Origin: Fistulifera solaris
Taxonomy: Eukaryota; Bacillariophyta; Bacillariophyceae; Naviculales; Stauroneidaceae
DNA length: 64,000 nt
Direction: 5' to 3'
NCBI GenBank assembly: GCA_030295235.1
Contig: AP026180.1
Location: 124,001 to 188,000 of the forward strand
Shown: piece after piece, positions 1-64,000 of the stretch
Layout: every line of letters starts with the position of its first letter
Position numbering within the stretch: the stretch's first letter is position 1
The notes under the pieces: generated by a model
What the model was told of the DNA's origin: nothing
Databases searched by the model: none
What the model saw: the letters and a program-made list of their open reading frames with translations, nothing else
Position numbers and translations under genes: made by a program

Positions 1-856
1 CTCCGACTGTAGGCTTGCAAGGACGCGTCGGTCGGTTCCGCAAACCCAATGTTTTCAAACGTCTCGACACGGTTCACGAGCCGATACATGTACGAACGCC
101 AAAGGACTTGTTTCGTCCATTCCTTATGACTCCAGGACCGCGGTATACGGCGTGGATTGTCTGTTTGTTTGTCGCTCGACGAAAAGAATAACTCCAAGAT
201 GGACGCTTTGAGAAAAATGGTGCCCCGGTCGAGCTCCCGATAGACATTGCAAAACGAATGACGGGACATTCGTTCATTCAAAGAATACGGAAAATTTTCC
301 GGATACTGCGTCTTTCGTTCCCACATTCGTTGTCGTTCGTACGCAAAAGATAAAATTGCAGAATGTGCAGTGACACGTGAGCGGAAAAAATTCCCGGAAT
401 GAACGATGCCTCGTGTTGAAAGACTTTTGTTCAAGTCCTTGCAAGCCAAATAAACAGTTTGTTCGTCGAATGTCTTGTGCCTCTGTTGAATAGTTGGTTC
501 TCTTTGGTATATCGATCATCGTCATCCGAAGGAGTTCGTCATCATCCGCTTCGATGGCAGTTTCCTCATCGCCGTCATCATAAATGATACTAACAAAGGA
601 GCCTTCAACAAACTCTACCGTTCCATAGAAGTAAACGCCATCGAATTTCTGAATCCGAAAATCGCGTAAGTTTCGATTGCAAGCAGAGCGCAAAACTCGC
701 TGAAAGATAAAACAACTCGCCTACCTTTTTGATTCTTTGACCGAATTGAAACGTAGGATAAGGTAACTCGCGTTTGAGGACAATGGGGCGGGATAATACC
801 TCGTCGGCGTGTACACGAGGAAGCTGAGCATCGGAAGGATGCTTACTTGTTGACAT
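1..856 (-). CDS. Tudor-like domain protein, runs off the left edge
   Basis: The gene starts at ATG 856. Exon 1 (856-725, 44 codons) ends in FGQRIKK. A 76-nt GT-AG intron (724-649) joins it to exon 2 from 648, giving RIKKKFDGVYFYGTVE and then YDDGDEE about 15 residues later. A basic entry, an aromatic strand and an acidic YDDGDxE turn is the pattern of Tudor/PWWP-like chromatin readers, so a nuclear histone-tail reader is inferred. Near position 490 the open frame changes and I find no convincing GT-AG pair there. A second frame is open from about 495 to 1 and includes QRMWERKTQYPENFPYSL; I take it as the continuation. A one-base assembly error or a non-canonical intron could explain the switch. 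The C-terminal part is not recognised and no stop is reached. Confidence 0.6.
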
Positions 857-956
857 GCTTAGTACCTAATTGCAAAAATGGAAATGCAAGGCAAACACCG
901 CGCACCCCGCCATCATCGTCGTCTTTATTTTCCGGCGTCAAAACTTTCCATGAGAC

Positions 957-2102
957 GTTGGATTTTCACTATAACGCAGAGTGTTGGTTCAAGCCAACCC
1001 AGACTGAATTGCAGTTATGAACCGAACAATAAAGGGTTCCGTTTTGCGCCTGTCGCGTCCATCAAATCTTATTCACATGAGAATAAAAATATTAGTTCGG
1101 GTAAATAGAGTCGCAGCAATGATTCTAGTGTTTCTTCGATTTTTCACCTCGAAAAACCAACGCATCGACAACGTGGATTTTCACTATGACGCGGAGTGTT
1201 GGTTTACGCTAACGAAGACTGGATTGCAACCATGAACCGAACAATAAAGGGTTCCGTTTTGCGCCTCTCGCGTCCATCCAATCTCAATCACATGAAAATA
1301 AAAATATTAGTTCGGGTAAATAGAGTCGCAGCAATGATTCTAGTGTTTCTTCAATTTTTCACCTCGAAAAGCCAACGCATCGACACCTTGAATTTTCACT
1401 ATAAGACGGAGTGTTGGTTTACGCTAACGAAGACTGGATTGCAGTCATGAACCAAACAATAAAGGGTTCCGTTTTGCGCCTGTCGCGTCCATCCAATCTT
1501 ACTCACTTGAGAATAAAAATATTAGTTCGGGTAAATAGAGTCGCAGCAATGATTCTAGTGTTTCTTCAATTTTTCACCTCGAAAAACCAACGCATCGACA
1601 ACGTGGATTTTCACTATAAGACGGAGTGCTGGTTTACGCTAACGAAGACTGGATTGCAACCATGAACCGAACAACAAAGGGTTCCGTTTTGCGCCTGTCG
1701 CGTCCATCCAAATCTCAATCACATGAAAATAAAAATATTAGTTCGGGTAAATAGAGTCGCAGCAATGATTCTAGTGTTTCTTCAATTTTTCACCTCGAAA
1801 AACCGACGGATCGACACCTTGAATTTTCACTATAAGACGGAGTGTTGGTTTACGCTAACGAAGACTGGATTGCAACCATGAACCGAACAACAAAGGGTTC
1901 CGTTTTGCGCCTTTCGCATCCGTTCAATGTCATTCGAATAAAATTATAATTACGGGTATATAGAATTGCGATAATTATGATTTTGAACGATATGTGCAAA
2001 GTTTCTTATAAGTTTTTCACCTCGAAAATCCAATTATTGCCACCTTGAATTTTACTATAAGACGGAGTGTTGGTTTACGCTAACCAAGACTGGATTGCAG
2101 TC
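957..2102. repeat. 215-bp tandem repeat, about 5.3 copies
   Basis: The marker ATGAACCGAACAATAAAGG (or a close variant) recurs at 1017, 1232, 1447, 1662 and 1878, and a decayed version occurs at 2103. Spacings are 215, 215, 215, 216 and 225 bp. A partial copy starts near 957. Each unit holds a phase-dependent short open stretch, but 215 is not a multiple of 3 and no family is recognised, so I do not call genes here. The last unit is the most diverged and lies just upstream of the oxygenase gene, so the array fills the space between two divergent gene starts. Confidence 0.9.
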
Positions 2103-2184
2103 ATGAAACACAATTGCAATTGGTTTTGTGTTGCGATGCCTTTCACAAAACGAAAACGTCGCCTTTGACATCAAAACATTACCA

Positions 2185-3069
2185 ATGTCGACTCCATTAC
2201 CATCCTTTGTTCGTCCTACGATACTAAATGAAATCAATAAACAGGTGGTTCGTCGAAAACTAGCGCGGCAACGTCATTGCATTATTGAACAAGGCATTCA
2301 ACCGGATTATTTGGACTCGCTCTTTCCTCCACTCTTGGAACTGTTTGAACCTCAGTCCGTACAATACAATGGAGGTATTGCGGGGGTCAAAGATTGGAAA
2401 ATATCATGTTATCTAGAAGTCATGCCAGGTGGTGTTCCTACGACAGAGCCCAATGTAGAGTTACTGCAATTGTTTTTGCCCTTGTTGGAGGCATGCAATT
2501 CACTGTTCTGTCACTGGTATCGTCAACAACATGCTTGTAATCACAAAAGCAACAATAAAACTCCGGATGTGCAATGTGAGCGTCTGATGACGTTTATCAC
2601 TCGATACACTCCTGCTCCGGGAGAACAAGCTTTGTTGAAAGTGCGTACCGAGCCGAATACTCGTTGGTATACTATCCTCATCAGCCTCTCAACAACTCTC
2701 TTTTTGTATCGGTAGCACGTCGACGGAGCAGGCAAAGTAGATGGATCGATTGTAGTGGCCTTGCCCATAGATCGATGGTCACCGGGAGGTGATCATTCGT
2801 TTGAAGGAGGCGGGTTGACCTTTTGGGATGGCAAGGGAAGTGATGGTAAACCACTCGAGACACATTATGACACAAGATCCGGCGATATTGCCTTTATCGA
2901 TCGGTGCGTTAATAAAAATGCGGTTTCGTTCATTTGAAAGCAAGTAAAACCCACTCACGAACGGCTTTCTTGTTCTTCTTCTTTGAATCGCAGCGCGGTG
3001 TGGCATCAGGCCGATCCTATTACGAAGGGAACACGCTGGGCACTAGTGATTTTCTACAAAGTGCTTTGA
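2185..3069 (+). CDS. 2-oxoglutarate/Fe(II) oxygenase, prolyl-hydroxylase type
   Basis: There are three exons: 2185-2640, 2716-2903 and 2994-3069 (239 aa). The first intron (2641-2715) begins GTGCGT and ends GGTAG; the second (2904-2993) begins GTGCG and ends CGCAG. Splicing creates ALLK-HVDG, which supplies the HxD iron ligands, then FEGGGLTFWDGK, GDIAFIDR, and AVWHQADPITKGTRWALV with the distal His ligand and the Arg that holds 2-oxoglutarate. This is the complete double-stranded beta-helix signature. The enzyme should hydroxylate a protein or small-molecule substrate using O2 and 2-oxoglutarate; the substrate cannot be read from sequence. Without splicing, an in-frame stop sits directly before HVD. 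The start is the first in-frame ATG; further 5' exons in the repeat zone are not excluded. There is no obvious signal peptide. Confidence 0.8.
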
Positions 3070-3311
3070 TGAATGATGTCATGGAAGTAGACTATAGAGA
3101 GTATAATCCTTGAAAGAGAGTGCAGCTTGAATCAAGGACGTAGAAATAGACTTGAATTGCCTTAGTAGCAATTGGCAATCTGCTAGAGCTATCCTATCAA
3201 CAGTTCAGGCGACACCATAGATAAGTGAGCTAGATCAATGTGGGAGGAATAGCAACGAACTGGTCTATAAATTTAGCACGAGTTTATGCTACGCAGTTAG
3301 TAATAATTTGT

Positions 3312-3972
3312 TTATTCCCATCCGGCCTCCGAGGAACTGATCACATAAGCGGCAACATTGGCAATCTCATCATCACCTAGACGTCCGCCGAAAGCAGGCA
3401 TGGCGTTCTTTCCGTTGGTGACTTGGTTGATGACGGCCTTCTCGTTTCGGCCACCGGCCAAGTATTGCTCCAAGGCCTCCTTTTCAAGGGTCTTCTCGGG
3501 CATGATCACGTTTTGTCCTCCGGCGTGGCAAGCGGCGCAGTTGGCGTTGAAGACTTGTTCTCCGGCGGCAACATCGGCAGCGAAGACGGGTTGGGTGGCG
3601 ATGACCGCCGCAGCACCAATGGTGGCGGCACCTTGGGCAGCCTGTTGAGAATAGTAGCGATCATAGAGCGTGAGATATCGAGACATTCAATTGTTGATAA
3701 ACGAAAGAACAAATGCAATGTCAAGATGTTGTTGAAAGAAAAAAGCCTTTGTTGATTCACGGTTCGAGTTGGCACGAGCCAAGCACGAGGTAACGGACGG
3801 AGAAAGCGTGCATACGTTTTTCCCAAGCGCTCGCTCTTGCAGAGACGCAACCTGTTGCGGAAGGATCGGCTTTTGCTTTCCGGAACGCGATTGGTGACAT
3901 CTGGAAACTTACCTGCTTAATAGAGAAAGCCGAAGCACTGGCGAGAAGGGAGGCAACAATAGCGATCTTCAT
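3312..3972 (-). CDS. petJ: Cytochrome c6, plastid lumen
   Basis: Exon 1 (3972-3913) encodes [21 protein letters not shown] 271-nt intron (3912-3642, GTAAG...CAG) precedes exon 2 (3641-3312), for 129 aa in total. The presequence is bipartite: an ER signal ending at ASAF, where the Phe marks stramenopile plastid import, then an alanine-rich thylakoid signal ending QPVFA|ADV. The mature part has CAACH for covalent haem attachment and AMPAF with the Met axial ligand. The length of about 88 residues fits the family. Cytochrome c6 carries electrons from cytochrome b6f to photosystem I in the thylakoid lumen; diatoms use it in place of plastocyanin, and in this lineage the gene is nuclear. The intron between the signal peptide and the rest of the presequence is long for this window. 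Confidence 0.96.
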
Positions 3973-4699
3973 TTTATTGATTATTGTATTGTATTGGTGT
4001 TGATTGCGGTCGTTTTGACGAAAGTGTGTCTTTTTTCTCGACGTCTGTGTTGAGAAAGCACGGTCAAGAGAAGGTCGAACGTAAGGAACGGCGAACGGCG
4101 ACTGACGAAAGTTGAATGTATCTTTTGGATTTGGCGTTCCGACGGAATCTTGCCATCTTTCCGTGAAGAGCAATGGTCTTTCTTCAAGTAAAAAGGTAAA
4201 TCCGAGCTGTAGAATCTTTTAGAGTGTACCAAACGCGTCCGTCACGCGCAGGATACGTCCGCTGCTTCTACGAACACCACCGCTGCTCGGAGACGTCAAA
4301 GGTTGTCAAAAGGATCTTGCCATCGGAAAGGACAACGAGCATTTCAGATTCCAGATTCCATGATGACGTCGGCTTTGAAAGCACCCGGTCGCCGACGACA
4401 GACGACAGACGATCAGAAGTCTGAGATTCATGACTCATGACTGAATTACAGTCGTGGTAAAATGAGAAGACACTTTGGGCTGATAGTCAACAGAAAGGGC
4501 GTACGACTGACAGATATTAGAAATTAAGTGTCGCACGTCTCGCTTCTCCGTTGTGTTCTTGTTCTCAAACTCAAACTGCACCGTCTATTTTATTCCGTAT
4601 TTTTTATTGCTGTTACTGGTAATAAAAGCAATAGCAATCGATTCTCCGTCTTTTCTCCTTTTCTTTTCGCATTAAAAAACTCATAACACCTAATCAGCG
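3973..4699. other. Intergenic, divergent promoters of petJ and BTB copy 1
   Basis: I see no coding signal in this 727-bp stretch. Short open frames on both strands are unsupported. It must hold the 5' regions of two divergently transcribed genes. Confidence 0.6.
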
Positions 4700-5698
4700 A
4701 TGAAACAAGCGGATGAACCAAAATGGCGCGACGATCCTGTCGAGTCGTTTAGTGACTGGAAAATAGAAATTTCGAGCGACCGTCGAGAATGTAACACCTA
4801 TTTTGTACACAAGACGTTTCTAGCACACGGCTCCCGACGAAGTGAATACTTTTCACGATTGTTTCGCAGTGAAACGAGCTTTAAAGAAAGTCAATCGAAT
4901 ACCAGTCAAATCGAGCTTGATCCGATCGCAGCCGACGCCTTTCCGACCCTTTTGGACTACGTCTACGGTTCCGAGTTGAGTATTGTGGAAGAAAACGCGA
5001 CCGCCTTGCATCATTTGGGAGAATACTTTGAAATCGATCCGTTGCAAGAAGCTTCCTTGGAATTCTGTCAGCAGAATATGTCACTGGAGAATTTGCATCT
5101 TTATTACGTGGCTGCCAAACAACTCTGCAATGAGCCCGTCATGACTCTCGTTACGGACTGTTTAAGGGCCCATATGGATGACGTTCTACCCACGCATTCG
5201 ATTGTCGAGCAATCCCATCCTCAGTTATGGATCGAAGCGTTGGGACTGGACCAAGGAAACAAACGGTGCAACATTTACGATACAAGCGATCTGAGTCTGG
5301 TCATAGCGAAAATGTGCATGAGTCAAAGCGAAGAAACGCTGGATGCGAAAACGTTTTATACGCTTGTCAATGCTCTGACGATGGTACATCCGGGCGCGGC
5401 CTTGGATTTATGTGAATTGGCGGATCGCTATCGCCTGGATGATGCCAATCACGGCGCTATTTCTGGTCTCGCCTTATTTCAGGAACGATGCGCCAGCACT
5501 TTGGCTAATCAATGGAAAGATTTGCATAGCATGGATGATTTGCAGATAGAAAAGATGTTGCAAAGAAGTCCGGAGTTCCTTGTGAGCCTTCTCATGCAGT
5601 CGTCGAAGCGAGCATCACGAGACGTGGATAGACTGTCGACGGAACTTGTTCATAGTGAAAAGCTCTTGATTGCGGCACAAAAGATACAGTGGCGATAA
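4700..5698 (+). CDS. BTB/POZ domain protein, array copy 1 (intact)
   Basis: A single uninterrupted exon of 332 codons. The family hallmark PKWRDDPVESFSDWKIEI is followed by the BTB core: FVHKTFLAHGSRRSEYFSRL, then FPTLLDYVYGSELSI and TALHHLGEYFEI (about residues 30-125). A helical region of about 200 residues follows, containing MSLENLHLYYVAAKQLCNEP, LSLVIAKMCMSQ and ALDLCELADRY, reminiscent of a BACK-type extension. BTB domains dimerise and often bring substrates to Cullin-3 ubiquitin ligases, but no kelch, MATH or DNA-binding domain is present, so the role is open. This is the reference for the seven other copies downstream on the same strand. Confidence 0.9.
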   Translation: MKQADEPKWRDDPVESFSDWKIEISSDRRECNTYFVHKTFLAHGSRRSEYFSRLFRSETSFKESQSNTSQIELDPIAADAFPTLLDYVYGSELSIVEENATALHHLGEYFEIDPLQEASLEFCQQNMSLENLHLYYVAAKQLCNEPVMTLVTDCLRAHMDDVLPTHSIVEQSHPQLWIEALGLDQGNKRCNIYDTSDLSLVIAKMCMSQSEETLDAKTFYTLVNALTMVHPGAALDLCELADRYRLDDANHGAISGLALFQERCASTLANQWKDLHSMDDLQIEKMLQRSPEFLVSLLMQSSKRASRDVDRLSTELVHSEKLLIAAQKIQWR

Positions 5699-6274
5699 CG
5701 CACGCGATGTAGCTGAAAGAGTACAGTATAGACGATCTCACGCGCCATCGTTCGTGAAGTCTACGAATTACGACTCCCTATTGCGTACGTATGAGAATAC
5801 CGGCGAGTTTATTGATGGCAGTAACAAGAAGCGATACGGGCTGAGACAGTTTCCTTGTGAGTCAGATGTACAGCAACGCCGGTATTGTGTTATTACAGTG
5901 CTACAGCGAGTGTTCGAGCAAGGTCTTTCAATATTTGTAAAAGCTCACCGTTCTGGCGCGTTTCATCTGCGAAATTACCAAACCAACATTTTGAAAGCTT
6001 TCGGCAAAAGATCATTTACAGCATAACGTAGAATTGAACGTTGAAACGTAGCTTAGCTGTAGATGCTCGCTTTACACGGTCTCTAGTAACTTTTGAACTA
6101 AAGAGCTAAGCTTATTATCAAAATTTTACTGCGCGTCTGGGATTTTTTTTGGTTTTGGGTTTGCAAAAAAAATCTTTGCCGATTTTGCCGACACAGCAAT
6201 GACATTGGGCTGTGTTCGCGTATTTTCCTTTTCTTATCTCTTACGAAAACAAACCAACGATGGTGACGTCTTTG
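5699..6274. other. Intergenic between BTB copies 1 and 2
   Basis: This 576-bp stretch has no convincing gene. The 3' end is AT-rich and ends in the leader of BTB copy 2. Confidence 0.6.
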
Positions 6275-7274
6275 ATGAATGGCGTTGAAGATAAGATGGA
6301 GGTAGAGACGACTTCGACCAAAATGGCGTGACGACCCGGCCGAATCGTTTAGCGACTGGAAAATAGAAATCGTTGTGGAAGAGGGTGATAGCAAGTACAG
6401 CCAAATTTATCACGTTCACAAGACCTTTCTGGCACACGGTCCCAGGCGTCGGCGAATACTTCACGAAGCTCTTGCGAAGCGAAGAGGTTTTCAAAGAGAA
6501 TCATTCTGGCATCAGTCAGATCACACTCGATCCCCTCTCCGCTAAAGCGTTTCCGATTCTCTTAGACTACGTTTACGGCTTCAATCATAGTATCACGACA
6601 GAAACGGCCACCGCATTGGATTATCTGGGAGACTATTTCGGAAACAGTGAACTACAAACCTTTTCTATCCAATTCGGATATAAAGATATGTCGTTAGACA
6701 ACGTGCATGTATACTATGCTCATGCAGAGGAGCTATGCAATGAGGTAATCATGGATGTGATCTACATGTTTCTCAAAAAGCACATTAACAATGTTCTTCC
6801 GACCCATCCTATTGTGGAATGCTCTAATCCTCACCTATGGACCATTGTTTTGGGCGTTAGCACAATCAGACGCTTCGAGCGCATTTCAATCTTTCTTTAC
6901 GACTCATATCCGTTGGCAAGGGTCATTGAGAAGGTCTGCAAGCGTCATAAAGACACTTTGGATATTGCCACGTTTGCGGCGCTCACGGATCTGCTGATTT
7001 CCGTCCCTCCCAGCATTGGCGCTGAGTTTTCTCGAGCTGATTACCCAGTTTGGTGATTCCGAGGAAGCCGAAACTTTATTAGGGCTTTTCAAAGTTCGCT
7101 GTATGAGTTCGATAACGAGAGGCTGGGAAGCTTTGCTCCATTTGGATGATGAACAGCTCGGAATACTGAAACAAAAAAGCCCCGAAGTTTCTTCTCGACC
7201 TAATGCTGAAGTCTTTAAAGGAGGCATCCTTGGATTTGCAGCAGGCCATGAGAAGGGCTGAGGGGGATTATTGA
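6275..7274 (+). pseudogene. BTB/POZ array copy 2, frame broken four times
   Basis: Similarity to copy 1 runs from WRDDPAESFSDWKIEI to the C-terminus but in changing frames. The breaks lie near 6320 (run AAAA), 6441-6455 (CCCAGG...CGG), 7001-7015 (CCC/TT) and 7180 (CCCC). Each needs one base removed, and removing one at each gives a continuous frame of 332 codons to TGA 7272-7274. All four being extra bases in short runs can mean either a slipped pseudogene or assembly error; see findings. The BTB core (VHKTFLAHGP, FPILLDYVYGFNHSI) and the helical tail are otherwise well conserved, and I see no nonsense substitution. The start is the in-frame ATG 6275; 6296 is an alternative. Confidence 0.7.
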
Positions 7275-7665
7275 AGTGAAAGTTTGACTTGATTGGAAGT
7301 AAAATTAGGTTGATTTAACCATTCGGCCACGTTAAATAATAGTGACTCGAATACGGGACTGGAATTATTAGTCCCGTTCATCGTAAACTAACTCTAAATC
7401 CTACAGTATACTTAAACCTCGTAGTGGTACCATTATACTGTTTAGAACAGTGTCTTAATCTTGTGTTTGTCCGTTGAGATAACGCTTCCTCAATGTCACA
7501 TGTCGTCGTTACTACGTACCAGTACTGTACAGGTCCAACGCCTGCCCGCCCTCGCGCACCTTAAACAATTTTTTGCGTTTGGTTTGACAAACAGTTGACA
7601 CAACAACATAATCTGCCATCCGTCATCTATTGCTGTTTAAGGCAAGAACTGCAACGAAGTTGACG
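7275..7665. other. Intergenic between BTB copies 2 and 3
   Basis: This 391-bp stretch shows no gene. It contains repeated tries of GTAC-rich sequence around 7515-7530. Confidence 0.5.
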
Positions 7666-8649
7666 ATGGTAGATAGTTCTGTGGATCAATTGAAGGCGTG
7701 TAACAGACTCAAGTGGCGTGAATCGTTTAGCGACTGGAAGATCGAAATTGTTTCGGACGATGGTGATAGCAAATGCAGCCAAACGTATCATGTTCACAAG
7801 ACGTTTCTGGCGCACGGGCCCAGACGAAGCGAGTACTTTTGTAAGTTGTTGAGCAGCCGAAGATCGCTTCAAAAGAAATCAAATGAATACAAGTCGCATC
7901 GAGCTCCATCCTCTCAGCGGCTAAAGCATTCCCCGTTCTCCTTGATTTCGTCTACGGTTTCGATCACAGCATCACAACAGAAACGGCACCTGCCATACGC
8001 TATTTGGGAGAATGTTTTGAAATCAGAGCGACTCGAAAGTTCTTTTCCGGGTTCTTCAAGAAGGATATATCATTAGCAAATTTGCATGTCTACTACTCTC
8101 ATGCACAATAACTTGGCGACAAGCCACTCATGAAGACTGTTTCTGTCTATCTGGCGACTCGTTTTCGAAGTCTCCTCCCCGAACATCCTATCGTGGTACA
8201 GTCCACGCCTCAGCTATGGCTTCAAGTTTTCGATCTAAGAAAAAACAGATTCTCGAAACCGTTTTTTGCCATCGAAAACTTTCTCAAAGATCATCGCAAC
8301 AATGGGTATGAATCAGAAGGAAAAGTTAGATGTTCCGTCCTTTCTCGAACTCGTTGATAAGCTCGTATTCATCGAACCATCGGCGGCGCTGATGTTCTTT
8401 GAGATTATCGACTTTGCTTCGACAATCACGACCGATAATCTCTTGAGATACCGCCTCAAAGTTTTTAAAGAGCGATGCACGGAAGCTTTGTCGAAAAACT
8501 GGCATCTTATGTTGGGTTTGGATGATATTCAGCTAGAAAAGATGAAACAGAAAGGACCGGATTTCCTGATGAAGGTCATGATGGGGTCGTTAAAGAAAGC
8601 AGCAGAAGACTACCAGCGGGGTCGCAAGAGAGCACGCGAGGGACACTAA
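7666..8649 (+). pseudogene. BTB/POZ array copy 3, three frameshifts and one stop
   Basis: The copy begins MVDSSVDQLKACNRLKWRES and keeps the BTB core (HVHKTFLAHGPRRSEYF). Frameshifts fall at 7857 (CC), 7919 (GG) and 8262-8267 (T6), each reparable by removing one base. In addition there is an in-frame TAA at 8109-8111, after YYSHAQ, where the other copies have a charged residue and Leu follows. That stop is a substitution, not a run-length change, so this copy is the best candidate for a real pseudogene. The tail recovers KIIATMGMNQKEKLDVPSF and LGLDDIQLEKMKQKGPDF and ends at 8649. Confidence 0.75.
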
Positions 8650-9355
8650 ATTGGTATTCATTCAGTGCAATGACAAAATCTATATTCAAATCACAGGAGG
8701 CTGCGCACAGTTCATATTTGCAGCCAAATGGAGAACAGTCTGTAGCTTGGAGCGAGGGGAAAGGCTACTGTAGAGACACATTCTATCTACTGTCGTGGAT
8801 CTAGGAAAGATCAGTAACGATTCAATTTCAAAATTGAAAAATAAAACAATTGAATTGTATTTCAATGAAGTACTGCATCTAGAGCTACTACTGTACGTAG
8901 ACTTGCTTTAGTTCTATCAACCATATCACCAAATCTGAACCAATCCGAGTTTTACTATGTGCCGGATCGTTCTTTATCCGTCTTACCAGAAGTGGCTGCT
9001 TTGTTCTTCTTTGTATTTAGTGGCCCAAAATCGCTCTCAACTCAGCGTGGCAATAGCTTGGGCTCGATCCATGGAAAGAAGTTAATTAAGTCGAACTCTA
9101 CGCGTGACTCAGCAGGCGGGACCGCTCATCAGCGTCATCACATCGCATACCAGTATCTTGCAATCATCAATCATAAAAGCTCGTTTTTGTTTCCATTGCT
9201 ATTATGCTTATGCTGCATCAATAGTAGGTTATGCCTTCGCTGCACCAATTATCCTGTTGAGAACTGGCCCGTCAGTTTCTGCTATTCCTTGCCGTTCGCG
9301 AAGCTCTAAAGTTTACAAGTAATACATACAACAAACGTGTGATCCAACTCGATCA
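8650..9355. other. Intergenic between BTB copies 3 and 4
   Basis: This 706-bp stretch has an AT-rich 5' half. Two overlapping short open frames near 8959-9322 have no family signature, and I do not call them. Confidence 0.5.
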
Positions 9356-10315
9356 ATGATGCAAGACGATCAGCCGAAATGGCGCGACGATCCAGTCGAT
9401 TTGTTTAGCGATTGGAAGATTGAGATCATATCCTTTAACGATGAAGGCGTAGAGACAACCGACACATATCACGTGCACAAGAACTTTCTCGCGCGGTTCA
9501 GCGACGAAGCAAATACTTCTTTCGACTCTTTCGGAAGGAAAGCTTCACTGAGAATCAAGCGAGTACGAGTCGAATTGATTTGGATCCCCTAGCAGCTCAA
9601 GCATTTCCTGTTCTTTTGGACTTTGTTTACGGCTCTAATCTTAGTATCACTTCCCAGACGGCTACGGGCGTTGCATCATTTAGGAGAATACTTCGAAATC
9701 AGGCCATTGCAAGACACTTCTTTTGAGTTCTGTCAACATGACATGTCGTTGGATAATTTGCATGCCTATTATGCTTCTGCGAAACAGCTGCACGATGACA
9801 ACGTCATGAATCTGATCGTTGACTATCTGAGGTTGAAGATATCTAAACTCTCCCCGACCAACCCTATCGTGTTGCAATCAAGTCCGGATTTGTGGTTGCG
9901 TGTTCTGGGCTTAGATGATCGTCGTGAAAAGATTGAATTCAAAGATACTATTCTATTGAGCCAGATCATCGCCAAGATGTGCATGAGTCAAAGCGAAGCC
10001 CGATGGACGCAAAAACATTTTATACTTTCACGAATCTTCTGACTTCCATTCATTCAAACGCTGGCTCTGGATTTGTGTGAATTGGATGACCGCTACTCCC
10101 TCGGTGATGACGATGATGAGTCTGACCTTTCCGCGCTCCAACAACTTTGCGTTGACGCCCTTTCCGCCAATTGGACAGATAGGAACAAGTGGAACGATGA
10201 GCAGTTTGACAAAATGAAATACAGAAAACCAAAATTTATCGTAAAAGTTCTCAGGCAGACGGTGAGTGATGCGACCTCAAAATTACCTAGAAAGTCGCAC
10301 TATGCAGATTATTGA
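9356..10315 (+). pseudogene. BTB/POZ array copy 4, four frameshifts
   Basis: It starts MMQDDQPKWRDDPVDLFSDW. Frame changes occur near 9498 (one base missing), 9666 (GGG, one extra), 9999 (CCC, one missing) and 10056 (AAA, one extra); the net change is zero, giving 320 codons. Pieces recovered in order are RRSKYFFRLFRKESF, FPVLLDFVYGSNLSI, ALHHLGEYFEIRPLQ, LSQIIAKMCMSQSE and ALDLCELDDRYSL. The tail has a short acidic insert (GDDDDESD). A further scrap resembling SQVVAKVC lies near 10498-10520. As with copy 2, the lesions are all run-length changes, so true status is uncertain. Confidence 0.7.
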
Positions 10316-11025
10316 AAGGAAGGTGTTAGGAAGTGTTTCCTGGAGCCTTTTCATGCAATCTTTGAGGCGATCATCACGAGAGGTAAATAGACTTTTGACT
10401 GGACTTGCCGACAATGAAGAGCTTCGGATTCGCCGCATAAACAATACAGTTTTCGGGCGAAATCAATGCAGATGACATGGTCATAATCGATTCGTGAGCC
10501 AAGTCGTTGCTAAGGTGTGTTCTAAGCTGTACTATTCCAAAATGAAAAGAAAGTGGAACGAACACAACCGTAAAGTAGTGGTGAGAGAAGTCTTCCCGAC
10601 TTTCAAGGCAAGCTTTTCAGAAGCCAAAATTAAAGTTAACTACTTGATCGTTCACGCTTCGACAGATACAACCAAAGCGATATGAAAGAATTACTGCTGT
10701 ATTGGCTGGACCCATTACCACCTACACCTTAGAGCTAAAGGGGAACTTCCTTGAGATCAAGAAGTTGATAACCAACTTTTAGCCACTTGAAAACCGCAAC
10801 GGTACACAATTCCTGTATGTAGCTGTACAGTTCATTCGACAGTTATTTGGAATAGATCCCGTTTGCCGGTGTGGTCGATCTGCAACGACACACAAAAAGC
10901 GTGCGCTGCTCGTTGCTTTCATTATTTGTCGTTCTCTCCGCGTATATTTTCGATTTTGAAATCATCGTCCGGTCATCTCTTCACTAGAAATATTTTTACG
11001 AACAGCAATTTTTGAATAATTGAAA
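10316..11025. other. Intergenic between BTB copies 4 and 5, with BTB scraps
   Basis: 10340-10520 holds short fragments similar to BTB C-termini (LFMQSLRRSSREVNRL, SQVVAKVC) in shifted frames, suggesting a decayed partial copy. The rest is non-coding as far as I can tell. The leader just before copy 5 (GCAATTT, then TTGAAAATGG) is shared with copy 8. Confidence 0.5.
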
Positions 11026-12145
11026 ATGGAGCAAGAAGGTCGACCAATGTGGCGCGACGATCCGAGCGAATCGTTTAGCGATTGGACGATCGAGATTGTA
11101 TCACTTCAAGAAAGCAAATACAGCGGTACATATCACGTTCACAGAATCTTTCTGGCGCACGGACCAAAACGAAGCGACTACTTTTCTACATTGATACGAA
11201 GCGAAGATGGCTTTCATGAAAATCAAACGAATACAAGTCGCATTGAGCTCGATAGTCTCGCAGCCGAAGCATTTCCGATTCTTCTTGACTATGTCTACGG
11301 CTTCGGCTTAGAATTAACAACAAAGACAGCCACCGCCCTGCATCATTTGGGTGAATACTTTGGAATCGAGCCGTTGCGACTTCGGTCTCTCGAGTTTTGT
11401 CGAAAGAACATGTCTTTGCATAATTTACATTGCTTCTACTGCCATGCAGAGCGACTGAATGATGCGCCTGTTCTGAAACTCGTCACCGATTACTTGAGGG
11501 ACAAAGTTCGTCCCAGTCACCAAATTGTTGAACGGTCCAAGCCTCAGCTATGGATAGAAGCGCTGGGGCCGGATGAAAACGGTTTGGAACTCTATTTGAC
11601 GACACCGATGAACTTAGCAAAGTCATTTCCAAAGTGTGTTCGAGTCAAAGCGAAGAGACTCTCGATGCAGAAACATTTTGCAAGCTCACGGAAGATCAAC
11701 TTTTTCAGTTGATTTTAGCGTTGCCCTGGATTTATGCGAGTTGGCTGATCGCTATTACGAAAATGCAGACGAGGGTGTTATTTCTCGCCTCCTCAATTTT
11801 CAGGACACGTGCGTTCGCGCATTGGCTAATAACTGGAAACTATTGAGAGACCTGAACGGCGAGCAAGCTACACAACTGTCGGAGCGAAGTGCGGGTACCC
11901 TGGTTGAGCTCTTACTGCACACCGTAGAGAATGCGTGGTGCGAAGTGAGTAAATTGTCGAGTGAGCTTGCTGACTGTAAGAGCATGATACAAGCCACGGA
12001 ATCGCGCGAGTTGTCCGTCGCTAAGGCTGGCGACAAGAGACTTCGACCCCTTTATTACAGCAGTAGCGACGATAACAGTACCGACGAAAGCAATTCCAGC
12101 TCGGACGACAGTTCCGTCGAATCTAGTGAGCGTTTTCATGATTGA
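11026..12145 (+). CDS. BTB/POZ array copy 5, with acidic Ser-rich tail
   Basis: The start is ATG 11026 (MEQEGRPMWRDDPSESFSDW). The frame breaks twice: at TTT 11595-11597 and at TTTTT 11701-11705. Adding one T to each run gives one frame of 374 codons through LYFDDTDELSKVISKVCSSQ and then DFSVALDLCELADRYYENAD. The BTB core (YHVHRIFLAHGPKRSDYFST, FPILLDYVYGFGLEL) and the helical tail match copy 1. It is about 40 residues longer than copy 1, with a C-terminal Asp/Ser-rich segment (SSSDDNSTDESNSSSDDSS) that looks like a phosphorylatable casein-kinase-2-type tail. I treat it as an intact gene with two run-length errors. Confidence 0.75.
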
Positions 12146-12641
12146 GCGATGCGGCAGGGGAACGGCAAGTCCGCGAATTATAAAGCGTAAAGCTCCTGTA
12201 AAAATGAGTTTGTCGACGATAAATTCTTCAAAAACCACAGTATCGGCATTGCGAATCTTGAAAGTAGATCTCTTGTAGCATCATGCACAGTAAATTCACC
12301 GCCCCACTACTAATTGTTCGCAGGTACCGTCAACTGCTATCGAGTGATTATTTGCCAAACGAGCACGATCAACCATGGAGGAGAGAGTTGGACACACCAT
12401 TCCATTTGCGGTGACGCAAAATTATCATTAAATGAAACGTGTCCAAAAAGACGCGTCAAAGTGATAAACTACGAATGGGCCACCTTAACGACAAAAAAAC
12501 GAAACTTCGAAATGTATCCTTGGTGATGGCATTTTGAACATAGGGTAACTAGAAGTCTTGAAAGTTAATAACATCAGCCAAATAATTATGATGTGGTGTC
12601 CGCGTCTTCACGTGCACGCAGAATGTTGGCTAAAAGCGGTC
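12146..12641. other. Intergenic before the minisatellite
   Basis: Nothing recognisable is seen in this 496-bp stretch. Confidence 0.5.
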
Positions 12642-12910
12642 TTTTCACGTCTCCAGAAAATGTGGGGGTGTGCTTTTTGACGTCTCCAGAAAATGTGGGA
12701 GTGTGCTTTTTCACGTGTCCAGAAAATGTGGGGGTGTGCTTTTTCACCTGTCCAGAAAATGTGGGAGTGTGCTTTTTCACGTGTCCAGAAAATGTGGGGG
12801 TGTGCTTTTTCACCTGTCCAGAAAATGTGGGCGTGTGCTTTTTCACGTTTCCAGAAAATGTGGGGGTGTGCTTTTTCACCTTTCCAGAAAATGTGGGCGT
12901 GTATGCTTTT
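12642..12910. repeat. 33-bp minisatellite, eight units
   Basis: The core CCAGAAAATGTGGG starts at 12653, 12686, 12719, 12752, 12785, 12818, 12851 and 12884, exactly every 33 bp. Units alternate in two types (GTGGGGG with CACCTGT versus GTGGGAG or GTGGGCG with CACGTG/CACGTT), giving a 66-bp higher-order period, as expected from unequal exchange of dimers. Because 33 is a multiple of 3, several frames are open throughout. The array ends about 110 bp before the ATG of BTB copy 6. Confidence 0.95.
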
Positions 12911-13019
12911 CCCTGTTTTCATCATTTTCGTTTTTCGCATTCACCTTGCTCTAATTTTTTTATTCCGTAGGTACCAGTATATCATTCTTCTTCGTCGGCA
13001 ATCTTCTCTAGAGCCTACA

Positions 13020-14068
13020 ATGGATCAAGACGATCAACCAAAATGGAGGGACGATCCCAGCGATTCGTTTAGCGACTGGAAAATAGAGATCATCTCACAA
13101 GACGAGAATGAGAAGGGCGAAAAATCCCATCTCTATCATGTTCACAAAATGTTTCTCGCGCACGGATCAAGGCGAAGCGAATACTTCTTTAAACTGTTTC
13201 GAAGTGAAACAGACTTCAAAGAAAACCAGTCGAATATGAGTCAGATCACGCTCGATCCTCTTGCCGCCAAAGCGTTTCCTTGTCTTCTCGATTACATCTA
13301 CGGTGCTAATTTGTGTATCACGACGGAGACGGCTACCGCATTGCACCATTTAGCAGAATATTTTGAGATCAAACCGCTGCAACGCAAGGCGCTGGAATTT
13401 TGGAAGCGGACATCTCAGTGGAGAATGTGCATATCAGTTACGTTCACGCAAAACAGCTGTGCAATGAGCCAGTCATGAGTCTCGTCACGGACTTTTTGAA
13501 GCGAAATATATCGGCTGTACTTCCGACAACTCCCATTGTGGAACAGTCAAGCCCAGATCTATGGTTGAGTGTGCTGGATCTCAATGGCGATCAGGATAAG
13601 ATAGAAATTAAAAACACTGTTCAATTGAGTCAGGTCATTGCCAGAATGTGTATCCGACAACCCAAAGAGACTCTGGATGCGACAACATTTCATACACTTG
13701 CCGACGGATTGACGCGCATTCACTCCAGCGTAGCTTGGGAATTGTCGGAACTGGCGGACGCATATCGTCTTCACGACGAAAAGGTTGAAAATGAGTCGGG
13801 CCTCCCATTGATCCAGGAACGGTGCATTGACTCTCTAGCCACTAAATGGCAAACTTTAGACGGTGCGGATAAAGCTCAGCTTGAAAAAATGAGGCAGAGA
13901 AGCCCAGCATTCCTTGTTGAGCTCTTGGTGCAAACGGTGCGAGAAGCATCTAAGGAAATAGATGCAATGGCGGTTAAACTTGCTGAATGGAAAAGAAAAT
14001 TGAAGGAGCATAATAAGGTCAACAGGAGATATGCGGTGCGCTATCGAAGCGATTCGTCTAGCGATTAG
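13020..14068 (+). CDS. BTB/POZ array copy 6
   Basis: The start is ATG 13020 (MDQDDQPKWRDDPSDSFSDW). There is one frame break at TTTT 13398-13401; one more T gives LEFLEADISVENVHISYVHA and a frame of 350 codons. The domains match copy 1: BTB core YHVHKMFLAHGSRRSEYFFK, FPCLLDYIYGANLCI, TALHHLAEYFEI; then LSQVIARMCIRQ, ELSELADAYRL and LEKMRQRSPAFLVELLVQ. The last residues, RYRSDSSSD, closely resemble the N-terminal DDPSDSFSDW of the family, so the stop may lie in the head of decayed copy 7 (see findings). The frame upstream of ATG 13020 is open through the minisatellite. Confidence 0.78.
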
Positions 14069-14678
14069 ACGAGACACAATATCACGTGAACATTGCGAAT
14101 ACGGCGGGACAAAAAATATTCTGTAGACATTTCTCGCGCATCGCTTTGAGGAAAAACGCTCACATACGATCCGTATTGAGCTAGAAGTGTTCTCAGCTGG
14201 GACCTTTTTTGTTCTGTTGGACTTTGTCTACGGACACGATACCAGGCGTTTGGCACTAGGGGAGTACTTTGAAACCAAACAATAGAAGCTCGAGTCGTTC
14301 ATCCTGTCAGCAACCAACGTGCACGTTTACGATGTTTCTGCAACACAGCACAGTAATGAGACATTCATGAATCTGACTCTCAACTTTCTGCGAAACAATT
14401 TATATAATGCAGTATCAAAGCATCGCATCGTAAATTCGCCCGATCCTCAACGATGGGTAGATGTTGTACGTTTGTATGACAGTGTTAGGAGTATTCAAAT
14501 GAAGGACTCTCGTCAGCTAAGCAAACTCATTACTAAGCTATGCTTGAATCAAAGTGGAAAGACTTTGGATGTGGAAACTCTTCTAAACTCATCAACCGTT
14601 AATTTCAATCGATTCAGTGTCGCAAATATGTTACTGTACCTGGTAAGGAAGCCGCTGGCGTCCGTCCTTAGTTTTTGA
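14030..14678 (+). pseudogene. BTB/POZ array copy 7, decayed
   Basis: Traces in several frames: an AAGCGATTCGTCTAGCGATT stretch matching the family's ESFSDW codons near 14046, a YHVH-like scrap near 14080, FVLLDFVYGHD near 14210, then an open stretch from 14319 with HVYDVSATQHSNETFMNLTL, SKHRIVNSPDPQRWVDVV and LSKLITKLCLNQSGKTLDVE up to 14678. The BTB core is mostly lost. This is a real remnant: large internal deletions, not only run-length changes. Confidence 0.7.
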
Positions 14679-14976
14679 ACCAAATATTTGTGATGATTCA
14701 TTCGTACAAAGACGGACGCCAGACGTGTAACAATAATGTCTCGTCGATCTCGTCACGCGGTCATTTCGCAGAAGCGTATCTTTCCTTGGGGAGAGGTCCC
14801 GCATGTCGGTGAGGTCGATCGTCCATCGACGCTTACAAACGTCCGCAGCTCATTGCTGACCAGGTCATCCCGATTCTCTTTCATTTCTGAGATACTTCTT
14901 GGATCTCCTTGCTTCTTTCGCACGGCAAACTATCAACTAGAATTCTTCTTGCAGAAAGCAATTTAGTTTATTGAAA

Positions 14977-15888
14977 ATGGCCCACGAACATCAACTGAAT
15001 TGGCGCGACGCAACGAGCAAATCGTCAAGCGACTGGAAGATAAAGATCACTACAACTACCAATGACCGCACTGCCACGTATCATGTGCACAAAGCAGTCC
15101 TGGCGCACGGACCACGACGCAGCGAATTCTTTGCCGAGATCTTTCAGAACGATTATATGGCCAACGCAATGAATACAAAATCGTCCTTTCAACTCGATTC
15201 TCACGCAGCTCGAGCGTTTCCTGCATTGTTGGATTATATCTACGGTGAGGACTTGAAAATCGATACGAATAATGCTACCGCTTTGCATTATTTGAGCGAG
15301 TTGCTTGGAATGAATCAACTAAAAATCGATTCTCTACAATTTTGTCAAACGAACATGTCATTGGAGAATTTGCATATCTACTACGTTCTTGCAAAACTGC
15401 TTAACGACGCGCAAGTCAAAAATCTCGTCACCGTCTTTTTGAAGATGAACATGCACCACGTACGTCCCGATCATCCCATCGTGGAAGAGTCCGATCCGCA
15501 GCTGTGGATTGATGCTTTGGCGATTCAAGGTCATGCAGAGACGCGAATCGAGGATACCCGCCAGTTGAGCAAGGTCATTGCCAAAATATGCCTTATTTCC
15601 ATGACGTTGGATACGGAGACTTTTGAGCGTCTCGTCGACCCGCTGGCTTGCATCGATTCCAGCGTGGCATTGGATCTGTGTCAATTGGCAGATCATCTTT
15701 ATCCCAAGGATCTGGACTACATTTTGTCGGGTCACCTATTGCTCATGAAACGATGCGTTGAAGCATTGTCAAAGGATCCTAATTTTTTGCGCGAGTTGGA
15801 TCAGCACGAGATGCACATCTTGATGCAGAGAAGCCCGCAGTTTCTTGTGAACCTTTCGTTGGAGACAGTCGCAGGGTATCGCGATTGA
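14977..15888 (+). CDS. BTB/POZ array copy 8 (intact, divergent)
   Basis: One uninterrupted frame of 304 codons from ATG 14977 (MAHEHQLNWRDATSKSSSDW). The BTB core is YHVHKAVLAHGPRRSEFFAE, FPALLDYIYGEDLKI and ATALHYLSELLGM. The tail has MSLENLHIYYVLAKLLNDAQ, LSKVIAKICLI and ALDLCQLADHLY, and ends MQRSPQFLVNLSLETVAGYR. It is shorter than copy 1 and lacks the acidic or basic extensions of copies 5 and 6. As the last member of the array with no lesion, it and copy 1 frame the damaged members. Confidence 0.88.
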   Translation: MAHEHQLNWRDATSKSSSDWKIKITTTTNDRTATYHVHKAVLAHGPRRSEFFAEIFQNDYMANAMNTKSSFQLDSHAARAFPALLDYIYGEDLKIDTNNATALHYLSELLGMNQLKIDSLQFCQTNMSLENLHIYYVLAKLLNDAQVKNLVTVFLKMNMHHVRPDHPIVEESDPQLWIDALAIQGHAETRIEDTRQLSKVIAKICLISMTLDTETFERLVDPLACIDSSVALDLCQLADHLYPKDLDYILSGHLLLMKRCVEALSKDPNFLRELDQHEMHILMQRSPQFLVNLSLETVAGYRD

Positions 15889-16004
15889 ATAGTGTAAAAG
15901 TGAATGCATTTGCCGTTCGAAAAGATGCGTCCTTTCGTTTTGCATTTCTTCGAGAACGCGCATGGACGTGTGTGTAGTCAATCAAGGATTCGTTGCACGA
16001 ACGG

Positions 16005-16330
16005 GTTCTCTGAGGTAGTACATACGCCGTAGTACGTATTTCAAGCTATGAACTCCTTGATAGCCCATTCTTTTGTAAAAGCAGCGACAACGAAGTGCCC
16101 TTCGTCATGATCATTGCAGGTGCTTTATCGTATATTCAACGGCTTGATGGTCGATTTAAGAGAAAACCAGGTCAAAGGAGCCGGTGCATTGTTATCATTT
16201 GTCGTATCGTGAAGTATTTGAACATGACAGACGGTAGGAGGACGAGAACAAGGCGTTTGCAGGAACTTCTGCAAGCTCCAGTCGCGACGATGAATCCAGT
16301 TGGCTGGCTGCTGGAGAGGAGAAGCAGCTG
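16005..16330. repeat. About 320-bp segment duplicated at 23450-23770
   Basis: The segment from about 16005 (ending of the intergenic region after BTB copy 8) to about 16330 matches 23450-23770, including the shared words AGCAGCGACAACGAAG and GACAGACGGTAGGAGGACGA. It contains the last codons and 3' flank of the p31comet-like gene (minus strand). Confidence 0.8.
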
Positions 16331-16354
16331 ACGCGCCGACTACACCGATGCTGA

Positions 16355-16391
16355 GGGCCCAAACTATCGGACGAAAAATCTGTCCATGGAC
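16355..16391 (+). repeat. Harbinger left terminal inverted repeat
   Basis: Starts GGGCCCAAACTATCG and runs into the first GTCCATGGAC subterminal palindrome near 16382. It is preceded by the target duplicate TGA. Confidence 0.9.
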
Positions 16392-16616
16392 GCGTCCATG
16401 GGCTCATTTTCGTCTGTTCTCATCCGTTTTTTGACTTTTTGAATGTCCGCATGGACGCTTCGAGCGTCCATGGACGTCCATGGGTCCACCGTCCATGGAA
16501 CGGATTTTCAGAACAAAATCGCACCTTTTCTCATTATTTTTCGTGCGGTACTAAGCAAACATTTCATCGTCATCTCTCTTCAATCGCACAAATCCATCGT
16601 TCTTTCATCAATTACA

Positions 16617-18085
16617 ATGTCTACCATCAATTCTATTGCAAGTAGTGATAAAGACAGCAGCGACTGCGAGAGCATGAACACCGCTATGCAGATCGCGATT
16701 GCGCAAGGCGACATTATGATGTCGACGACGCAAGGCAACGTGTCACGCAACACCGATAATGCGCCACCTCCGGATGTTGTTGAAGTCGCTCCCCCGCCCC
16801 CACCACCACCCCTTTCTGCAAGAAGAGGAACTGCTTTTGACCCAGAGACGTTTTCAAAGCTTACAATGGCTGATGTGGTCCTTGGTGATCAGCCGATCTA
16901 CAGGTATGACATGAGCAAGAAGCACGCGATGTCCCGCTTGATCAGTATTGGTCCCTATCCTATTCTTGATATCAAAGTTGATTTTCTACGACCATGGGCG
17001 GGAAAATACGACATAAAGGGGAAAAAAACCCAAGGGTGATTTGGTGCAAGCCATCATTGACAACAAAGAGAATAAGGGTTATAAACCCAAGCCTGCTCCA
17101 AGTGCGGCACCGACGCTCACTACTGCAGGTTTTTTTCAACAAAATTCGCATGGTAAATGCGATGGTCGATCCTTCGGTCGATAATTTGCTTGACTGGAAG
17201 AAGAGTAAGACGGCTGCTGAGATGACCGAGAAACAGCCGATCGGAGAAAAGTGTCTGCAACAGGTCAAATCTTTGTACAACGACAAAGAAAAGTGCAATG
17301 AACCGGTCAAAGAGTTTTCTTGGAAATCGGCAAAACACGATGCTGGTGAATTTTTTGCAAGTCTCGACTTCACACTGTCAAAGCATCTCACTACGGTTCA
17401 TGATGTGCACGCAAAGATGAACGCACTTACGATGGAATACAATCAAGCTTATCAAAAATGGAAAGGCAAGACTAAGCGCTCGGGGCAACATGACGACACA
17501 GCGAAAGTACCTTTTGAAGACATGTATTTCAACACGCCGTGGCTTGTTTATTGTCATTCTGTTGCAGAGAAGCATCCGATCCTTGCTCAGACTACGCGTC
17601 GCGAGTTTCCACCAGGTGTAGGAGTGTGCTCGACCGATCCCCGTACCGCGGTAAAGCCACCACCGCAGAAGAAGGCAAAGAAAGCAGCGCCAACTGAAGC
17701 GATTGCTATTGATGAAGAGCTTGTTGAGTCATCGAAAGATGTAGCAAAACAAGTGGCTGCATTATTGGAGGAAACCAAGAAGAAGAACTTGCGTGAGCAA
17801 AAAGATAACTTGGCAAAGCAGGTAAAGGAGCGTGAGGCGGAAGTTCGCGATATTCTCGAAAAGAAAGGCAAAACGGGACGCTCGGCTTACAAATCCTACA
17901 AGGAGAAAGCAGTCAAGAAGCTTGCAAGCAAAGCTGCAGCTGAAACTTCAGATGACGGCATCGCTCTCACCCAGAACTCGGTGAAGACGGATACAACCGA
18001 GTTCAGTGTCATCAAGGATTTGTTTTCGAAAGAGAACGAGAAACAGCAGGTCGAACGTGAGCTCGAGGAACTGATCAAGAAATAG
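16617..18085 (+). CDS. Harbinger accessory ORF
   Basis: The start is ATG 16617 (MSTINSIASSDKDSS). The frame shifts at A7 (17022-17028) and T7 (17130-17136); one base fewer in each run gives 489 codons with KGKKPKGDLVQAIIDNKEN in the bridge. The protein has a proline run (APPPPPPPPL) near residue 60, a middle region with DNLLDWKKSKTAAEM and KEFSWKSAKHDAGEFF, and a long charged C-terminal coiled coil (EETKKKNLREQKDNLAKQ). PIF/Harbinger elements usually encode a Myb/SANT-type partner that binds the element ends and imports the transposase. I cannot see a clear Myb triad of tryptophans here, so the role is inferred from position only. It converges with the transposase gene. Confidence 0.7.
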
Positions 18086-18140
18086 ATAGTATTCTAATTT
18101 CTCTTACATATAAGAGTTTCATTACACCACTCTGTGAAGG

Positions 18141-19523
18141 CTAATGGTTGTTGTTTGCGTTGCGAATGAGGTTGTGTAAGGGCCGAACAAGTTGGGGGTC
18201 TTCACTGATGAGTTGCACAAGCAGACCGCGCCGAACGGATGATGAGGCAAGCGGATCTGGACCTTCTACTTCGTCTCCGACAAATTGAGGCTGGTTCGCA
18301 TGAATTAAGCCACCTTCGTGCTCAACAAGCCGATCTTCGTAATCAATTTCCACATTATCGTTGTCAATGACGAAATTGTGTAGCATGCAGCTCACCATAA
18401 AGATTCGTTGGACCTTTTTGTGGCCGTATGCCATCTTACCTCGAAAGATACGATATTTCGTCGTTAGGCGACCAAAAGTCATCTCGATTCGAATCCTCAG
18501 CTGAGAAAGAAAGAAGTTGTAATTTTTCTGAGCTTCCGTCAAGCCATTGCCGCTAAAAGGGATAAGAGAATAGTTTGTGAGTGGGTATGCGGAGTCGGCC
18601 ACTATATAGAAGTCCTTATCAAGCTCATCTCTTGCAAGTCCACGGAGCCAATCAGTGAGGGCCGGAGACATATCCAAAGCAACACTGTCGCTTGTCTTGC
18701 CTGGGGCAGCCACATTTGCGTAGGTAAATCGCAAGTTCGGATCGCACATGCACTGAGTGTTGATTCCATAGCAACCGTAATGCTCCGACCAATAGTCTCG
18801 GCATACTGTCGACTTCGGCTTGTCAACTGCGATCATATACCCATCTAAGCATCCAACAACCCCGTAGAACACTCCTTTTGCATCGCTATGTTCATTAAAG
18901 CCCACCGCGGCAGCCGTGAGCTCATCTTTTGTTTTCGGCAGCTGCAACCACAGCTCCGGTGTATTGAGACATGCATTAAAGAACTTATCGAGGACTCGAT
19001 CAATGGAGGCTCGTCGGGGACCGAACACATCTTCCAAACTCTTCTCCTTCTCCCCTCCAAGGAACCGAAGGCTCATTGCAACCACCATTTCCGGCGAAAT
19101 GTAAAGCGATGGGTCGCCAGTCGAGTTGAGAGATTTCGTTTTGTTGAAGACGATTTTTTCTCCAAGAAGATGCACCAGATATTGAAATGACGAGTACGTC
19201 ATATGATATCGGTTCGCGAAGCCAGAATCACGACATTCGTAAAGGTGTTGATTGAATACCTTTCGGGCGATGTGAATCTTTGCGTCTCGCGTCTTTGATT
19301 CTTGTAAACGTCGTCGACGACGGATTCTCCGCACCGTCAAAGTACTGAGTTGAAACTGCAGTTGAATGATTTGCAACAATAGCAAGTCGTCCATTGTTTC
19401 ATAAGAGAATAATTCATAAAGAAACAAATGAATGATTTGTAATGGGCGACGAATGATTGATGAAATGATTTGAATAGATAAATGCCTTCGAATGAAAAAA
19501 TTGATGCCATTTTTCCAAGGCAT
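18141..19523 (-). CDS. PIF/Harbinger DDE transposase (HARBI1-like)
   Basis: An uninterrupted frame of 460 codons; the functional start may be the later ATG at 19394 (MDDLLLLQIIQLQ), since the first 43 residues overlap the subterminal region. The DDE catalytic triad is visible: Asp in VVGCLDGYMIAV, Asp in YIVADSAYPLTNY, and Glu in LRIRIEMTFGRLTTKYRIF. Family markers VSCMLHNFVIDND and the N-terminal helix-turn-helix-like RYHMTYSSFQYLVHLL are present. The enzyme cuts and pastes the element, making 3-bp duplications. No stops or frameshifts, so it is probably competent. It is encoded opposite to the accessory ORF, with a 55-bp gap between the two stops. Confidence 0.93.
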   Translation of the reverse strand: MPWKNGINFFIRRHLSIQIISSIIRRPLQIIHLFLYELFSYETMDDLLLLQIIQLQFQLSTLTVRRIRRRRRLQESKTRDAKIHIARKVFNQHLYECRDSGFANRYHMTYSSFQYLVHLLGEKIVFNKTKSLNSTGDPSLYISPEMVVAMSLRFLGGEKEKSLEDVFGPRRASIDRVLDKFFNACLNTPELWLQLPKTKDELTAAAVGFNEHSDAKGVFYGVVGCLDGYMIAVDKPKSTVCRDYWSEHYGCYGINTQCMCDPNLRFTYANVAAPGKTSDSVALDMSPALTDWLRGLARDELDKDFYIVADSAYPLTNYSLIPFSGNGLTEAQKNYNFFLSQLRIRIEMTFGRLTTKYRIFRGKMAYGHKKVQRIFMVSCMLHNFVIDNDNVEIDYEDRLVEHEGGLIHANQPQFVGDEVEGPDPLASSSVRRGLLVQLISEDPQLVRPLHNLIRNANNNH

Positions 19524-19661
19524 TTGTAAGGGAGAAAAGAAGATTTTTACTTAAGAAATTTCGATGTCGTAGAGATATTCCACCCAAGGCCATGGACGTC
19601 AAAATTTTTTGATAACATGCCGTCCGTCCATTCGTCCATGCCCGATGGCCGTGGACGTGTG

Positions 19662-19696
19662 TCCATGGACAAAAAAAATTTCGATAGTTTGGGCCC
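19662..19696 (-). repeat. Harbinger right terminal inverted repeat
   Basis: Reverse complement of the left end: GTCCATGGAC, an A/T-rich spacer, then CGATAGTTTGGGCCC, followed by TGA at 19697. Confidence 0.9.
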
Positions 19697-20288
19697 TGAG
19701 AAACAATCGTTGTCGAGGTGATGAATTTGTAGTAGCTGCACCATCGTGTTGCATTATCGTTCGTATGACTTTGCGAGCCAACGGCGCCTCGTCCTCTAGT
19801 ACTCGAGCATGCACATCGAGAAGACACGAAGCATCGATCCAATAGAGAGTCCGCGGACGAGCAAACGAAGTCCCATAGCTCAGTAATATACATTTGACAT
19901 GTGAGGAATGCAATTCGTTTCGCAGTGCTTCATCAAAATGTTGTATTTGTTGTCGCAATCGCATCCTCTTTGGTAGTACTCGATGTGGTTGTGTCACTTC
20001 TGTCGGAATCGACAAAAGCTCTTCGATCGACCACGGTGAGAAACCGCGCGTACATAGGAGATGTCGAAAGATAGCTTGTGCGGATGTACGAAGCACCGCG
20101 GATGATGCGAGCGGGCGAGGCAGCATCAGATCGAGAGTGATGATCGACGGACCCGTCTTGTGAGAAGGACGCGTTCGTCGACGGCATTTCGTTGCGGTAG
20201 ATCGTTTGCGTCGTTCGATTGCTATATTATCAGTGGTAATATTATCAGCTTTCATAGTAAATTTGTTTCTCTCATTGTTTGAAGCCAT

Positions 20289-20621
20289 CAGACCATTGTT
20301 TGAGAGAGTTGTTGTGACGGGTTTTTAATTGTGCCCCATAAAATCTGTTGAAGTGGTGTTTTCACATCTCCATAAAATCTGAGTGTGTTGTTGTTACGTG
20401 CTTCGTCGTGGGTCGTGGGTCGTGGCTCTTAGGTACCAGGTATCTTTGTTTAAAACGTCCTCTCACCTTTGCTCTGAACGCGCGATAAGGTTAGGCACTA
20501 CTTTACGTAGTACAGTACCTGGTATTTTTCCCCCGCACGACACAAGCACGACACGACGCGCAAAATCAACAAGCCTGTTTTTCTTCGATCCTTTAGTCAA
20601 ACAACTTTTCAAAGTGAAATC
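20289..20621. other. Intergenic, p31comet-like 5' flank and family promoter
   Basis: This 333-bp stretch holds a weak single copy of the 12.7-kb minisatellite motif (TTTTCACATCTCCATAAAAT at 20359) and two 9-bp palindromes TACCAGGTA (20434) and TACCTGGTA (20516). Confidence 0.6.
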
Positions 20622-21382
20622 ATGTCGAACAACACCACGAATAACAGCATTTTCTTGCTTGGTCTAGTTCCTCCGTGCCTACGCAATTACTGGCCCGAGC
20701 AAGTGGCTTATTGGCGTAAAGGGGGCCGTTCTCCGACGTACATGCTGCTAAAGGATCCAGCCGACCTCGATGATCTCAGCAAATACGATTTTAATCTTGC
20801 CATTTGGCGAGACAACGGAACTCTGACTTATGTGTCGCCAAATAGTGCCCGCCAGGACAGCCCCTGTCTTGGTGAAAGATATCTTCTTTACACTTTGAAG
20901 ATCACGGACTTAACGTGTTGTACATTGTCGGAAGGACGAAAGAGGTAATGAAGGAAACAGCCGCATACTTCATGTCCAAGAAGAGGTACGGAACCAAAAA
21001 CTGCACTAGCGGGTCAAATGAATTGTCGAACAAAAGCATGGATACCAGCGTAGTTTTGCTTGGGATGATTCCTCCGTACCTTCTCAAGCCTGAACAAGTG
21101 CCTCATTGGTCTTTAGGGGGTCGTTCTCCGACGTACATGCTGCTTAATAATACATTTGATCTCGATGAACTCAATAGTTACGATGACAATCTAGCCATTT
21201 GGTGCAACAACGGAACGCTTACTTATGTGTCTCCAAAACGTGCGCGCAGGGATTTTCCGCGTCTCGGTGAAATAATCCTTTCTCTACACTTCGAAGACCA
21301 AGGTCTTCATTTGTATATTGTCGGAGAGACGAACGAGGCAATGAAGGAAACAGCCGATTTCTTCAAGACCAAGTCAGGGTAA
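20622..21382 (+). CDS. Unknown tandem family, two-domain member (copies 1-2)
   Basis: Not a family I recognise. Domain 1 begins NSIFLLGLVPPCLRNYWPEQ and has GGRSPTYMLLKDPADLDDL and NLAIWRDNGTLTYVSPNSA. The frame breaks at about 20883-20888 (TTCTTT); one more T joins it to HFEDHGLNVLYIVGRTKE, which is in frame with domain 2 (SVVLLGMIPPYLLKPEQVPHW ... LHLYIVGETNEAMKETADFF), 253 aa in total. The repeated unit is about 120 residues: hydrophobic start, PEQVPHW, SPTYMLL, LAIWxxNGTLTY, LYIVGET, ADFF. No signal peptide or membrane span is evident. It lies head-to-tail with three more members. Confidence 0.6.
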
Positions 21383-21452
21383 GGTAAACTACAACTGCTA
21401 TAGCGGATCAAATATTCGTTTTGTCTAACCATGCAAGTCGAAAAGTGGAATC

Positions 21453-21901
21453 ATGTTGAGCGAAAGCACGGATAACAGCCTCCTTTTGCTTGGAATGATT
21501 CCTCCGTACCTTCGCACGCCCGATCAAGTGCCCCATTGGCAAAAGGAGGCAGTTCTCCAACGTACATGCTGATGAAAAGTACATTTGATCTCTTTGAACT
21601 TTTCAAATACAAGGAAAATCTGGCAATTTGGTGCGACAACGGAACGCTAACCTACGTGTTACCAAACCAAAGTTACCGAACTTACTCTTTCTGGGAGTAT
21701 TATGGGCGTTCAAATCGAGACAGCCAAAACTCTCCGCTTCTCGATATAAGCTGTCATTTTCGATACTTTGCAGACCGGGGTCTTCATATGTTCATAGTCG
21801 GAGAAACGGAAGAAGGAATAAAAGAAACCGCCGATTTCTTTGAATACAAAAGGTACGATAACTACAACAGTAATAGTAGAACAAAAATTCGTGTTGTCTA
21901 A
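21453..21901 (+). CDS. Unknown tandem family, single-domain member (copy 3)
   Basis: MLSESTDNSLLLLGMIPPYL, then PDQVPHWQ. The frame shifts at AAAA 21541-21544; one more A gives QKGGSSPTYMLMKSTF and 149 residues ending RTKIRVV. The spacer to copy 4 is 24 bp. It contains the same LAIWCDNGTLTY and FIVGETEEGIKETADFF blocks, with a longer insert between them (YRTYSFWEYYGRSNRDS). Confidence 0.6.
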
Positions 21902-21925
21902 CCATAAAAATCTTAAAGTGCGACC

Positions 21926-23391
21926 ATGTTCAGCGAAAGCACGGATACCAGCCTCTTTTTGCTTGGAATGATTCCTCCTTACCTTCGCAGGCCCGAGCAA
22001 GTTCCTCATTGGCGTAAAGGGGGTCATTCTCCCACGTACATGCTGCTGAAAGATCCAGCCGATCTCGATGAGCTCAATAAATACAACTACAATCTGGCTA
22101 TTTGGCGCGACAACGGAACGCTTACATATCTGTCTCCGAATACTGCCCACCAGGACAGTCCGCGCCTTGGTGAACGATTCCTTTATCTGAAAGCCGAAGA
22201 CCATGGTCTACACTTGTACATTGTTGGCGAGACGGACGAGGCAATGGCGGGAACGGCTGCTTTCTTCTTGAATTTGGAGGGAAAGAAACTCGAGAGCTCA
22301 TCGTCACTCGAAGCGTGTACTTTCAATTTTACTTTTGATTTTCAGGCTGGACCTGGTTGCCTGAGGCATATTTTTGAGGCAAACAATAAAAAGCAACTAA
22401 CTGCTCTGGCAGATAGCCGTTGCCACATGCGTTTGCATTTTCATGCATGTCACTTTGATGACAAAGGTAGAGCGCTTCTTGATGTGATTCAGGATAAAAG
22501 GTCAACATTTGACGTATTGCTGTCGAAGGGATGTACAGGCTTGACCAGTCACAATTTGAAACGCCTTGTACACGTCAACACGATGAAGCGCTTGACTCTA
22601 CCCTGCTTGAGCAAAAACATTGCGCTTCTTCCTTTTTCTGCGCAAGTTGAATATCTCGACTACAGCATATCTTCGTCGGTGCTGGAAAAAGTGATAGGGT
22701 CGGTGGACATTGCGACAACCAGAATCTCGCTAACCATACACCATGACAGCGGAACCTTTCCAACGGCATGTATGATTTCGTTGTTTCGGCGTTTAGCTGA
22801 TTTGAAGCATCTGCTGGAGTTGAGAATCAGACTCAATTTTGTGCTCATTCGTACACATCGTACGATACCCGATTGCGTTGTACAAGAATTGCTACTCGCC
22901 ACACTCGCAAACGAGAAGCTGGAGCGTCTTGATTTAGGCGATAGCACGAGGCATTTCGATTGGGCGCCGCACATCAATGCACTTTTGAAGGTGTCCAGTC
23001 TCACAAAAATCTTTGTTCCTTTATAATTGATGTATACAATGATCATGAACTATTCGCCTCCAATTGTTCCTCGCTTCGGCAGCTGCTTACGGCGAACAGA
23101 AGAATCAGAGTGACGAATGGAAATGGATTACTTTGCTGTTGCGGTGTCATGTTTAATTCTGACATCAAAGAGCTATATTCATTCAATGGCTTCTATTGTG
23201 GTTCGGCAGATCTCACAATGGATCCACCATCGGACCGGCTTTCTTTGGTGACAACAGCCTTGTCAAAAAGTGCTTCCTTTAATTTCCAGCGATCTGCTGT
23301 TTTGTTAGCGAATCATGTCGATGTGCTGTATGAACTTTTGCCGTCGGCTATTGCTTACCACGTACCGATACACGAGCATGTCTTTCCGTGA
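21926..23391 (+). CDS. Unknown tandem family, long member with LRR-like C-terminus (copy 4)
   Basis: MFSESTDTSLFLLGMIPPYL, the family N-domain (about 1-115), then about 370 residues with irregular leucine-rich spacing: GLTSHNLKRLVHVNTMKRL, VEYLDYSISSSVLEKV, FRRLADLKHLLELRIRL, LLATLANEKLERLDLGDS, and LKGVQSHKNLCSFIIDVYN. The frame breaks at GG 22990; one added base gives 488 residues ending YHVPIHEHVFP. The LRR-like region probably forms a solenoid for protein binding; that is an inference from spacing only. About 1.4 kb of it is copied with high identity in copy 5. Confidence 0.65.
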
Positions 23392-23570
23392 TAAACAAGC
23401 GGAAACGAAGAGGAAAAGTTTTGCGTTTCATTCTGCATGGACGGGCTCACTGAGTTTTAATACATAGTACATATTGCATTCTGAGCTTCTTGACAGCCCA
23501 TATTCTCTGTAGATCTGCTGTAGATAGCAGCGACAACGAAGAGCCTTTCATCCCAACCCATGCAGTTGCT

Positions 23571-23770
23571 TTATTTTATTTTCAACGGTTTGATAGTCGA
23601 TTTAAGAGAAAACCAGGTCAACTGATCCGGTGGATTGTAATCATTTGTCGTATCGTGAAGTATTTGAACATGACAGACGGTAGGAGGACGAGGGCAAGGC
23701 GTTTGCAGAAACTTCTGATAGCTCCAGTCGCGGCGATGAATCCAGTTGGCTGACTGCTGGAGAGGAGATG
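23571..23770 (-). pseudogene. Duplicated p31comet-like C-terminal fragment
   Basis: On the minus strand ASPLQQSANWIHRRDW, LQTPCPRPPTVCHVQILHD and LTWFSLKSTIKP match the tail at 16125-16330, with substitutions such as N to Y and A to D. The N-terminal 200 residues are absent. The fragment lies between family copies 4 and 5 and is joined at about 23770 to a family fragment on the other strand. Confidence 0.8.
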
Positions 23771-23784
23771 CGCGTTCATATCGT

Positions 23785-23970
23785 GAATGCAAGAACTTTC
23801 CGCTTTTAGAAAAAGGATGTCATTGTAAATACTTCGAGGAGCAGGGTCTTCAGTTGTACATTGTTGGAGAGACGGTTAAGGCAATGAAGGAAACAGCCGA
23901 TTTTTTCAAATCCAAGACAAGGTACGGTTGCTACAACTGCAATAGTGGATCAAATGTTCGTTGTGTCTAA
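23785..23970 (+). pseudogene. Unknown tandem family, 3' fragment of an N-domain
   Basis: This stretch encodes only the end of the domain: CHCKYFEEQGLQLYIVGET, MKETADFFKSKTRYGCYNCN and SGSNVRCV, then stop. The 5' part was replaced by the p31comet-like fragment. Confidence 0.7.
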
Positions 23971-23994
23971 CCATGAAAGAAATAAAGTGCAATC

Positions 23995-25527
23995 ATGTTG
24001 AGCGAAAGCACGGACTCAAGTGTCGTTTTGCTTGGGATGATTCCTCCATACCTTCGCAGGCCCGAGCAAGTACCTCATTGGCGTAGAGGGGGCGTTCTCC
24101 GACGTACATGCTGCTAACCGATCCAGCCAATCTCGATGAGCTCAGAAGACAACTACAATCTGGCTATTTGGCGCGATAACGGAACTCTTACCTATGTGTC
24201 TTCGAATAGTGCCCGCCAGGACAGTCCGCGCCTTGGTGAACGATTCCTCTATCTAGAAGCCGAAGACCTGGGTCTTCAGTTGTACATTGTCGGCGGGACG
24301 GACAAGACAATTGCGGAAACGGCTGCATTCTTTTTGAACTTGGAGGGAAAGAAACTCGAGAGCTCATCGTCACTCAAAACCGACACATTCAGTTATACTT
24401 TTGATTTTCAAGCTGGAACTGGATGCATGAGGAATATTTTTGAGGCAAACAGTGAAAAGCAGCTAACTGCTCTGGCAGATAGCCGTTGCCACATGCGCTT
24501 TCATTTTGAAGCATGTCACTTTGAGGACAAAGGTACCTGGTAATGCGCTTCTTGATGTGATTCAAAATAAAAGGTCAACATTTGACCTATTGCTGTCGGA
24601 GGGATGTACAGGCTTGACCAGTCACAATTTGAAACGCCTTGTACACGTCAACACGATGAAGCGCTTGACTCTACCCTGCTTGAACCAAAAATTGCGCTTC
24701 TCCCTTTTTCTGCGCAAGTTGAATATCTCGACTACAGTATTTCTTCGTCGGTGCTGGAGAAACTGATAGATTCGGTGGACATTGCGGCAACCGGAATCTC
24801 GCTAACCATACACCATGACAGCGGAACCTTTCCAACGGCATGTATGATTTCGTTGTTTCGGCGTTTAGCTGATTTGAAGCATCTGCTGGAGTTGAGAATC
24901 AGACTCAATTTTGTGCTCATTCGTACACATCGTACGATACCCGATTGCGTTGTACAAGAATTGTTACTCGCCACTCTCGCAAACGATAAGCTGGAAATTC
25001 TTGATCTGGGCGATAGCACGGGACATATTAATTGGGCGCCGCACATCAGTACACTTTTCAAAGCTGTTCAGTCTCACAAAAATCTTCGTTCCTTTACAAT
25101 CGATGTTTACAATGAGCCTAAGGTTTTCGCCTCCAATTATTCCTCGCTTCGGCAGCTGCTTACGGTGAACAGAAGAATCAAAGTGAAGAACGAAAGTGGA
25201 TTACTTTGCAGTTGCGGTATCGTGAGTGATTCTGACATCAAAGAGCTATACTCGTTCAACGATTTCTATTGTGGTTCTGCAGATCTGGCGGTGGATCCTC
25301 CATCGGACCGGCTTTCATTGGTGACAACAGCCTTGTCACAGAGTGCTTCTTATGACTTCCAGCGATCTGCTCTTTTGTTGACAGATCATATCGATGTGTT
25401 GTATGAACTTTTGCCGTCGGCTATTGCTTACCAGGCACCAGGTACCGGTACACGAGCTTGTCATTCCGGGATGACAAGCGGGGACGAAGAAGAAAAGGTT
25501 TCATTTCATGAAGGAACCCCATCCTGA
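23995..25527 (+). pseudogene. Unknown tandem family, long member with several lesions (copy 5)
   Basis: This is a near-duplicate of copy 4. Lesions relative to it: one base missing after GGGGG (24090), two bases missing in the LNKYNYN region (24140), a net 7-bp insertion GTACCTGGTA at 24532-24542, one base missing in A5 (24690), and an 8-bp insertion near 25433 that also creates CCAGGTACC. The N-domain and LRR-like region are otherwise conserved (LADSRCHMRFHFEACHF, MISLFRRLADLKHLLELR). The mix of 2-, 7- and 8-base changes points to real decay. Confidence 0.65.
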
Positions 25528-26997
25528 GAATCAGAAGTAGCCTAGAATTTCTACGATCTTTTTCCAACAAGGTCTCCCAAGTTATTTTCCACACAGAGCG
25601 ATGAAACACCGATTTACAAAAATTGAAACAAAAAGGACAAAGTTATTAAAATCACCATTCTAAAGTATAAACTATCATTTTCAACACATTTCTAGGACGG
25701 AACCATACATAAACTTGCTGGAAACCCCAGGCTAACCACGCATCGTCGAGATCGTCCACAGTTCATGATGTGCGAGCCCTCTTTTAGAAGGCACGATATC
25801 TTGCACACGTTCACTGTTCGTTCCTTCCCTCCCCTGTCCGTCAAAATTGCCGCAGACGAGAGTAACTGGTCTAAAGTGAATTGCTTGTCGCTCTCGGAAA
25901 AGAATGGCTGCATAATGGTTTACTGCACCCTCATCCAAGCAGCCACGTTGCAACCATGTCTTTCGTCGACAATAATAGTAGACAAGTTGCTGCTCGCTGT
26001 TAGAGAGGTAGGCTGTGTCTGACATGGCGACAGTCGATAGATTCCACACGTCCAGCCACGCACATCATTGTACAAAGACCCCACCCCTTCCGCCATTCCC
26101 GCTATAATAGCTGCTGTAAGTACATCGATTCAGTGTCGCATCCGTTGGCGTTGAGAGATTTATGTTTGTGTCATCGCAAAGCACCACTCTTTTTCCATGT
26201 ATCTTTTGTTCCATCTGTCGCCTCGCAACTATACATTTTCTGAATGGAAAAACGTCCTTTACATCTGCTCTTGCGTCAATGTACACCGAGAATAGGATTG
26301 ATCTTTGATGACATCGGGTGCGCGAAGTAAATGAAGTAATGCGTTCTTGTTATAAACTTCGACGCGTGCATAGGGGGCATAGGGATCGAGTTGAATCACC
26401 CCGATAGTTGCGACATGGTTGCGACATCAATTCACCCTCTATAAGTAACCGAAATTGAACCGTGAATTACACAACATATCCGGATATCAACCTGTTCCAT
26501 CGCTTATTGTAAGACGTGTTTGTAATAATCCTGTTGCAGGCGATTGATTCGCCTGCAGCGGCGCATTCGCCTCTTCACTCATTTGTTGACATACTATCTG
26601 CCAATCGTCTTCTCCGCATTTTATTACCCTTGTACATGACGACTCCGTATTATTTCTTGTACAGTATGTATTCACTCTGCGAGAGTTGCGACGACGCGGC
26701 GCGGACGAGAAAATCTTGGAGACGACGTACAGTACCGAATTGTACTCCGTAATGGTGTAGAGGAAGTTACGTACATAAGGCTTTTACATTCAACGGCTGT
26801 ATTATTATCCGTTGAGATAGTTTTGGAGAAGCGTTCGCCGCCCGCGCAGCATAATAAAATTAAAATTCTCGTCCATTCTGTAAAAACGCCTTATCATTCG
26901 TTCAATCTTTCACATCCTTTTGTTGCATCATCCTGCCAGGTACCGACATTGTTATTGCATCCCCTTTTTTAACAAACGAAGATACAATCACCTTATC
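25528..26997. other. Intergenic, 1.47 kb, no recognisable gene
   Basis: Overlapping open frames of 85-105 codons on opposite strands at 25732-26049 look like mutual shadows and match nothing I know. The rest has short AT-rich tracts. A TGCCAGGTACCG word lies 64 bp before the next ATG. Confidence 0.5.
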
Positions 26998-27608
26998 ATG
27001 GCCATCAGTGAAACTTCCGTCGAAGAAATAGTCTCGCCGCACCGAAAGAGCTTTTGGTCTCGCTTTCGCCGTCCGCTGAAACAGAATGACAAACGTCCTT
27101 CGGTTTCCCATAACAACAAACTATTTCCCCAACATCATCCTGTCGTCAACGAACAGGCTCCTCCGGCACGAGAAGCAGCTTTTTCGGGGCCGCCGCGTTA
27201 TGATTGGATGGATATTGTACGTCCTGTAAAATATTTCTTTGTTGCGATTGTCATTTTCTTTTATCTCACAATTTTTTTCTTTTCTTTTCAAAGGAAACGG
27301 CGGCCGCTCTGCAAATCCAAGCGGCGTTTCGACGTCATCGCATTCTGCAGCAATTGGAAAATGCAGGTCATTCGACGGTCGCCATTCGTCAACGGCAGCA
27401 GCGACGTAGTCGTCCCAATCTGTTGGCTTGCTGTGGCGTGGGATTCCTCTTTGATTACAATGATGAACTGGAGCGTCAAGAAGACTATAGCAAGCAGCAA
27501 CAGGAACGAGCGGAGCGGGAAGCGCAACTGCGAGATCAATATTTGCGAAAACAACGACAGCATGAAGCGGAAACTCCTGTGCTCGAAGCCTTTGAAGTTG
27601 TTGAATGA
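26998..27608 (+). CDS. IQ-motif protein
   Basis: Two exons, 26998-27216 and 27294-27608, with a 77-nt intron (GTACGT...TTTTCAAAG), give 177 aa. Across the junction the protein reads DWMDI-ETAAALQIQAAFRRHRI, an IQ motif that binds calmodulin-like light chains. The N-terminus is basic and Pro-rich (FWSRFRRPLKQ); after the IQ comes a short LLACCGVGFLF segment, with a Cys pair that could be acylated, and a charged C-terminal helix (ERAEREAQLRDQYLRKQRQ). It is a small cytosolic or membrane-apposed calmodulin target; nothing more specific can be said. It ends about 100 bp before the convergent TDP1 gene. Confidence 0.72.
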
Positions 27609-27713
27609 TGGGGAAACCGTTTATGATTTCTGAAGTCTAAGCAGATCTATAAAATACATTAATAATCAAAAAAGTTATGAATAATGTTATAAATTTATTA
27701 TATACACTTTATG

Positions 27714-29313
27714 TTAACCCAGTTGCACACATCCAAGAGCATCGGGAATATCATAGACACCATCGACCGCCCACGGCTGATCGTTAGCTCGATAACGCAC
27801 TGGACGCACCGGATACGGCAATGGGACCGTCCGTGTCTGCGGTATGGTCGTTCCGTACGGTGCCAATTTGGTTTCGTCGGATGAACTTAACCAGACGCCC
27901 AATTCCCAATGACGAATAAACAAGCGTCGACCCGCAGATCGCATTTGCACTTCGCCCCAAGCCGCCTTGCTTAAATTGTGACTCGTCAAGACGAACCATT
28001 CCATCGTGTTGTCCGCACAATCATCGTCCTCATCATTTCTACTCCCATCATTCGACAACTGGTAGTACGTTTTAATGTGCCCCACGTGTTTCCTTCCTTC
28101 ATCTGACCATCGGTGATACAACGGACGCAAAAATGCTTTCGAGACATTGCGGTAGGGTCCCGGCACCGATCCACCGCCCGAATAGCCTTCGTACGAGGTT
28201 CGAATTTGTTCCACCGTCGGATACACCAGTTGCAACTTTTGTGCCAGAGGAACTGGGGAAGAAGAGGGACGTTCGTGTTTGGGACGACTGGCCGATCTTA
28301 CATCCATCGATTGATACAATTCGTTCAAATACTTTTCCGTCAACGATCCCATGGACGAAAACTGGCAAACGACTGGTCCTGTACTAGTTGCTGGTGATTG
28401 TTTTGTATATCTAGCACATCGCTGTCGAAGCAATTGTTGGATACGCAAGTGACCTTGCAATGCACGATTCGGATGTTCTGAATCGCTCACACGATGATAC
28501 CCCGGTGTCGAGGGTACCAACGCTACGGACGCTGATGAGAAATCATACTGCCGTAACCATTGTATAAGCGAACAGGGAGATGTCTGCGTCGATGGTGACC
28601 ATATGCGAGGTCGAGTGTAGTCATATGTATCATAATACGCCACCAAATCATTTTCAAAGTCGGAGGGTGACGGTGAACACTCTGTATTTTTGAGAGGAAA
28701 ATCCTGAATACAAGCACCTTGTATCTTACGATGAATGTCCAGTTCGAGCAAATTTGCCGTATGAATAATAAGACGGAGTTTCTCTTGCTGTGTTGTCTCT
28801 TCTCGATAACCGAATACAATGATTTTCGAATGATGCACCCCGTAGGGAAATCCGGAAAGGCAAAGGATTGTGAAGACTTCGCGGTGGATCACTGGGTCGT
28901 AACAAACGTGCATCGACAAATGTCGCCTGTTTCCATTGCATCAAATATTCTGGATTCGTTTCGTGTCCATAAAACAAAGTAATTTGTGGAATCGTGAGCA
29001 ATTCGGGAATTTCGTGCAACAAGAATTCAAAATCAATCATGTAATTGCAAATAATCATGGAATGGATCGTCAACGACGATGTTGCCGTGTCGTATCCGAG
29101 CATTTCTCGAAAGGATCGATCATTGGGACTTCGTTCGCGATCTCGAGTTGCGAACAAGTAAATCGGAGCTGGCGAAGAATTCGGCTTTGTTCGTTTCTCA
29201 TCCGACGACAACAACAACTCGGCAGGGGGGTCGTTTGCGATCGGAAAGATTCTCGATGCCTGTATCTGACGGAGCAGGATCCATATGATCCATTTGTTGG
29301 GTCTAAAGTACAC
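27714..29313 (-). CDS. TDP1: Tyrosyl-DNA phosphodiesterase 1, 5' end unresolved
   Basis: Both active-site motifs of the TDP1 family are present: GVHHSKIIVFGY with the downstream RLIIHTANL (H-K-N set 1) and VGHIKTYY with FVLTSHNLSKAAWG (set 2). Upstream, PIYLFATRDRER and HSMIICNYMIDFEFLLHEIP fit the start of the catalytic domain. The enzyme removes topoisomerase I peptides from DNA 3' ends in the nucleus. The frame breaks at 28854-28855 (CC on the coding strand); one base fewer gives NPLPFGFPYGVHHSK. No ATG is found in frame before REMLGY (about 29108), yet homology begins earlier, and at 29314 the frame runs into a dispersed repeat. So the 5' exon lies beyond the repeat or has been lost. Confidence 0.85.
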
Positions 29314-29317
29314 CGAG

Positions 29318-30136
29318 TCAACGTTTCCTTGCGCACCGTATGCACTACATATCGGGAAGCATTAATCGCCATCGATACGAAAACAAAACGTTGATGCAAT
29401 GAAAAATGCAATGCTTCGAATGTCTACGTAATATTTCACGTAGCTCTCGTAAGGAAATTTATCGACAGAGGGGGTACCCGGAGATTGTGTAATTTCGATC
29501 ACATCATTATTCGCGTCTTTTGGACACCATTGTCAAAAAGACTTGGACACCATTGTCAACAAGACTTTGTCCAACATCGCTTATGCGATCCATGAAACGG
29601 CATTCGACGTTGATTTGACTGTGAAACTTGAAATAATACAAACATTTAGCTCTGTCAGTGTCTACGCGCATTGTACGTAGCCGCCGTAGGAAATTTATCT
29701 CTGCAGGGGTACCCGGATATTGTGTCTTTCGCCATCATCCAATTGTTGCATTTACAGTGCACAGATGTCAACGTTTCCTTGCGCACCGTATGCACTACAT
29801 ATCGGGAAGCATTAATCGCCATCGATACGAAAACAAAACGTTGATGCAATGGAAAATGCAACGTTTCGAATGTCTACGTAATATTTTACGTAGCTCTCGT
29901 AAGGAAATTTATCGACAGAGGGGGTACCCGGAGATTGTGTAATTTCGATCACATCATTATTCGCGTCTTTTGGACACCATTGTCAACAAGACTTTGTCCA
30001 ACATCGCTTATGCGATCCATTAAACGGCATTCGACGTTGATTTGACTGTGAAACTTGAAACAATACAAACATTTAGCTCTGTCAGTGTCTACGCGCATTG
30101 TACGTAGCCGCCGTAGGAAATTTATCTCTGCAGGGT
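29318..30136. repeat. 449-bp repeat, unit A and truncated unit B
   Basis: Unit A runs 29318-29766 and unit B starts at 29767, both opening GTCAACGTTTCCTTGCGCAC. The internal landmark GGTACCCGGAGATTGTG is at 29474 and 29923. Within unit A the phrase TTGGACACCATTGTCAA is itself doubled. Unit B breaks at 30136 inside CTCTGCAGGG and resumes at 31489, so the two pieces were once joined. Confidence 0.88.
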
Positions 30137-30309
30137 GCTTGTCGGAAGTCTGTCCGTAACATACTATACAGTTTACGCTTATATAGTAATTATTTCAACG
30201 GAAACATTTGTACTCTACTCAATTGTACAACATTTCCCGATAAATTCCGATACACGTTTTATGCTACGAGCTTAAATGCCGTTTGTCTCTAAGTAATTTT
30301 TTGTCATTA

Positions 30310-30472
30310 TAGAGAGAAATTTTCTCTCTATGAGAGAAATTCTCTCTGTAGAGAGAAATAGGGAGAAAATTTCTCTTTAAGGGAGAAAATTTCTCTCTAA
30401 GGGGAGAAATCGAGAGAAAATCTCTCTCTAAGAGAGAAATTTTCTCACTTCAGCGAGAAATTTTCATTATGG
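30310..30472. repeat. GAGAGAAATTTTCTCTC-rich block 1
   Basis: About ten imperfect palindromes of the type GAGAGAAATTTTCTCTC in tandem. The order of variants matches block 2 at 31155-31317 in the same orientation. Confidence 0.9.
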
Positions 30473-31154
30473 AGTAAGACGATTTCTGTTTAGAGTTTTC
30501 CTCTGTTGAACGAATTTTATGTACTGTACAATGTGGGCGTCGGGCGTCGTTGCGTCGGTGCATTACTTTTCTGCGCTTGACAAGTATCGAAGAGGTTTCT
30601 TTTGCAAAGAGTAATTCATATCAACTCAAAACCTATTATCTAACGCTTTTGATTAATGGCAAGAATGAGAGACCAAAGGATTAAGAGGGAAATCTCTGAA
30701 TGAACTGAGATGCGGCCGTGGCGTGCTGGAAACTCAACAAGCCCGGGAAAACGAAGCAGCCCCAGACCGCTGAAATTTGCCAGACTCTTCAGTCAGCATG
30801 GAAAAGACAAACTGTGTCCAATGAGCCGCGGATCAAATATGTTTTCACAGTAAAAACAAAAGGGAAATTGAAAATGGAACGCACCAAACAGCACGACGCC
30901 GAGCCAAAAATGGCACTCGGCCTGCACACGCGCCATTCGTCTTTCCAAAGCTAAGCCCCATTGTTCCTGTTGACGAGGTCAATTGATGACTAGCTGTCGG
31001 GGACAAATTACATTTTAGTAATTAGAAATGCTTGTCTCGCTGAACCGTCTTTTGTTTTTGCGTTGGTTGTTTTGTGCGATAACGGTTGTTCGTCGTGTGT
31101 TGAGGTCTCTTCATCGTCGATTTTTAACCTTAATTACACAAAGACGTGAACGAA

Positions 31155-31317
31155 AGCATAGAAAAAATATCTCTCTACAGAGAGAACTTTCTCTCTAAAG
31201 AGAGAAATAGGGAGAAATATACTCTTTAAGGGAGAAAATTTCTCTCTAAGAGAGAAATCGAGAGAAAATCTCTCTAAAGAGAGAAATTTTCTCACTTCAG
31301 AGAGAATTTTTCTCTCT
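31155..31317. repeat. GAGAGAAATTTTCTCTC-rich block 2
   Basis: Direct repeat of block 1, with shared landmarks AATAGGGAGAAA, TCTTTAAGGGAGAAAA, AAATCGAGAGAAAATC and TTTTCTCACTTCAG. Confidence 0.9.
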
Positions 31318-31488
31318 GGCAAAAAACACATTACTTGTTTTGCGTTATGAGCGAACATACCGTTTCGGTTGCTTAAGATAATATTTATCGTTGAAACCAA
31401 GTTTCGTTCATAAATATTTAGGAATCGATACGACATCGAAACCGTAGATAATCGGAACCGCTCGGAGTGAGTAATTTCCGTCAAGCTC

Positions 31489-31735
31489 CCAGGGGTATCC
31501 GGATATTGTGTCTTTCGCCATCATCCAATTGTTGCATTTACAGTGCACAGATGTCAACGTTTCCTTGCGCACCGTATGCACTACATATCGGGAAGCATTA
31601 ATCGCCATCGATACGAAAACAAAACATTGATGCAATGGAAAATGCAATGCTTCGAATGTCTACGTAATATTTCACGTAGCTCTCGTAAGGAAATTTATCG
31701 ACAGAGGGGGTACCCGGAGATTGTGTGATTTCGAT
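31489..31735. repeat. 449-bp repeat, end of unit B and start of unit C
   Basis: 31489-31548 completes unit B (GGGGTATCCGGATATTGTGT). Unit C starts at 31549 and matches unit A up to TTTCGATCA near 31733, where it diverges. Confidence 0.85.
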
Positions 31736-32072
31736 CAGACCATTTCCAACGTTGAATGCAAACGCTGCCATAGTAGAAACTATTTCAGTGCAGCAAGGCG
31801 AACGGGTGCTCAAGAGTGTCGTGGGAACGAACGAATGCTCTAGAGAGAGGTAGCATTGACGCCCGAAAGAATAAGTATTCATGACTGGGGCAGTCATAGT
31901 AGATACATCTGTACTTATTGTGAGACAGACCTGGGAATGTGGTGTTTTCGGTCGCAATGACTTAGCAATGACAATGACGACGATAGCAGACAGCAGCGAG
32001 CAAAGCAGCGCAACAAAACCGCTTTATTTTGTTGAGAATCAACCTAGACTAGTACTTGTACTTTCTTAAACC

Positions 32073-32987
32073 ATGAAACAGACGAGACAACGCAAAAACG
32101 CAAACGGGGGCGCTGCGGCAGCGAATAAAAAGCGCAAGGCCGAGGAAGAAACCCTCCATCAGGACACCGCTAATTCTGGGGTTTCACGCAGCACTAAGAA
32201 ACGAAATGTTTCTCAACAGCCTCTTATCAATGCTGAGACAAATCCAGTCGAAATGGCGTCCCAAAAAAGTACGGCTCGTTCGCGTTCGAAGGATGGCAAA
32301 CCAAAGCAGCGAGTCGAGGAGCCTCGTCCTCCGACTCCCAAACAATATTCGTTAGCCTGGCTGTATAAGGCGGCAGGTAGAAGGGAGAAAGGAGCCGATG
32401 AAACGGAGCTCATAGTGACCTTACGAATGAAAAAGGCAAACGATGTGAAAGGATGGCTTCGAAATATAGAGCACGAACTCGACCCGCAATCAACGCCACC
32501 CAACTTTATCTCGACACAAGCGACACCGCGTCTCCATCTTACGGACAAGGAGCGAGAAAAAGCATACAAGTTACTGCTTCTCGTCAAGCCTCATTTCGAA
32601 GCAATCAAGCTTGTTGCTCATGCGTGGGGTATCGGCCGAAAGGCGATGGAACGATGGGAAAAGAGGGCAGTCGGTAGTCAAGGCATGACCATACAACGCA
32701 AGAAACGGTGCGATGCCGGAAAGACCCTTCTTAACTCGGAAGAGAAACGTCGCTCTGTATACACGCCAAAGTTCATCTTTGCCAAGCTTTTGCGTGAGCG
32801 CAATCCGGGGAAGTCATTCCGACAGGAAGATATCGATAAAGCTTGGGAAGTTGCTGATGAATCAACGAAGAAGGAGTGTTCCGATTTGAGAGATAAATGG
32901 TTGAAGGAAGGTCCTCCTATCAGTATGAGCCACGAAATCTCTAAGGAAAGCCATGACGCTGTCTCAGAAAACCAATTGGAACTTTGA
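32073..32987 (+). CDS. Orphan basic protein, possibly mobile-element-associated
   Basis: A single intact frame of 304 residues from ATG 32073. The first 95 residues are highly basic with nuclear-localisation-like runs (NKKRKAEEE, STKKRNVSQ, RSRSKDGKPKQR). The remainder has LAWLYKAAGRREKGADE, LKDKEREKAYKLLLLVKPHF-like helices, AHAWGIGRKAMERWEKRA and a C-terminal FRQEDIDKAWEVADESTKKE. The last segment faintly recalls an HMG- or MADF-like helical unit, but I do not recognise the family. It sits between two inverted copies of a dispersed repeat (31665-31725 and 33358-33420), so it could be cargo or an accessory protein of an element. No transposase is nearby. Confidence 0.65.
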   Translation: MKQTRQRKNANGGAAAANKKRKAEEETLHQDTANSGVSRSTKKRNVSQQPLINAETNPVEMASQKSTARSRSKDGKPKQRVEEPRPPTPKQYSLAWLYKAAGRREKGADETELIVTLRMKKANDVKGWLRNIEHELDPQSTPPNFISTQATPRLHLTDKEREKAYKLLLLVKPHFEAIKLVAHAWGIGRKAMERWEKRAVGSQGMTIQRKKRCDAGKTLLNSEEKRRSVYTPKFIFAKLLRERNPGKSFRQEDIDKAWEVADESTKKECSDLRDKWLKEGPPISMSHEISKESHDAVSENQLEL

Positions 32988-34165
32988 TGAAACTAATGCA
33001 ATTTGCGGTTGAGTAAAATTTGTGAGTGAATTTTGCTGCTGCGTCAAATTAAATAATACTAATAGTGTAGTTGATTGTCTTTGCAGAAGATCAACATACA
33101 TTTCTACTAGGTTTTATGTCTTCGTAATGATACGATGAAAATTTAATGCTTTGGACTTTGGACCCGAATACCAAGTGCTATCTGCATCGTTAAAGTTCCT
33201 ACGGGGCCCATGTGAAATTCGCGTAGACATGCGAAACGTTGTATCGTCGCTCTTTTTTTTAACATTTTAATTTCGAAAGAGTAGTCTCTAGCCATGTTAG
33301 TTCATGTTTTTATGGCATTGCAGTCGAGCATACACGAAAAATGAAAGATATCGAAATATGTAACATCCGGGTTCCCCCTCTGTCGATAAATTTCCCTACG
33401 GGGCTCTACGTGAGACGCACGTAGACATCCGCAACATCGCATCTGTCGTCTTTTTCGTGTCTTGGCGTTCCAATTAAAGTTCAATCTTACCTGTTGGCTC
33501 TATGATTGCTTGTTGAGTCATATTACGATGAATTCGGATGCTGTCGAACCCGAAAATCGATGAGGTCCAATCGGATGAGTTCCGAATTTTAGCTGCATCG
33601 ATAAAATTCCTACGAAGCCTACATGAAAGTCACGTAGACATTCGGAAGAATGAAAATTTCGTAGTTTTTATCAAGCCGGCATGAAATGTGAGTTCTTGGT
33701 CTATGTTGGTACAAGATAACATCTTGAAAAGCCATGTATCTGTTTTACTTTTAATCAGACTGGATTGAGCCTTAGCTGATTTTTTTCAGGTCATGATTAA
33801 TGATTAATGTTGAGTCATGATAGGAATGTGGAACTTCAATTATTGCATCATTTTTTACCGTTGCTGCGATGATGACGGCGCCTCGATTTCGTCATCGCAT
33901 CACTTTTCACGTAGCTCTGGTACTGAAAGAGCGTGCGTGAAAAAGTACTCAAACGAGAATCCTTCCACCTTATTTTTTTTTCTCCTTCATCGGCATGCGC
34001 GTTCCAACTGGACTGACCCGCGCACAGAAAAGAATACGTGGTCCATTTTTTTTTGTTGTTTTCTCCTCCTCCTTTGCAAGAGAACAAACACCTTCTTGTT
34101 GTAACAACATCTGCTGATATTCTTCTTCTTTTACAGTCTCTCTTCGCTCTTTCAACGACAACAAC
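32988..34165. other. Intergenic with three inverted repeat fragments
   Basis: Three related fragments lie at about 33150-33240, 33358-33440 and 33530-33650, each with a GATAAA-TTCCTACG-like core followed by ACGTAGACAT. They match the reverse complement of the inner part of the 29-31 kb repeat units. The last 350 bp before the desaturase shows no feature I can name. Confidence 0.65.
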
Positions 34166-35462
34166 ATGGGCAAAGGAGGTCAAAAGTACAAACGGTGACT
34201 TCATCGTCGTCGGTGAACCATAACGGTAGCTGGGAATCTCCTTACAAACCGCTCGACAAGAATGCTCCCGAACTTCCCTCCAAAGGACAAATTAAAGCTG
34301 TTATTCCCAAAGAATGCTTTGAACGTAGTTATTTCTGGAGTCTCTTTTATTTGGCGCGAGATACGGCCATGGCGGTCGGCTTTGTGTACGCGACGAGTCA
34401 AGTTCTTTCGACCGAACTGCCTCCTTTGGCAGCCAATCCGACGGCTCTCCTCGATTTAGCGCTCTGGGCCTTTGGTTGGTCGTTTTATGCCTTTTGGATG
34501 GGCACGATCATGACCGGTCCTTGGGTTTTGGCACACGAATGCGGACACGGAGCCTTTTCTCCTTCGCAAACCTTTAACGATATCATCGGCTTTGTCTTGC
34601 ATCAAATCTTGTTGGTTCCTTACTTTGCCTGGCAATACACTCACGCCAAACATCATCGTCGCACCAATCATTTGACGGATGGCGAATCGCATGTCCCATC
34701 GACCGCCAAAGACAACGGTTTGGGTGCCAACAACGAGCGATTGTCCTTTTATGCCGTCTATCATGAAGCCATGGGCGATGGTGCCTTTGCCGCCTTTCAA
34801 GTGTGGACGCACTTGTGCATCGGCTGGCCGTTGTATTTGTTGGGACTCGCATCGACCGGTAAACTCGCTCACAACGGAGAACCCTTGGAGGGACGCATCG
34901 CGGATCATTTTCGACCCACGTCGCCCATGTTCCCTGCCAAGGTTAGTTTCAAGATTACACTTTCCACTGTGACCACCGTCGCCACATTGATCGGATTGTG
35001 CTACGCAAAATACCAATACGGCATTCTCCCCGTCGTTTTGTGGTATTGGGGTCCGTACAACTTTACCAACGCCTGGCTCGTCCTCTACACCTGGCTGCAA
35101 CACACCGATCCCTCCATTCCGCATTACGGTGAAGAAGAATGGACGTGGGTCAAGGGTGCACTCAGCACCATTGATCGGGATTACGGCATTTTCGATTTCT
35201 TCCATCACACCATCGGTAGTACGCACGTCGTGCACCACTTATTTCACGAAATGCCCTGGTACAATGCGGGCATTGCGACACAACACGTCAAGGCGTATTT
35301 GGAACCACTGGGATTGTACAATTACGATCCGACGCCGTGGTATCAGGCCATGTGGAAAATTGCCAAGACGTGCCATTATGTGGAAGACGATAAGGGCATT
35401 CAATATTTCAAATCGTTGAACGATGTGCCATTATCGAATGGCAAAAGGCCAAGAAGGCGTAA
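34166..35462 (+). CDS. FAD2: Microsomal delta-12 fatty acid desaturase
   Basis: The start is ATG 34166 (MGKGGQK), the same opening as the Phaeodactylum enzyme. The frame breaks at AAA 34190-34192 right after it, and at CC 35428-35429 near the end; one more base in each gives 432 residues ending VPIIEWQKAKKA. The three histidine boxes are HECGHG, HAKHHRRTNH and HVVHHLFH; the two membrane-helix pairs lie between them. The enzyme converts oleate to linoleate on phospholipids in the ER, feeding EPA synthesis. The C-terminal KAKKA could serve ER retention. Without repair, the long frame would start at a GTG and end in an Arg-rich tail foreign to the family. Confidence 0.93.
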
Positions 35463-36575
35463 CAGAATTGGCATGGTATACGTACGTACGTATAATTCGT
35501 CACTTAAATAGTAAGAGTAGAAGGAATTGAAAATATCGGTATAACATCATTATACTCTATAACTTAGGTTAGAGCTTGTTTAGAGTTAGAAAGAGCACGA
35601 GAATTGAGACAATAAGCCTGCAGACCCTAGATGACAGATATATTGTGAAAAAATACATTCTGATGAATGCTTTCCTAGTTTTTCGTTAATCACTTTGCCT
35701 CGAGCCTCAAGCAAAGAGATTTAAGTCCTCAAGCTATCGTTCGTCTTTCAAGGAAAACCGACAACATTCGGGACTGAAAACAGTTGAGTCGTTCGTCGGA
35801 AAAAAAGTAATATACTATCTGCTTCATACTGAGCAATATCTTCTTACGGAGGAGTTTTTTGTAAAGCCGATAACGCTGCATCCCCACGTCATGTCAAAAT
35901 CAACAGCGCTGTAACAATTTAGTTCGATCTACTAAGAAATGTCTTGTCAGAATAGCTCCCGCCTCGTCAACTTGCTTTCGTTATGTGTCTTTGCTGCTTT
36001 GAAGTGTAAACCGTGCGACGGACGGTCGTTCCACGAACTTGGGATTACCACTACGATTCTATACACTTTGACACGACACACCCGATATTACTCTCGATTA
36101 TGAAGTAGTCTGGTCTGGGGGGAGAACGTGTCACACTCGTGAATGACGTAAACATTCGGGCGCGCCAAGTTACTACTTAGAGGACCATAAAAATAGCTAA
36201 GCGCGATTGGTGTACTGTTGGAGTATCACTGCTCAACTCCTAACGTACCCAACGGATCAATTTCGTCGGCCCTTTTCTGTACAAAACGAGGTGCACATGA
36301 AAGGGGGGAAAACTCGTCTCTTCGGCAAACGCCAAATCATCGAATCTGAATGCTGTTGTTGTTGTAGAATAATACCCTTTTACGCTTCGAGTCATTCATT
36401 TATTAATAATTGAATCAACAATAAACAAGTTGCGGCAATTCTATTAGTAGCCGCAACGTTGATTGAGACAAATTCGTACAACATCGAGCTCTCGCAAACG
36501 ATCCTCGGAGTGAAGCCTTGCTTCTCGTTCATTGTAACCTATCATTCTTTGTTTCTCTATCAAACGAACTATAAT
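35463..36575. other. Intergenic, 1.1 kb
   Basis: No gene recognised. The word GAACGTGTC at 36124-36132 matches seven of nine positions of the iron-response element ACACGTGYC described in Phaeodactylum and lies about 440 bp before the FEA1-like gene; this is weak evidence. Confidence 0.45.
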
Positions 36576-39500
36576 ATGACAATCCGAAGGAGCTTATTCG
36601 CTCTCTTGGGCATGACTTGCTTGTCGTACGGCTTTATTACGCAAGATGGCAATGGATTCAAGGTGACGAGCGATGTGACCGAAACGTAAGTGACTTTCTG
36701 ATGAATCCAGTTCTTTTGACATAAACGCACTCATTTCGTATTTTTATCGTAATAGAATGAACTTGGCACTCGATATAAAAGCCATGCGTCTCGCGGGAAA
36801 TGATTTTGCGGCCAAAATGGACATTTACGTCAACGGAACGAACGGGTCGGACTTGACCTTACAAATATTGAGCAAGGGCGCTTCGCGACGATGGCCCGAC
36901 AGTCCTTTTACAATATCTATCGCCACGAATTCACGGTACTGGGACAAAAACAAGAACACGATACGTTGGGAGATTTTGATGGTGCGCCCGCGGAAGAATA
37001 TGCCGATCGATTGGTCCTCGATTTGTTTGAATTGAAAGTCGAACACATTGAAGCGGAAGCCACGGTGATTTTGCACGTCATGATGGCGTACCTTAGCGAA
37101 CTCTTTGATATGGTACAAACGTGTTATGCCGTGGCGGATGGTACATCCTCCAATATCAACGATGATACCAACAAAATGCTCCTACTCCTGGATCAAGCGG
37201 CCGCTCTTTATGTCGGAGCCGAACAAACACGCGGTGAATCGACGGGGTTTCTCTTGTACAATTTAGCGCAAGTCACGGGAGCATTCTTTGGACAGGATAC
37301 CGATGGCGTGGAAGTCAAAATCAATCGATTGGTCATTGAACTCTTGCACAGTTTGCAATCCAAAATTAGTAGCGGTACTTGCGCTAGTATGGAAGGATAC
37401 GTTGTCATTCGTGAAGAAGTCAAACTCTTGGTCAAATACACCAATACGATTCTGGTACAAATGATGCTACATCACATTCAGGAAGATACCGAAACTAAGG
37501 CGGATTTTGTCGAATTATATGCCTTGGCGCTCATGCCGCAAATCGCCATTTGCGATGACGCAGCGCATGACATCTTACTCAACTCGGTCGTCGGAGAAGG
37601 TCTCAACGATTCGAATCAAGCCACTGTGATCTCGACGCTGCAAAGTGTGTACGACTGTCTCAATATTAATTGTGAATTGGTGGGTGATTATCAAGGAGAT
37701 CGCCTCTCGGCATGTAGCGACACGGTAACGTCCTTTCCTGCATTGGTGTCGTATCAACCGACCAAGGACGTACGCAGCAAATCATACATCGATCGAGACA
37801 TTCGGCAAATGAGTATATTCATGGCTTACGGAGACTTCAAGACAGCGTACGATTGGTACCGATTTGGCTGGAACAGCAATGTCAAGTTAAGAGACTTTGC
37901 ATTGAACGCAAAAGGCGATTCTGTCGATCTGTACATGGAATATTTTACCGACGAACGATACTATCCCGACAACTTGCTGAGAAATGCTTTCCAACAGAGT
38001 GCCCCCTTTCAAATGGCATCCGATAAACAACGCGAAAGTTTGATCAAAGGTACCATTAGTGGCATACTCATGTTTTGGGCTGTCGTCGATAGTCTGAATC
38101 AAGCGGGACAGAACTGTGACGCCGGCAACGTCGACGCCGCTACCGAATACTGGGACACCGCTGCGGCATATTTCGTGGGATCTGCGGAAGGACAAGCACA
38201 AATGGGTGAAGATGGAGGCCAGCTTCTGTTTGGCGTGGCCAAAGACATGTGTACGGGTTTTGAAACCTGTGAACCCGATATTGGTTCTACTTTAAATGCT
38301 GCTGTGATGGCATCCTTCAAGACCGGCCAGTCCATGCTGACGGAAGGTACCACCAACTGCTTCGGAGTAAAAGATCTTTCCGGAGACATGGTTATTGAAA
38401 TTACGAAAATCTTAGTCCAAGCAACACTCTGGCACGCAGCACGAGTATCCGAAGGTTTGCAAATGGCACAAGGGTCCCTTTTGGCGTATTCTCGATCACT
38501 ACTTCCTGGCGTTGAGGCTGCGAACCCTACAGCCGCCGCTACTATTGACAGCAATACCAATTACTTTTTCGAAGCCAGTACAACCACCGACATGCCGGCT
38601 GTAGTGAATGCTTTTTCCCAGTCCTTTAGTCAGATGGAAATAAATTGTGCTGATATCGGGGACATTACGGTCAAAGGACAAAGGGCGGTGTTTGTGTTGG
38701 AGATCAATTCTTATCGACACCAACGATGGCTCCAAATCCGGCCCCAAGTGTTTCCGCTCCACAAACTCCTCCGGCTGAATATCCTGTCGACTCTCCTGTT
38801 GATGACGATTCGCCGACGCGAGCACCTAACTTGCCTGAAAGTCGTGTTCCTATCTACATACCAGATGCGCACGAAGGCGGTCTTGCATGGGGACGCTATA
38901 TATTTTCCGACGAAACGATTGCACAATCTGATTCTCTCTTTACTCTGGATATTCGAGACATGCACGACGCTCCGACTCCCCTGGATGCGCTGCTTGTTTA
39001 CAACCAAACGTCAAGGAACAGCGACGGACTCTCGCTCACTGGCAATTCGTCGATAAGCAGTCTAAAAGAATTCAGCACCGAAGCATCGACATTCATGTCG
39101 CAAGATCCCATGTACAATTTCTACAGGATTGCACTTTATGAGGATGAAGCGTTTGATGACATCGTCAATGCCGCGGGATGGCCATTTGGTAATGCCGTAG
39201 TCGAGCTGGCTCTGGCTCCAAAGAACGGAAACGACCCTGTTTTAGCCTCTAAGGCAGCAGTGGTAATGAACATATGGATGATGATTGTGCATCGGCTGTA
39301 TGAATCCGCTCGACAGTGCAGAGCGAACTCTTGGTCGCCTAAGTGGATTGACTCCGCTGTCGCTCTCTGGATTGGACAGCAGCAAGGAGAAGGAAAATAC
39401 AACAGTGGATGGAGTATGTACAGAGTCGCGCAAGATGCTGCCATGTTTTACGGGAATAGCGAAGGTGAAGCAATATCAAACGGAGAAGTGCTCACGCTTC

Positions 39501-42500
39501 TAATCGCACTACAACAGGAAGGCACAAAATGTGACGGATCGTCTGAATCATACCTTTCCTACAAGTTTTTGGTCGACGAAACGATACGCGTGATGTCCAC
39601 CCCTCTCTTACAGAATCTTCTGTATCACATGAGCGAAGACAACTTTGAATATGTCGAGCTGTATGCGTTAGCCTTCATTCCGCAAGCGCTATCTTGTAAC
39701 GAGGGTTGGTATTTCAACTTAAGAGATTCGTTGTACGAGAAATTCGAAAGAAACACAAGAATCAATGAACCTTTCATCGAGATCTTTTCTGACGTTTTGA
39801 TATGCCTGAAAATGGAATGCTCAGACCTGGGTAACATATCCACCGCGGGCGCTTTTCTGAAGGACCTTGTTACTGGCCTATGTGGCCGTCTGGAATCCGC
39901 TGCAACAGATAAAGTATTGGCTGGATATGCAATCACAAGTTCTTATGGAGAGCTGGAACGCATCGATCTCGATATTCATCAGATTGAGCTTTTCATGCGG
40001 ACATCCTCCTATGACTTAGCCAGCGACGTTTACGTCAATGGCCGCAACATGATAATCACAGGAGCCCGTGATCTGCACTCACTTAAGGACTTTACAGATT
40101 CCATTGCATCGATGAATACCGGGGGTCTCTTTCAAAAGTTCAAGTCGTACTCAAACGCTGACTCGGACAGCTTCATTACGGATCAAGCACTATCATTACT
40201 TGATGGAGGTGATGGCACTCGTTATGACGGTGCATCGCGGCGGCAACTTTCTGAAGCAATGCTCCGACATTCCCAGACAACTGTCGCTCTATTATTGTTT
40301 GTCGGCAAAATGTATGAAGCTGTAGGAAAATGTGAAGAAGCGGGTGGACAGCAGCAAGTGGACGAAGCTGCGGCCTTCTTCATAGGATCTATGGAAGGTA
40401 GACGTACGGGCGGTGACATTACCAAGCATGGCAAGCTGATGTATGCTCTGGCAAATGAGATGTGCTCTTCCTTTGAAGAATGTACCAATAATGAAGAGGC
40501 CAAAAGCAACGAATTCATTCTATTTGCCTTGAATGATTTAAAACAAGCTATCACAGAAGGCAAATGCGAACAGGCAAAGTCCAAATTGGAAGAAAGCATC
40601 ATTCCGAATTTGTATATCTCTACTATTCAAGGAACGTTGCTTTTGCTGAGATCAACTCTGAGTTGCCACCACAAACAAACGATTCTACTTTAGCTGCTGG
40701 CGATATGCTCGCAAAATCAATCTTGCCAGTGGTCGCAAATATTTCATCCAGCAGTGCTGCTATCATAAGTGAAAATATGGAATTCAGTCTTAGTAACAAG
40801 CCTGTCAAGGATGGCGCCGAGGCTGTCTTCGATGCATTCGCATCTGTCTTGAATTCCACTGGTATTGGGTGTTCTCAAATCGGTCGCTTGGGCGTTTACT
40901 CAACTTGCAGTGTCGGCGATGAAGGCGAACAGCTCGATCCCGAAACGCCAACAAATCTCGGCAAAGGTCTTTACGTGACGACAACGTATGTCCAAGACAG
41001 AGCGGAGATCGGTCTTGATGTGAAAGATATGCTAGACTTGTTGAATACCGGTGATCGCGAGGATCAGGCACTCCTTGTTTATCAGGAAGGAAGACATTCG
41101 GATGTTTATGACAGCGAGGGCAGAGAGTGGACCTTCGGTCGCTAGGCGGATTTTCTTTAAGTGCTAACACGTCGAACCCACTTTACACAATGGCGGTGTA
41201 CGCGCTTCGAGGTCCAAATGGCATGTATCGTGACAGAGATGCATGGCTCTATGCGGATACTGTTGTTAGAGAATCGTTATCAAAGTCCACAATTGCTGCT
41301 GAAGCAGCTGTCGCGCTGAATCTTTGGATGGAGTTAGCAAGAGAGCTTTACAGCACCTTTACGTTGTGCAAAGAGAGCAAAGTGACCGATGAAGATGGGA
41401 TCCATTCCATTGACGAAGCGGTGGCCTATTGGATCGGTGATGGACAAATAGCTGGTGAATCCCAGAAGGGTCATCTTCTTTACGCACTTGCCGAAAAAAT
41501 GGCAGAAAATTTTGGACTAGACGAAGCTGGACAATCTAGGACCAACGAAAACATCTTGCGCCTCTTTCATGAAGCGAGAATTGGAAGTTGCCTCACCCGG
41601 AGCTTGCAAGGATAGAGCTGCTATTCACCGTGTTCGGCATGTGGTAAACAAGATTTTGTCACAAATGATCGTATTAAACATTCAAGCTTTGATCCATTAT
41701 CTCCGAGTCGACGACCGTGACCGAGTATGGGTGTATGCACATGGTGTCGTTCCATTGATTGCTGGTTGTAGTCCGGCTGCATTCGAGTATCTTCGAAAAG
41801 AACTTCTTGAAGATCAATACATCGCCAGTGATGTTGAAAGTATCATACAGCGCATCTATTCAGTTTTCCCATGTTTTGGACTTCAATGCGATGACATCGG
41901 TAAACATTCAACAGAGACGACCTCGTCTTGCACCGACCCGCCAGCACGAACGCCGTTAGCAGGATACAAGCCATACAGTGATGTTTCTGAAGAATCAAAA
42001 ATAGACTTAGATATTTTGGAAATGGGCATTATGATGGAAATGGAAGCTTACGAAGCTGCCGAAGATCTATACTTTTACGGAAAGCATGTTTCTTCAGCGT
42101 CTGATGGAGGTCAGACCGCGTTGAGTCTGCAGTCTCTAGCTACCCTCTCCGACCGATCAAAGGCTCCAGAACTTGAAGCGTTCAAAGTATATTTTGGCGG
42201 AGACGAGAAATATGCCGATTCCATTATTGCTTCGCTGTTCTCTAGTGACAGCAAGTACGACAAGACCGAGCGTCGTGTCATTGCCACCGGAGTCTCCCAG
42301 TACCTGGTTATGTATGCTGCTATTTTGGATTCCATGTACGAATCAATTGAAAATGCGAGTCTTCTGAAACAAGCGATGTAGATGCCGCAATCCACTCGTG
42401 GGATAAAGCTGCAGCTTACATCACGGGTCACCTTGAGGGCTACGATGAAGACGGATCTTCGGAGGGGCTTTTCTTGTGGGGTTTGGCCTCACAAAGCTGC

Positions 42501-43235
42501 GAAGAATTTGGCACGTGCTCCACCGAAACTCCTGGCTCGGCTATCGTTAATGATAAAATATCCACGATTCTTTACTCAGGCCGCGGCGCGATTCTTGGTG
42601 GCAATTGCGCGGAGCTGCGCAAAGCGAGATCTCAACTTATTCCTCTACTCCAGACACCTCTTATTCAGGCATCGCTCAGCTCTCTTACCAAGCTTAATAC
42701 GAGAAACGGTGCTTCGGACTCTTTACTTCACGCTGAAGCCCATGTGCGTTCATTGGCGATCCTTCCCTCGATAGCTGAGAAGGACCGGGCAAGTGCTGAT
42801 ATAATCAGCAAGAACATGGGCATTGACAACACGGCTTTGGTTGACGGCGTCCCTGTCGTAGCATCCGCTTTCGCCGCTTCGATTAGCAAACTCGGTATTG
42901 ATTGCAACAATGTTGGACAATCGAAAACAATTGACGCGTGCACAGGCGATGTAAAAGGAATGAGTACTGGTGCAATCATTGGGATTGTGCTGGCACTTAT
43001 CGTTCCGATTATTGCAGGATGGTTCATCATTCGACGCAGAGGAAGGAAAACGTCTGAAGAGCTTACGGCGTTTGTGCCTCCAAAAGGCGAGTTCAACCAC
43101 GACAGCAACGCGGATTCGGAACCGGAGCAGCCTCGGTCAGACAGCAATGGCAGTAAAGGAAATAGCGAGAGCGCGAACTACACTATTTCCGACGACGACG
43201 ATGGCGTCAGCACTACCGAACCCGATATCGTTTGA
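36576..43235 (+). CDS. Giant six-repeat FEA1/phytotransferrin-like surface protein
   Basis: Exon 1 (36576-36685) encodes a signal peptide (MTIRRSLFALLGMTCLSYGF). A 70-nt intron ends at 36755. The long exon breaks at six runs: GGG 36876, GGG 38683, TTTT 40641, GGG 41118, TTT 41565 and AAAA 42350. Five need one more base and one (41565) needs one fewer; repaired, it encodes 2,197 residues. Six modules of about 340 residues follow, each with IDLDIxxM, AxDxYxxGxN, a YYxD/YFGG segment, Wx(D/E)xAAxYxxGxxEG with LLxxLAxxxCxxF, a TxNC or GxC helix pair, and a closing Cys pair (CADIGD, CSQIGR, CDDIGK, CNNVGQ). This fits the algal FEA1/H43 fold, related to ISIP2/phytotransferrin iron-uptake proteins. 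A transmembrane helix (IIGIVLALIVPIIAGWFII) and an acidic cytosolic tail end the protein. The iron role is inferred. Confidence 0.65.
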
Positions 43236-43459
43236 AGATCCGATGTTGATGTTTCGTTAGATGAGTCTACAACAATGGCTCGACTGGTTTGCGATCCAAA
43301 AGGATGCGTGACCTTCGGGCAAAATATTTCAAATGTTTAAAAACGGAGGAGCCACTTGGGCTTGAGCCACTTCAACGTCAGACTTAATCATCTATGGAAA
43401 TGGCGTCACGTTAAAGTTCTAGAAAGTGTTTTGCTTTAATATTGAAAAGTATCGTACAG

Positions 43460-44284
43460 TTATAATTTCATGTTGAGAAGAAAGTCTGGGAATGAAACAT
43501 CTATCTTTTCGCTGTCCCTCAGAGTGCTCTGGGGTCTCGGTAGCGTGTCACATGATCCATTGTTTGTCAAACCGACGACAATATTAGAGCAATCGAAGCT
43601 CACACCGCCGTTCTCACAAAACTCACACGAGTTACACGGGTAATCAGCCAGACTGACTTCACACCCGCATAAACTTGCGCTTTCAGCGAAGGTACTAGTC
43701 GCATTCGACTCGTTCACGGGCTCGCTGACAGGTTCTTCCTCCCCCAAGCATACGTCAAATCCAAAATTCAATGTTCCAACATTGATCGGACCGATGCTTA
43801 TATCCGCGAAAAAGACATTTTTTGTCAAATATTGATCGTCAAAGTCCACAATCACTTCGAAACCAGGAGTAGTGCATATTCTTCGCGTTAATGGGTCACA
43901 TAATTCGTCCGTGTAGATTTCAACTTTAACCTGTCGCTCGATCAATAGAGGGATCAGCAACATGGTTTCGCAATTGATGGATCCTCTGAACTGGTCCTCC
44001 AGCAGTTTGCATGGTCGTAACAAATCAAACCACCTCGGCAATAAAGAAAGCTGGCCGCCATCTGACTCATCACCGTTTGAATCACCACCATCGTCAACAG
44101 CATCGCCACTGTCTTTCTTGGTGCTTTTCTTTTGAGCCGACGCGTTGGGTGAATTTCGAACAATATGGTTGAGCTTCCTTGCTGCACCTCTCACTCTGGA
44201 TGCCGACTTTTCGTCAACGACTCCTCTGGCTTCACCAGCGAGCGCCCATAAAAGAGCCAGTAGAAAAGACAGTTTGTTTATCAT
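43460..44284 (-). CDS. Secreted Cys-rich protein, unknown
   Basis: A single frame of 274 residues from ATG 44284. It has a clear signal peptide (INKLSFLLALLWALAGEARG), then a charged linker (KKSTKKDSGDAVDDGGDSNG), then a globular region with LLRPCKLLEDQF, a set of beta-like stretches (VKVEIYTDELCDPLTRRIC, FEVIVDFDDQYL) and a Cys-rich end (SLCGCEVSLADYPCNSCEFC). Two NxS/T sites lie in NESNATST. I do not recognise the family. It converges on the giant FEA1-like gene with about 220 bp between the two stops, so both cell-surface genes may share a terminator region. Confidence 0.72.
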   Translation of the reverse strand: MINKLSFLLALLWALAGEARGVVDEKSASRVRGAARKLNHIVRNSPNASAQKKSTKKDSGDAVDDGGDSNGDESDGGQLSLLPRWFDLLRPCKLLEDQFRGSINCETMLLIPLLIERQVKVEIYTDELCDPLTRRICTTPGFEVIVDFDDQYLTKNVFFADISIGPINVGTLNFGFDVCLGEEEPVSEPVNESNATSTFAESASLCGCEVSLADYPCNSCEFCENGGVSFDCSNIVVGLTNNGSCDTLPRPQSTLRDSEKIDVSFPDFLLNMKL

Positions 44285-45241
44285 TGTCAAAAGTCGCTTT
44301 TTATAGATCGATTAACGAATATGTGAGGATCGTGCACGAATTTCTGTCGTTGTCGTGTCGAGAAAAATCGTCTCGTGTTTCATTCTTTGCGGATCTTGTG
44401 AGCGCATCGGTTGGGCTTCTTTACGAGAGTCATTTTCTGGTTAGCTACAGTAGTAACACTCGCTTCGAAAAGACTCACAAGATTTTATATGATGGTTTAT
44501 GTAGATTACTTTTTGCGATCAGTACCTCAATGCTATAGTGCGAGGTGCGAGTACCAGATAGAGGTAGTCGGTCATAAATGAAAAATCCTTTACAAGACAA
44601 CTTTGATACGTGCAAGAAAAAAAGATCGCCGGTCACTTTTTATCACGTTTCTCTCCAAAGACGAGATCCATCATCCCATCATCGTTCACCATTCCCTTTT
44701 CATGAATTCTAATACTGAAGAGCCTCTCAGACAATGATGTGACAGTGTTAAAGAGACAACGAATGACAAATTTGCACAACCAGCCAGTGCCGACTCCTCG
44801 TTTCTCATGCTGATAGATCGATCGATATTGATCGACTGCCTGGTATGAATGTCAACCCGACTGAAGTCGTTATGAGGCAACGCCGTCGCGGTAATGGGTC
44901 AACATGGATAGTATTTGTTTAGCGTCAAAGGAATTAATAAACTTGTTGAGAGCCGAAGCGATCTTCGTCACAAATCTTCATTGAAAAGTAGACAATTCAT
45001 GCAACGGCAATTAAAAGAATTTGAATGCTTATTTCATAAGTAAACCGTGTAGACATAGGTAAAGCAGCTTTCACGACAGAGCCACTCATGAAGGATTTAC
45101 TCAATGATTGAGACTCGATTTGATTTCTACAAATTAAAACTACAGGTACGAAGAACTACCTTTCGCTCACTATAGCCTTTAACTCTAGATCAAATATTTT
45201 ACGCAAGTTTAAATATTCATTTTCTAATACAAAATTGAAAT
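44285..45241. other. Intergenic, 0.96 kb
   Basis: No coding or repeat feature seen. Short open frames lack any family signature. Confidence 0.5.
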
Positions 45242-46018
45242 CTAATGAGAAATGTACCCCTGGTTGGCGTACTCCTTCATGGCAACCCCGACCGGTTTGA
45301 AAAAGAAGGGAGTCTCCTCGACGACACCCAACTTGCTCACAAATTCTTGGAACGCAAAGGCCGTGATGGCAATCATGGCGAGACGTCCATTCTTGATTTC
45401 GTTGAGCTGCAGACGGCGTTGACCTTCCGGGTCCTTGGGGTACAATCCCAAAGGATCGAATCCCAAATTTCCAGGGAAGTAATCGGCTTTCTTGGCTTGC
45501 GAAAAGCCGTAAGCTTCAATGGCGGCGGCCGCCACCAAGCATACGACCCAATACACGGGGCTGATCTTTCCCAGACCACCGTTGAGAACCGAGGGGGCAC
45601 GGTCTGTGGCGTCGACGATCGACGGAGCCCCGAAAGTAGAGGCGAACTTTGTGTTGAAAAGTTCGGACATGGGCCATCCAGCCGCGGCGAGCATGGCCAA
45701 ACGAGCGTGCTTGATTTCGGCTTCACGATATTTCATGAGCGAAGCGTTATCCTTGGCGAATCCGAAGGGATCGAAGCCAACATCACCGGCGAGTGTTCCA
45801 TCCAAAGCGACAGGACGAGTCATGAAAGGAAGAGACTCCGACATTTTGGACGGAGCAGGGATCGTAGGCATGCTTTCTTCTTGCGCGACGACGGGCATCT
45901 CACCTTCAACAGAGTCGGCCATGGCCAAACTCGTTCGCTTCAAGATAAGCGACGATTGAGGAGCGAATGCCGAGGCACTGACAAGGCAAGTGAGAGTAAT
46001 GGCGGCAGAAAACTTCAT
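45242..46018 (-). CDS. Light-harvesting chlorophyll-binding protein 1
   Basis: From ATG 46018 (MKFSAAITLTCLVSASAFAP) 258 residues; an ATG five codons earlier is possible. ASAF marks the diatom plastid import site. Three membrane helices are visible: helix 1 REAEIKHARLAMLAAAGWP, a middle helix ISPVYWVVCLVAAAAIEAYG, and helix 3 NEIKNGRLAMIAITAFAFQE. The Glu-Arg pairs of helices 1 and 3 that hold chlorophylls and cross-brace the protein are present. GFDPFGF and LGFDPLGLYP precede helices 1 and 3. The protein belongs to the thylakoid LHC/FCP superfamily; the helix-1 wording is closer to RedCAP or other minor LHC clades than to the abundant Lhcf, but I cannot settle it by eye. LHC 2 is its tandem relative. 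Confidence 0.93.
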   Translation of the reverse strand: MKFSAAITLTCLVSASAFAPQSSLILKRTSLAMADSVEGEMPVVAQEESMPTIPAPSKMSESLPFMTRPVALDGTLAGDVGFDPFGFAKDNASLMKYREAEIKHARLAMLAAAGWPMSELFNTKFASTFGAPSIVDATDRAPSVLNGGLGKISPVYWVVCLVAAAAIEAYGFSQAKKADYFPGNLGFDPLGLYPKDPEGQRRLQLNEIKNGRLAMIAITAFAFQEFVSKLGVVEETPFFFKPVGVAMKEYANQGYISH

Positions 46019-47178
46019 GATTCTTGAATGCATTATCGATGAACGTGAATGTGTTGATAAGTGAATTATGAACTGAAAGAGAAATCAGTGGATGGATGAG
46101 AGAGGACGACCAGAGCAGCTGCTGATGTGTTGTGAATTGTGATGTCTTTCGAACACATCATCCGTGAAATGTCAAATCGTCCTCACTACCAGTTTTTATC
46201 TAGTCTAGTGTACTCCGAAAAGGATTCTGGAGCTCCTGCGACACGAAAAAGCGTTCCAATTATAACGCGCTCATCCTTTTTGCCAGGAATGCGTCAGAAA
46301 TTGGAGCTGCTTTGTTGGAAAACGAGATCGTTCGAACGCTTTTTTCTCGTCCGCATCCGGAAAGCGCGGTTTTCGTGACGTGTATTTTTGCCGACTGAGT
46401 CATTCTCAGACACGTCAGCAACTATTCCGACGACCCTCCTAGAAACCCTCCGCCTTGACCTCGACTCGTTTTAGTCCAGTCAACAGTCGAAACGGGAAAT
46501 TAGCCCCCGCTTACAGTAGGGCGAAAATGAAAAAGCTTCCCGCAGGATCTGGAAAGCCTGTCGCAGGCGGCTAGAGTTGTAATGAATGCGAAAAGGATGA
46601 CGAGAGATTATAAGATCGTAATGATGACACATTATCAGATTTTCTGGGGAATTGAATATACCCCTATCCCAGATTTTCTGGAAACGTGAAGATATCCCTA
46701 GTGATCACTGTAGAACAAAGTGTAACTCAACTTATCCAAGACTACATTATTTCTGTCATGAGAGCAGATTTTCTGTGGACGTGAAGAAACCCCAAGCCCA
46801 GATTCCCGGAGATGTGAAAACATCACAAAGCACGCATTATTCGCGTTTCTATGATCGTTGAAGCCTATTCCAAGGAAATCATGATGTTGGCGTGCAATAA
46901 AACGCTGTCGCGATAATGTTTTTAATTTGACAGGAAAAACGATTGGCTACCTGACACTTCCGTTTTCAATCCACAATGGCCATCATGGATCAAATGTACG
47001 CAATCGCAGCGTTCCGATGACCTCAAATATAGTCTAGTGTATATGAACTCTATCATGGCTACGTAACGATGCTAATGGTTCCAATTCTCAGAAATTCTTG
47101 TCTCAGTAACAGTTGCTCACACAGTGCCATTGGTGACTTTTCCTAAAAGCGGTATTTTACAATCCTTTTAGTCTACTC
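46019..47178. other. Intergenic between the two LHC genes, with repeat words
   Basis: No gene. 46636-46825 holds three dispersed copies of the CAGATTTTCTGGAAACGTGA type motif related to the 12.7-kb minisatellite. Confidence 0.6.
46636..46825. repeat. Three dispersed copies of the CCAGAAAAT-type motif
   Basis: On the minus strand the words read TTTTCAC or CTTCACG, then a CC(A)GAAAATCTG core, as in the 33-bp minisatellite at 12.7 kb. Copies lie near 46637, 46670 and 46765-46820. They are degenerate and not strictly periodic. Confidence 0.6.
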
Positions 47179-47853
47179 CTAATTTGCAAGTTCTCGAATC
47201 GCCGTAACTGCGGGTTGAAAGAAAATTGGCGTCGCTCGTACCACCCCCTGGTCTGTAATGTACTCTTGAAATACAAAGGCTATGATAGCGACCATAGCGA
47301 GCCGACCATTTTGGATTTCAGCCAATTGCATGTACCGCTGACCGGCTTCGTCTCGTGGATACAGACCCAAAGGATCAAATCCCAAGTCACCCGGTAAGGC
47401 ATCTACGGTCTTGATTCTGGATAATCCGTACGATTCAATCCATGACGCCGCGAGTACACAGACGATCCAAAAGAGGGGATTGATTTTGTTGAGAGTGCCA
47501 TTCAGAATAGAAGGAGCACAGCCTGTTTCGTCGATAGTCGGTGAAAGATGAAAATAGTCCGCGATCTTTGGATTCAAAACTTCCGACACGGGCCAGCCTA
47601 CCGCGGCCAGCATGGCCAGTCGAGCGTGTTTAATTTCGGCTTGACGATATTGATAGAGTGCCGGCTTGCTGTTCGAAAATCCCAGAGGATCAAATCCTCT
47701 GTCACCTGGATAGGATCCGTCTAGAACGGAATTGCGGTCCATGGAAGAGAAAGATTGGGTCGACCGCGTCCGTTGCGCGACACGAGCGTTGTGAGGAGCA
47801 AACGCTGCACTTTGAGCGGCGAGGATAAGCGCGATCACTGTCGACAGTTTCAT
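47179..47853 (-). CDS. Light-harvesting chlorophyll-binding protein 2
   Basis: A single frame of 224 residues. The presequence MKLSTVIALILAAQSAAFAP has the AAFAP import site. The helices are RQAEIKHARLAMLAAVGWP, NPLFWIVCVLAASWIESYG and AEIQNGRLAMVAIIAFVFQE; GFDPLGF and LGFDPLGLYP occur at the same positions as in LHC 1. It lacks the roughly 30-residue extension that LHC 1 has between presequence and helix 1. The shared helix wording shows that the two genes are tandem duplicates with marked divergence (about 60% similar by eye). It acts in the thylakoid antenna. Confidence 0.93.
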   Translation of the reverse strand: MKLSTVIALILAAQSAAFAPHNARVAQRTRSTQSFSSMDRNSVLDGSYPGDRGFDPLGFSNSKPALYQYRQAEIKHARLAMLAAVGWPVSEVLNPKIADYFHLSPTIDETGCAPSILNGTLNKINPLFWIVCVLAASWIESYGLSRIKTVDALPGDLGFDPLGLYPRDEAGQRYMQLAEIQNGRLAMVAIIAFVFQEYITDQGVVRATPIFFQPAVTAIRELAN

Positions 47854-48554
47854 TGTTGCTCGAGCTCTAAAAATGAGTTTTGGTGTTTTTCAGAGAACTC
47901 TGCTGATCAATTGTTGCTGTTGAAGTTGTTTTTATGAGACATAGAATTGCTTCGCTTCAACAGTATATTTTACGAACACATTCATGCAATCGAGCCTCTT
48001 GTAAGTTCTCGAACAGCTCCAATCTACGACGTCGTTCGATTCGAACGGAAACGCGCTCTCCTCATTTCTTCCGAATTTCATTGGGAAAAGGCGAACCTCA
48101 AGTCGTCGCGAACACATTCCGATGGTGGTTTTATTCAATGACAAACCGCATCTCACGTGATGCATGAAACATGGAGATCGACGAACGATCTATACGCGAC
48201 GCGGGGTTCACGATGGTGTGTGGCCTATAAACCAACAATAATCTGTATAGTGGTGATTTACTACCGGTAGGAGACATCTTTTTTTTATTTTATACGGAGT
48301 AAAAAAAAAGTAAAACACGAGCTCCGACAGCGAATAACAAAATGGCCTAAGGTACAACGAAGTTCATACAATAGCAGATCCAGAGCCTTAATGGAAAAAG
48401 CAAAGATACTCTTCGTCGTGAAGAACGATCACGGACATCGGAATGCGAAAACCTCGTCGACAAAACCGCCGAGAAACAGCTTCTCTTTCGTCCCTTCTCT
48501 CTTGACATCATTACCTGGTAATTATTACTGTGTTGTTCTTACCGACAACTCATC
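47854..48554. other. Intergenic, LHC 2 and PAO-like divergent promoters
   Basis: Overlapping open frames on both strands at 47934-48167 are mutual shadows. A TACCTGGTA palindrome at 48512-48520 lies 35 bp before the next ATG. Confidence 0.55.
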
Positions 48555-50255
48555 ATGCTGCTCTTGTTAGTGCAGTTCCTACTTCTTGTAGCTACAGGGG
48601 AAGGATATGCTTTGCCGAAAGGCAGGCAATCTCGACGGAATCATTATTTCCGAAAATCGGTGTCACACAAGTTGACATCTTTTCATTCTTGGCTCTCGGC
48701 ATCATCGTCCTCGTCATCATGGGACGACTTTGATTATTTGCAACACTGGTATCCCGTGAGTTGGGCTTGTGATATTAAATTGAACCGACCTACGCAGGTC
48801 AGTCTCTTTGACATTCCGTATGCTGTGGCCATCACAAAAACGAACGATACACTTTCGGTGCTGGCCTATGAAGATCGGTGTCCCCATAGAGGGCCGCTCT
48901 TTCGGAAGGACGCGTCACGGAAACGGGCTATTTGCAATGTGCCTATCACGGTTGGTCCTTCGATCAACAAGGCAAATGTGTTCAAATTCCCCAATCGCCC
49001 GCGAAAAGTAGTCAGTATTCCACCCGTGCGTGTGCCAAGGCTGTTCCAGCCATCCTTCATCAAGGTCTCGTATGGCTCTGGCCCGGTCCTGTGACCAACA
49101 ATGATGTGACGTTGCTTCCCTCACCTCCTTCGGTTCCGGAAATGGACGACCCGGCGTTCAAAGTGACAAGGACGGTGCGGGATTTCCCTTGCATTGATTG
49201 GACTCTGTTGTTGAGCAATATCATGGATCCAGATCATGGAATGTTTGCGCATCAAGCTTCGCCGTTTGATATGTACTCGGCTTCTCCAGAATATCAAATG
49301 CAAGTGGAACAATCTTTTGACAGTGCGGGTTGGCAGATGATAAGCAAAGTTCCAGCGCAAGAGAAATTGCGAAACCGGGATCGTATTCTGCGCGGTCTTA
49401 CCACCAAAGCAATGCCCATGAACATCACTGGTGTGACCACGTTTCATGCTGCCACGCATGTAACGATTTCCCGCCGAAACGAACAAGGAGAGACATCGTT
49501 CGTTACTGCTTTTTGGGTGTGTCCAACGGGTACCGGTCGTAGTCGATTCTTGTCCGCCGCCGTCGGCAAATTGCCGTTTTCACCTCCCCGATGGGTCTTC
49601 CATATTGCATTGAACCGATTTCTAGACCAAGATTCCGTGCTTGTGGCATCACAGCAACCACCCGTTCTATCGGCAGAGGTCAAGTGCCTGGACGAAAACC
49701 AACAGTCGATGCGATCAGACGCCGCCAAAGGGGGAGCCCGCACGGGTTTGTTTGTGTACCAAAGTCCCACTGATCGATCGGTGCGACTAATTGGTAAGTT
49801 TCAACGTTTGTCTTTTTTGTTAATGTCAACGATAATCAGTCTCATTACACATCGAAGATTTCTTTTGGGATGCTACCCTGGCTAAGGCGCCGCGTCGATC
49901 GGAGACGTTACTGGCCATGAAAACGGCTGGGCTGCTAGAATCTATTCCACCTCGAAAAGTCGTCTTAGATAGGAAAGTACAACACCTCGATATTTGTCCT
50001 GATTCACAGAATACGGTGCGCAATTGCGAGTTCATCAAACAAACAAGCTTAGTCGTGACGGCCGCTTGGGTTGTGCGTACATTTTTGAACAAGAACGTAA
50101 ACGCCCGCATGTTCTGGTGGATTCCAGTTCTGTTCTCTGGCGCGGGCTGGTCGGCCGAATGGATTCGAAAGCAGTTTTATTACAACCACTCGGAAGCAAA
50201 CCGTGATAGAGATTTGAAAAGTATTCCAAAGAGAATGTGGCTAGATCCAAAATAA
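48555..50255 (+). CDS. Rieske non-haem iron oxygenase, PAO/Tic55 type
   Basis: Exons 48555-49793 and 49840-50255 are separated by a 46-nt intron (GTAAGT...AATCAG). The frame breaks at GGG 48891-48893; one more G gives CPHRGAALSEGRV and 551 residues in all. The Rieske cluster ligands are CPHR and CAYHGW. The mononuclear iron site is NIMDPDHGMFAHQ (D-x2-H-x4-H). Near the C-terminus SLVVTAAWVVRTFL and FWWIPVLFSGAGW are the paired helices typical of pheophorbide a oxygenase, Tic55 and chlorophyllide a oxygenase. A hydrophobic N-terminus (LLLLVQFLLLVATGEG) suggests plastid targeting by the ER route. The substrate is probably a chlorophyll derivative, but PAO, Tic55 and other family roles cannot be separated here. 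Confidence 0.85.
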
Positions 50256-50402
50256 ACTTCGGAAGCAATGTACAAAGAAATCTTGTAAAAAGAAATGAAT
50301 AGGAACCAGAGGGAAATAATTTTGTAAATATTGACCACTTGCCTCGAAAGGCTTTCCCCTCAATGGACAATCCCTTATGCGCTTACATATTTAGCGCAAG
50401 GA

Positions 50403-53400
50403 TCACAAACGTAAATCACTCGTTTTGAACATAATGTACAGAAGATAATTAATTACAAAGCTATTGGTACGAAATTGACAATCTTTCAGATCTCTCATCA
50501 GCCTGATAGCATACCTTTCCCTGCAGGCAATTCGACCTCTCCGGCAGTCACAGTGAACAGCGATAATCTTGCCTTCTTTGGAAGTAGAGACGTGCGAATA
50601 CGATGGAGACAAGTCTGATACCCCTAGATACGAAGCACGGACACCACTGCAATTACCATACCGATCGTAGAACTGACTAAGTGTTTCAGCAGCATGATCG
50701 TCATCGTAACCCGCTTGGATTCCACCCCATACCAGGCACCCATCTGTGCGATTCACAGTCCCATGCTCGTAGGTAAAATCCAAAAACCGGTGGATTTGTT
50801 GCGGCGGCGCAAATGCATACACCGCCATAGAGTGAATCATGAGATCTCCCAACCTCCGACGATAGATATGTCCCTGGCGATCAATGAATCTGAGAAACTG
50901 GGCGACATCGGGCCTCGTGAAAAACTCCAGATCAGCCACAAAAAAGTTGTTGTAGATGCCACACATTTCTAAATCGATAGGCCGCTGCGCTTTGAATTCT
51001 GGGTGTCGTTTGGTCCACATCGTCCACATGCGTTGTGTTACCTTCATCTCGTAGGCGCACATTCGAAAGCCGTAAACAAATTGTTGCGTTGACATGTAGT
51101 CGAAAATATCATAGCGAATGGGCGAATGAATGAAGCTGTCCTCATCCAAACGCCATATATAACGATAACGACAGCCCTCCTGCTCGTTTATCTGCGAAAA
51201 GTATTCCCAAATGTCGATGGCGAACCAATGCATCATACGGCGGTACCCTTCGGAAAATAAAGGCCATGCAAACCAATCGGCGGGATTGTCGTTTAAATGA
51301 TGAATAGGACGTGTCCAGTACGATGAGTTTGTCAAGTCTACCAAATGCAAAATGCCCTTCAGTTTTAGTGAATCTTGGATCACGTTCCAATCCATTTCCG
51401 TGAAGTCTCCACTATGGAACACAAAAACATCCGCTGTTCCATCATGTGTGTCAAGGTAGTGCTTCTTGAGAAGCTGCATCGATATTAACAGATTTGAGTA
51501 ACTATCCCGACCTTCATAGCTAGAATGGGTTTTCTGTGCCAAGTAGACTATGGCATTTTGATTTTTACGTATTCCGGGAGTTCGTACAATTGACGTATTT
51601 TTCATGGTTTCGGTAACAAATGTAGACGTTATTCGTTGTTGCGCCTTAAACTCCTGTTGCTCCAGTTCTTTACCGACCAACAGGCTAAATTCCTTAGCAG
51701 CAAGTGCGGGGACAGAGTCTTCTAAAGAAATGCTGGTCATATTCGGATTCCAGTACATTGCCGCTTCCGAAACCGCACTCGCGCCATGCAATAAGTATTG
51801 ACATCTTGCAAGCGCCAAAATATCGACCAACGTTTCCGCGTTCACGCGGTGATGCGAGGCGTAAAAGTGCGGCAGCCATTCCCTACTCCTCCCTTTCAAG
51901 GACCGAACAACTTGATTACCTTGATGCAATAGTTCAAGCGAAGCTGTGACGTTCTCGTTTTCGAGCTGTTTGTTCAGGAAATTCAAAGCAGTTCTAGAAT
52001 CGGTCGCCACATAAACACAATGCCCACCAGCCTCCGCGAAGGCACGAATGTATTCCATATACTTCTCCAATGGGATCTTCTTTCGATATTTCCCTTCTTT
52101 ATCAATATTGCGAATGTGCACTCCGAGACAGAGACGACTATCTCCTGTGAGATCGGGCACACGTTCTACCCGCTGCTGCAAATAGGACAAAGGCCGGAAG
52201 TGGGTCTGCAAAATCGAGTGTGCTCTTTGGCGCTGTTCCGGTAAGGACTCTACGGACCACGAAGTCACTTCATCGTAGTGCCAGGCGCGAATCGACGAAG
52301 GATCGTACAGCTCGAGGCCCGTTACGAGAGACGATCCCATCTGCACTAACGGTAATTGCAAACGACACCTTTCAGACGGGCGGAGCGGTTCAAAATAGCT
52401 GTTCCATATTCCATTTCCTTTTAACACAAGCGTAAAGGTTGTATAGGAGAGTTCCTCAGGAGGCCCGGGATATTGGCTTTCGGCTGTATCCCCTAGAGCC
52501 GTGACAGAAAGACTCGTCAGCACAGTTACTGATTGATTGTCGTCACCATGAAAGTCTGGATCAAAAACCAACCGATTTTCTTCCGGATCCAAATGCACCC
52601 AGGGCAGCAGTTGATGTTCTTCTGCATATCGCAATTGATTCAAAATCGCGGTAAAAAATGACCTACCGAATCCATGTCCACCGGCGTTTTGGATGAGTAA
52701 TATACCTTTATAGTTACTACAGTTGATTGTAGCGTCATCGAAACTTTCGACCTTCTCTTCATCTACTTCCCACCACACATCAGTGCGAACACGAGTCGGG
52801 TAAAGAGAGGACGACTGATTCCGCATTTGCAGCAGAGTTCGAAATTGTGCTACCGTGAGCCGCTCATCGGGATCTTCCAAATCAACACTCACCAACTGTG
52901 AGTTCAGCCACAAGGCGGACTCGGAAACGGCCGACAATCCGTGCAACAAGTAATGACATTGTGACAACGCCTGAATTTCAATCAAAACTTCGGTATTGGT
53001 CTGGTGACGATGATGTTGCGGCATATCAAAGACGGCGGTCGCGTTGGTCGAGCGGAGTGCTTGGAACGTGCGGATGCGGGACGTAATCTGAGACGGCCAG
53101 TCATTTTGTATTTCTTGCAACACCAAATCACTGTCTGTGGCTAGATAAATGGCCCAGTCGTCATTCTTGTTGTACAGAGTATTCTGTTGTTGCGCAAACG
53201 CCAATACATACGGCAAGAATTCCGACGTCTCCAAAACACGACGCCCCGCTGCTTTGTCTGAATGTCGAATGTGCAATCCCAGCAGCGCGGAAGCCGGTGG
53301 GTTGACCAATGCCGCCGCATGTCGAATTGGTGCCCGCAATCGAATGTATTGTTGCACGACACGCGCCGCCGTCGCCCGTTGCGGCGCAATCCACTCGTGA

Positions 53401-54281
53401 AAGGGCATGTACAATTGTGTCACGTAATCGGGTAAATAATGATACCGCCAACACCGCGGTGCATAATCCGTAAATCCGTGCAATCCCGGCGTAATCAAAA
53501 ACAAATCCATCGTAACATAAGTATGACACGACGTGTCCCCCGGAATGTAATCCGAAATGGGTTCAAAGTAATGTTCCCATACTCCAGTTCCCGTCAAATT
53601 GAGTTGATGCATCAGAACCGAATGAGAAGCATCGGGCGGACCGGGCGAAAAGTCTTTCATATGCCCACCCGGTCGACGCACATAAGTAGCATTCCGGGCT
53701 TGCATGGGCGGATTCAAACGTACAGTTTGGTGTTGATTCGCTTGATGCACCAACGGATCGTAGACAATATGACTGACGTTATTGAAATGCACCCACGGCG
53801 TCAAATTGTAATGCTCTGCATAGAGAATTTGACTCACGACGAATTGAAAGAAAATGGTGCCGGCCGCACCACCGATATCTCCCATTTGAATGTGATACAC
53901 GCCTTGCGTGTGTTCGCAGGCTCGATGGGTGGGAGTGGTGCGCTTGGGAATAGTGCGTAACGCTTCTAACGAATTCGGATTGGTGTAGAAGGATTCGTCG
54001 TCGTCGTCCGTGTTGCTGTCCAGAGGATCCTTTCGAGAATGACTGTCATTGTCAATTTTAAATGTTTGTTGTTGCGGTTGCTCTTTCTTGTAGTCGATTT
54101 TCTTGCTTGTGTTATCAGCATCTCTTTCTTTTGTATTCTTGTTGATAAAAGAAGAAGAAGGAGAACGATGAATGGTCGCTTGGTAACCCAAATACAAGTT
54201 CACAAACGCAACTGTGACAATTAACAGCACCAACAGTATCAACGATGGCGATTTCATTCGACGAGCAGCGGATTTCATCAT
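50403..54281 (-). CDS. Triple glycosyltransferase: two GT23-like plus one GT15-like domain
   Basis: A single frame of 1,292 residues, type II membrane protein: basic N-terminus, anchor SLILLVLLIVTVAFVNLYLG, then a stem. Domain 1 (about 120-500): QMGDIGGAAGTIFFQFV, GLHIRHSDKAAG, YLATDSD, and QCHYLLHGLSAVSE. Domain 2 (about 520-890): QNAGGHGFGRSFFTAIL, GVHIRNIDKEGK, YVATDSR and QYLLHGASAVSE. The HIRxxDK and (C)xYLLHGxSAxSE blocks are those of alpha-1,6-fucosyltransferases of the NodZ/FUT8 type. Domain 3 (about 920-1250): YIWRLDEDSFIHSPIRYDIF, YGFRMCAYE, NNFFVADLEFF and RRRLGDLMIHSMAVYAF, as in KRE2/MNT1 alpha-1,2-mannosyltransferases (GT15). It probably acts in the Golgi on N- or O-glycans; activity of each domain is unproven. 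Confidence 0.85.
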   Translation of the reverse strand: MMKSAARRMKSPSLILLVLLIVTVAFVNLYLGYQATIHRSPSSSFINKNTKERDADNTSKKIDYKKEQPQQQTFKIDNDSHSRKDPLDSNTDDDDESFYTNPNSLEALRTIPKRTTPTHRACEHTQGVYHIQMGDIGGAAGTIFFQFVVSQILYAEHYNLTPWVHFNNVSHIVYDPLVHQANQHQTVRLNPPMQARNATYVRRPGGHMKDFSPGPPDASHSVLMHQLNLTGTGVWEHYFEPISDYIPGDTSCHTYVTMDLFLITPGLHGFTDYAPRCWRYHYLPDYVTQLYMPFHEWIAPQRATAARVVQQYIRLRAPIRHAAALVNPPASALLGLHIRHSDKAAGRRVLETSEFLPYVLAFAQQQNTLYNKNDDWAIYLATDSDLVLQEIQNDWPSQITSRIRTFQALRSTNATAVFDMPQHHRHQTNTEVLIEIQALSQCHYLLHGLSAVSESALWLNSQLVSVDLEDPDERLTVAQFRTLLQMRNQSSSLYPTRVRTDVWWEVDEEKVESFDDATINCSNYKGILLIQNAGGHGFGRSFFTAILNQLRYAEEHQLLPWVHLDPEENRLVFDPDFHGDDNQSVTVLTSLSVTALGDTAESQYPGPPEELSYTTFTLVLKGNGIWNSYFEPLRPSERCRLQLPLVQMGSSLVTGLELYDPSSIRAWHYDEVTSWSVESLPEQRQRAHSILQTHFRPLSYLQQRVERVPDLTGDSRLCLGVHIRNIDKEGKYRKKIPLEKYMEYIRAFAEAGGHCVYVATDSRTALNFLNKQLENENVTASLELLHQGNQVVRSLKGRSREWLPHFYASHHRVNAETLVDILALARCQYLLHGASAVSEAAMYWNPNMTSISLEDSVPALAAKEFSLLVGKELEQQEFKAQQRITSTFVTETMKNTSIVRTPGIRKNQNAIVYLAQKTHSSYEGRDSYSNLLISMQLLKKHYLDTHDGTADVFVFHSGDFTEMDWNVIQDSLKLKGILHLVDLTNSSYWTRPIHHLNDNPADWFAWPLFSEGYRRMMHWFAIDIWEYFSQINEQEGCRYRYIWRLDEDSFIHSPIRYDIFDYMSTQQFVYGFRMCAYEMKVTQRMWTMWTKRHPEFKAQRPIDLEMCGIYNNFFVADLEFFTRPDVAQFLRFIDRQGHIYRRRLGDLMIHSMAVYAFAPPQQIHRFLDFTYEHGTVNRTDGCLVWGGIQAGYDDDHAAETLSQFYDRYGNCSGVRASYLGVSDLSPSYSHVSTSKEGKIIAVHCDCRRGRIACRERYAIRLMRDLKDCQFRTNSFVINYLLYIMFKTSDLRL

Positions 54282-55033
54282 TCGAATCACTCTTGCAACC
54301 TAAACATGCTTTCTCGTTAATTGTTTACAAGAATGTTGTCTATTGAAGCGAAATGAGCATGTCAGAGAAAGAAAGAATGGCGCATAGATGCAATTATTTG
54401 ATCTGAAATCCGGGTACCCCTCGGTCGATAAATTTCCCTACGAGAGCTACGTGATAACTACGTACCAGGTAAACATTCGAAGCGGTGCCTTATTTTCGTA
54501 ATAATCCTTTATGTAGACCTATTGATGTCGATTGTTGTCAATCGACATGCGTTAATCAAGAGAAAAGAGAACGGCATTGATACAAGATAGACCCGGAAAA
54601 TGCGGTGTGACCGAAAATTCATTTTTAACAGACATCCGGGTAACCCTCTGCCGATAAATATTTCCTTACGAGAGCTACGTCAAAACTCAAAACTACGTAA
54701 ACATTCGAAGCAAAGCATTACTACGTATTTTTCGTACGATTTACGTATTGATGTCCATTTTCGAGGTCAATTATTGCTAATGGACACGCGTTACATGTCA
54801 GAGAAAGAAAGGCATTGATGCAGAATAAAAGACCCGGAAACTGGTGTCTCAAAAGATTTTCAATTCATGTCAGGACTGAAATGCAGACGTGGCTGTGTTG
54901 GACTCAAGAGTCAAGAGCGACCACAACGATGGAGGTGTTCGCCTATAGCTAGTCCAAAGCTTTAACGCGACATATAGCTAGATGTATTCTGCTATGTTTC
55001 TATCAACAAATTGAAAACGCACCTTTGATGTAA
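54282..55033. repeat. Intergenic with a tandem pair of the dispersed TACGTA repeat
   Basis: Two copies about 225 bp apart (starting near 54405 and 54630) share CATCCGGGTA or ATCCGGGTA, GATAAA(T)TTTCC, CGAGAGCTACGT and ACATTCGAAGC, and end with AGACCCGGAAA. They match the reverse complement of the 29-31 kb repeat cores. The first copy has an inserted CCAGGTA, and a GTCGATTG/CAATCGAC hairpin lies near 54528. Confidence 0.75.
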
Positions 55034-55978
55034 CTAAAACGATATCGCCTTCCCCGCATAATCATACAATCCACCCGAATGTTTTGCTTCCAACTGTTGT
55101 AATACTTGCAATAGCTGTTCCACTGTATATTCTGGCGCAAACAAGGATTCCGGCTTGACATTTCGTTGAAAGGGTTGACTCAAATCTGTGCGAGTCGTCC
55201 CCGGATGCAATGCCACACAATACACGGGGGCCTGGTTCCGACGGACCCTGGCTAACTCCAATGCGGTTGTTCTGGTGAATTGATTCAAGGCACTTTTGCT
55301 CATACGATAGGAATACCACCCACCGAGTTGATTGTCCGTAATCGAACCAACTCTTGCTGATAGGTTGGCAATGATGCGGGGTGTAGAAGAAGTCGTCGAT
55401 GGCTGCTGCATGAGCGGTAATAGCTGCTGAGTCCACAAGATAGGTCCCAAAACATTGACTTGCATTGTTCGCAAGAACCAGTCGGGTTGAATTTGCGATA
55501 AAGCACGTTCGGGCATGTGTGTTTCGTCGTGCAAAATGCCGGCGACGTTCAGTAAAACATGAACGGGTCGGCCTTGAAGTTGGCTTTTCAATTCCTCTCC
55601 GGCTTGTTGTATACTAGAAGGATCCGCCAAGTCTAACGCCAAAGGAATTACGCGATCAGGATTGCTCAAGGACAAATCGCGCGTTGGATTTCGACAACAA
55701 GCCACAACCATCCCTTGATAATCATGTAAAAACGCTTCACAAAATTGTTTTCCGATGCCTCGTGAAGCTCCAGTTACCACATAAACAGCATTGGGATCAT
55801 CACGAGGTATATTCTTGTTGCTGTTGTAGGGAACATCAATATCCGGAAAGATGGGTGCGCCCAATGTTCCGGGAGGTACGTGTTGTGTCGCCCATCGACG
55901 CGTAATACTGTGGTTGGTGGCAACGCGAGATGATGATGACAGAGTAAAGGCGAGAACTGATCGAAATGGAAGTAACAT
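55034..55978 (-). CDS. Short-chain dehydrogenase/reductase
   Basis: A single frame of 314 residues. The Rossmann motif TGASRGIG is at about residue 68, NVAG at about 145, catalytic Ser in ANLSARVGS, and YSYRMSK (YxxxK) at about 223; HPGTTRTDLSQPF follows as in CsgA/C-factor-type SDRs. The N-terminal 60 residues (MLLPFRSVLAFTLSSSSR...) are not part of the domain and may target an organelle; there is no clean ASAF site. It should reduce or oxidise an alcohol or ketone with NAD(P)H. The substrate is unknown. Confidence 0.9.
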   Translation of the reverse strand: MLLPFRSVLAFTLSSSSRVATNHSITRRWATQHVPPGTLGAPIFPDIDVPYNSNKNIPRDDPNAVYVVTGASRGIGKQFCEAFLHDYQGMVVACCRNPTRDLSLSNPDRVIPLALDLADPSSIQQAGEELKSQLQGRPVHVLLNVAGILHDETHMPERALSQIQPDWFLRTMQVNVLGPILWTQQLLPLMQQPSTTSSTPRIIANLSARVGSITDNQLGGWYSYRMSKSALNQFTRTTALELARVRRNQAPVYCVALHPGTTRTDLSQPFQRNVKPESLFAPEYTVEQLLQVLQQLEAKHSGGLYDYAGKAISF

Positions 55979-57227
55979 AATAAGAACCAGCCTGGATTAC
56001 GAGAGAGGTCCGAGAGAGCAAGTGCACAGATACTAATCGTCAAATCAATTTATACGGAGTAATAACAATCTAGACTATTGCATGAATTCTTTCGTCGCAA
56101 CAAAAAAAAAGAGGAAAAATGAGTCAGAACATACACATGTCTTTCCAGTTTTCAAAGATAGTAACCTTACGGAGTAGATCACTGACAACCGTTTCCAGAT
56201 TTTCTGGATCATACATAGAAATTCTGTAAGTTCAAGAACACCGACTGTTGCTGACGCCTATGTGACGGCTGAAAAAGTGAATAGAGTCGAATACCAGTCC
56301 GATAGGAGATACTGTGGATTTTTTTCGGTTAAGGTACAAGTCTCGCTATTTTTCAAAAAGATCGAGCCTTTGACAACTTTAATACTAAGAAATGTGATCA
56401 ACTATGTAATAATAACCATTGTGGAATAGTTCAGTGCTAGTGGCGCCGTTGCTTCTAAGCTTTTTGGATACATGGTAATAACGAATAAAAATCATCCAGT
56501 CGTGAACTGGTAGAACCAACAGTTTGGATCATAGTAAAAACATGAAGATCAGGATCGAAAACATTGCCGGCTGAAATCGCAATTGCGCGAAATTCCAAGG
56601 TGAGAGCATAGTTAGTCTAGATTTGGATCTATTATTGTAATGAGACTATAATCAAACGCGAAAAAGACAAAACATTTTGCGCTGCAGGCTGGATATTTTG
56701 ACAAAAAGGATTGGTGCAGTCTCATGACAGAAATCCAGTCGTGAACTGGTAGAACCAACAGTTTGGATCATAGTAAAAACATGAAGATCAGGACTCGAAG
56801 ACATTGCCGGCTGAAATCGCAATTGCGCGAAATTCCAAGGTGACAGCATAATTAGCTCTGGATCTATTATTGTAATGAGACTATAATCAAACGCGAAAAA
56901 GACAAAACATTTTGCGCTGCAGGCTGGATATTTTGACAAAAAGGATTGGTGCAGTCTCATGACAGAAATCCAGTCGTGAATTGGTAGAACCAACAGTTTG
57001 GATCAACAGAATTTCTGTATCTTCAAGGCAATTTTTCCAGATTTTCTGGAACGACAGTCGATGGTTTTACAGAGAGGAATTGCAACGCACTCAAACGGCC
57101 TTTTCAATAATAAAAATGGACGACGACTCTTTCACGAAGCTTCAAACAGAGGGTTGCATTAGGTTTGATGAGAAAGTTTTGCGTTGATGTTGCAGAATTC
57201 GCTGCTGGGTAGCACATAAGTTCAAGA
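55979..57227. repeat. Intergenic with a 237-bp direct repeat, 2.2 copies
   Basis: CCAGTCGTGAACTGGTAGAA recurs at 56496, 56735 and (with one change) 56970, so two full units of 239 and 235 bp and a partial third. The unit contains GCCGGCTGAAATCGCAATTG and GCGCTGCAGGCTGG. Short HSE-like palindromes (TTTCCAGATTTTCTGGA type) flank the array near 56196 and 57036. No gene is seen. Confidence 0.88.
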
Positions 57228-59092
57228 ATGAACTTTCAGGTGTTGTTCGATCGACCGCATCCTCTGTATCTGGCGGGCGAAACTATCACAGGAACGATCC
57301 AGTTCAGTTCGAAGATAATCAAAAATGACACGCAACAAAAAGAATCCGAAGAAAATGAAAAAGAAAGCATTGGCTCTCTCAAGTCGCTGTTTGTTACATT
57401 CTCGTGCACCGCTGAATGTGGGTGGAAGGAGCCAGCGACAAAGAATAATGAAAGCATCAGTCCCACTGTCTACTATTCTTCCAGACAAATACTCTTCTTT
57501 CAACAAGGATCAGCATCTACATTCGCCACAGCACCTCAGATGATCGCACGCGGTGTCACTATTGTCGAAATGGACTCGCGTTATAACACGGCTTCGACTG
57601 ACCCCCATAGCGGCGACGAGATTGAGCCATTGTTCTGGATATTTCAAGTGCTTTGGTGGCCCCAGACATTACAACACAGCAGCAGGAACAGTGCCCCTCT
57701 TTGTTTAGGACAAGTGATGGTGGAAAAGGAAGACGCGCAATTGAAAGAAACGGCCGAACAAGTGTCTTATCTCGTTACTCCCAGCATACATTCCGAAGGA
57801 TCTGTACCTTCCGCACAATCGATTGAAGTTTCTTTCCTTCAAGAACTTACAACAATTCATTCTGTAACTCTTCAACAGCCATTCATGGAAGGCGGGTTTT
57901 TGCAAGTAACACGCAATTTGCACACGAACAGGAAGGACGCCGACAATCAGCCTCTCCGCAACGCCGTACCGTTTTCGTTTGCGATAACTCGCAACGCTCC
58001 GTCGAGTCTAGCGATAGCAACCCCACAGGCGCAAATTCGTTACACCGTCACAATTTTGTTGGTGGACGAGAGTCACCGAGTGCACGAACAAGATGTCTGG
58101 GTCATTCCGCATCCGCCTCTTTTGCCAACATCCTGTACCGACCTACCTGGACACCCCGACAACAAGTTTCTTTACAACCCAGACGCGGTTTCTTTGGGTT
58201 GAGTACTTTTACCAGCGATCCTTATGACGAATATTGTATAACATGTCAAATGGGATTATCGCAAAGAATTTATGCGCCGGGGGATATTCTACAACTCACT
58301 TCACAGACACATGTCGAGAACTATACACACGATCAAGATATTCAGATTACATTACGCTTGATTCGTACTTTGACGTGTACGGTTTTGGATGGATACGTAC
58401 GTCAACAAGTGACTAGCAAATCATATCCGATAGGGACATTGCGGAAGCGCAGATTTTCTAAAGTTCTTTATCCGCATGAAACCTGGGAACCAACTCGGCA
58501 ACCACAGAACCACAATTCTACCTTTGTTATTCCTTCTGTTTCGCCGAGTACATGTTTTACAGAAGAAACAAATTCACCCGTGCAGATATCGTACACAGTG
58601 CAGCTACACGTCAGTCCGGCCAATAGCAATGAAACACTGGCCCAATCAGAATTGCCCGTTTACATTTGTGCATTGCCGCCAAATAAAATGTCCAATTTTC
58701 CGGATGGTGCCGAATGGGACTCAAACGAAAATGGGGAGGAAATTTGTTCAGAATGCACAGTCAACGACTCTCTCCCTTTACCCGAAATGTGCGTTTTACC
58801 CAGTCAAAGCAATGCGCTTTGGGACGTAACAATCAATGGACGATCTGGTGTTTATTCCCCTCGTGAACACGTGTTGACGATGTTGCACGAAGATGACGAG
58901 GAAGACGATGAACAATCTGACGGTGAAGTCTCCATACTGAGTGCAGAAGAGAGGATTGTGCAGAGCCGAACAACGACGGTCCCCGACGATGAAAGTCTTT
59001 CCGATCCGGACGACGAAGATGATGGGAATCAGTTTCCAGCGTCGGACTACGAGGAGGAATCGGGATCGAACCTGCCGCATGACCGGACATGA
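57228..59092 (+). CDS. Arrestin-domain protein
   Basis: The start is ATG 57228 (MNFQVLFDRPHPLYLAGETI). The frame breaks at GGG 58196-58198; one more G joins VSLG to LSTFTSDPYDEYC and gives 621 residues. The N-terminal arrestin sandwich has YLAGETITGTIQF, LFVTFSCTAECGW and PFSFAITRNAPSS; the C-terminal sandwich has LSQRIYAPGDILQLTSQ and DIQITLRLIRTLTC. A long acidic tail (EDDEEDDEQSDGEV, DDESLSDPDDEDDGN) closes the protein. Alpha-arrestins bind membrane cargo and recruit ubiquitin ligases. I see no clear PPxY motif, so ligase recruitment by the usual route is doubtful. The unspliced text would be two adjoining frames with a one-base overlap. Confidence 0.75.
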
Positions 59093-59128
59093 CAATAACA
59101 ACAAAATTTCTTCGCCGATTTGAAACGT

Positions 59129-60328
59129 TTATTCTGTTTCCTCCGTCTCAAAGTTCAGTTTCGTTTGATGATACCGAGGAAGAGGCTTATCAACGTCCAT
59201 CCAATACGGAAGTACGGTTGGTTCTTCATGACCATCATCGGACGTCGTGTACCAACTATTTCCGGTATTCATTGCTTCGTTGGCGAGCTCTGCCGAAAGA
59301 TACGGAAAAGAAGCAAGGGCCGCGCGTGTTTGAAAATGAGTGAGAACTCTGTTTCTAACACAAACTTCATTCTTCATCCGACAACTAAACTTACGATCCG
59401 CCAATCGATTGTCTGATCGATAGACATGCAACATAGTACATTCCTCCGGTTGTATTTCCTCCTCCAATAATCGCATCGCTTCTTCAAAATACGGTTTAAG
59501 ACTCTCTTTATTCACCTTCCATTGTTTCTGCATTTGTTGAATGACCAAATTCGAATCTCCCTGAATGTGCAACTCGACCGAAAACGTGCGTTCTGCGTTG
59601 GGGTGCAGCTTCCGCAATTCTTCTGCGGCAATCGATAATCCGACAATGACTCCATTGTATTCGGCTTCATTGTTGGTGGCCGACATTGGCACGAACGAAC
59701 GAGCATGCCATGTTTTCGTCTGCCATTGAGTCGTCGCTGAATTATCACTAGCAGAGGAAGGCGTTTGTTGCGTGATACGAACCACCGCACCCGAACCAGC
59801 TCTTCCTGGATTCCCCCGTGAACCACCATCGAATTGAATCGCAATGATCACTTGAGGCGCATCGGCGGAGCGCGGTCTCTTTCGTTGTGTGATAGAAGCA
59901 GCAGCTTCCGTATATCGTTTGGCAGTGGTTCGATCCGCATCGGATGACTTGTGACTTTCGGTACAGCCATTCATTCGTAAAAAGTTCTGTGCTTCTTGTT
60001 CTGTAGCAAACCCTTTAAAGGAGGCACCAGAGTAGCCTTTGACCTAAAGAATACGGCATAATTGTTTCGAAAAAACGACGAGGAAGACTCAGAAAGTGAA
60101 CAATCATTGTATTTAGCAGCAACGCGTCCCGTGAAAACCCGACGTTTCTTTTTGGATGCTTGCTTGTGTAATCGGCGATAGAATGTAAACGTGCAAACTC
60201 AACAACCTTATTTCCTTTTTCCTGCTTTGCTTACATACCTGAGCTTCACACTGCTGCCAAGAACGAAAGATGCCCGTGCTGTGTCCTCTAGCGACCGCAT
60301 AAAACCGTTTCTTGTCTTTATTACCCAT
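59129..60328 (-). CDS. Ribonuclease HI with hybrid-binding domain
   Basis: Three exons: 60328-60239, 60043-59395 and 59289-59129, with introns of 195 and 105 nt (GTATG...TTTAG and GTAAG...GGCAG); 299 residues. The N-terminal hybrid-binding domain reads KRFYAVARGHSTGIFRSWQQ, then GYSGASFKGFATEQEAQNFL. The catalytic domain has all four acidic residues: Asp in FDGGSRGNPG, Glu in NNEAEYNG, Asp in QGDSNLVIQQ and Asp in RSDNRLAD, the last spliced to QLANEAM. The enzyme cuts the RNA strand of RNA-DNA hybrids and clears R-loops and primers. No organelle presequence is seen, so it is probably nuclear. The gene converges with the arrestin gene; only about 36 bp separate the stops. Confidence 0.94.
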
Positions 60329-60504
60329 TCTTGATTTCTTGATATCGTTATTCAGTAATTGAGAAAAAGATTGAAGGAAAATGAACAACGCAGCAAACCA
60401 AAAAAAGATACCGGAGTAGTCTAAGGAGAGTAAATTTTGCCGCATACGGAGGAGTGATAAATAAGGTTAGGTCTAATCATCATAACAAGTACATGTAAGG
60501 TTAC

Positions 60505-62020
60505 GGGTTACGGAGTATGTAGGATCGAAAAGAATCTGGTCCAGATTTTCAGGACCACCACAGAATTTCTGTAGGAGCACACCACTAATTCCAGAATTTC
60601 TGGAAAATTCACTTTCTTTCGTTACGATCCAAGCAAAGCTTCCAAAATTGCTGCAACCCGCAACCACTTTCGTCGTGATCCATAACAACGACTTCAGATT
60701 TTCTGGAACGTGCGCAGCATTTTCGTAGGATCGAAAAGAATCTGGTCCAGAATTTCTGTACTACCACAGAATTTCTGTAGGAGCACACCACTAATTCCAG
60801 AATTTCTGGAATGTGCGTTTTCTTTCGTTACGATCCAAGCAAAGCTTCCAAAATTGCTGAAACCCGCAACCACTTTCGTCGTGATCCATAACAACGACTT
60901 CAGATATTTTGGAACGTGCGCAGCATTTTCGTAGGATCGAAAAGAATCTGGTCCAGAATTTCTGTACTACCACAGAATTTCTGTAGGAGCACACCACTAA
61001 TTCCAGAATTTCTGGAATGTGCGTTTTCTTTCGTTAAGATCCAAGCAAAGCTTCCAAAATTGCTGAAACCCGCAACCACTTTCGTCGTGATCCATAACAA
61101 CGACTTCAGATATTTTGGAACGTGCGCAGCATTTTCGTAGGATCGAAAAGAATCTGGTCCAGAATTTCTGGACCACCACAGAATTTCTGTAGGAGCACAA
61201 CACTAATTCCAGAATTTCTGGAATGAGCGTTTTCTTTCGTTACGATCCAAGCAAAGCTTCCAAAATTGCTAAAACCCGCAAGCACTTTCGTCATGGTCCA
61301 TAGCACCGACTTCAGATATTTTGGAACGTGCGCAGCATTTTCGTAGGATCGAAAAATAATCTGGTCCAGAATTTCAGGACCACCACAGAATTTCTCTACG
61401 ACCACACCACTAATTCCAGAATTTCTGGAGCATGCACTTTCTTTCGTTACGATCCAAGCAAAGCTTCCAAAATTGCTGAAACCCGCAACCACTTTCGTCG
61501 TGATCCATAACAACGACTTCAGATATTTTGGAACGTGCGCAGCAATTTTCGTAGGATCGAAAAGAATCTGGTCCAGAATTTCTGTACTACCACAGAATTT
61601 CTGTAGGAGCACACCATTAATTCCAGATTTTCTGGAACATTCACTTTCTTTCGTTACGATCCAAGCAAAGCTTCCAAAATTGCTGCAACCCGCAACCACT
61701 TTCGTCATGATCCATAACAACGACTTCAGATATTTTGGAACGTGCGCAGCATTTTCGTAGGATCGAAAAGAATCTGGTCCAGAATTTCAGGACCACCACA
61801 GAATTTCTCTACGACCACACCACATTTTCCAGAATTTCTGGAATGTGCGTTTTCTTTCGTTACGATCCAATCAAAGCTTCCAAAATTGCTGAAACCCGCA
61901 ACCACTTTCGTCGTGATCCATAACACCGACTTCAGATATTCTGGAACGTGCGCAGCATTTTCGTAGGATCGAAAAGAATCTGGTCCAGAATTTCTGGACC
62001 ACCACAGAATTTCTGTATGA
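60505..62020. repeat. 206-bp satellite rich in TTCnnGAA palindromes
   Basis: The word TGCGCAGCA occurs at 60711, 60917, 61123, 61329, 61536, 61743 and 61949, spacings 206-207 bp, so just over seven units. Each unit has a palindrome near TTCCAGAATTTCTGGAA, another of type ACAGAATTTCTGT, and a third of type GTCCAGAATTTCTGGAC or a variant. Open frames of 60-200 codons on both strands are by-products of repetition. The array lies between the RNase HI gene and the sulfotransferase. Confidence 0.95.
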
Positions 62021-62550
62021 TTGAAAACTCTATTTATAGAACACTCGCGAATCGCGAACGACCAAGGCTTGTGATACGAGCTGAGACTTTTGTTTTGATA
62101 TTCGATGCCCGTTTAGACTCGCGAAACGACTTATAAAGCAAACATTTTGTTGATTGTTAACATCTGATGATACTGCTGAAACTCGTAACAATAAACAATA
62201 GGAACAAAGGAACAAACCATGGGCAAGGTTCGACCGACCGACGGGCATTCGTCATTCAACGCAACGGACGCTTTCGCGGACCGTGGGACGTTGGACGACC
62301 GGCGCGCTCGTTCTTAACTATCTACAAGAAAGTACTTCGATGGTACCGTTGCTCGTCGTGTTTTTTCTCCCTCGTCGTTTCGTTCTCTTTATTTCATTTC
62401 CTCTCTCTTTTCCATCGATGGTCTTGTTGTGATAGTGTTGCAGAGAATTTTCTCTTTCATCAAATAATCAAAAGGAACAAACTCAGAAAAGCTGCTGTCG
62501 CTCAAATTCTTCCCGTCGTAAGCTAACGCAACAAAGAAGCGCACACAAAC
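62021..62550. other. Intergenic, sulfotransferase 5' flank
   Basis: Nothing recognised apart from pyrimidine-rich stretches (62350-62420), which may belong to the 5' UTR. Confidence 0.5.
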
Positions 62551-63945
62551 ATGGCGCGACGGCAATCCCTTCCGGTGACGGTGCTCTTCATTTTGTTCAT
62601 TGTGGTCTTGACGTATTTAGTACAAATGAATCAGATTGACATGACTTCATTTCAAGAAGTATGGAGTAAGGCAACGTCGGATACAGCTACGCAGAAAACA
62701 ACGCTCCCTTCGTTGCGATTTGTGTGGGATTCACAACCGACGAAAAGCACATCAAAAACGACGCAACCTGAGAATGATGATTCGAGTGACGACAGCGAAG
62801 ACGATGACGATGATGTCAAAAACGACAATCAAAAGGATAAAGAGGAAAGCAAAGATGATGACGAAGAGAGCAAAGACGAGGAAGAAAGTAGAGACGACGA
62901 TCAGGAAGGAAGCAAAGATGATGAAGAGGAAAGTAAAGACGAAAGCACCGATAGTGTAGACGATAGTAGCGGTGGCGGTGACAGTGACGACGCAAATGAC
63001 GGCAAATCCCTTCGCAAACCACCTCGTTCGTCTTCCACTATCATTCCCAAAGTCGCTTGGTTGGCCAGTTATCCCAATTCCGGTACATCCTATACGATGA
63101 CAACTGTCGAACGATCGACCGATTTGTCAACCGCCACCATGTACGGCATTGAAATTGCGACCAAAGACAAGGATACATCGGAAGTGGTCACACCGGGAGG
63201 CCCCTTGTGGGAAGGCATGTCGGGAAAACGCGGTACGACCATTCGACCTTTACCGACCACCTACGTCTTGACCAAAACACATTGTGGAGGGCGTTGCATC
63301 AAATGCCCCGCCACCGAATACGTCATTGATGTTGAAGAATTTCGTCAAGCCTGTTTGCGAACGACGGGATACGATCCACCGCGACAACGCTTTGAGCGAC
63401 AAATGAAAGTACCCGTCGCCAAAATATTGCATCTGATTCGTAGCCCCTTTACCAACATTGTCGCGCGCTTCCATTTGGAGCAGCGTCATTATGTACGAGA
63501 AGGCAACAACAAGTACGAACGCGATGCCGATGGTTTTCGTCAGTGGTGCAAGGATTTGGACAAGAGATACAGTAAAACGGAACATTTGGTGTGGCAGGAC
63601 GATCCGGCCTTGAAAGAACTTTTTTTGCAAGTGCCCTGTCGAGCGGAATTTTACAAATACACGCAATGGCACAACCATTTGTTCCAATTGCGTGACATGT
63701 TGTCCAATCCGAAGGACGACTACTTGGTCGTGCATTATGAAGACTACGAAACCAATTTGAATGCTACCATTGGAACGATTATGGACTTTTTAGAGCAAGA
63801 AGTAGTGAACCCATTGCGCGAATTCCGACCCTTGCCGGATTATGCCGATCATTTCTCGAAATCGGATCGTCGTCGTGTTCGACAATTAGTTCAGTACATG
63901 TCATCGAGTGAAACGTGGAGCATGTTGGAGCGCTATCTGGATTAA
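62551..63945 (+). CDS. Golgi-type sulfotransferase with acidic stalk
   Basis: A single intact frame of 464 residues, type II membrane topology: MARRQSLPVTVLFILFIVVL anchor, then an extremely acidic Asp/Glu/Ser/Lys stalk (residues about 70-150, for example DDSSDDSEDDDDDVKND), then the catalytic domain. WLASYPNSGTSYT is the 5'-phosphosulfate loop and LHLIRSPFTNIVARF carries the Arg and Ser that bind the 3'-phosphate of PAPS. C-terminal VVHYEDYETN and SETWSMLERY fit the fold. It should transfer sulfate from PAPS to a glycan or protein in the Golgi lumen, in keeping with sulfated exopolymers of diatoms; the acceptor is unknown. Repeats of ESKDDDEE/ESKDEEE in the stalk look like slipped duplications. 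Confidence 0.85.
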   Translation: MARRQSLPVTVLFILFIVVLTYLVQMNQIDMTSFQEVWSKATSDTATQKTTLPSLRFVWDSQPTKSTSKTTQPENDDSSDDSEDDDDDVKNDNQKDKEESKDDDEESKDEEESRDDDQEGSKDDEEESKDESTDSVDDSSGGGDSDDANDGKSLRKPPRSSSTIIPKVAWLASYPNSGTSYTMTTVERSTDLSTATMYGIEIATKDKDTSEVVTPGGPLWEGMSGKRGTTIRPLPTTYVLTKTHCGGRCIKCPATEYVIDVEEFRQACLRTTGYDPPRQRFERQMKVPVAKILHLIRSPFTNIVARFHLEQRHYVREGNNKYERDADGFRQWCKDLDKRYSKTEHLVWQDDPALKELFLQVPCRAEFYKYTQWHNHLFQLRDMLSNPKDDYLVVHYEDYETNLNATIGTIMDFLEQEVVNPLREFRPLPDYADHFSKSDRRRVRQLVQYMSSSETWSMLERYLD

Positions 63946-64000
63946 TTCAAACATATCTAAAATGAGTCGACGTGCTTATGAAGGCACTATGAAAGTAGAG

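Follow-up and report, generated by a model that had tools for sequence, protein, structure and literature searches.

A transposon interrupts one homoeolog of a probable p31comet gene in the allodiploid diatom Fistulifera solaris

The window analyzed here is a 64,000-nucleotide stretch of the Fistulifera solaris genome (assembly GCA_030295235.1, contig AP026180.1, positions 124,001 to 188,000 of the forward strand). It contains a minus-strand gene resembling p31comet (MAD2L1BP), into which a DNA transposon has inserted. The features of this locus, in positions of the window, are:

16355-19696: DNA transposon, 3,342 bp, of the PHIS (PIF/Harbinger-ISL2EU-Spy) superfamily with a NuwaII-like target, from its terminal inverted repeats, target site duplication, DDE_Tnp_4 domain and target comparison
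16355-16369, plus strand: left terminal inverted repeat, 15 bp
19682-19696, minus strand: right terminal inverted repeat, 15 bp
16352-16354: target site duplication TGA, left copy, in the context C|TGA
19697-19699: target site duplication TGA, right copy, in the context TGA|G
18141-19523, minus strand: open reading frame of the transposase (PF13359), 460 codons, with an uncertain start codon
16443-17039 and 16994-18085 (16443-18085 overall), plus strand: companion coding region, two overlapping ORFs in different frames
19701-20288, minus strand: p31comet-like gene, 5' part, codons 1-196
16125-16352, minus strand: p31comet-like gene, 3' part, codons 198-272 and stop
19599-20288, minus strand: reading frame as it now stands, from the ATG of the gene: 196 native codons, 33 from the element, then a stop
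23434-23771, minus strand: partial copy of the 3' end of the gene, 81% identical to 15994-16325

The first and last 15 bases of the element are perfect inverted repeats (GGGCCCAAACTATCG), and both these and the flanking 3-bp TGA duplication were found as described in a first-pass annotation of this DNA, which had reported a complete, sharp-ended element at 16355-19696. The transposase matches DDE_Tnp_4 (PF13359) over the entire profile (1-158 of 158, 99.2 bits in a Pfam search), so that the element has a DDE transposase related to that of PIF/Harbinger, as in the PHIS superfamily; we take its DDE triad motifs to start at residues 224, 308 and 345. The two ORFs of the companion region, which lie in different frames, contain no Pfam family above cut-off and no Myb/SANT domain in the Pfam search. 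A relative of the element on contig C9 has several indels here compared with the window copy, two of which fall in homopolymer runs, so that the split frames may reflect either decay or sequencing error. The transposase had been called untouched, which holds for its own open frame and not for the companion region, split over two frames.

Target site duplications are given as TWA for PIF/Harbinger, and the target as C|TNA|G for NuwaII, in the account of these groups in PMC4482050. The TWA duplication of PIF/Harbinger proper is not found at the window site, which has TGA instead. The sequence C|TGA|G found in the window agrees with the NuwaII target, while the C9 site, G TAA G, fits only its TNA and right-hand G. 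The target thus appears to suit the NuwaII group of PHIS better than Harbinger proper, although two sites in all do not settle the matter. The earlier label ‘Harbinger’ has to be narrowed, the target being C|TNA|G-like, with TGA rather than TWA.

Matches to the element number at least 11, on 7 contigs. Among the matches listed, the window copy is the only one of full length and the best relative is that on C9, which is 89-91% identical and is divided into two segments with about 5.6 kb between them. The age of the insertion is not datable from the element copies, because the nearest of them is this divergent and divided. The C9 relative (C9:1384660-1393631; L005 and L006) was probably split by a later nested insertion; the reading frame of its transposase is spread over two phases, and TAA is present at both ends. 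Element pieces 254-390 and 2722-3225, about 60 bp apart, recur on C38 (L008/L012), C3 (L009/L013) and C11 (L010/L014), and these two-piece copies look like one deletion derivative that spread.

When the flanks are joined with a single TGA, the minus strand reads through 272 codons to a stop at 16125, 819 nt in all, and in this frame codon 197 is the one split by the insertion. Both halves keep open frames and the insertion is the sole lesion. A search of the genome assembly (51.7 Mb, 61 contigs) with the 5' part of the gene returned two places, its own locus and C29:689472-689994 (84%). The C29 locus (L003:4746-5558, minus strand) holds a single open frame of 270 codons, the protein of which is 73% identical to the joined protein; the two genes are 81.7% identical over 268 codons. 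The C29 copy is neighbored by matches to the BTB genes of the window on one side and to a tyrosyl-DNA phosphodiesterase gene on the other, and collinear matching stretches extend to window position 36817. At the insertion point C29 has one unduplicated C|TGA|G. The exact restoration of the frame on removal of the element, as first proposed, is borne out by the joined flanks and by this counterpart; it is not a chance effect, because the syntenic place on C29 encodes the same protein unbroken.

F. solaris is described as an allopolyploid whose chromosomes form 42 homoeologous pairs (PMC5935921), and elsewhere as allodiploid, with a 23-nt guide-RNA target common to two homoeologous apt genes (PMC13276009). 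This target has two exact matches in the assembly, one each on C38 and C39, while its reversed control has none, which places the window in F. solaris or a very near relation. The first-pass annotation had recommended a search for an uninterrupted copy, and the 270-codon syntenic gene on C29 is such a copy. It disposes of the suggestion that p31comet might be lost from this diatom: the gene is not lost from the species but broken in one homoeolog, because C29 carries it whole. The alternative suggestion, that the insertion affects one allele only, was set aside in favor of homoeologs, as the second copy has diverged to the degree of an allodiploid's homoeolog (PMC5935921). Nor does the existence of a second full gene make the window locus an old pseudogene, since that gene is the homoeolog.

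Several further features of the surrounding DNA were noted. The partial copy at 23434-23771 runs in frame for 68 codons to the stop and is flanked by two repeats (21702-23431 and 23768-25509) sharing 86% identity; it is 88.7% identical to the window copy and 80.6% to the C29 copy, and therefore arose after the homoeologs parted. A tandem ORF family at 20217-26974 fills the 6.8 kb between the p31comet-like and phosphodiesterase genes, a gap of about 0.4 kb on C29, and the member tested (ORF 21926-23026) has no Pfam family. Tandem BTB-domain ORFs, two of them tested by Pfam, form a cluster at 4700-15888, also present on C29, in which some frames are apparently broken. Long adjacent plus-strand ORFs at 36891-42381 appear to belong, in tandem, to a single protein family.

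The identity of the interrupted gene was examined by sequence comparison. The Pfam p31comet profile (PF06581), proposed earlier as a check, matched neither the joined protein nor its halves (E up to 1), nor the C29 copy (E up to 10), while the human p31comet control scored 576.5 bits; a search of the genome with this profile gave no match, and no control matched in it either. No relative of the C29 copy was found in the PDB with phmmer. By contrast, direct alignment of the C29 copy with human p31comet gave z-scores of 6.2 (global) and 6.9 (local), with none of 500 shuffles as high, compared with -1.2 to 0.2 against MAD2 and REV7. Among 99 ORFs of at least 150 codons from the window and the fetched loci, the C29 copy ranks first against human p31comet, the next ORF reaching a z-score of 4.7. 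The joined window copy aligns more weakly, with z-scores of 4.7 (local; 3/500 shuffles as high) and 2.3 (global; 14/500). Comparison using hhalign gave P = 0.018 against human p31comet, over columns 44-185 only. In a scripted run its score was 26.8, and 200 shuffles of the columns reached at most 26.2; the values for MAD2 and REV7 were P = 0.57 and P = 0.45. These alignments point to similarity with human p31comet along the length of the C29 copy, and less strongly of the joined window copy.

AlphaFold2 models were poor (pLDDT 35.6 for the second model). A Foldseek search with the second model gave 103 matches at E up to 10 and none at E ≤ 0.001. The best 50 of these 103 are mostly HORMA entries: 48 hold Rev7, Mad2 or p31comet, 46 of them by title and two as Rev1-CT entries, and the remaining two of the 50 are DOCK9. 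The top rows are Rev7, and p31comet chains stand at ranks 31 and 34 of the best 50 of 103, none significant. The VIA-align list contained no HORMA entry. HORMA (MAD2-like) genes above cut-off were found at two loci, on C1 and C2, and TRIP13-like genes with 43-44% identity also on C1 and C2, so that the genome encodes both partners of p31comet. The p31comet of other eukaryotes passes closed MAD2 on to TRIP13 (discussed in PMC4439613), and it has been lost recurrently among them (as outlined in PMC5579357). The proposed identity with p31comet is favored by the alignment of the C29 copy with human p31comet, and not with MAD2 or REV7, and not by the PF06581 profile, whose failure to match had been named beforehand as grounds for refutation; on balance, the host ORF is probably p31comet.

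Over 268 aligned codons, the window and C29 copies differ at 147 nucleotides and 72 amino acids, with no stops or frameshifts. In 2,000 runs in which 147 random changes were placed, the mean was 89.7 amino-acid differences and the minimum 74; no run gave as few as 72, and only 9 of the 2,000 were free of stops. The dN/dS of the pair is 0.45 (0.165/0.364); the MAD2-like pair has 0.04, the TRIP13-like pair 0.14 and the phosphodiesterase pair 0.12. Together, the neutral simulation and dN/dS values indicate that selection acted on the pair through much of its history, though only loosely. Split at the insertion, dN/dS is 0.19/0.346 in the 5' part and 0.106/0.417 in the 3' part; the part cut off by the element is the better conserved. 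As a rough bound, if about half of the 147 differences arose along the window branch, with a stop created by 4.1% of random changes and some indels as well, then more than about a third of the divergence spent without selection should have left a lesion in the copy. Of the sites at which the copies differ, 8 agree with human p31comet in the C29 copy and 2 in the window copy, and by substitution score the C29 copy is the better at 27 sites and the window copy at 22; these counts, taken from a poor alignment, hint no more than weakly that the window copy had relaxed.

Taken together, these results favor a reading, to which we assign a probability of roughly 0.78, in which a transposon inserted into one homoeolog of p31comet and truncated it, the C29 homoeolog remaining intact and checkpoint silencing resting on it. 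A transposase, either the element's own or that of a relative, would have cut and pasted the element into C|TGA|G, after 196 codons of the gene. The hit copy would then yield only a truncated protein of 196 native residues and 33 read from the element, which, without the last 76 residues, is expected not to work. If the gene encodes p31comet, the HORMA-domain adapter that would hand closed MAD2 to TRIP13, silencing of the spindle checkpoint would then depend on the C29 homoeolog.

It is unlikely that the ORF encodes a diatom-specific protein or another HORMA-domain protein and not p31comet. The failure of the PF06581 and PDB searches would be explained in this way, as would the Rev7 entries heading the best 50 of the 103 fold-search matches and the fast evolution of the gene (dN/dS 0.45 against 0.04-0.14 in three other pairs); the z-score of 4.7 for the second of the 99 ORFs also reveals a heavy tail in the ranking. 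The C29 copy nevertheless stands first in that ranking at z-scores of 6.2-6.9 that none of the 500 shuffles equaled, has values of only -1.2 to 0.2 against MAD2 and REV7, and exceeds the highest of 200 shuffles in hhalign (26.8 against 26.2). Were the gene not p31comet, the transposon story would be unchanged and its meaning for the spindle checkpoint would fall away.

An assembly artefact, or an insertion that is segregating and missing from many cells, seems improbable. The frame differences at homopolymer runs in the companion region could be sequencing errors, but the sharp ends and target site duplication, and flanks that are collinear with C29, argue for a genuine junction; among the matches listed, moreover, there is no near-identical element copy to misjoin (best relative 89-91%), and the two matches to the gene in the assembly include no near-identical empty copy. 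It is very improbable that the window copy still works, whether by splicing out of the element or because the 196-residue piece suffices. Its two open halves and the insertion as sole lesion are compatible with function, but the frame meets a stop after 33 codons of element sequence, and the missing part is the better conserved (0.106/0.417 against 0.19/0.346).

We regard the insertion into one p31comet-like homoeolog as a commonplace kind of homoeolog loss in an allodiploid, brought about by a transposon, and not as a sign that a diatom has lost a checkpoint factor. A whole copy remains in the assembly, which corrects the stronger reading of gene loss. What the locus shows cleanly is the disruption, by a transposon, of one of the two parental copies of a gene that probably serves the checkpoint of this allodiploid alga, while the homoeolog keeps the target site. 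A more speculative extension, that a conflict between parental checkpoint sets is being settled, with one p31comet homoeolog disabled so that a single version serves both pairs of MAD2 and TRIP13 and stabilizes allodiploid mitosis, strikes us as very improbable. For gene editing in F. solaris, the gene would already be down to one working copy. Among the papers listed on the F. solaris genome and its transposable elements, on p31comet in diatoms and on the diatom Mad2 checkpoint, none on this insertion was found.

The locus can be compared with three known systems. The element shares with the NuwaII group of PHIS, as characterized in PMC4482050, a DDE transposase, terminal inverted repeats, a 3-bp TNA duplication and a second coding region, and at the window site its duplication sits in the C|TNA|G context of that group (PMC4482050); it differs in that its second region has no detected Myb/SANT domain and is not in one frame, and in that the C9 relative has TAA without the left-hand C. 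The p31comet-like gene resembles human p31comet/MAD2L1BP (PDB 6f0x_P, 2qyf) in length (270-272 against 274 residues) and in its collinear global alignment, and the partners MAD2 and TRIP13 are encoded in the F. solaris genome, whereas the diatom gene lies beyond the reach of the Pfam profile and one of its two homoeologs is broken. As in homoeolog loss in allopolyploids, a lesion has disabled one of two diverged parental copies and spared its counterpart; here, by contrast, the host is a unicellular diatom, and the lesion is a whole transposon whose empty site is kept in the homoeolog.
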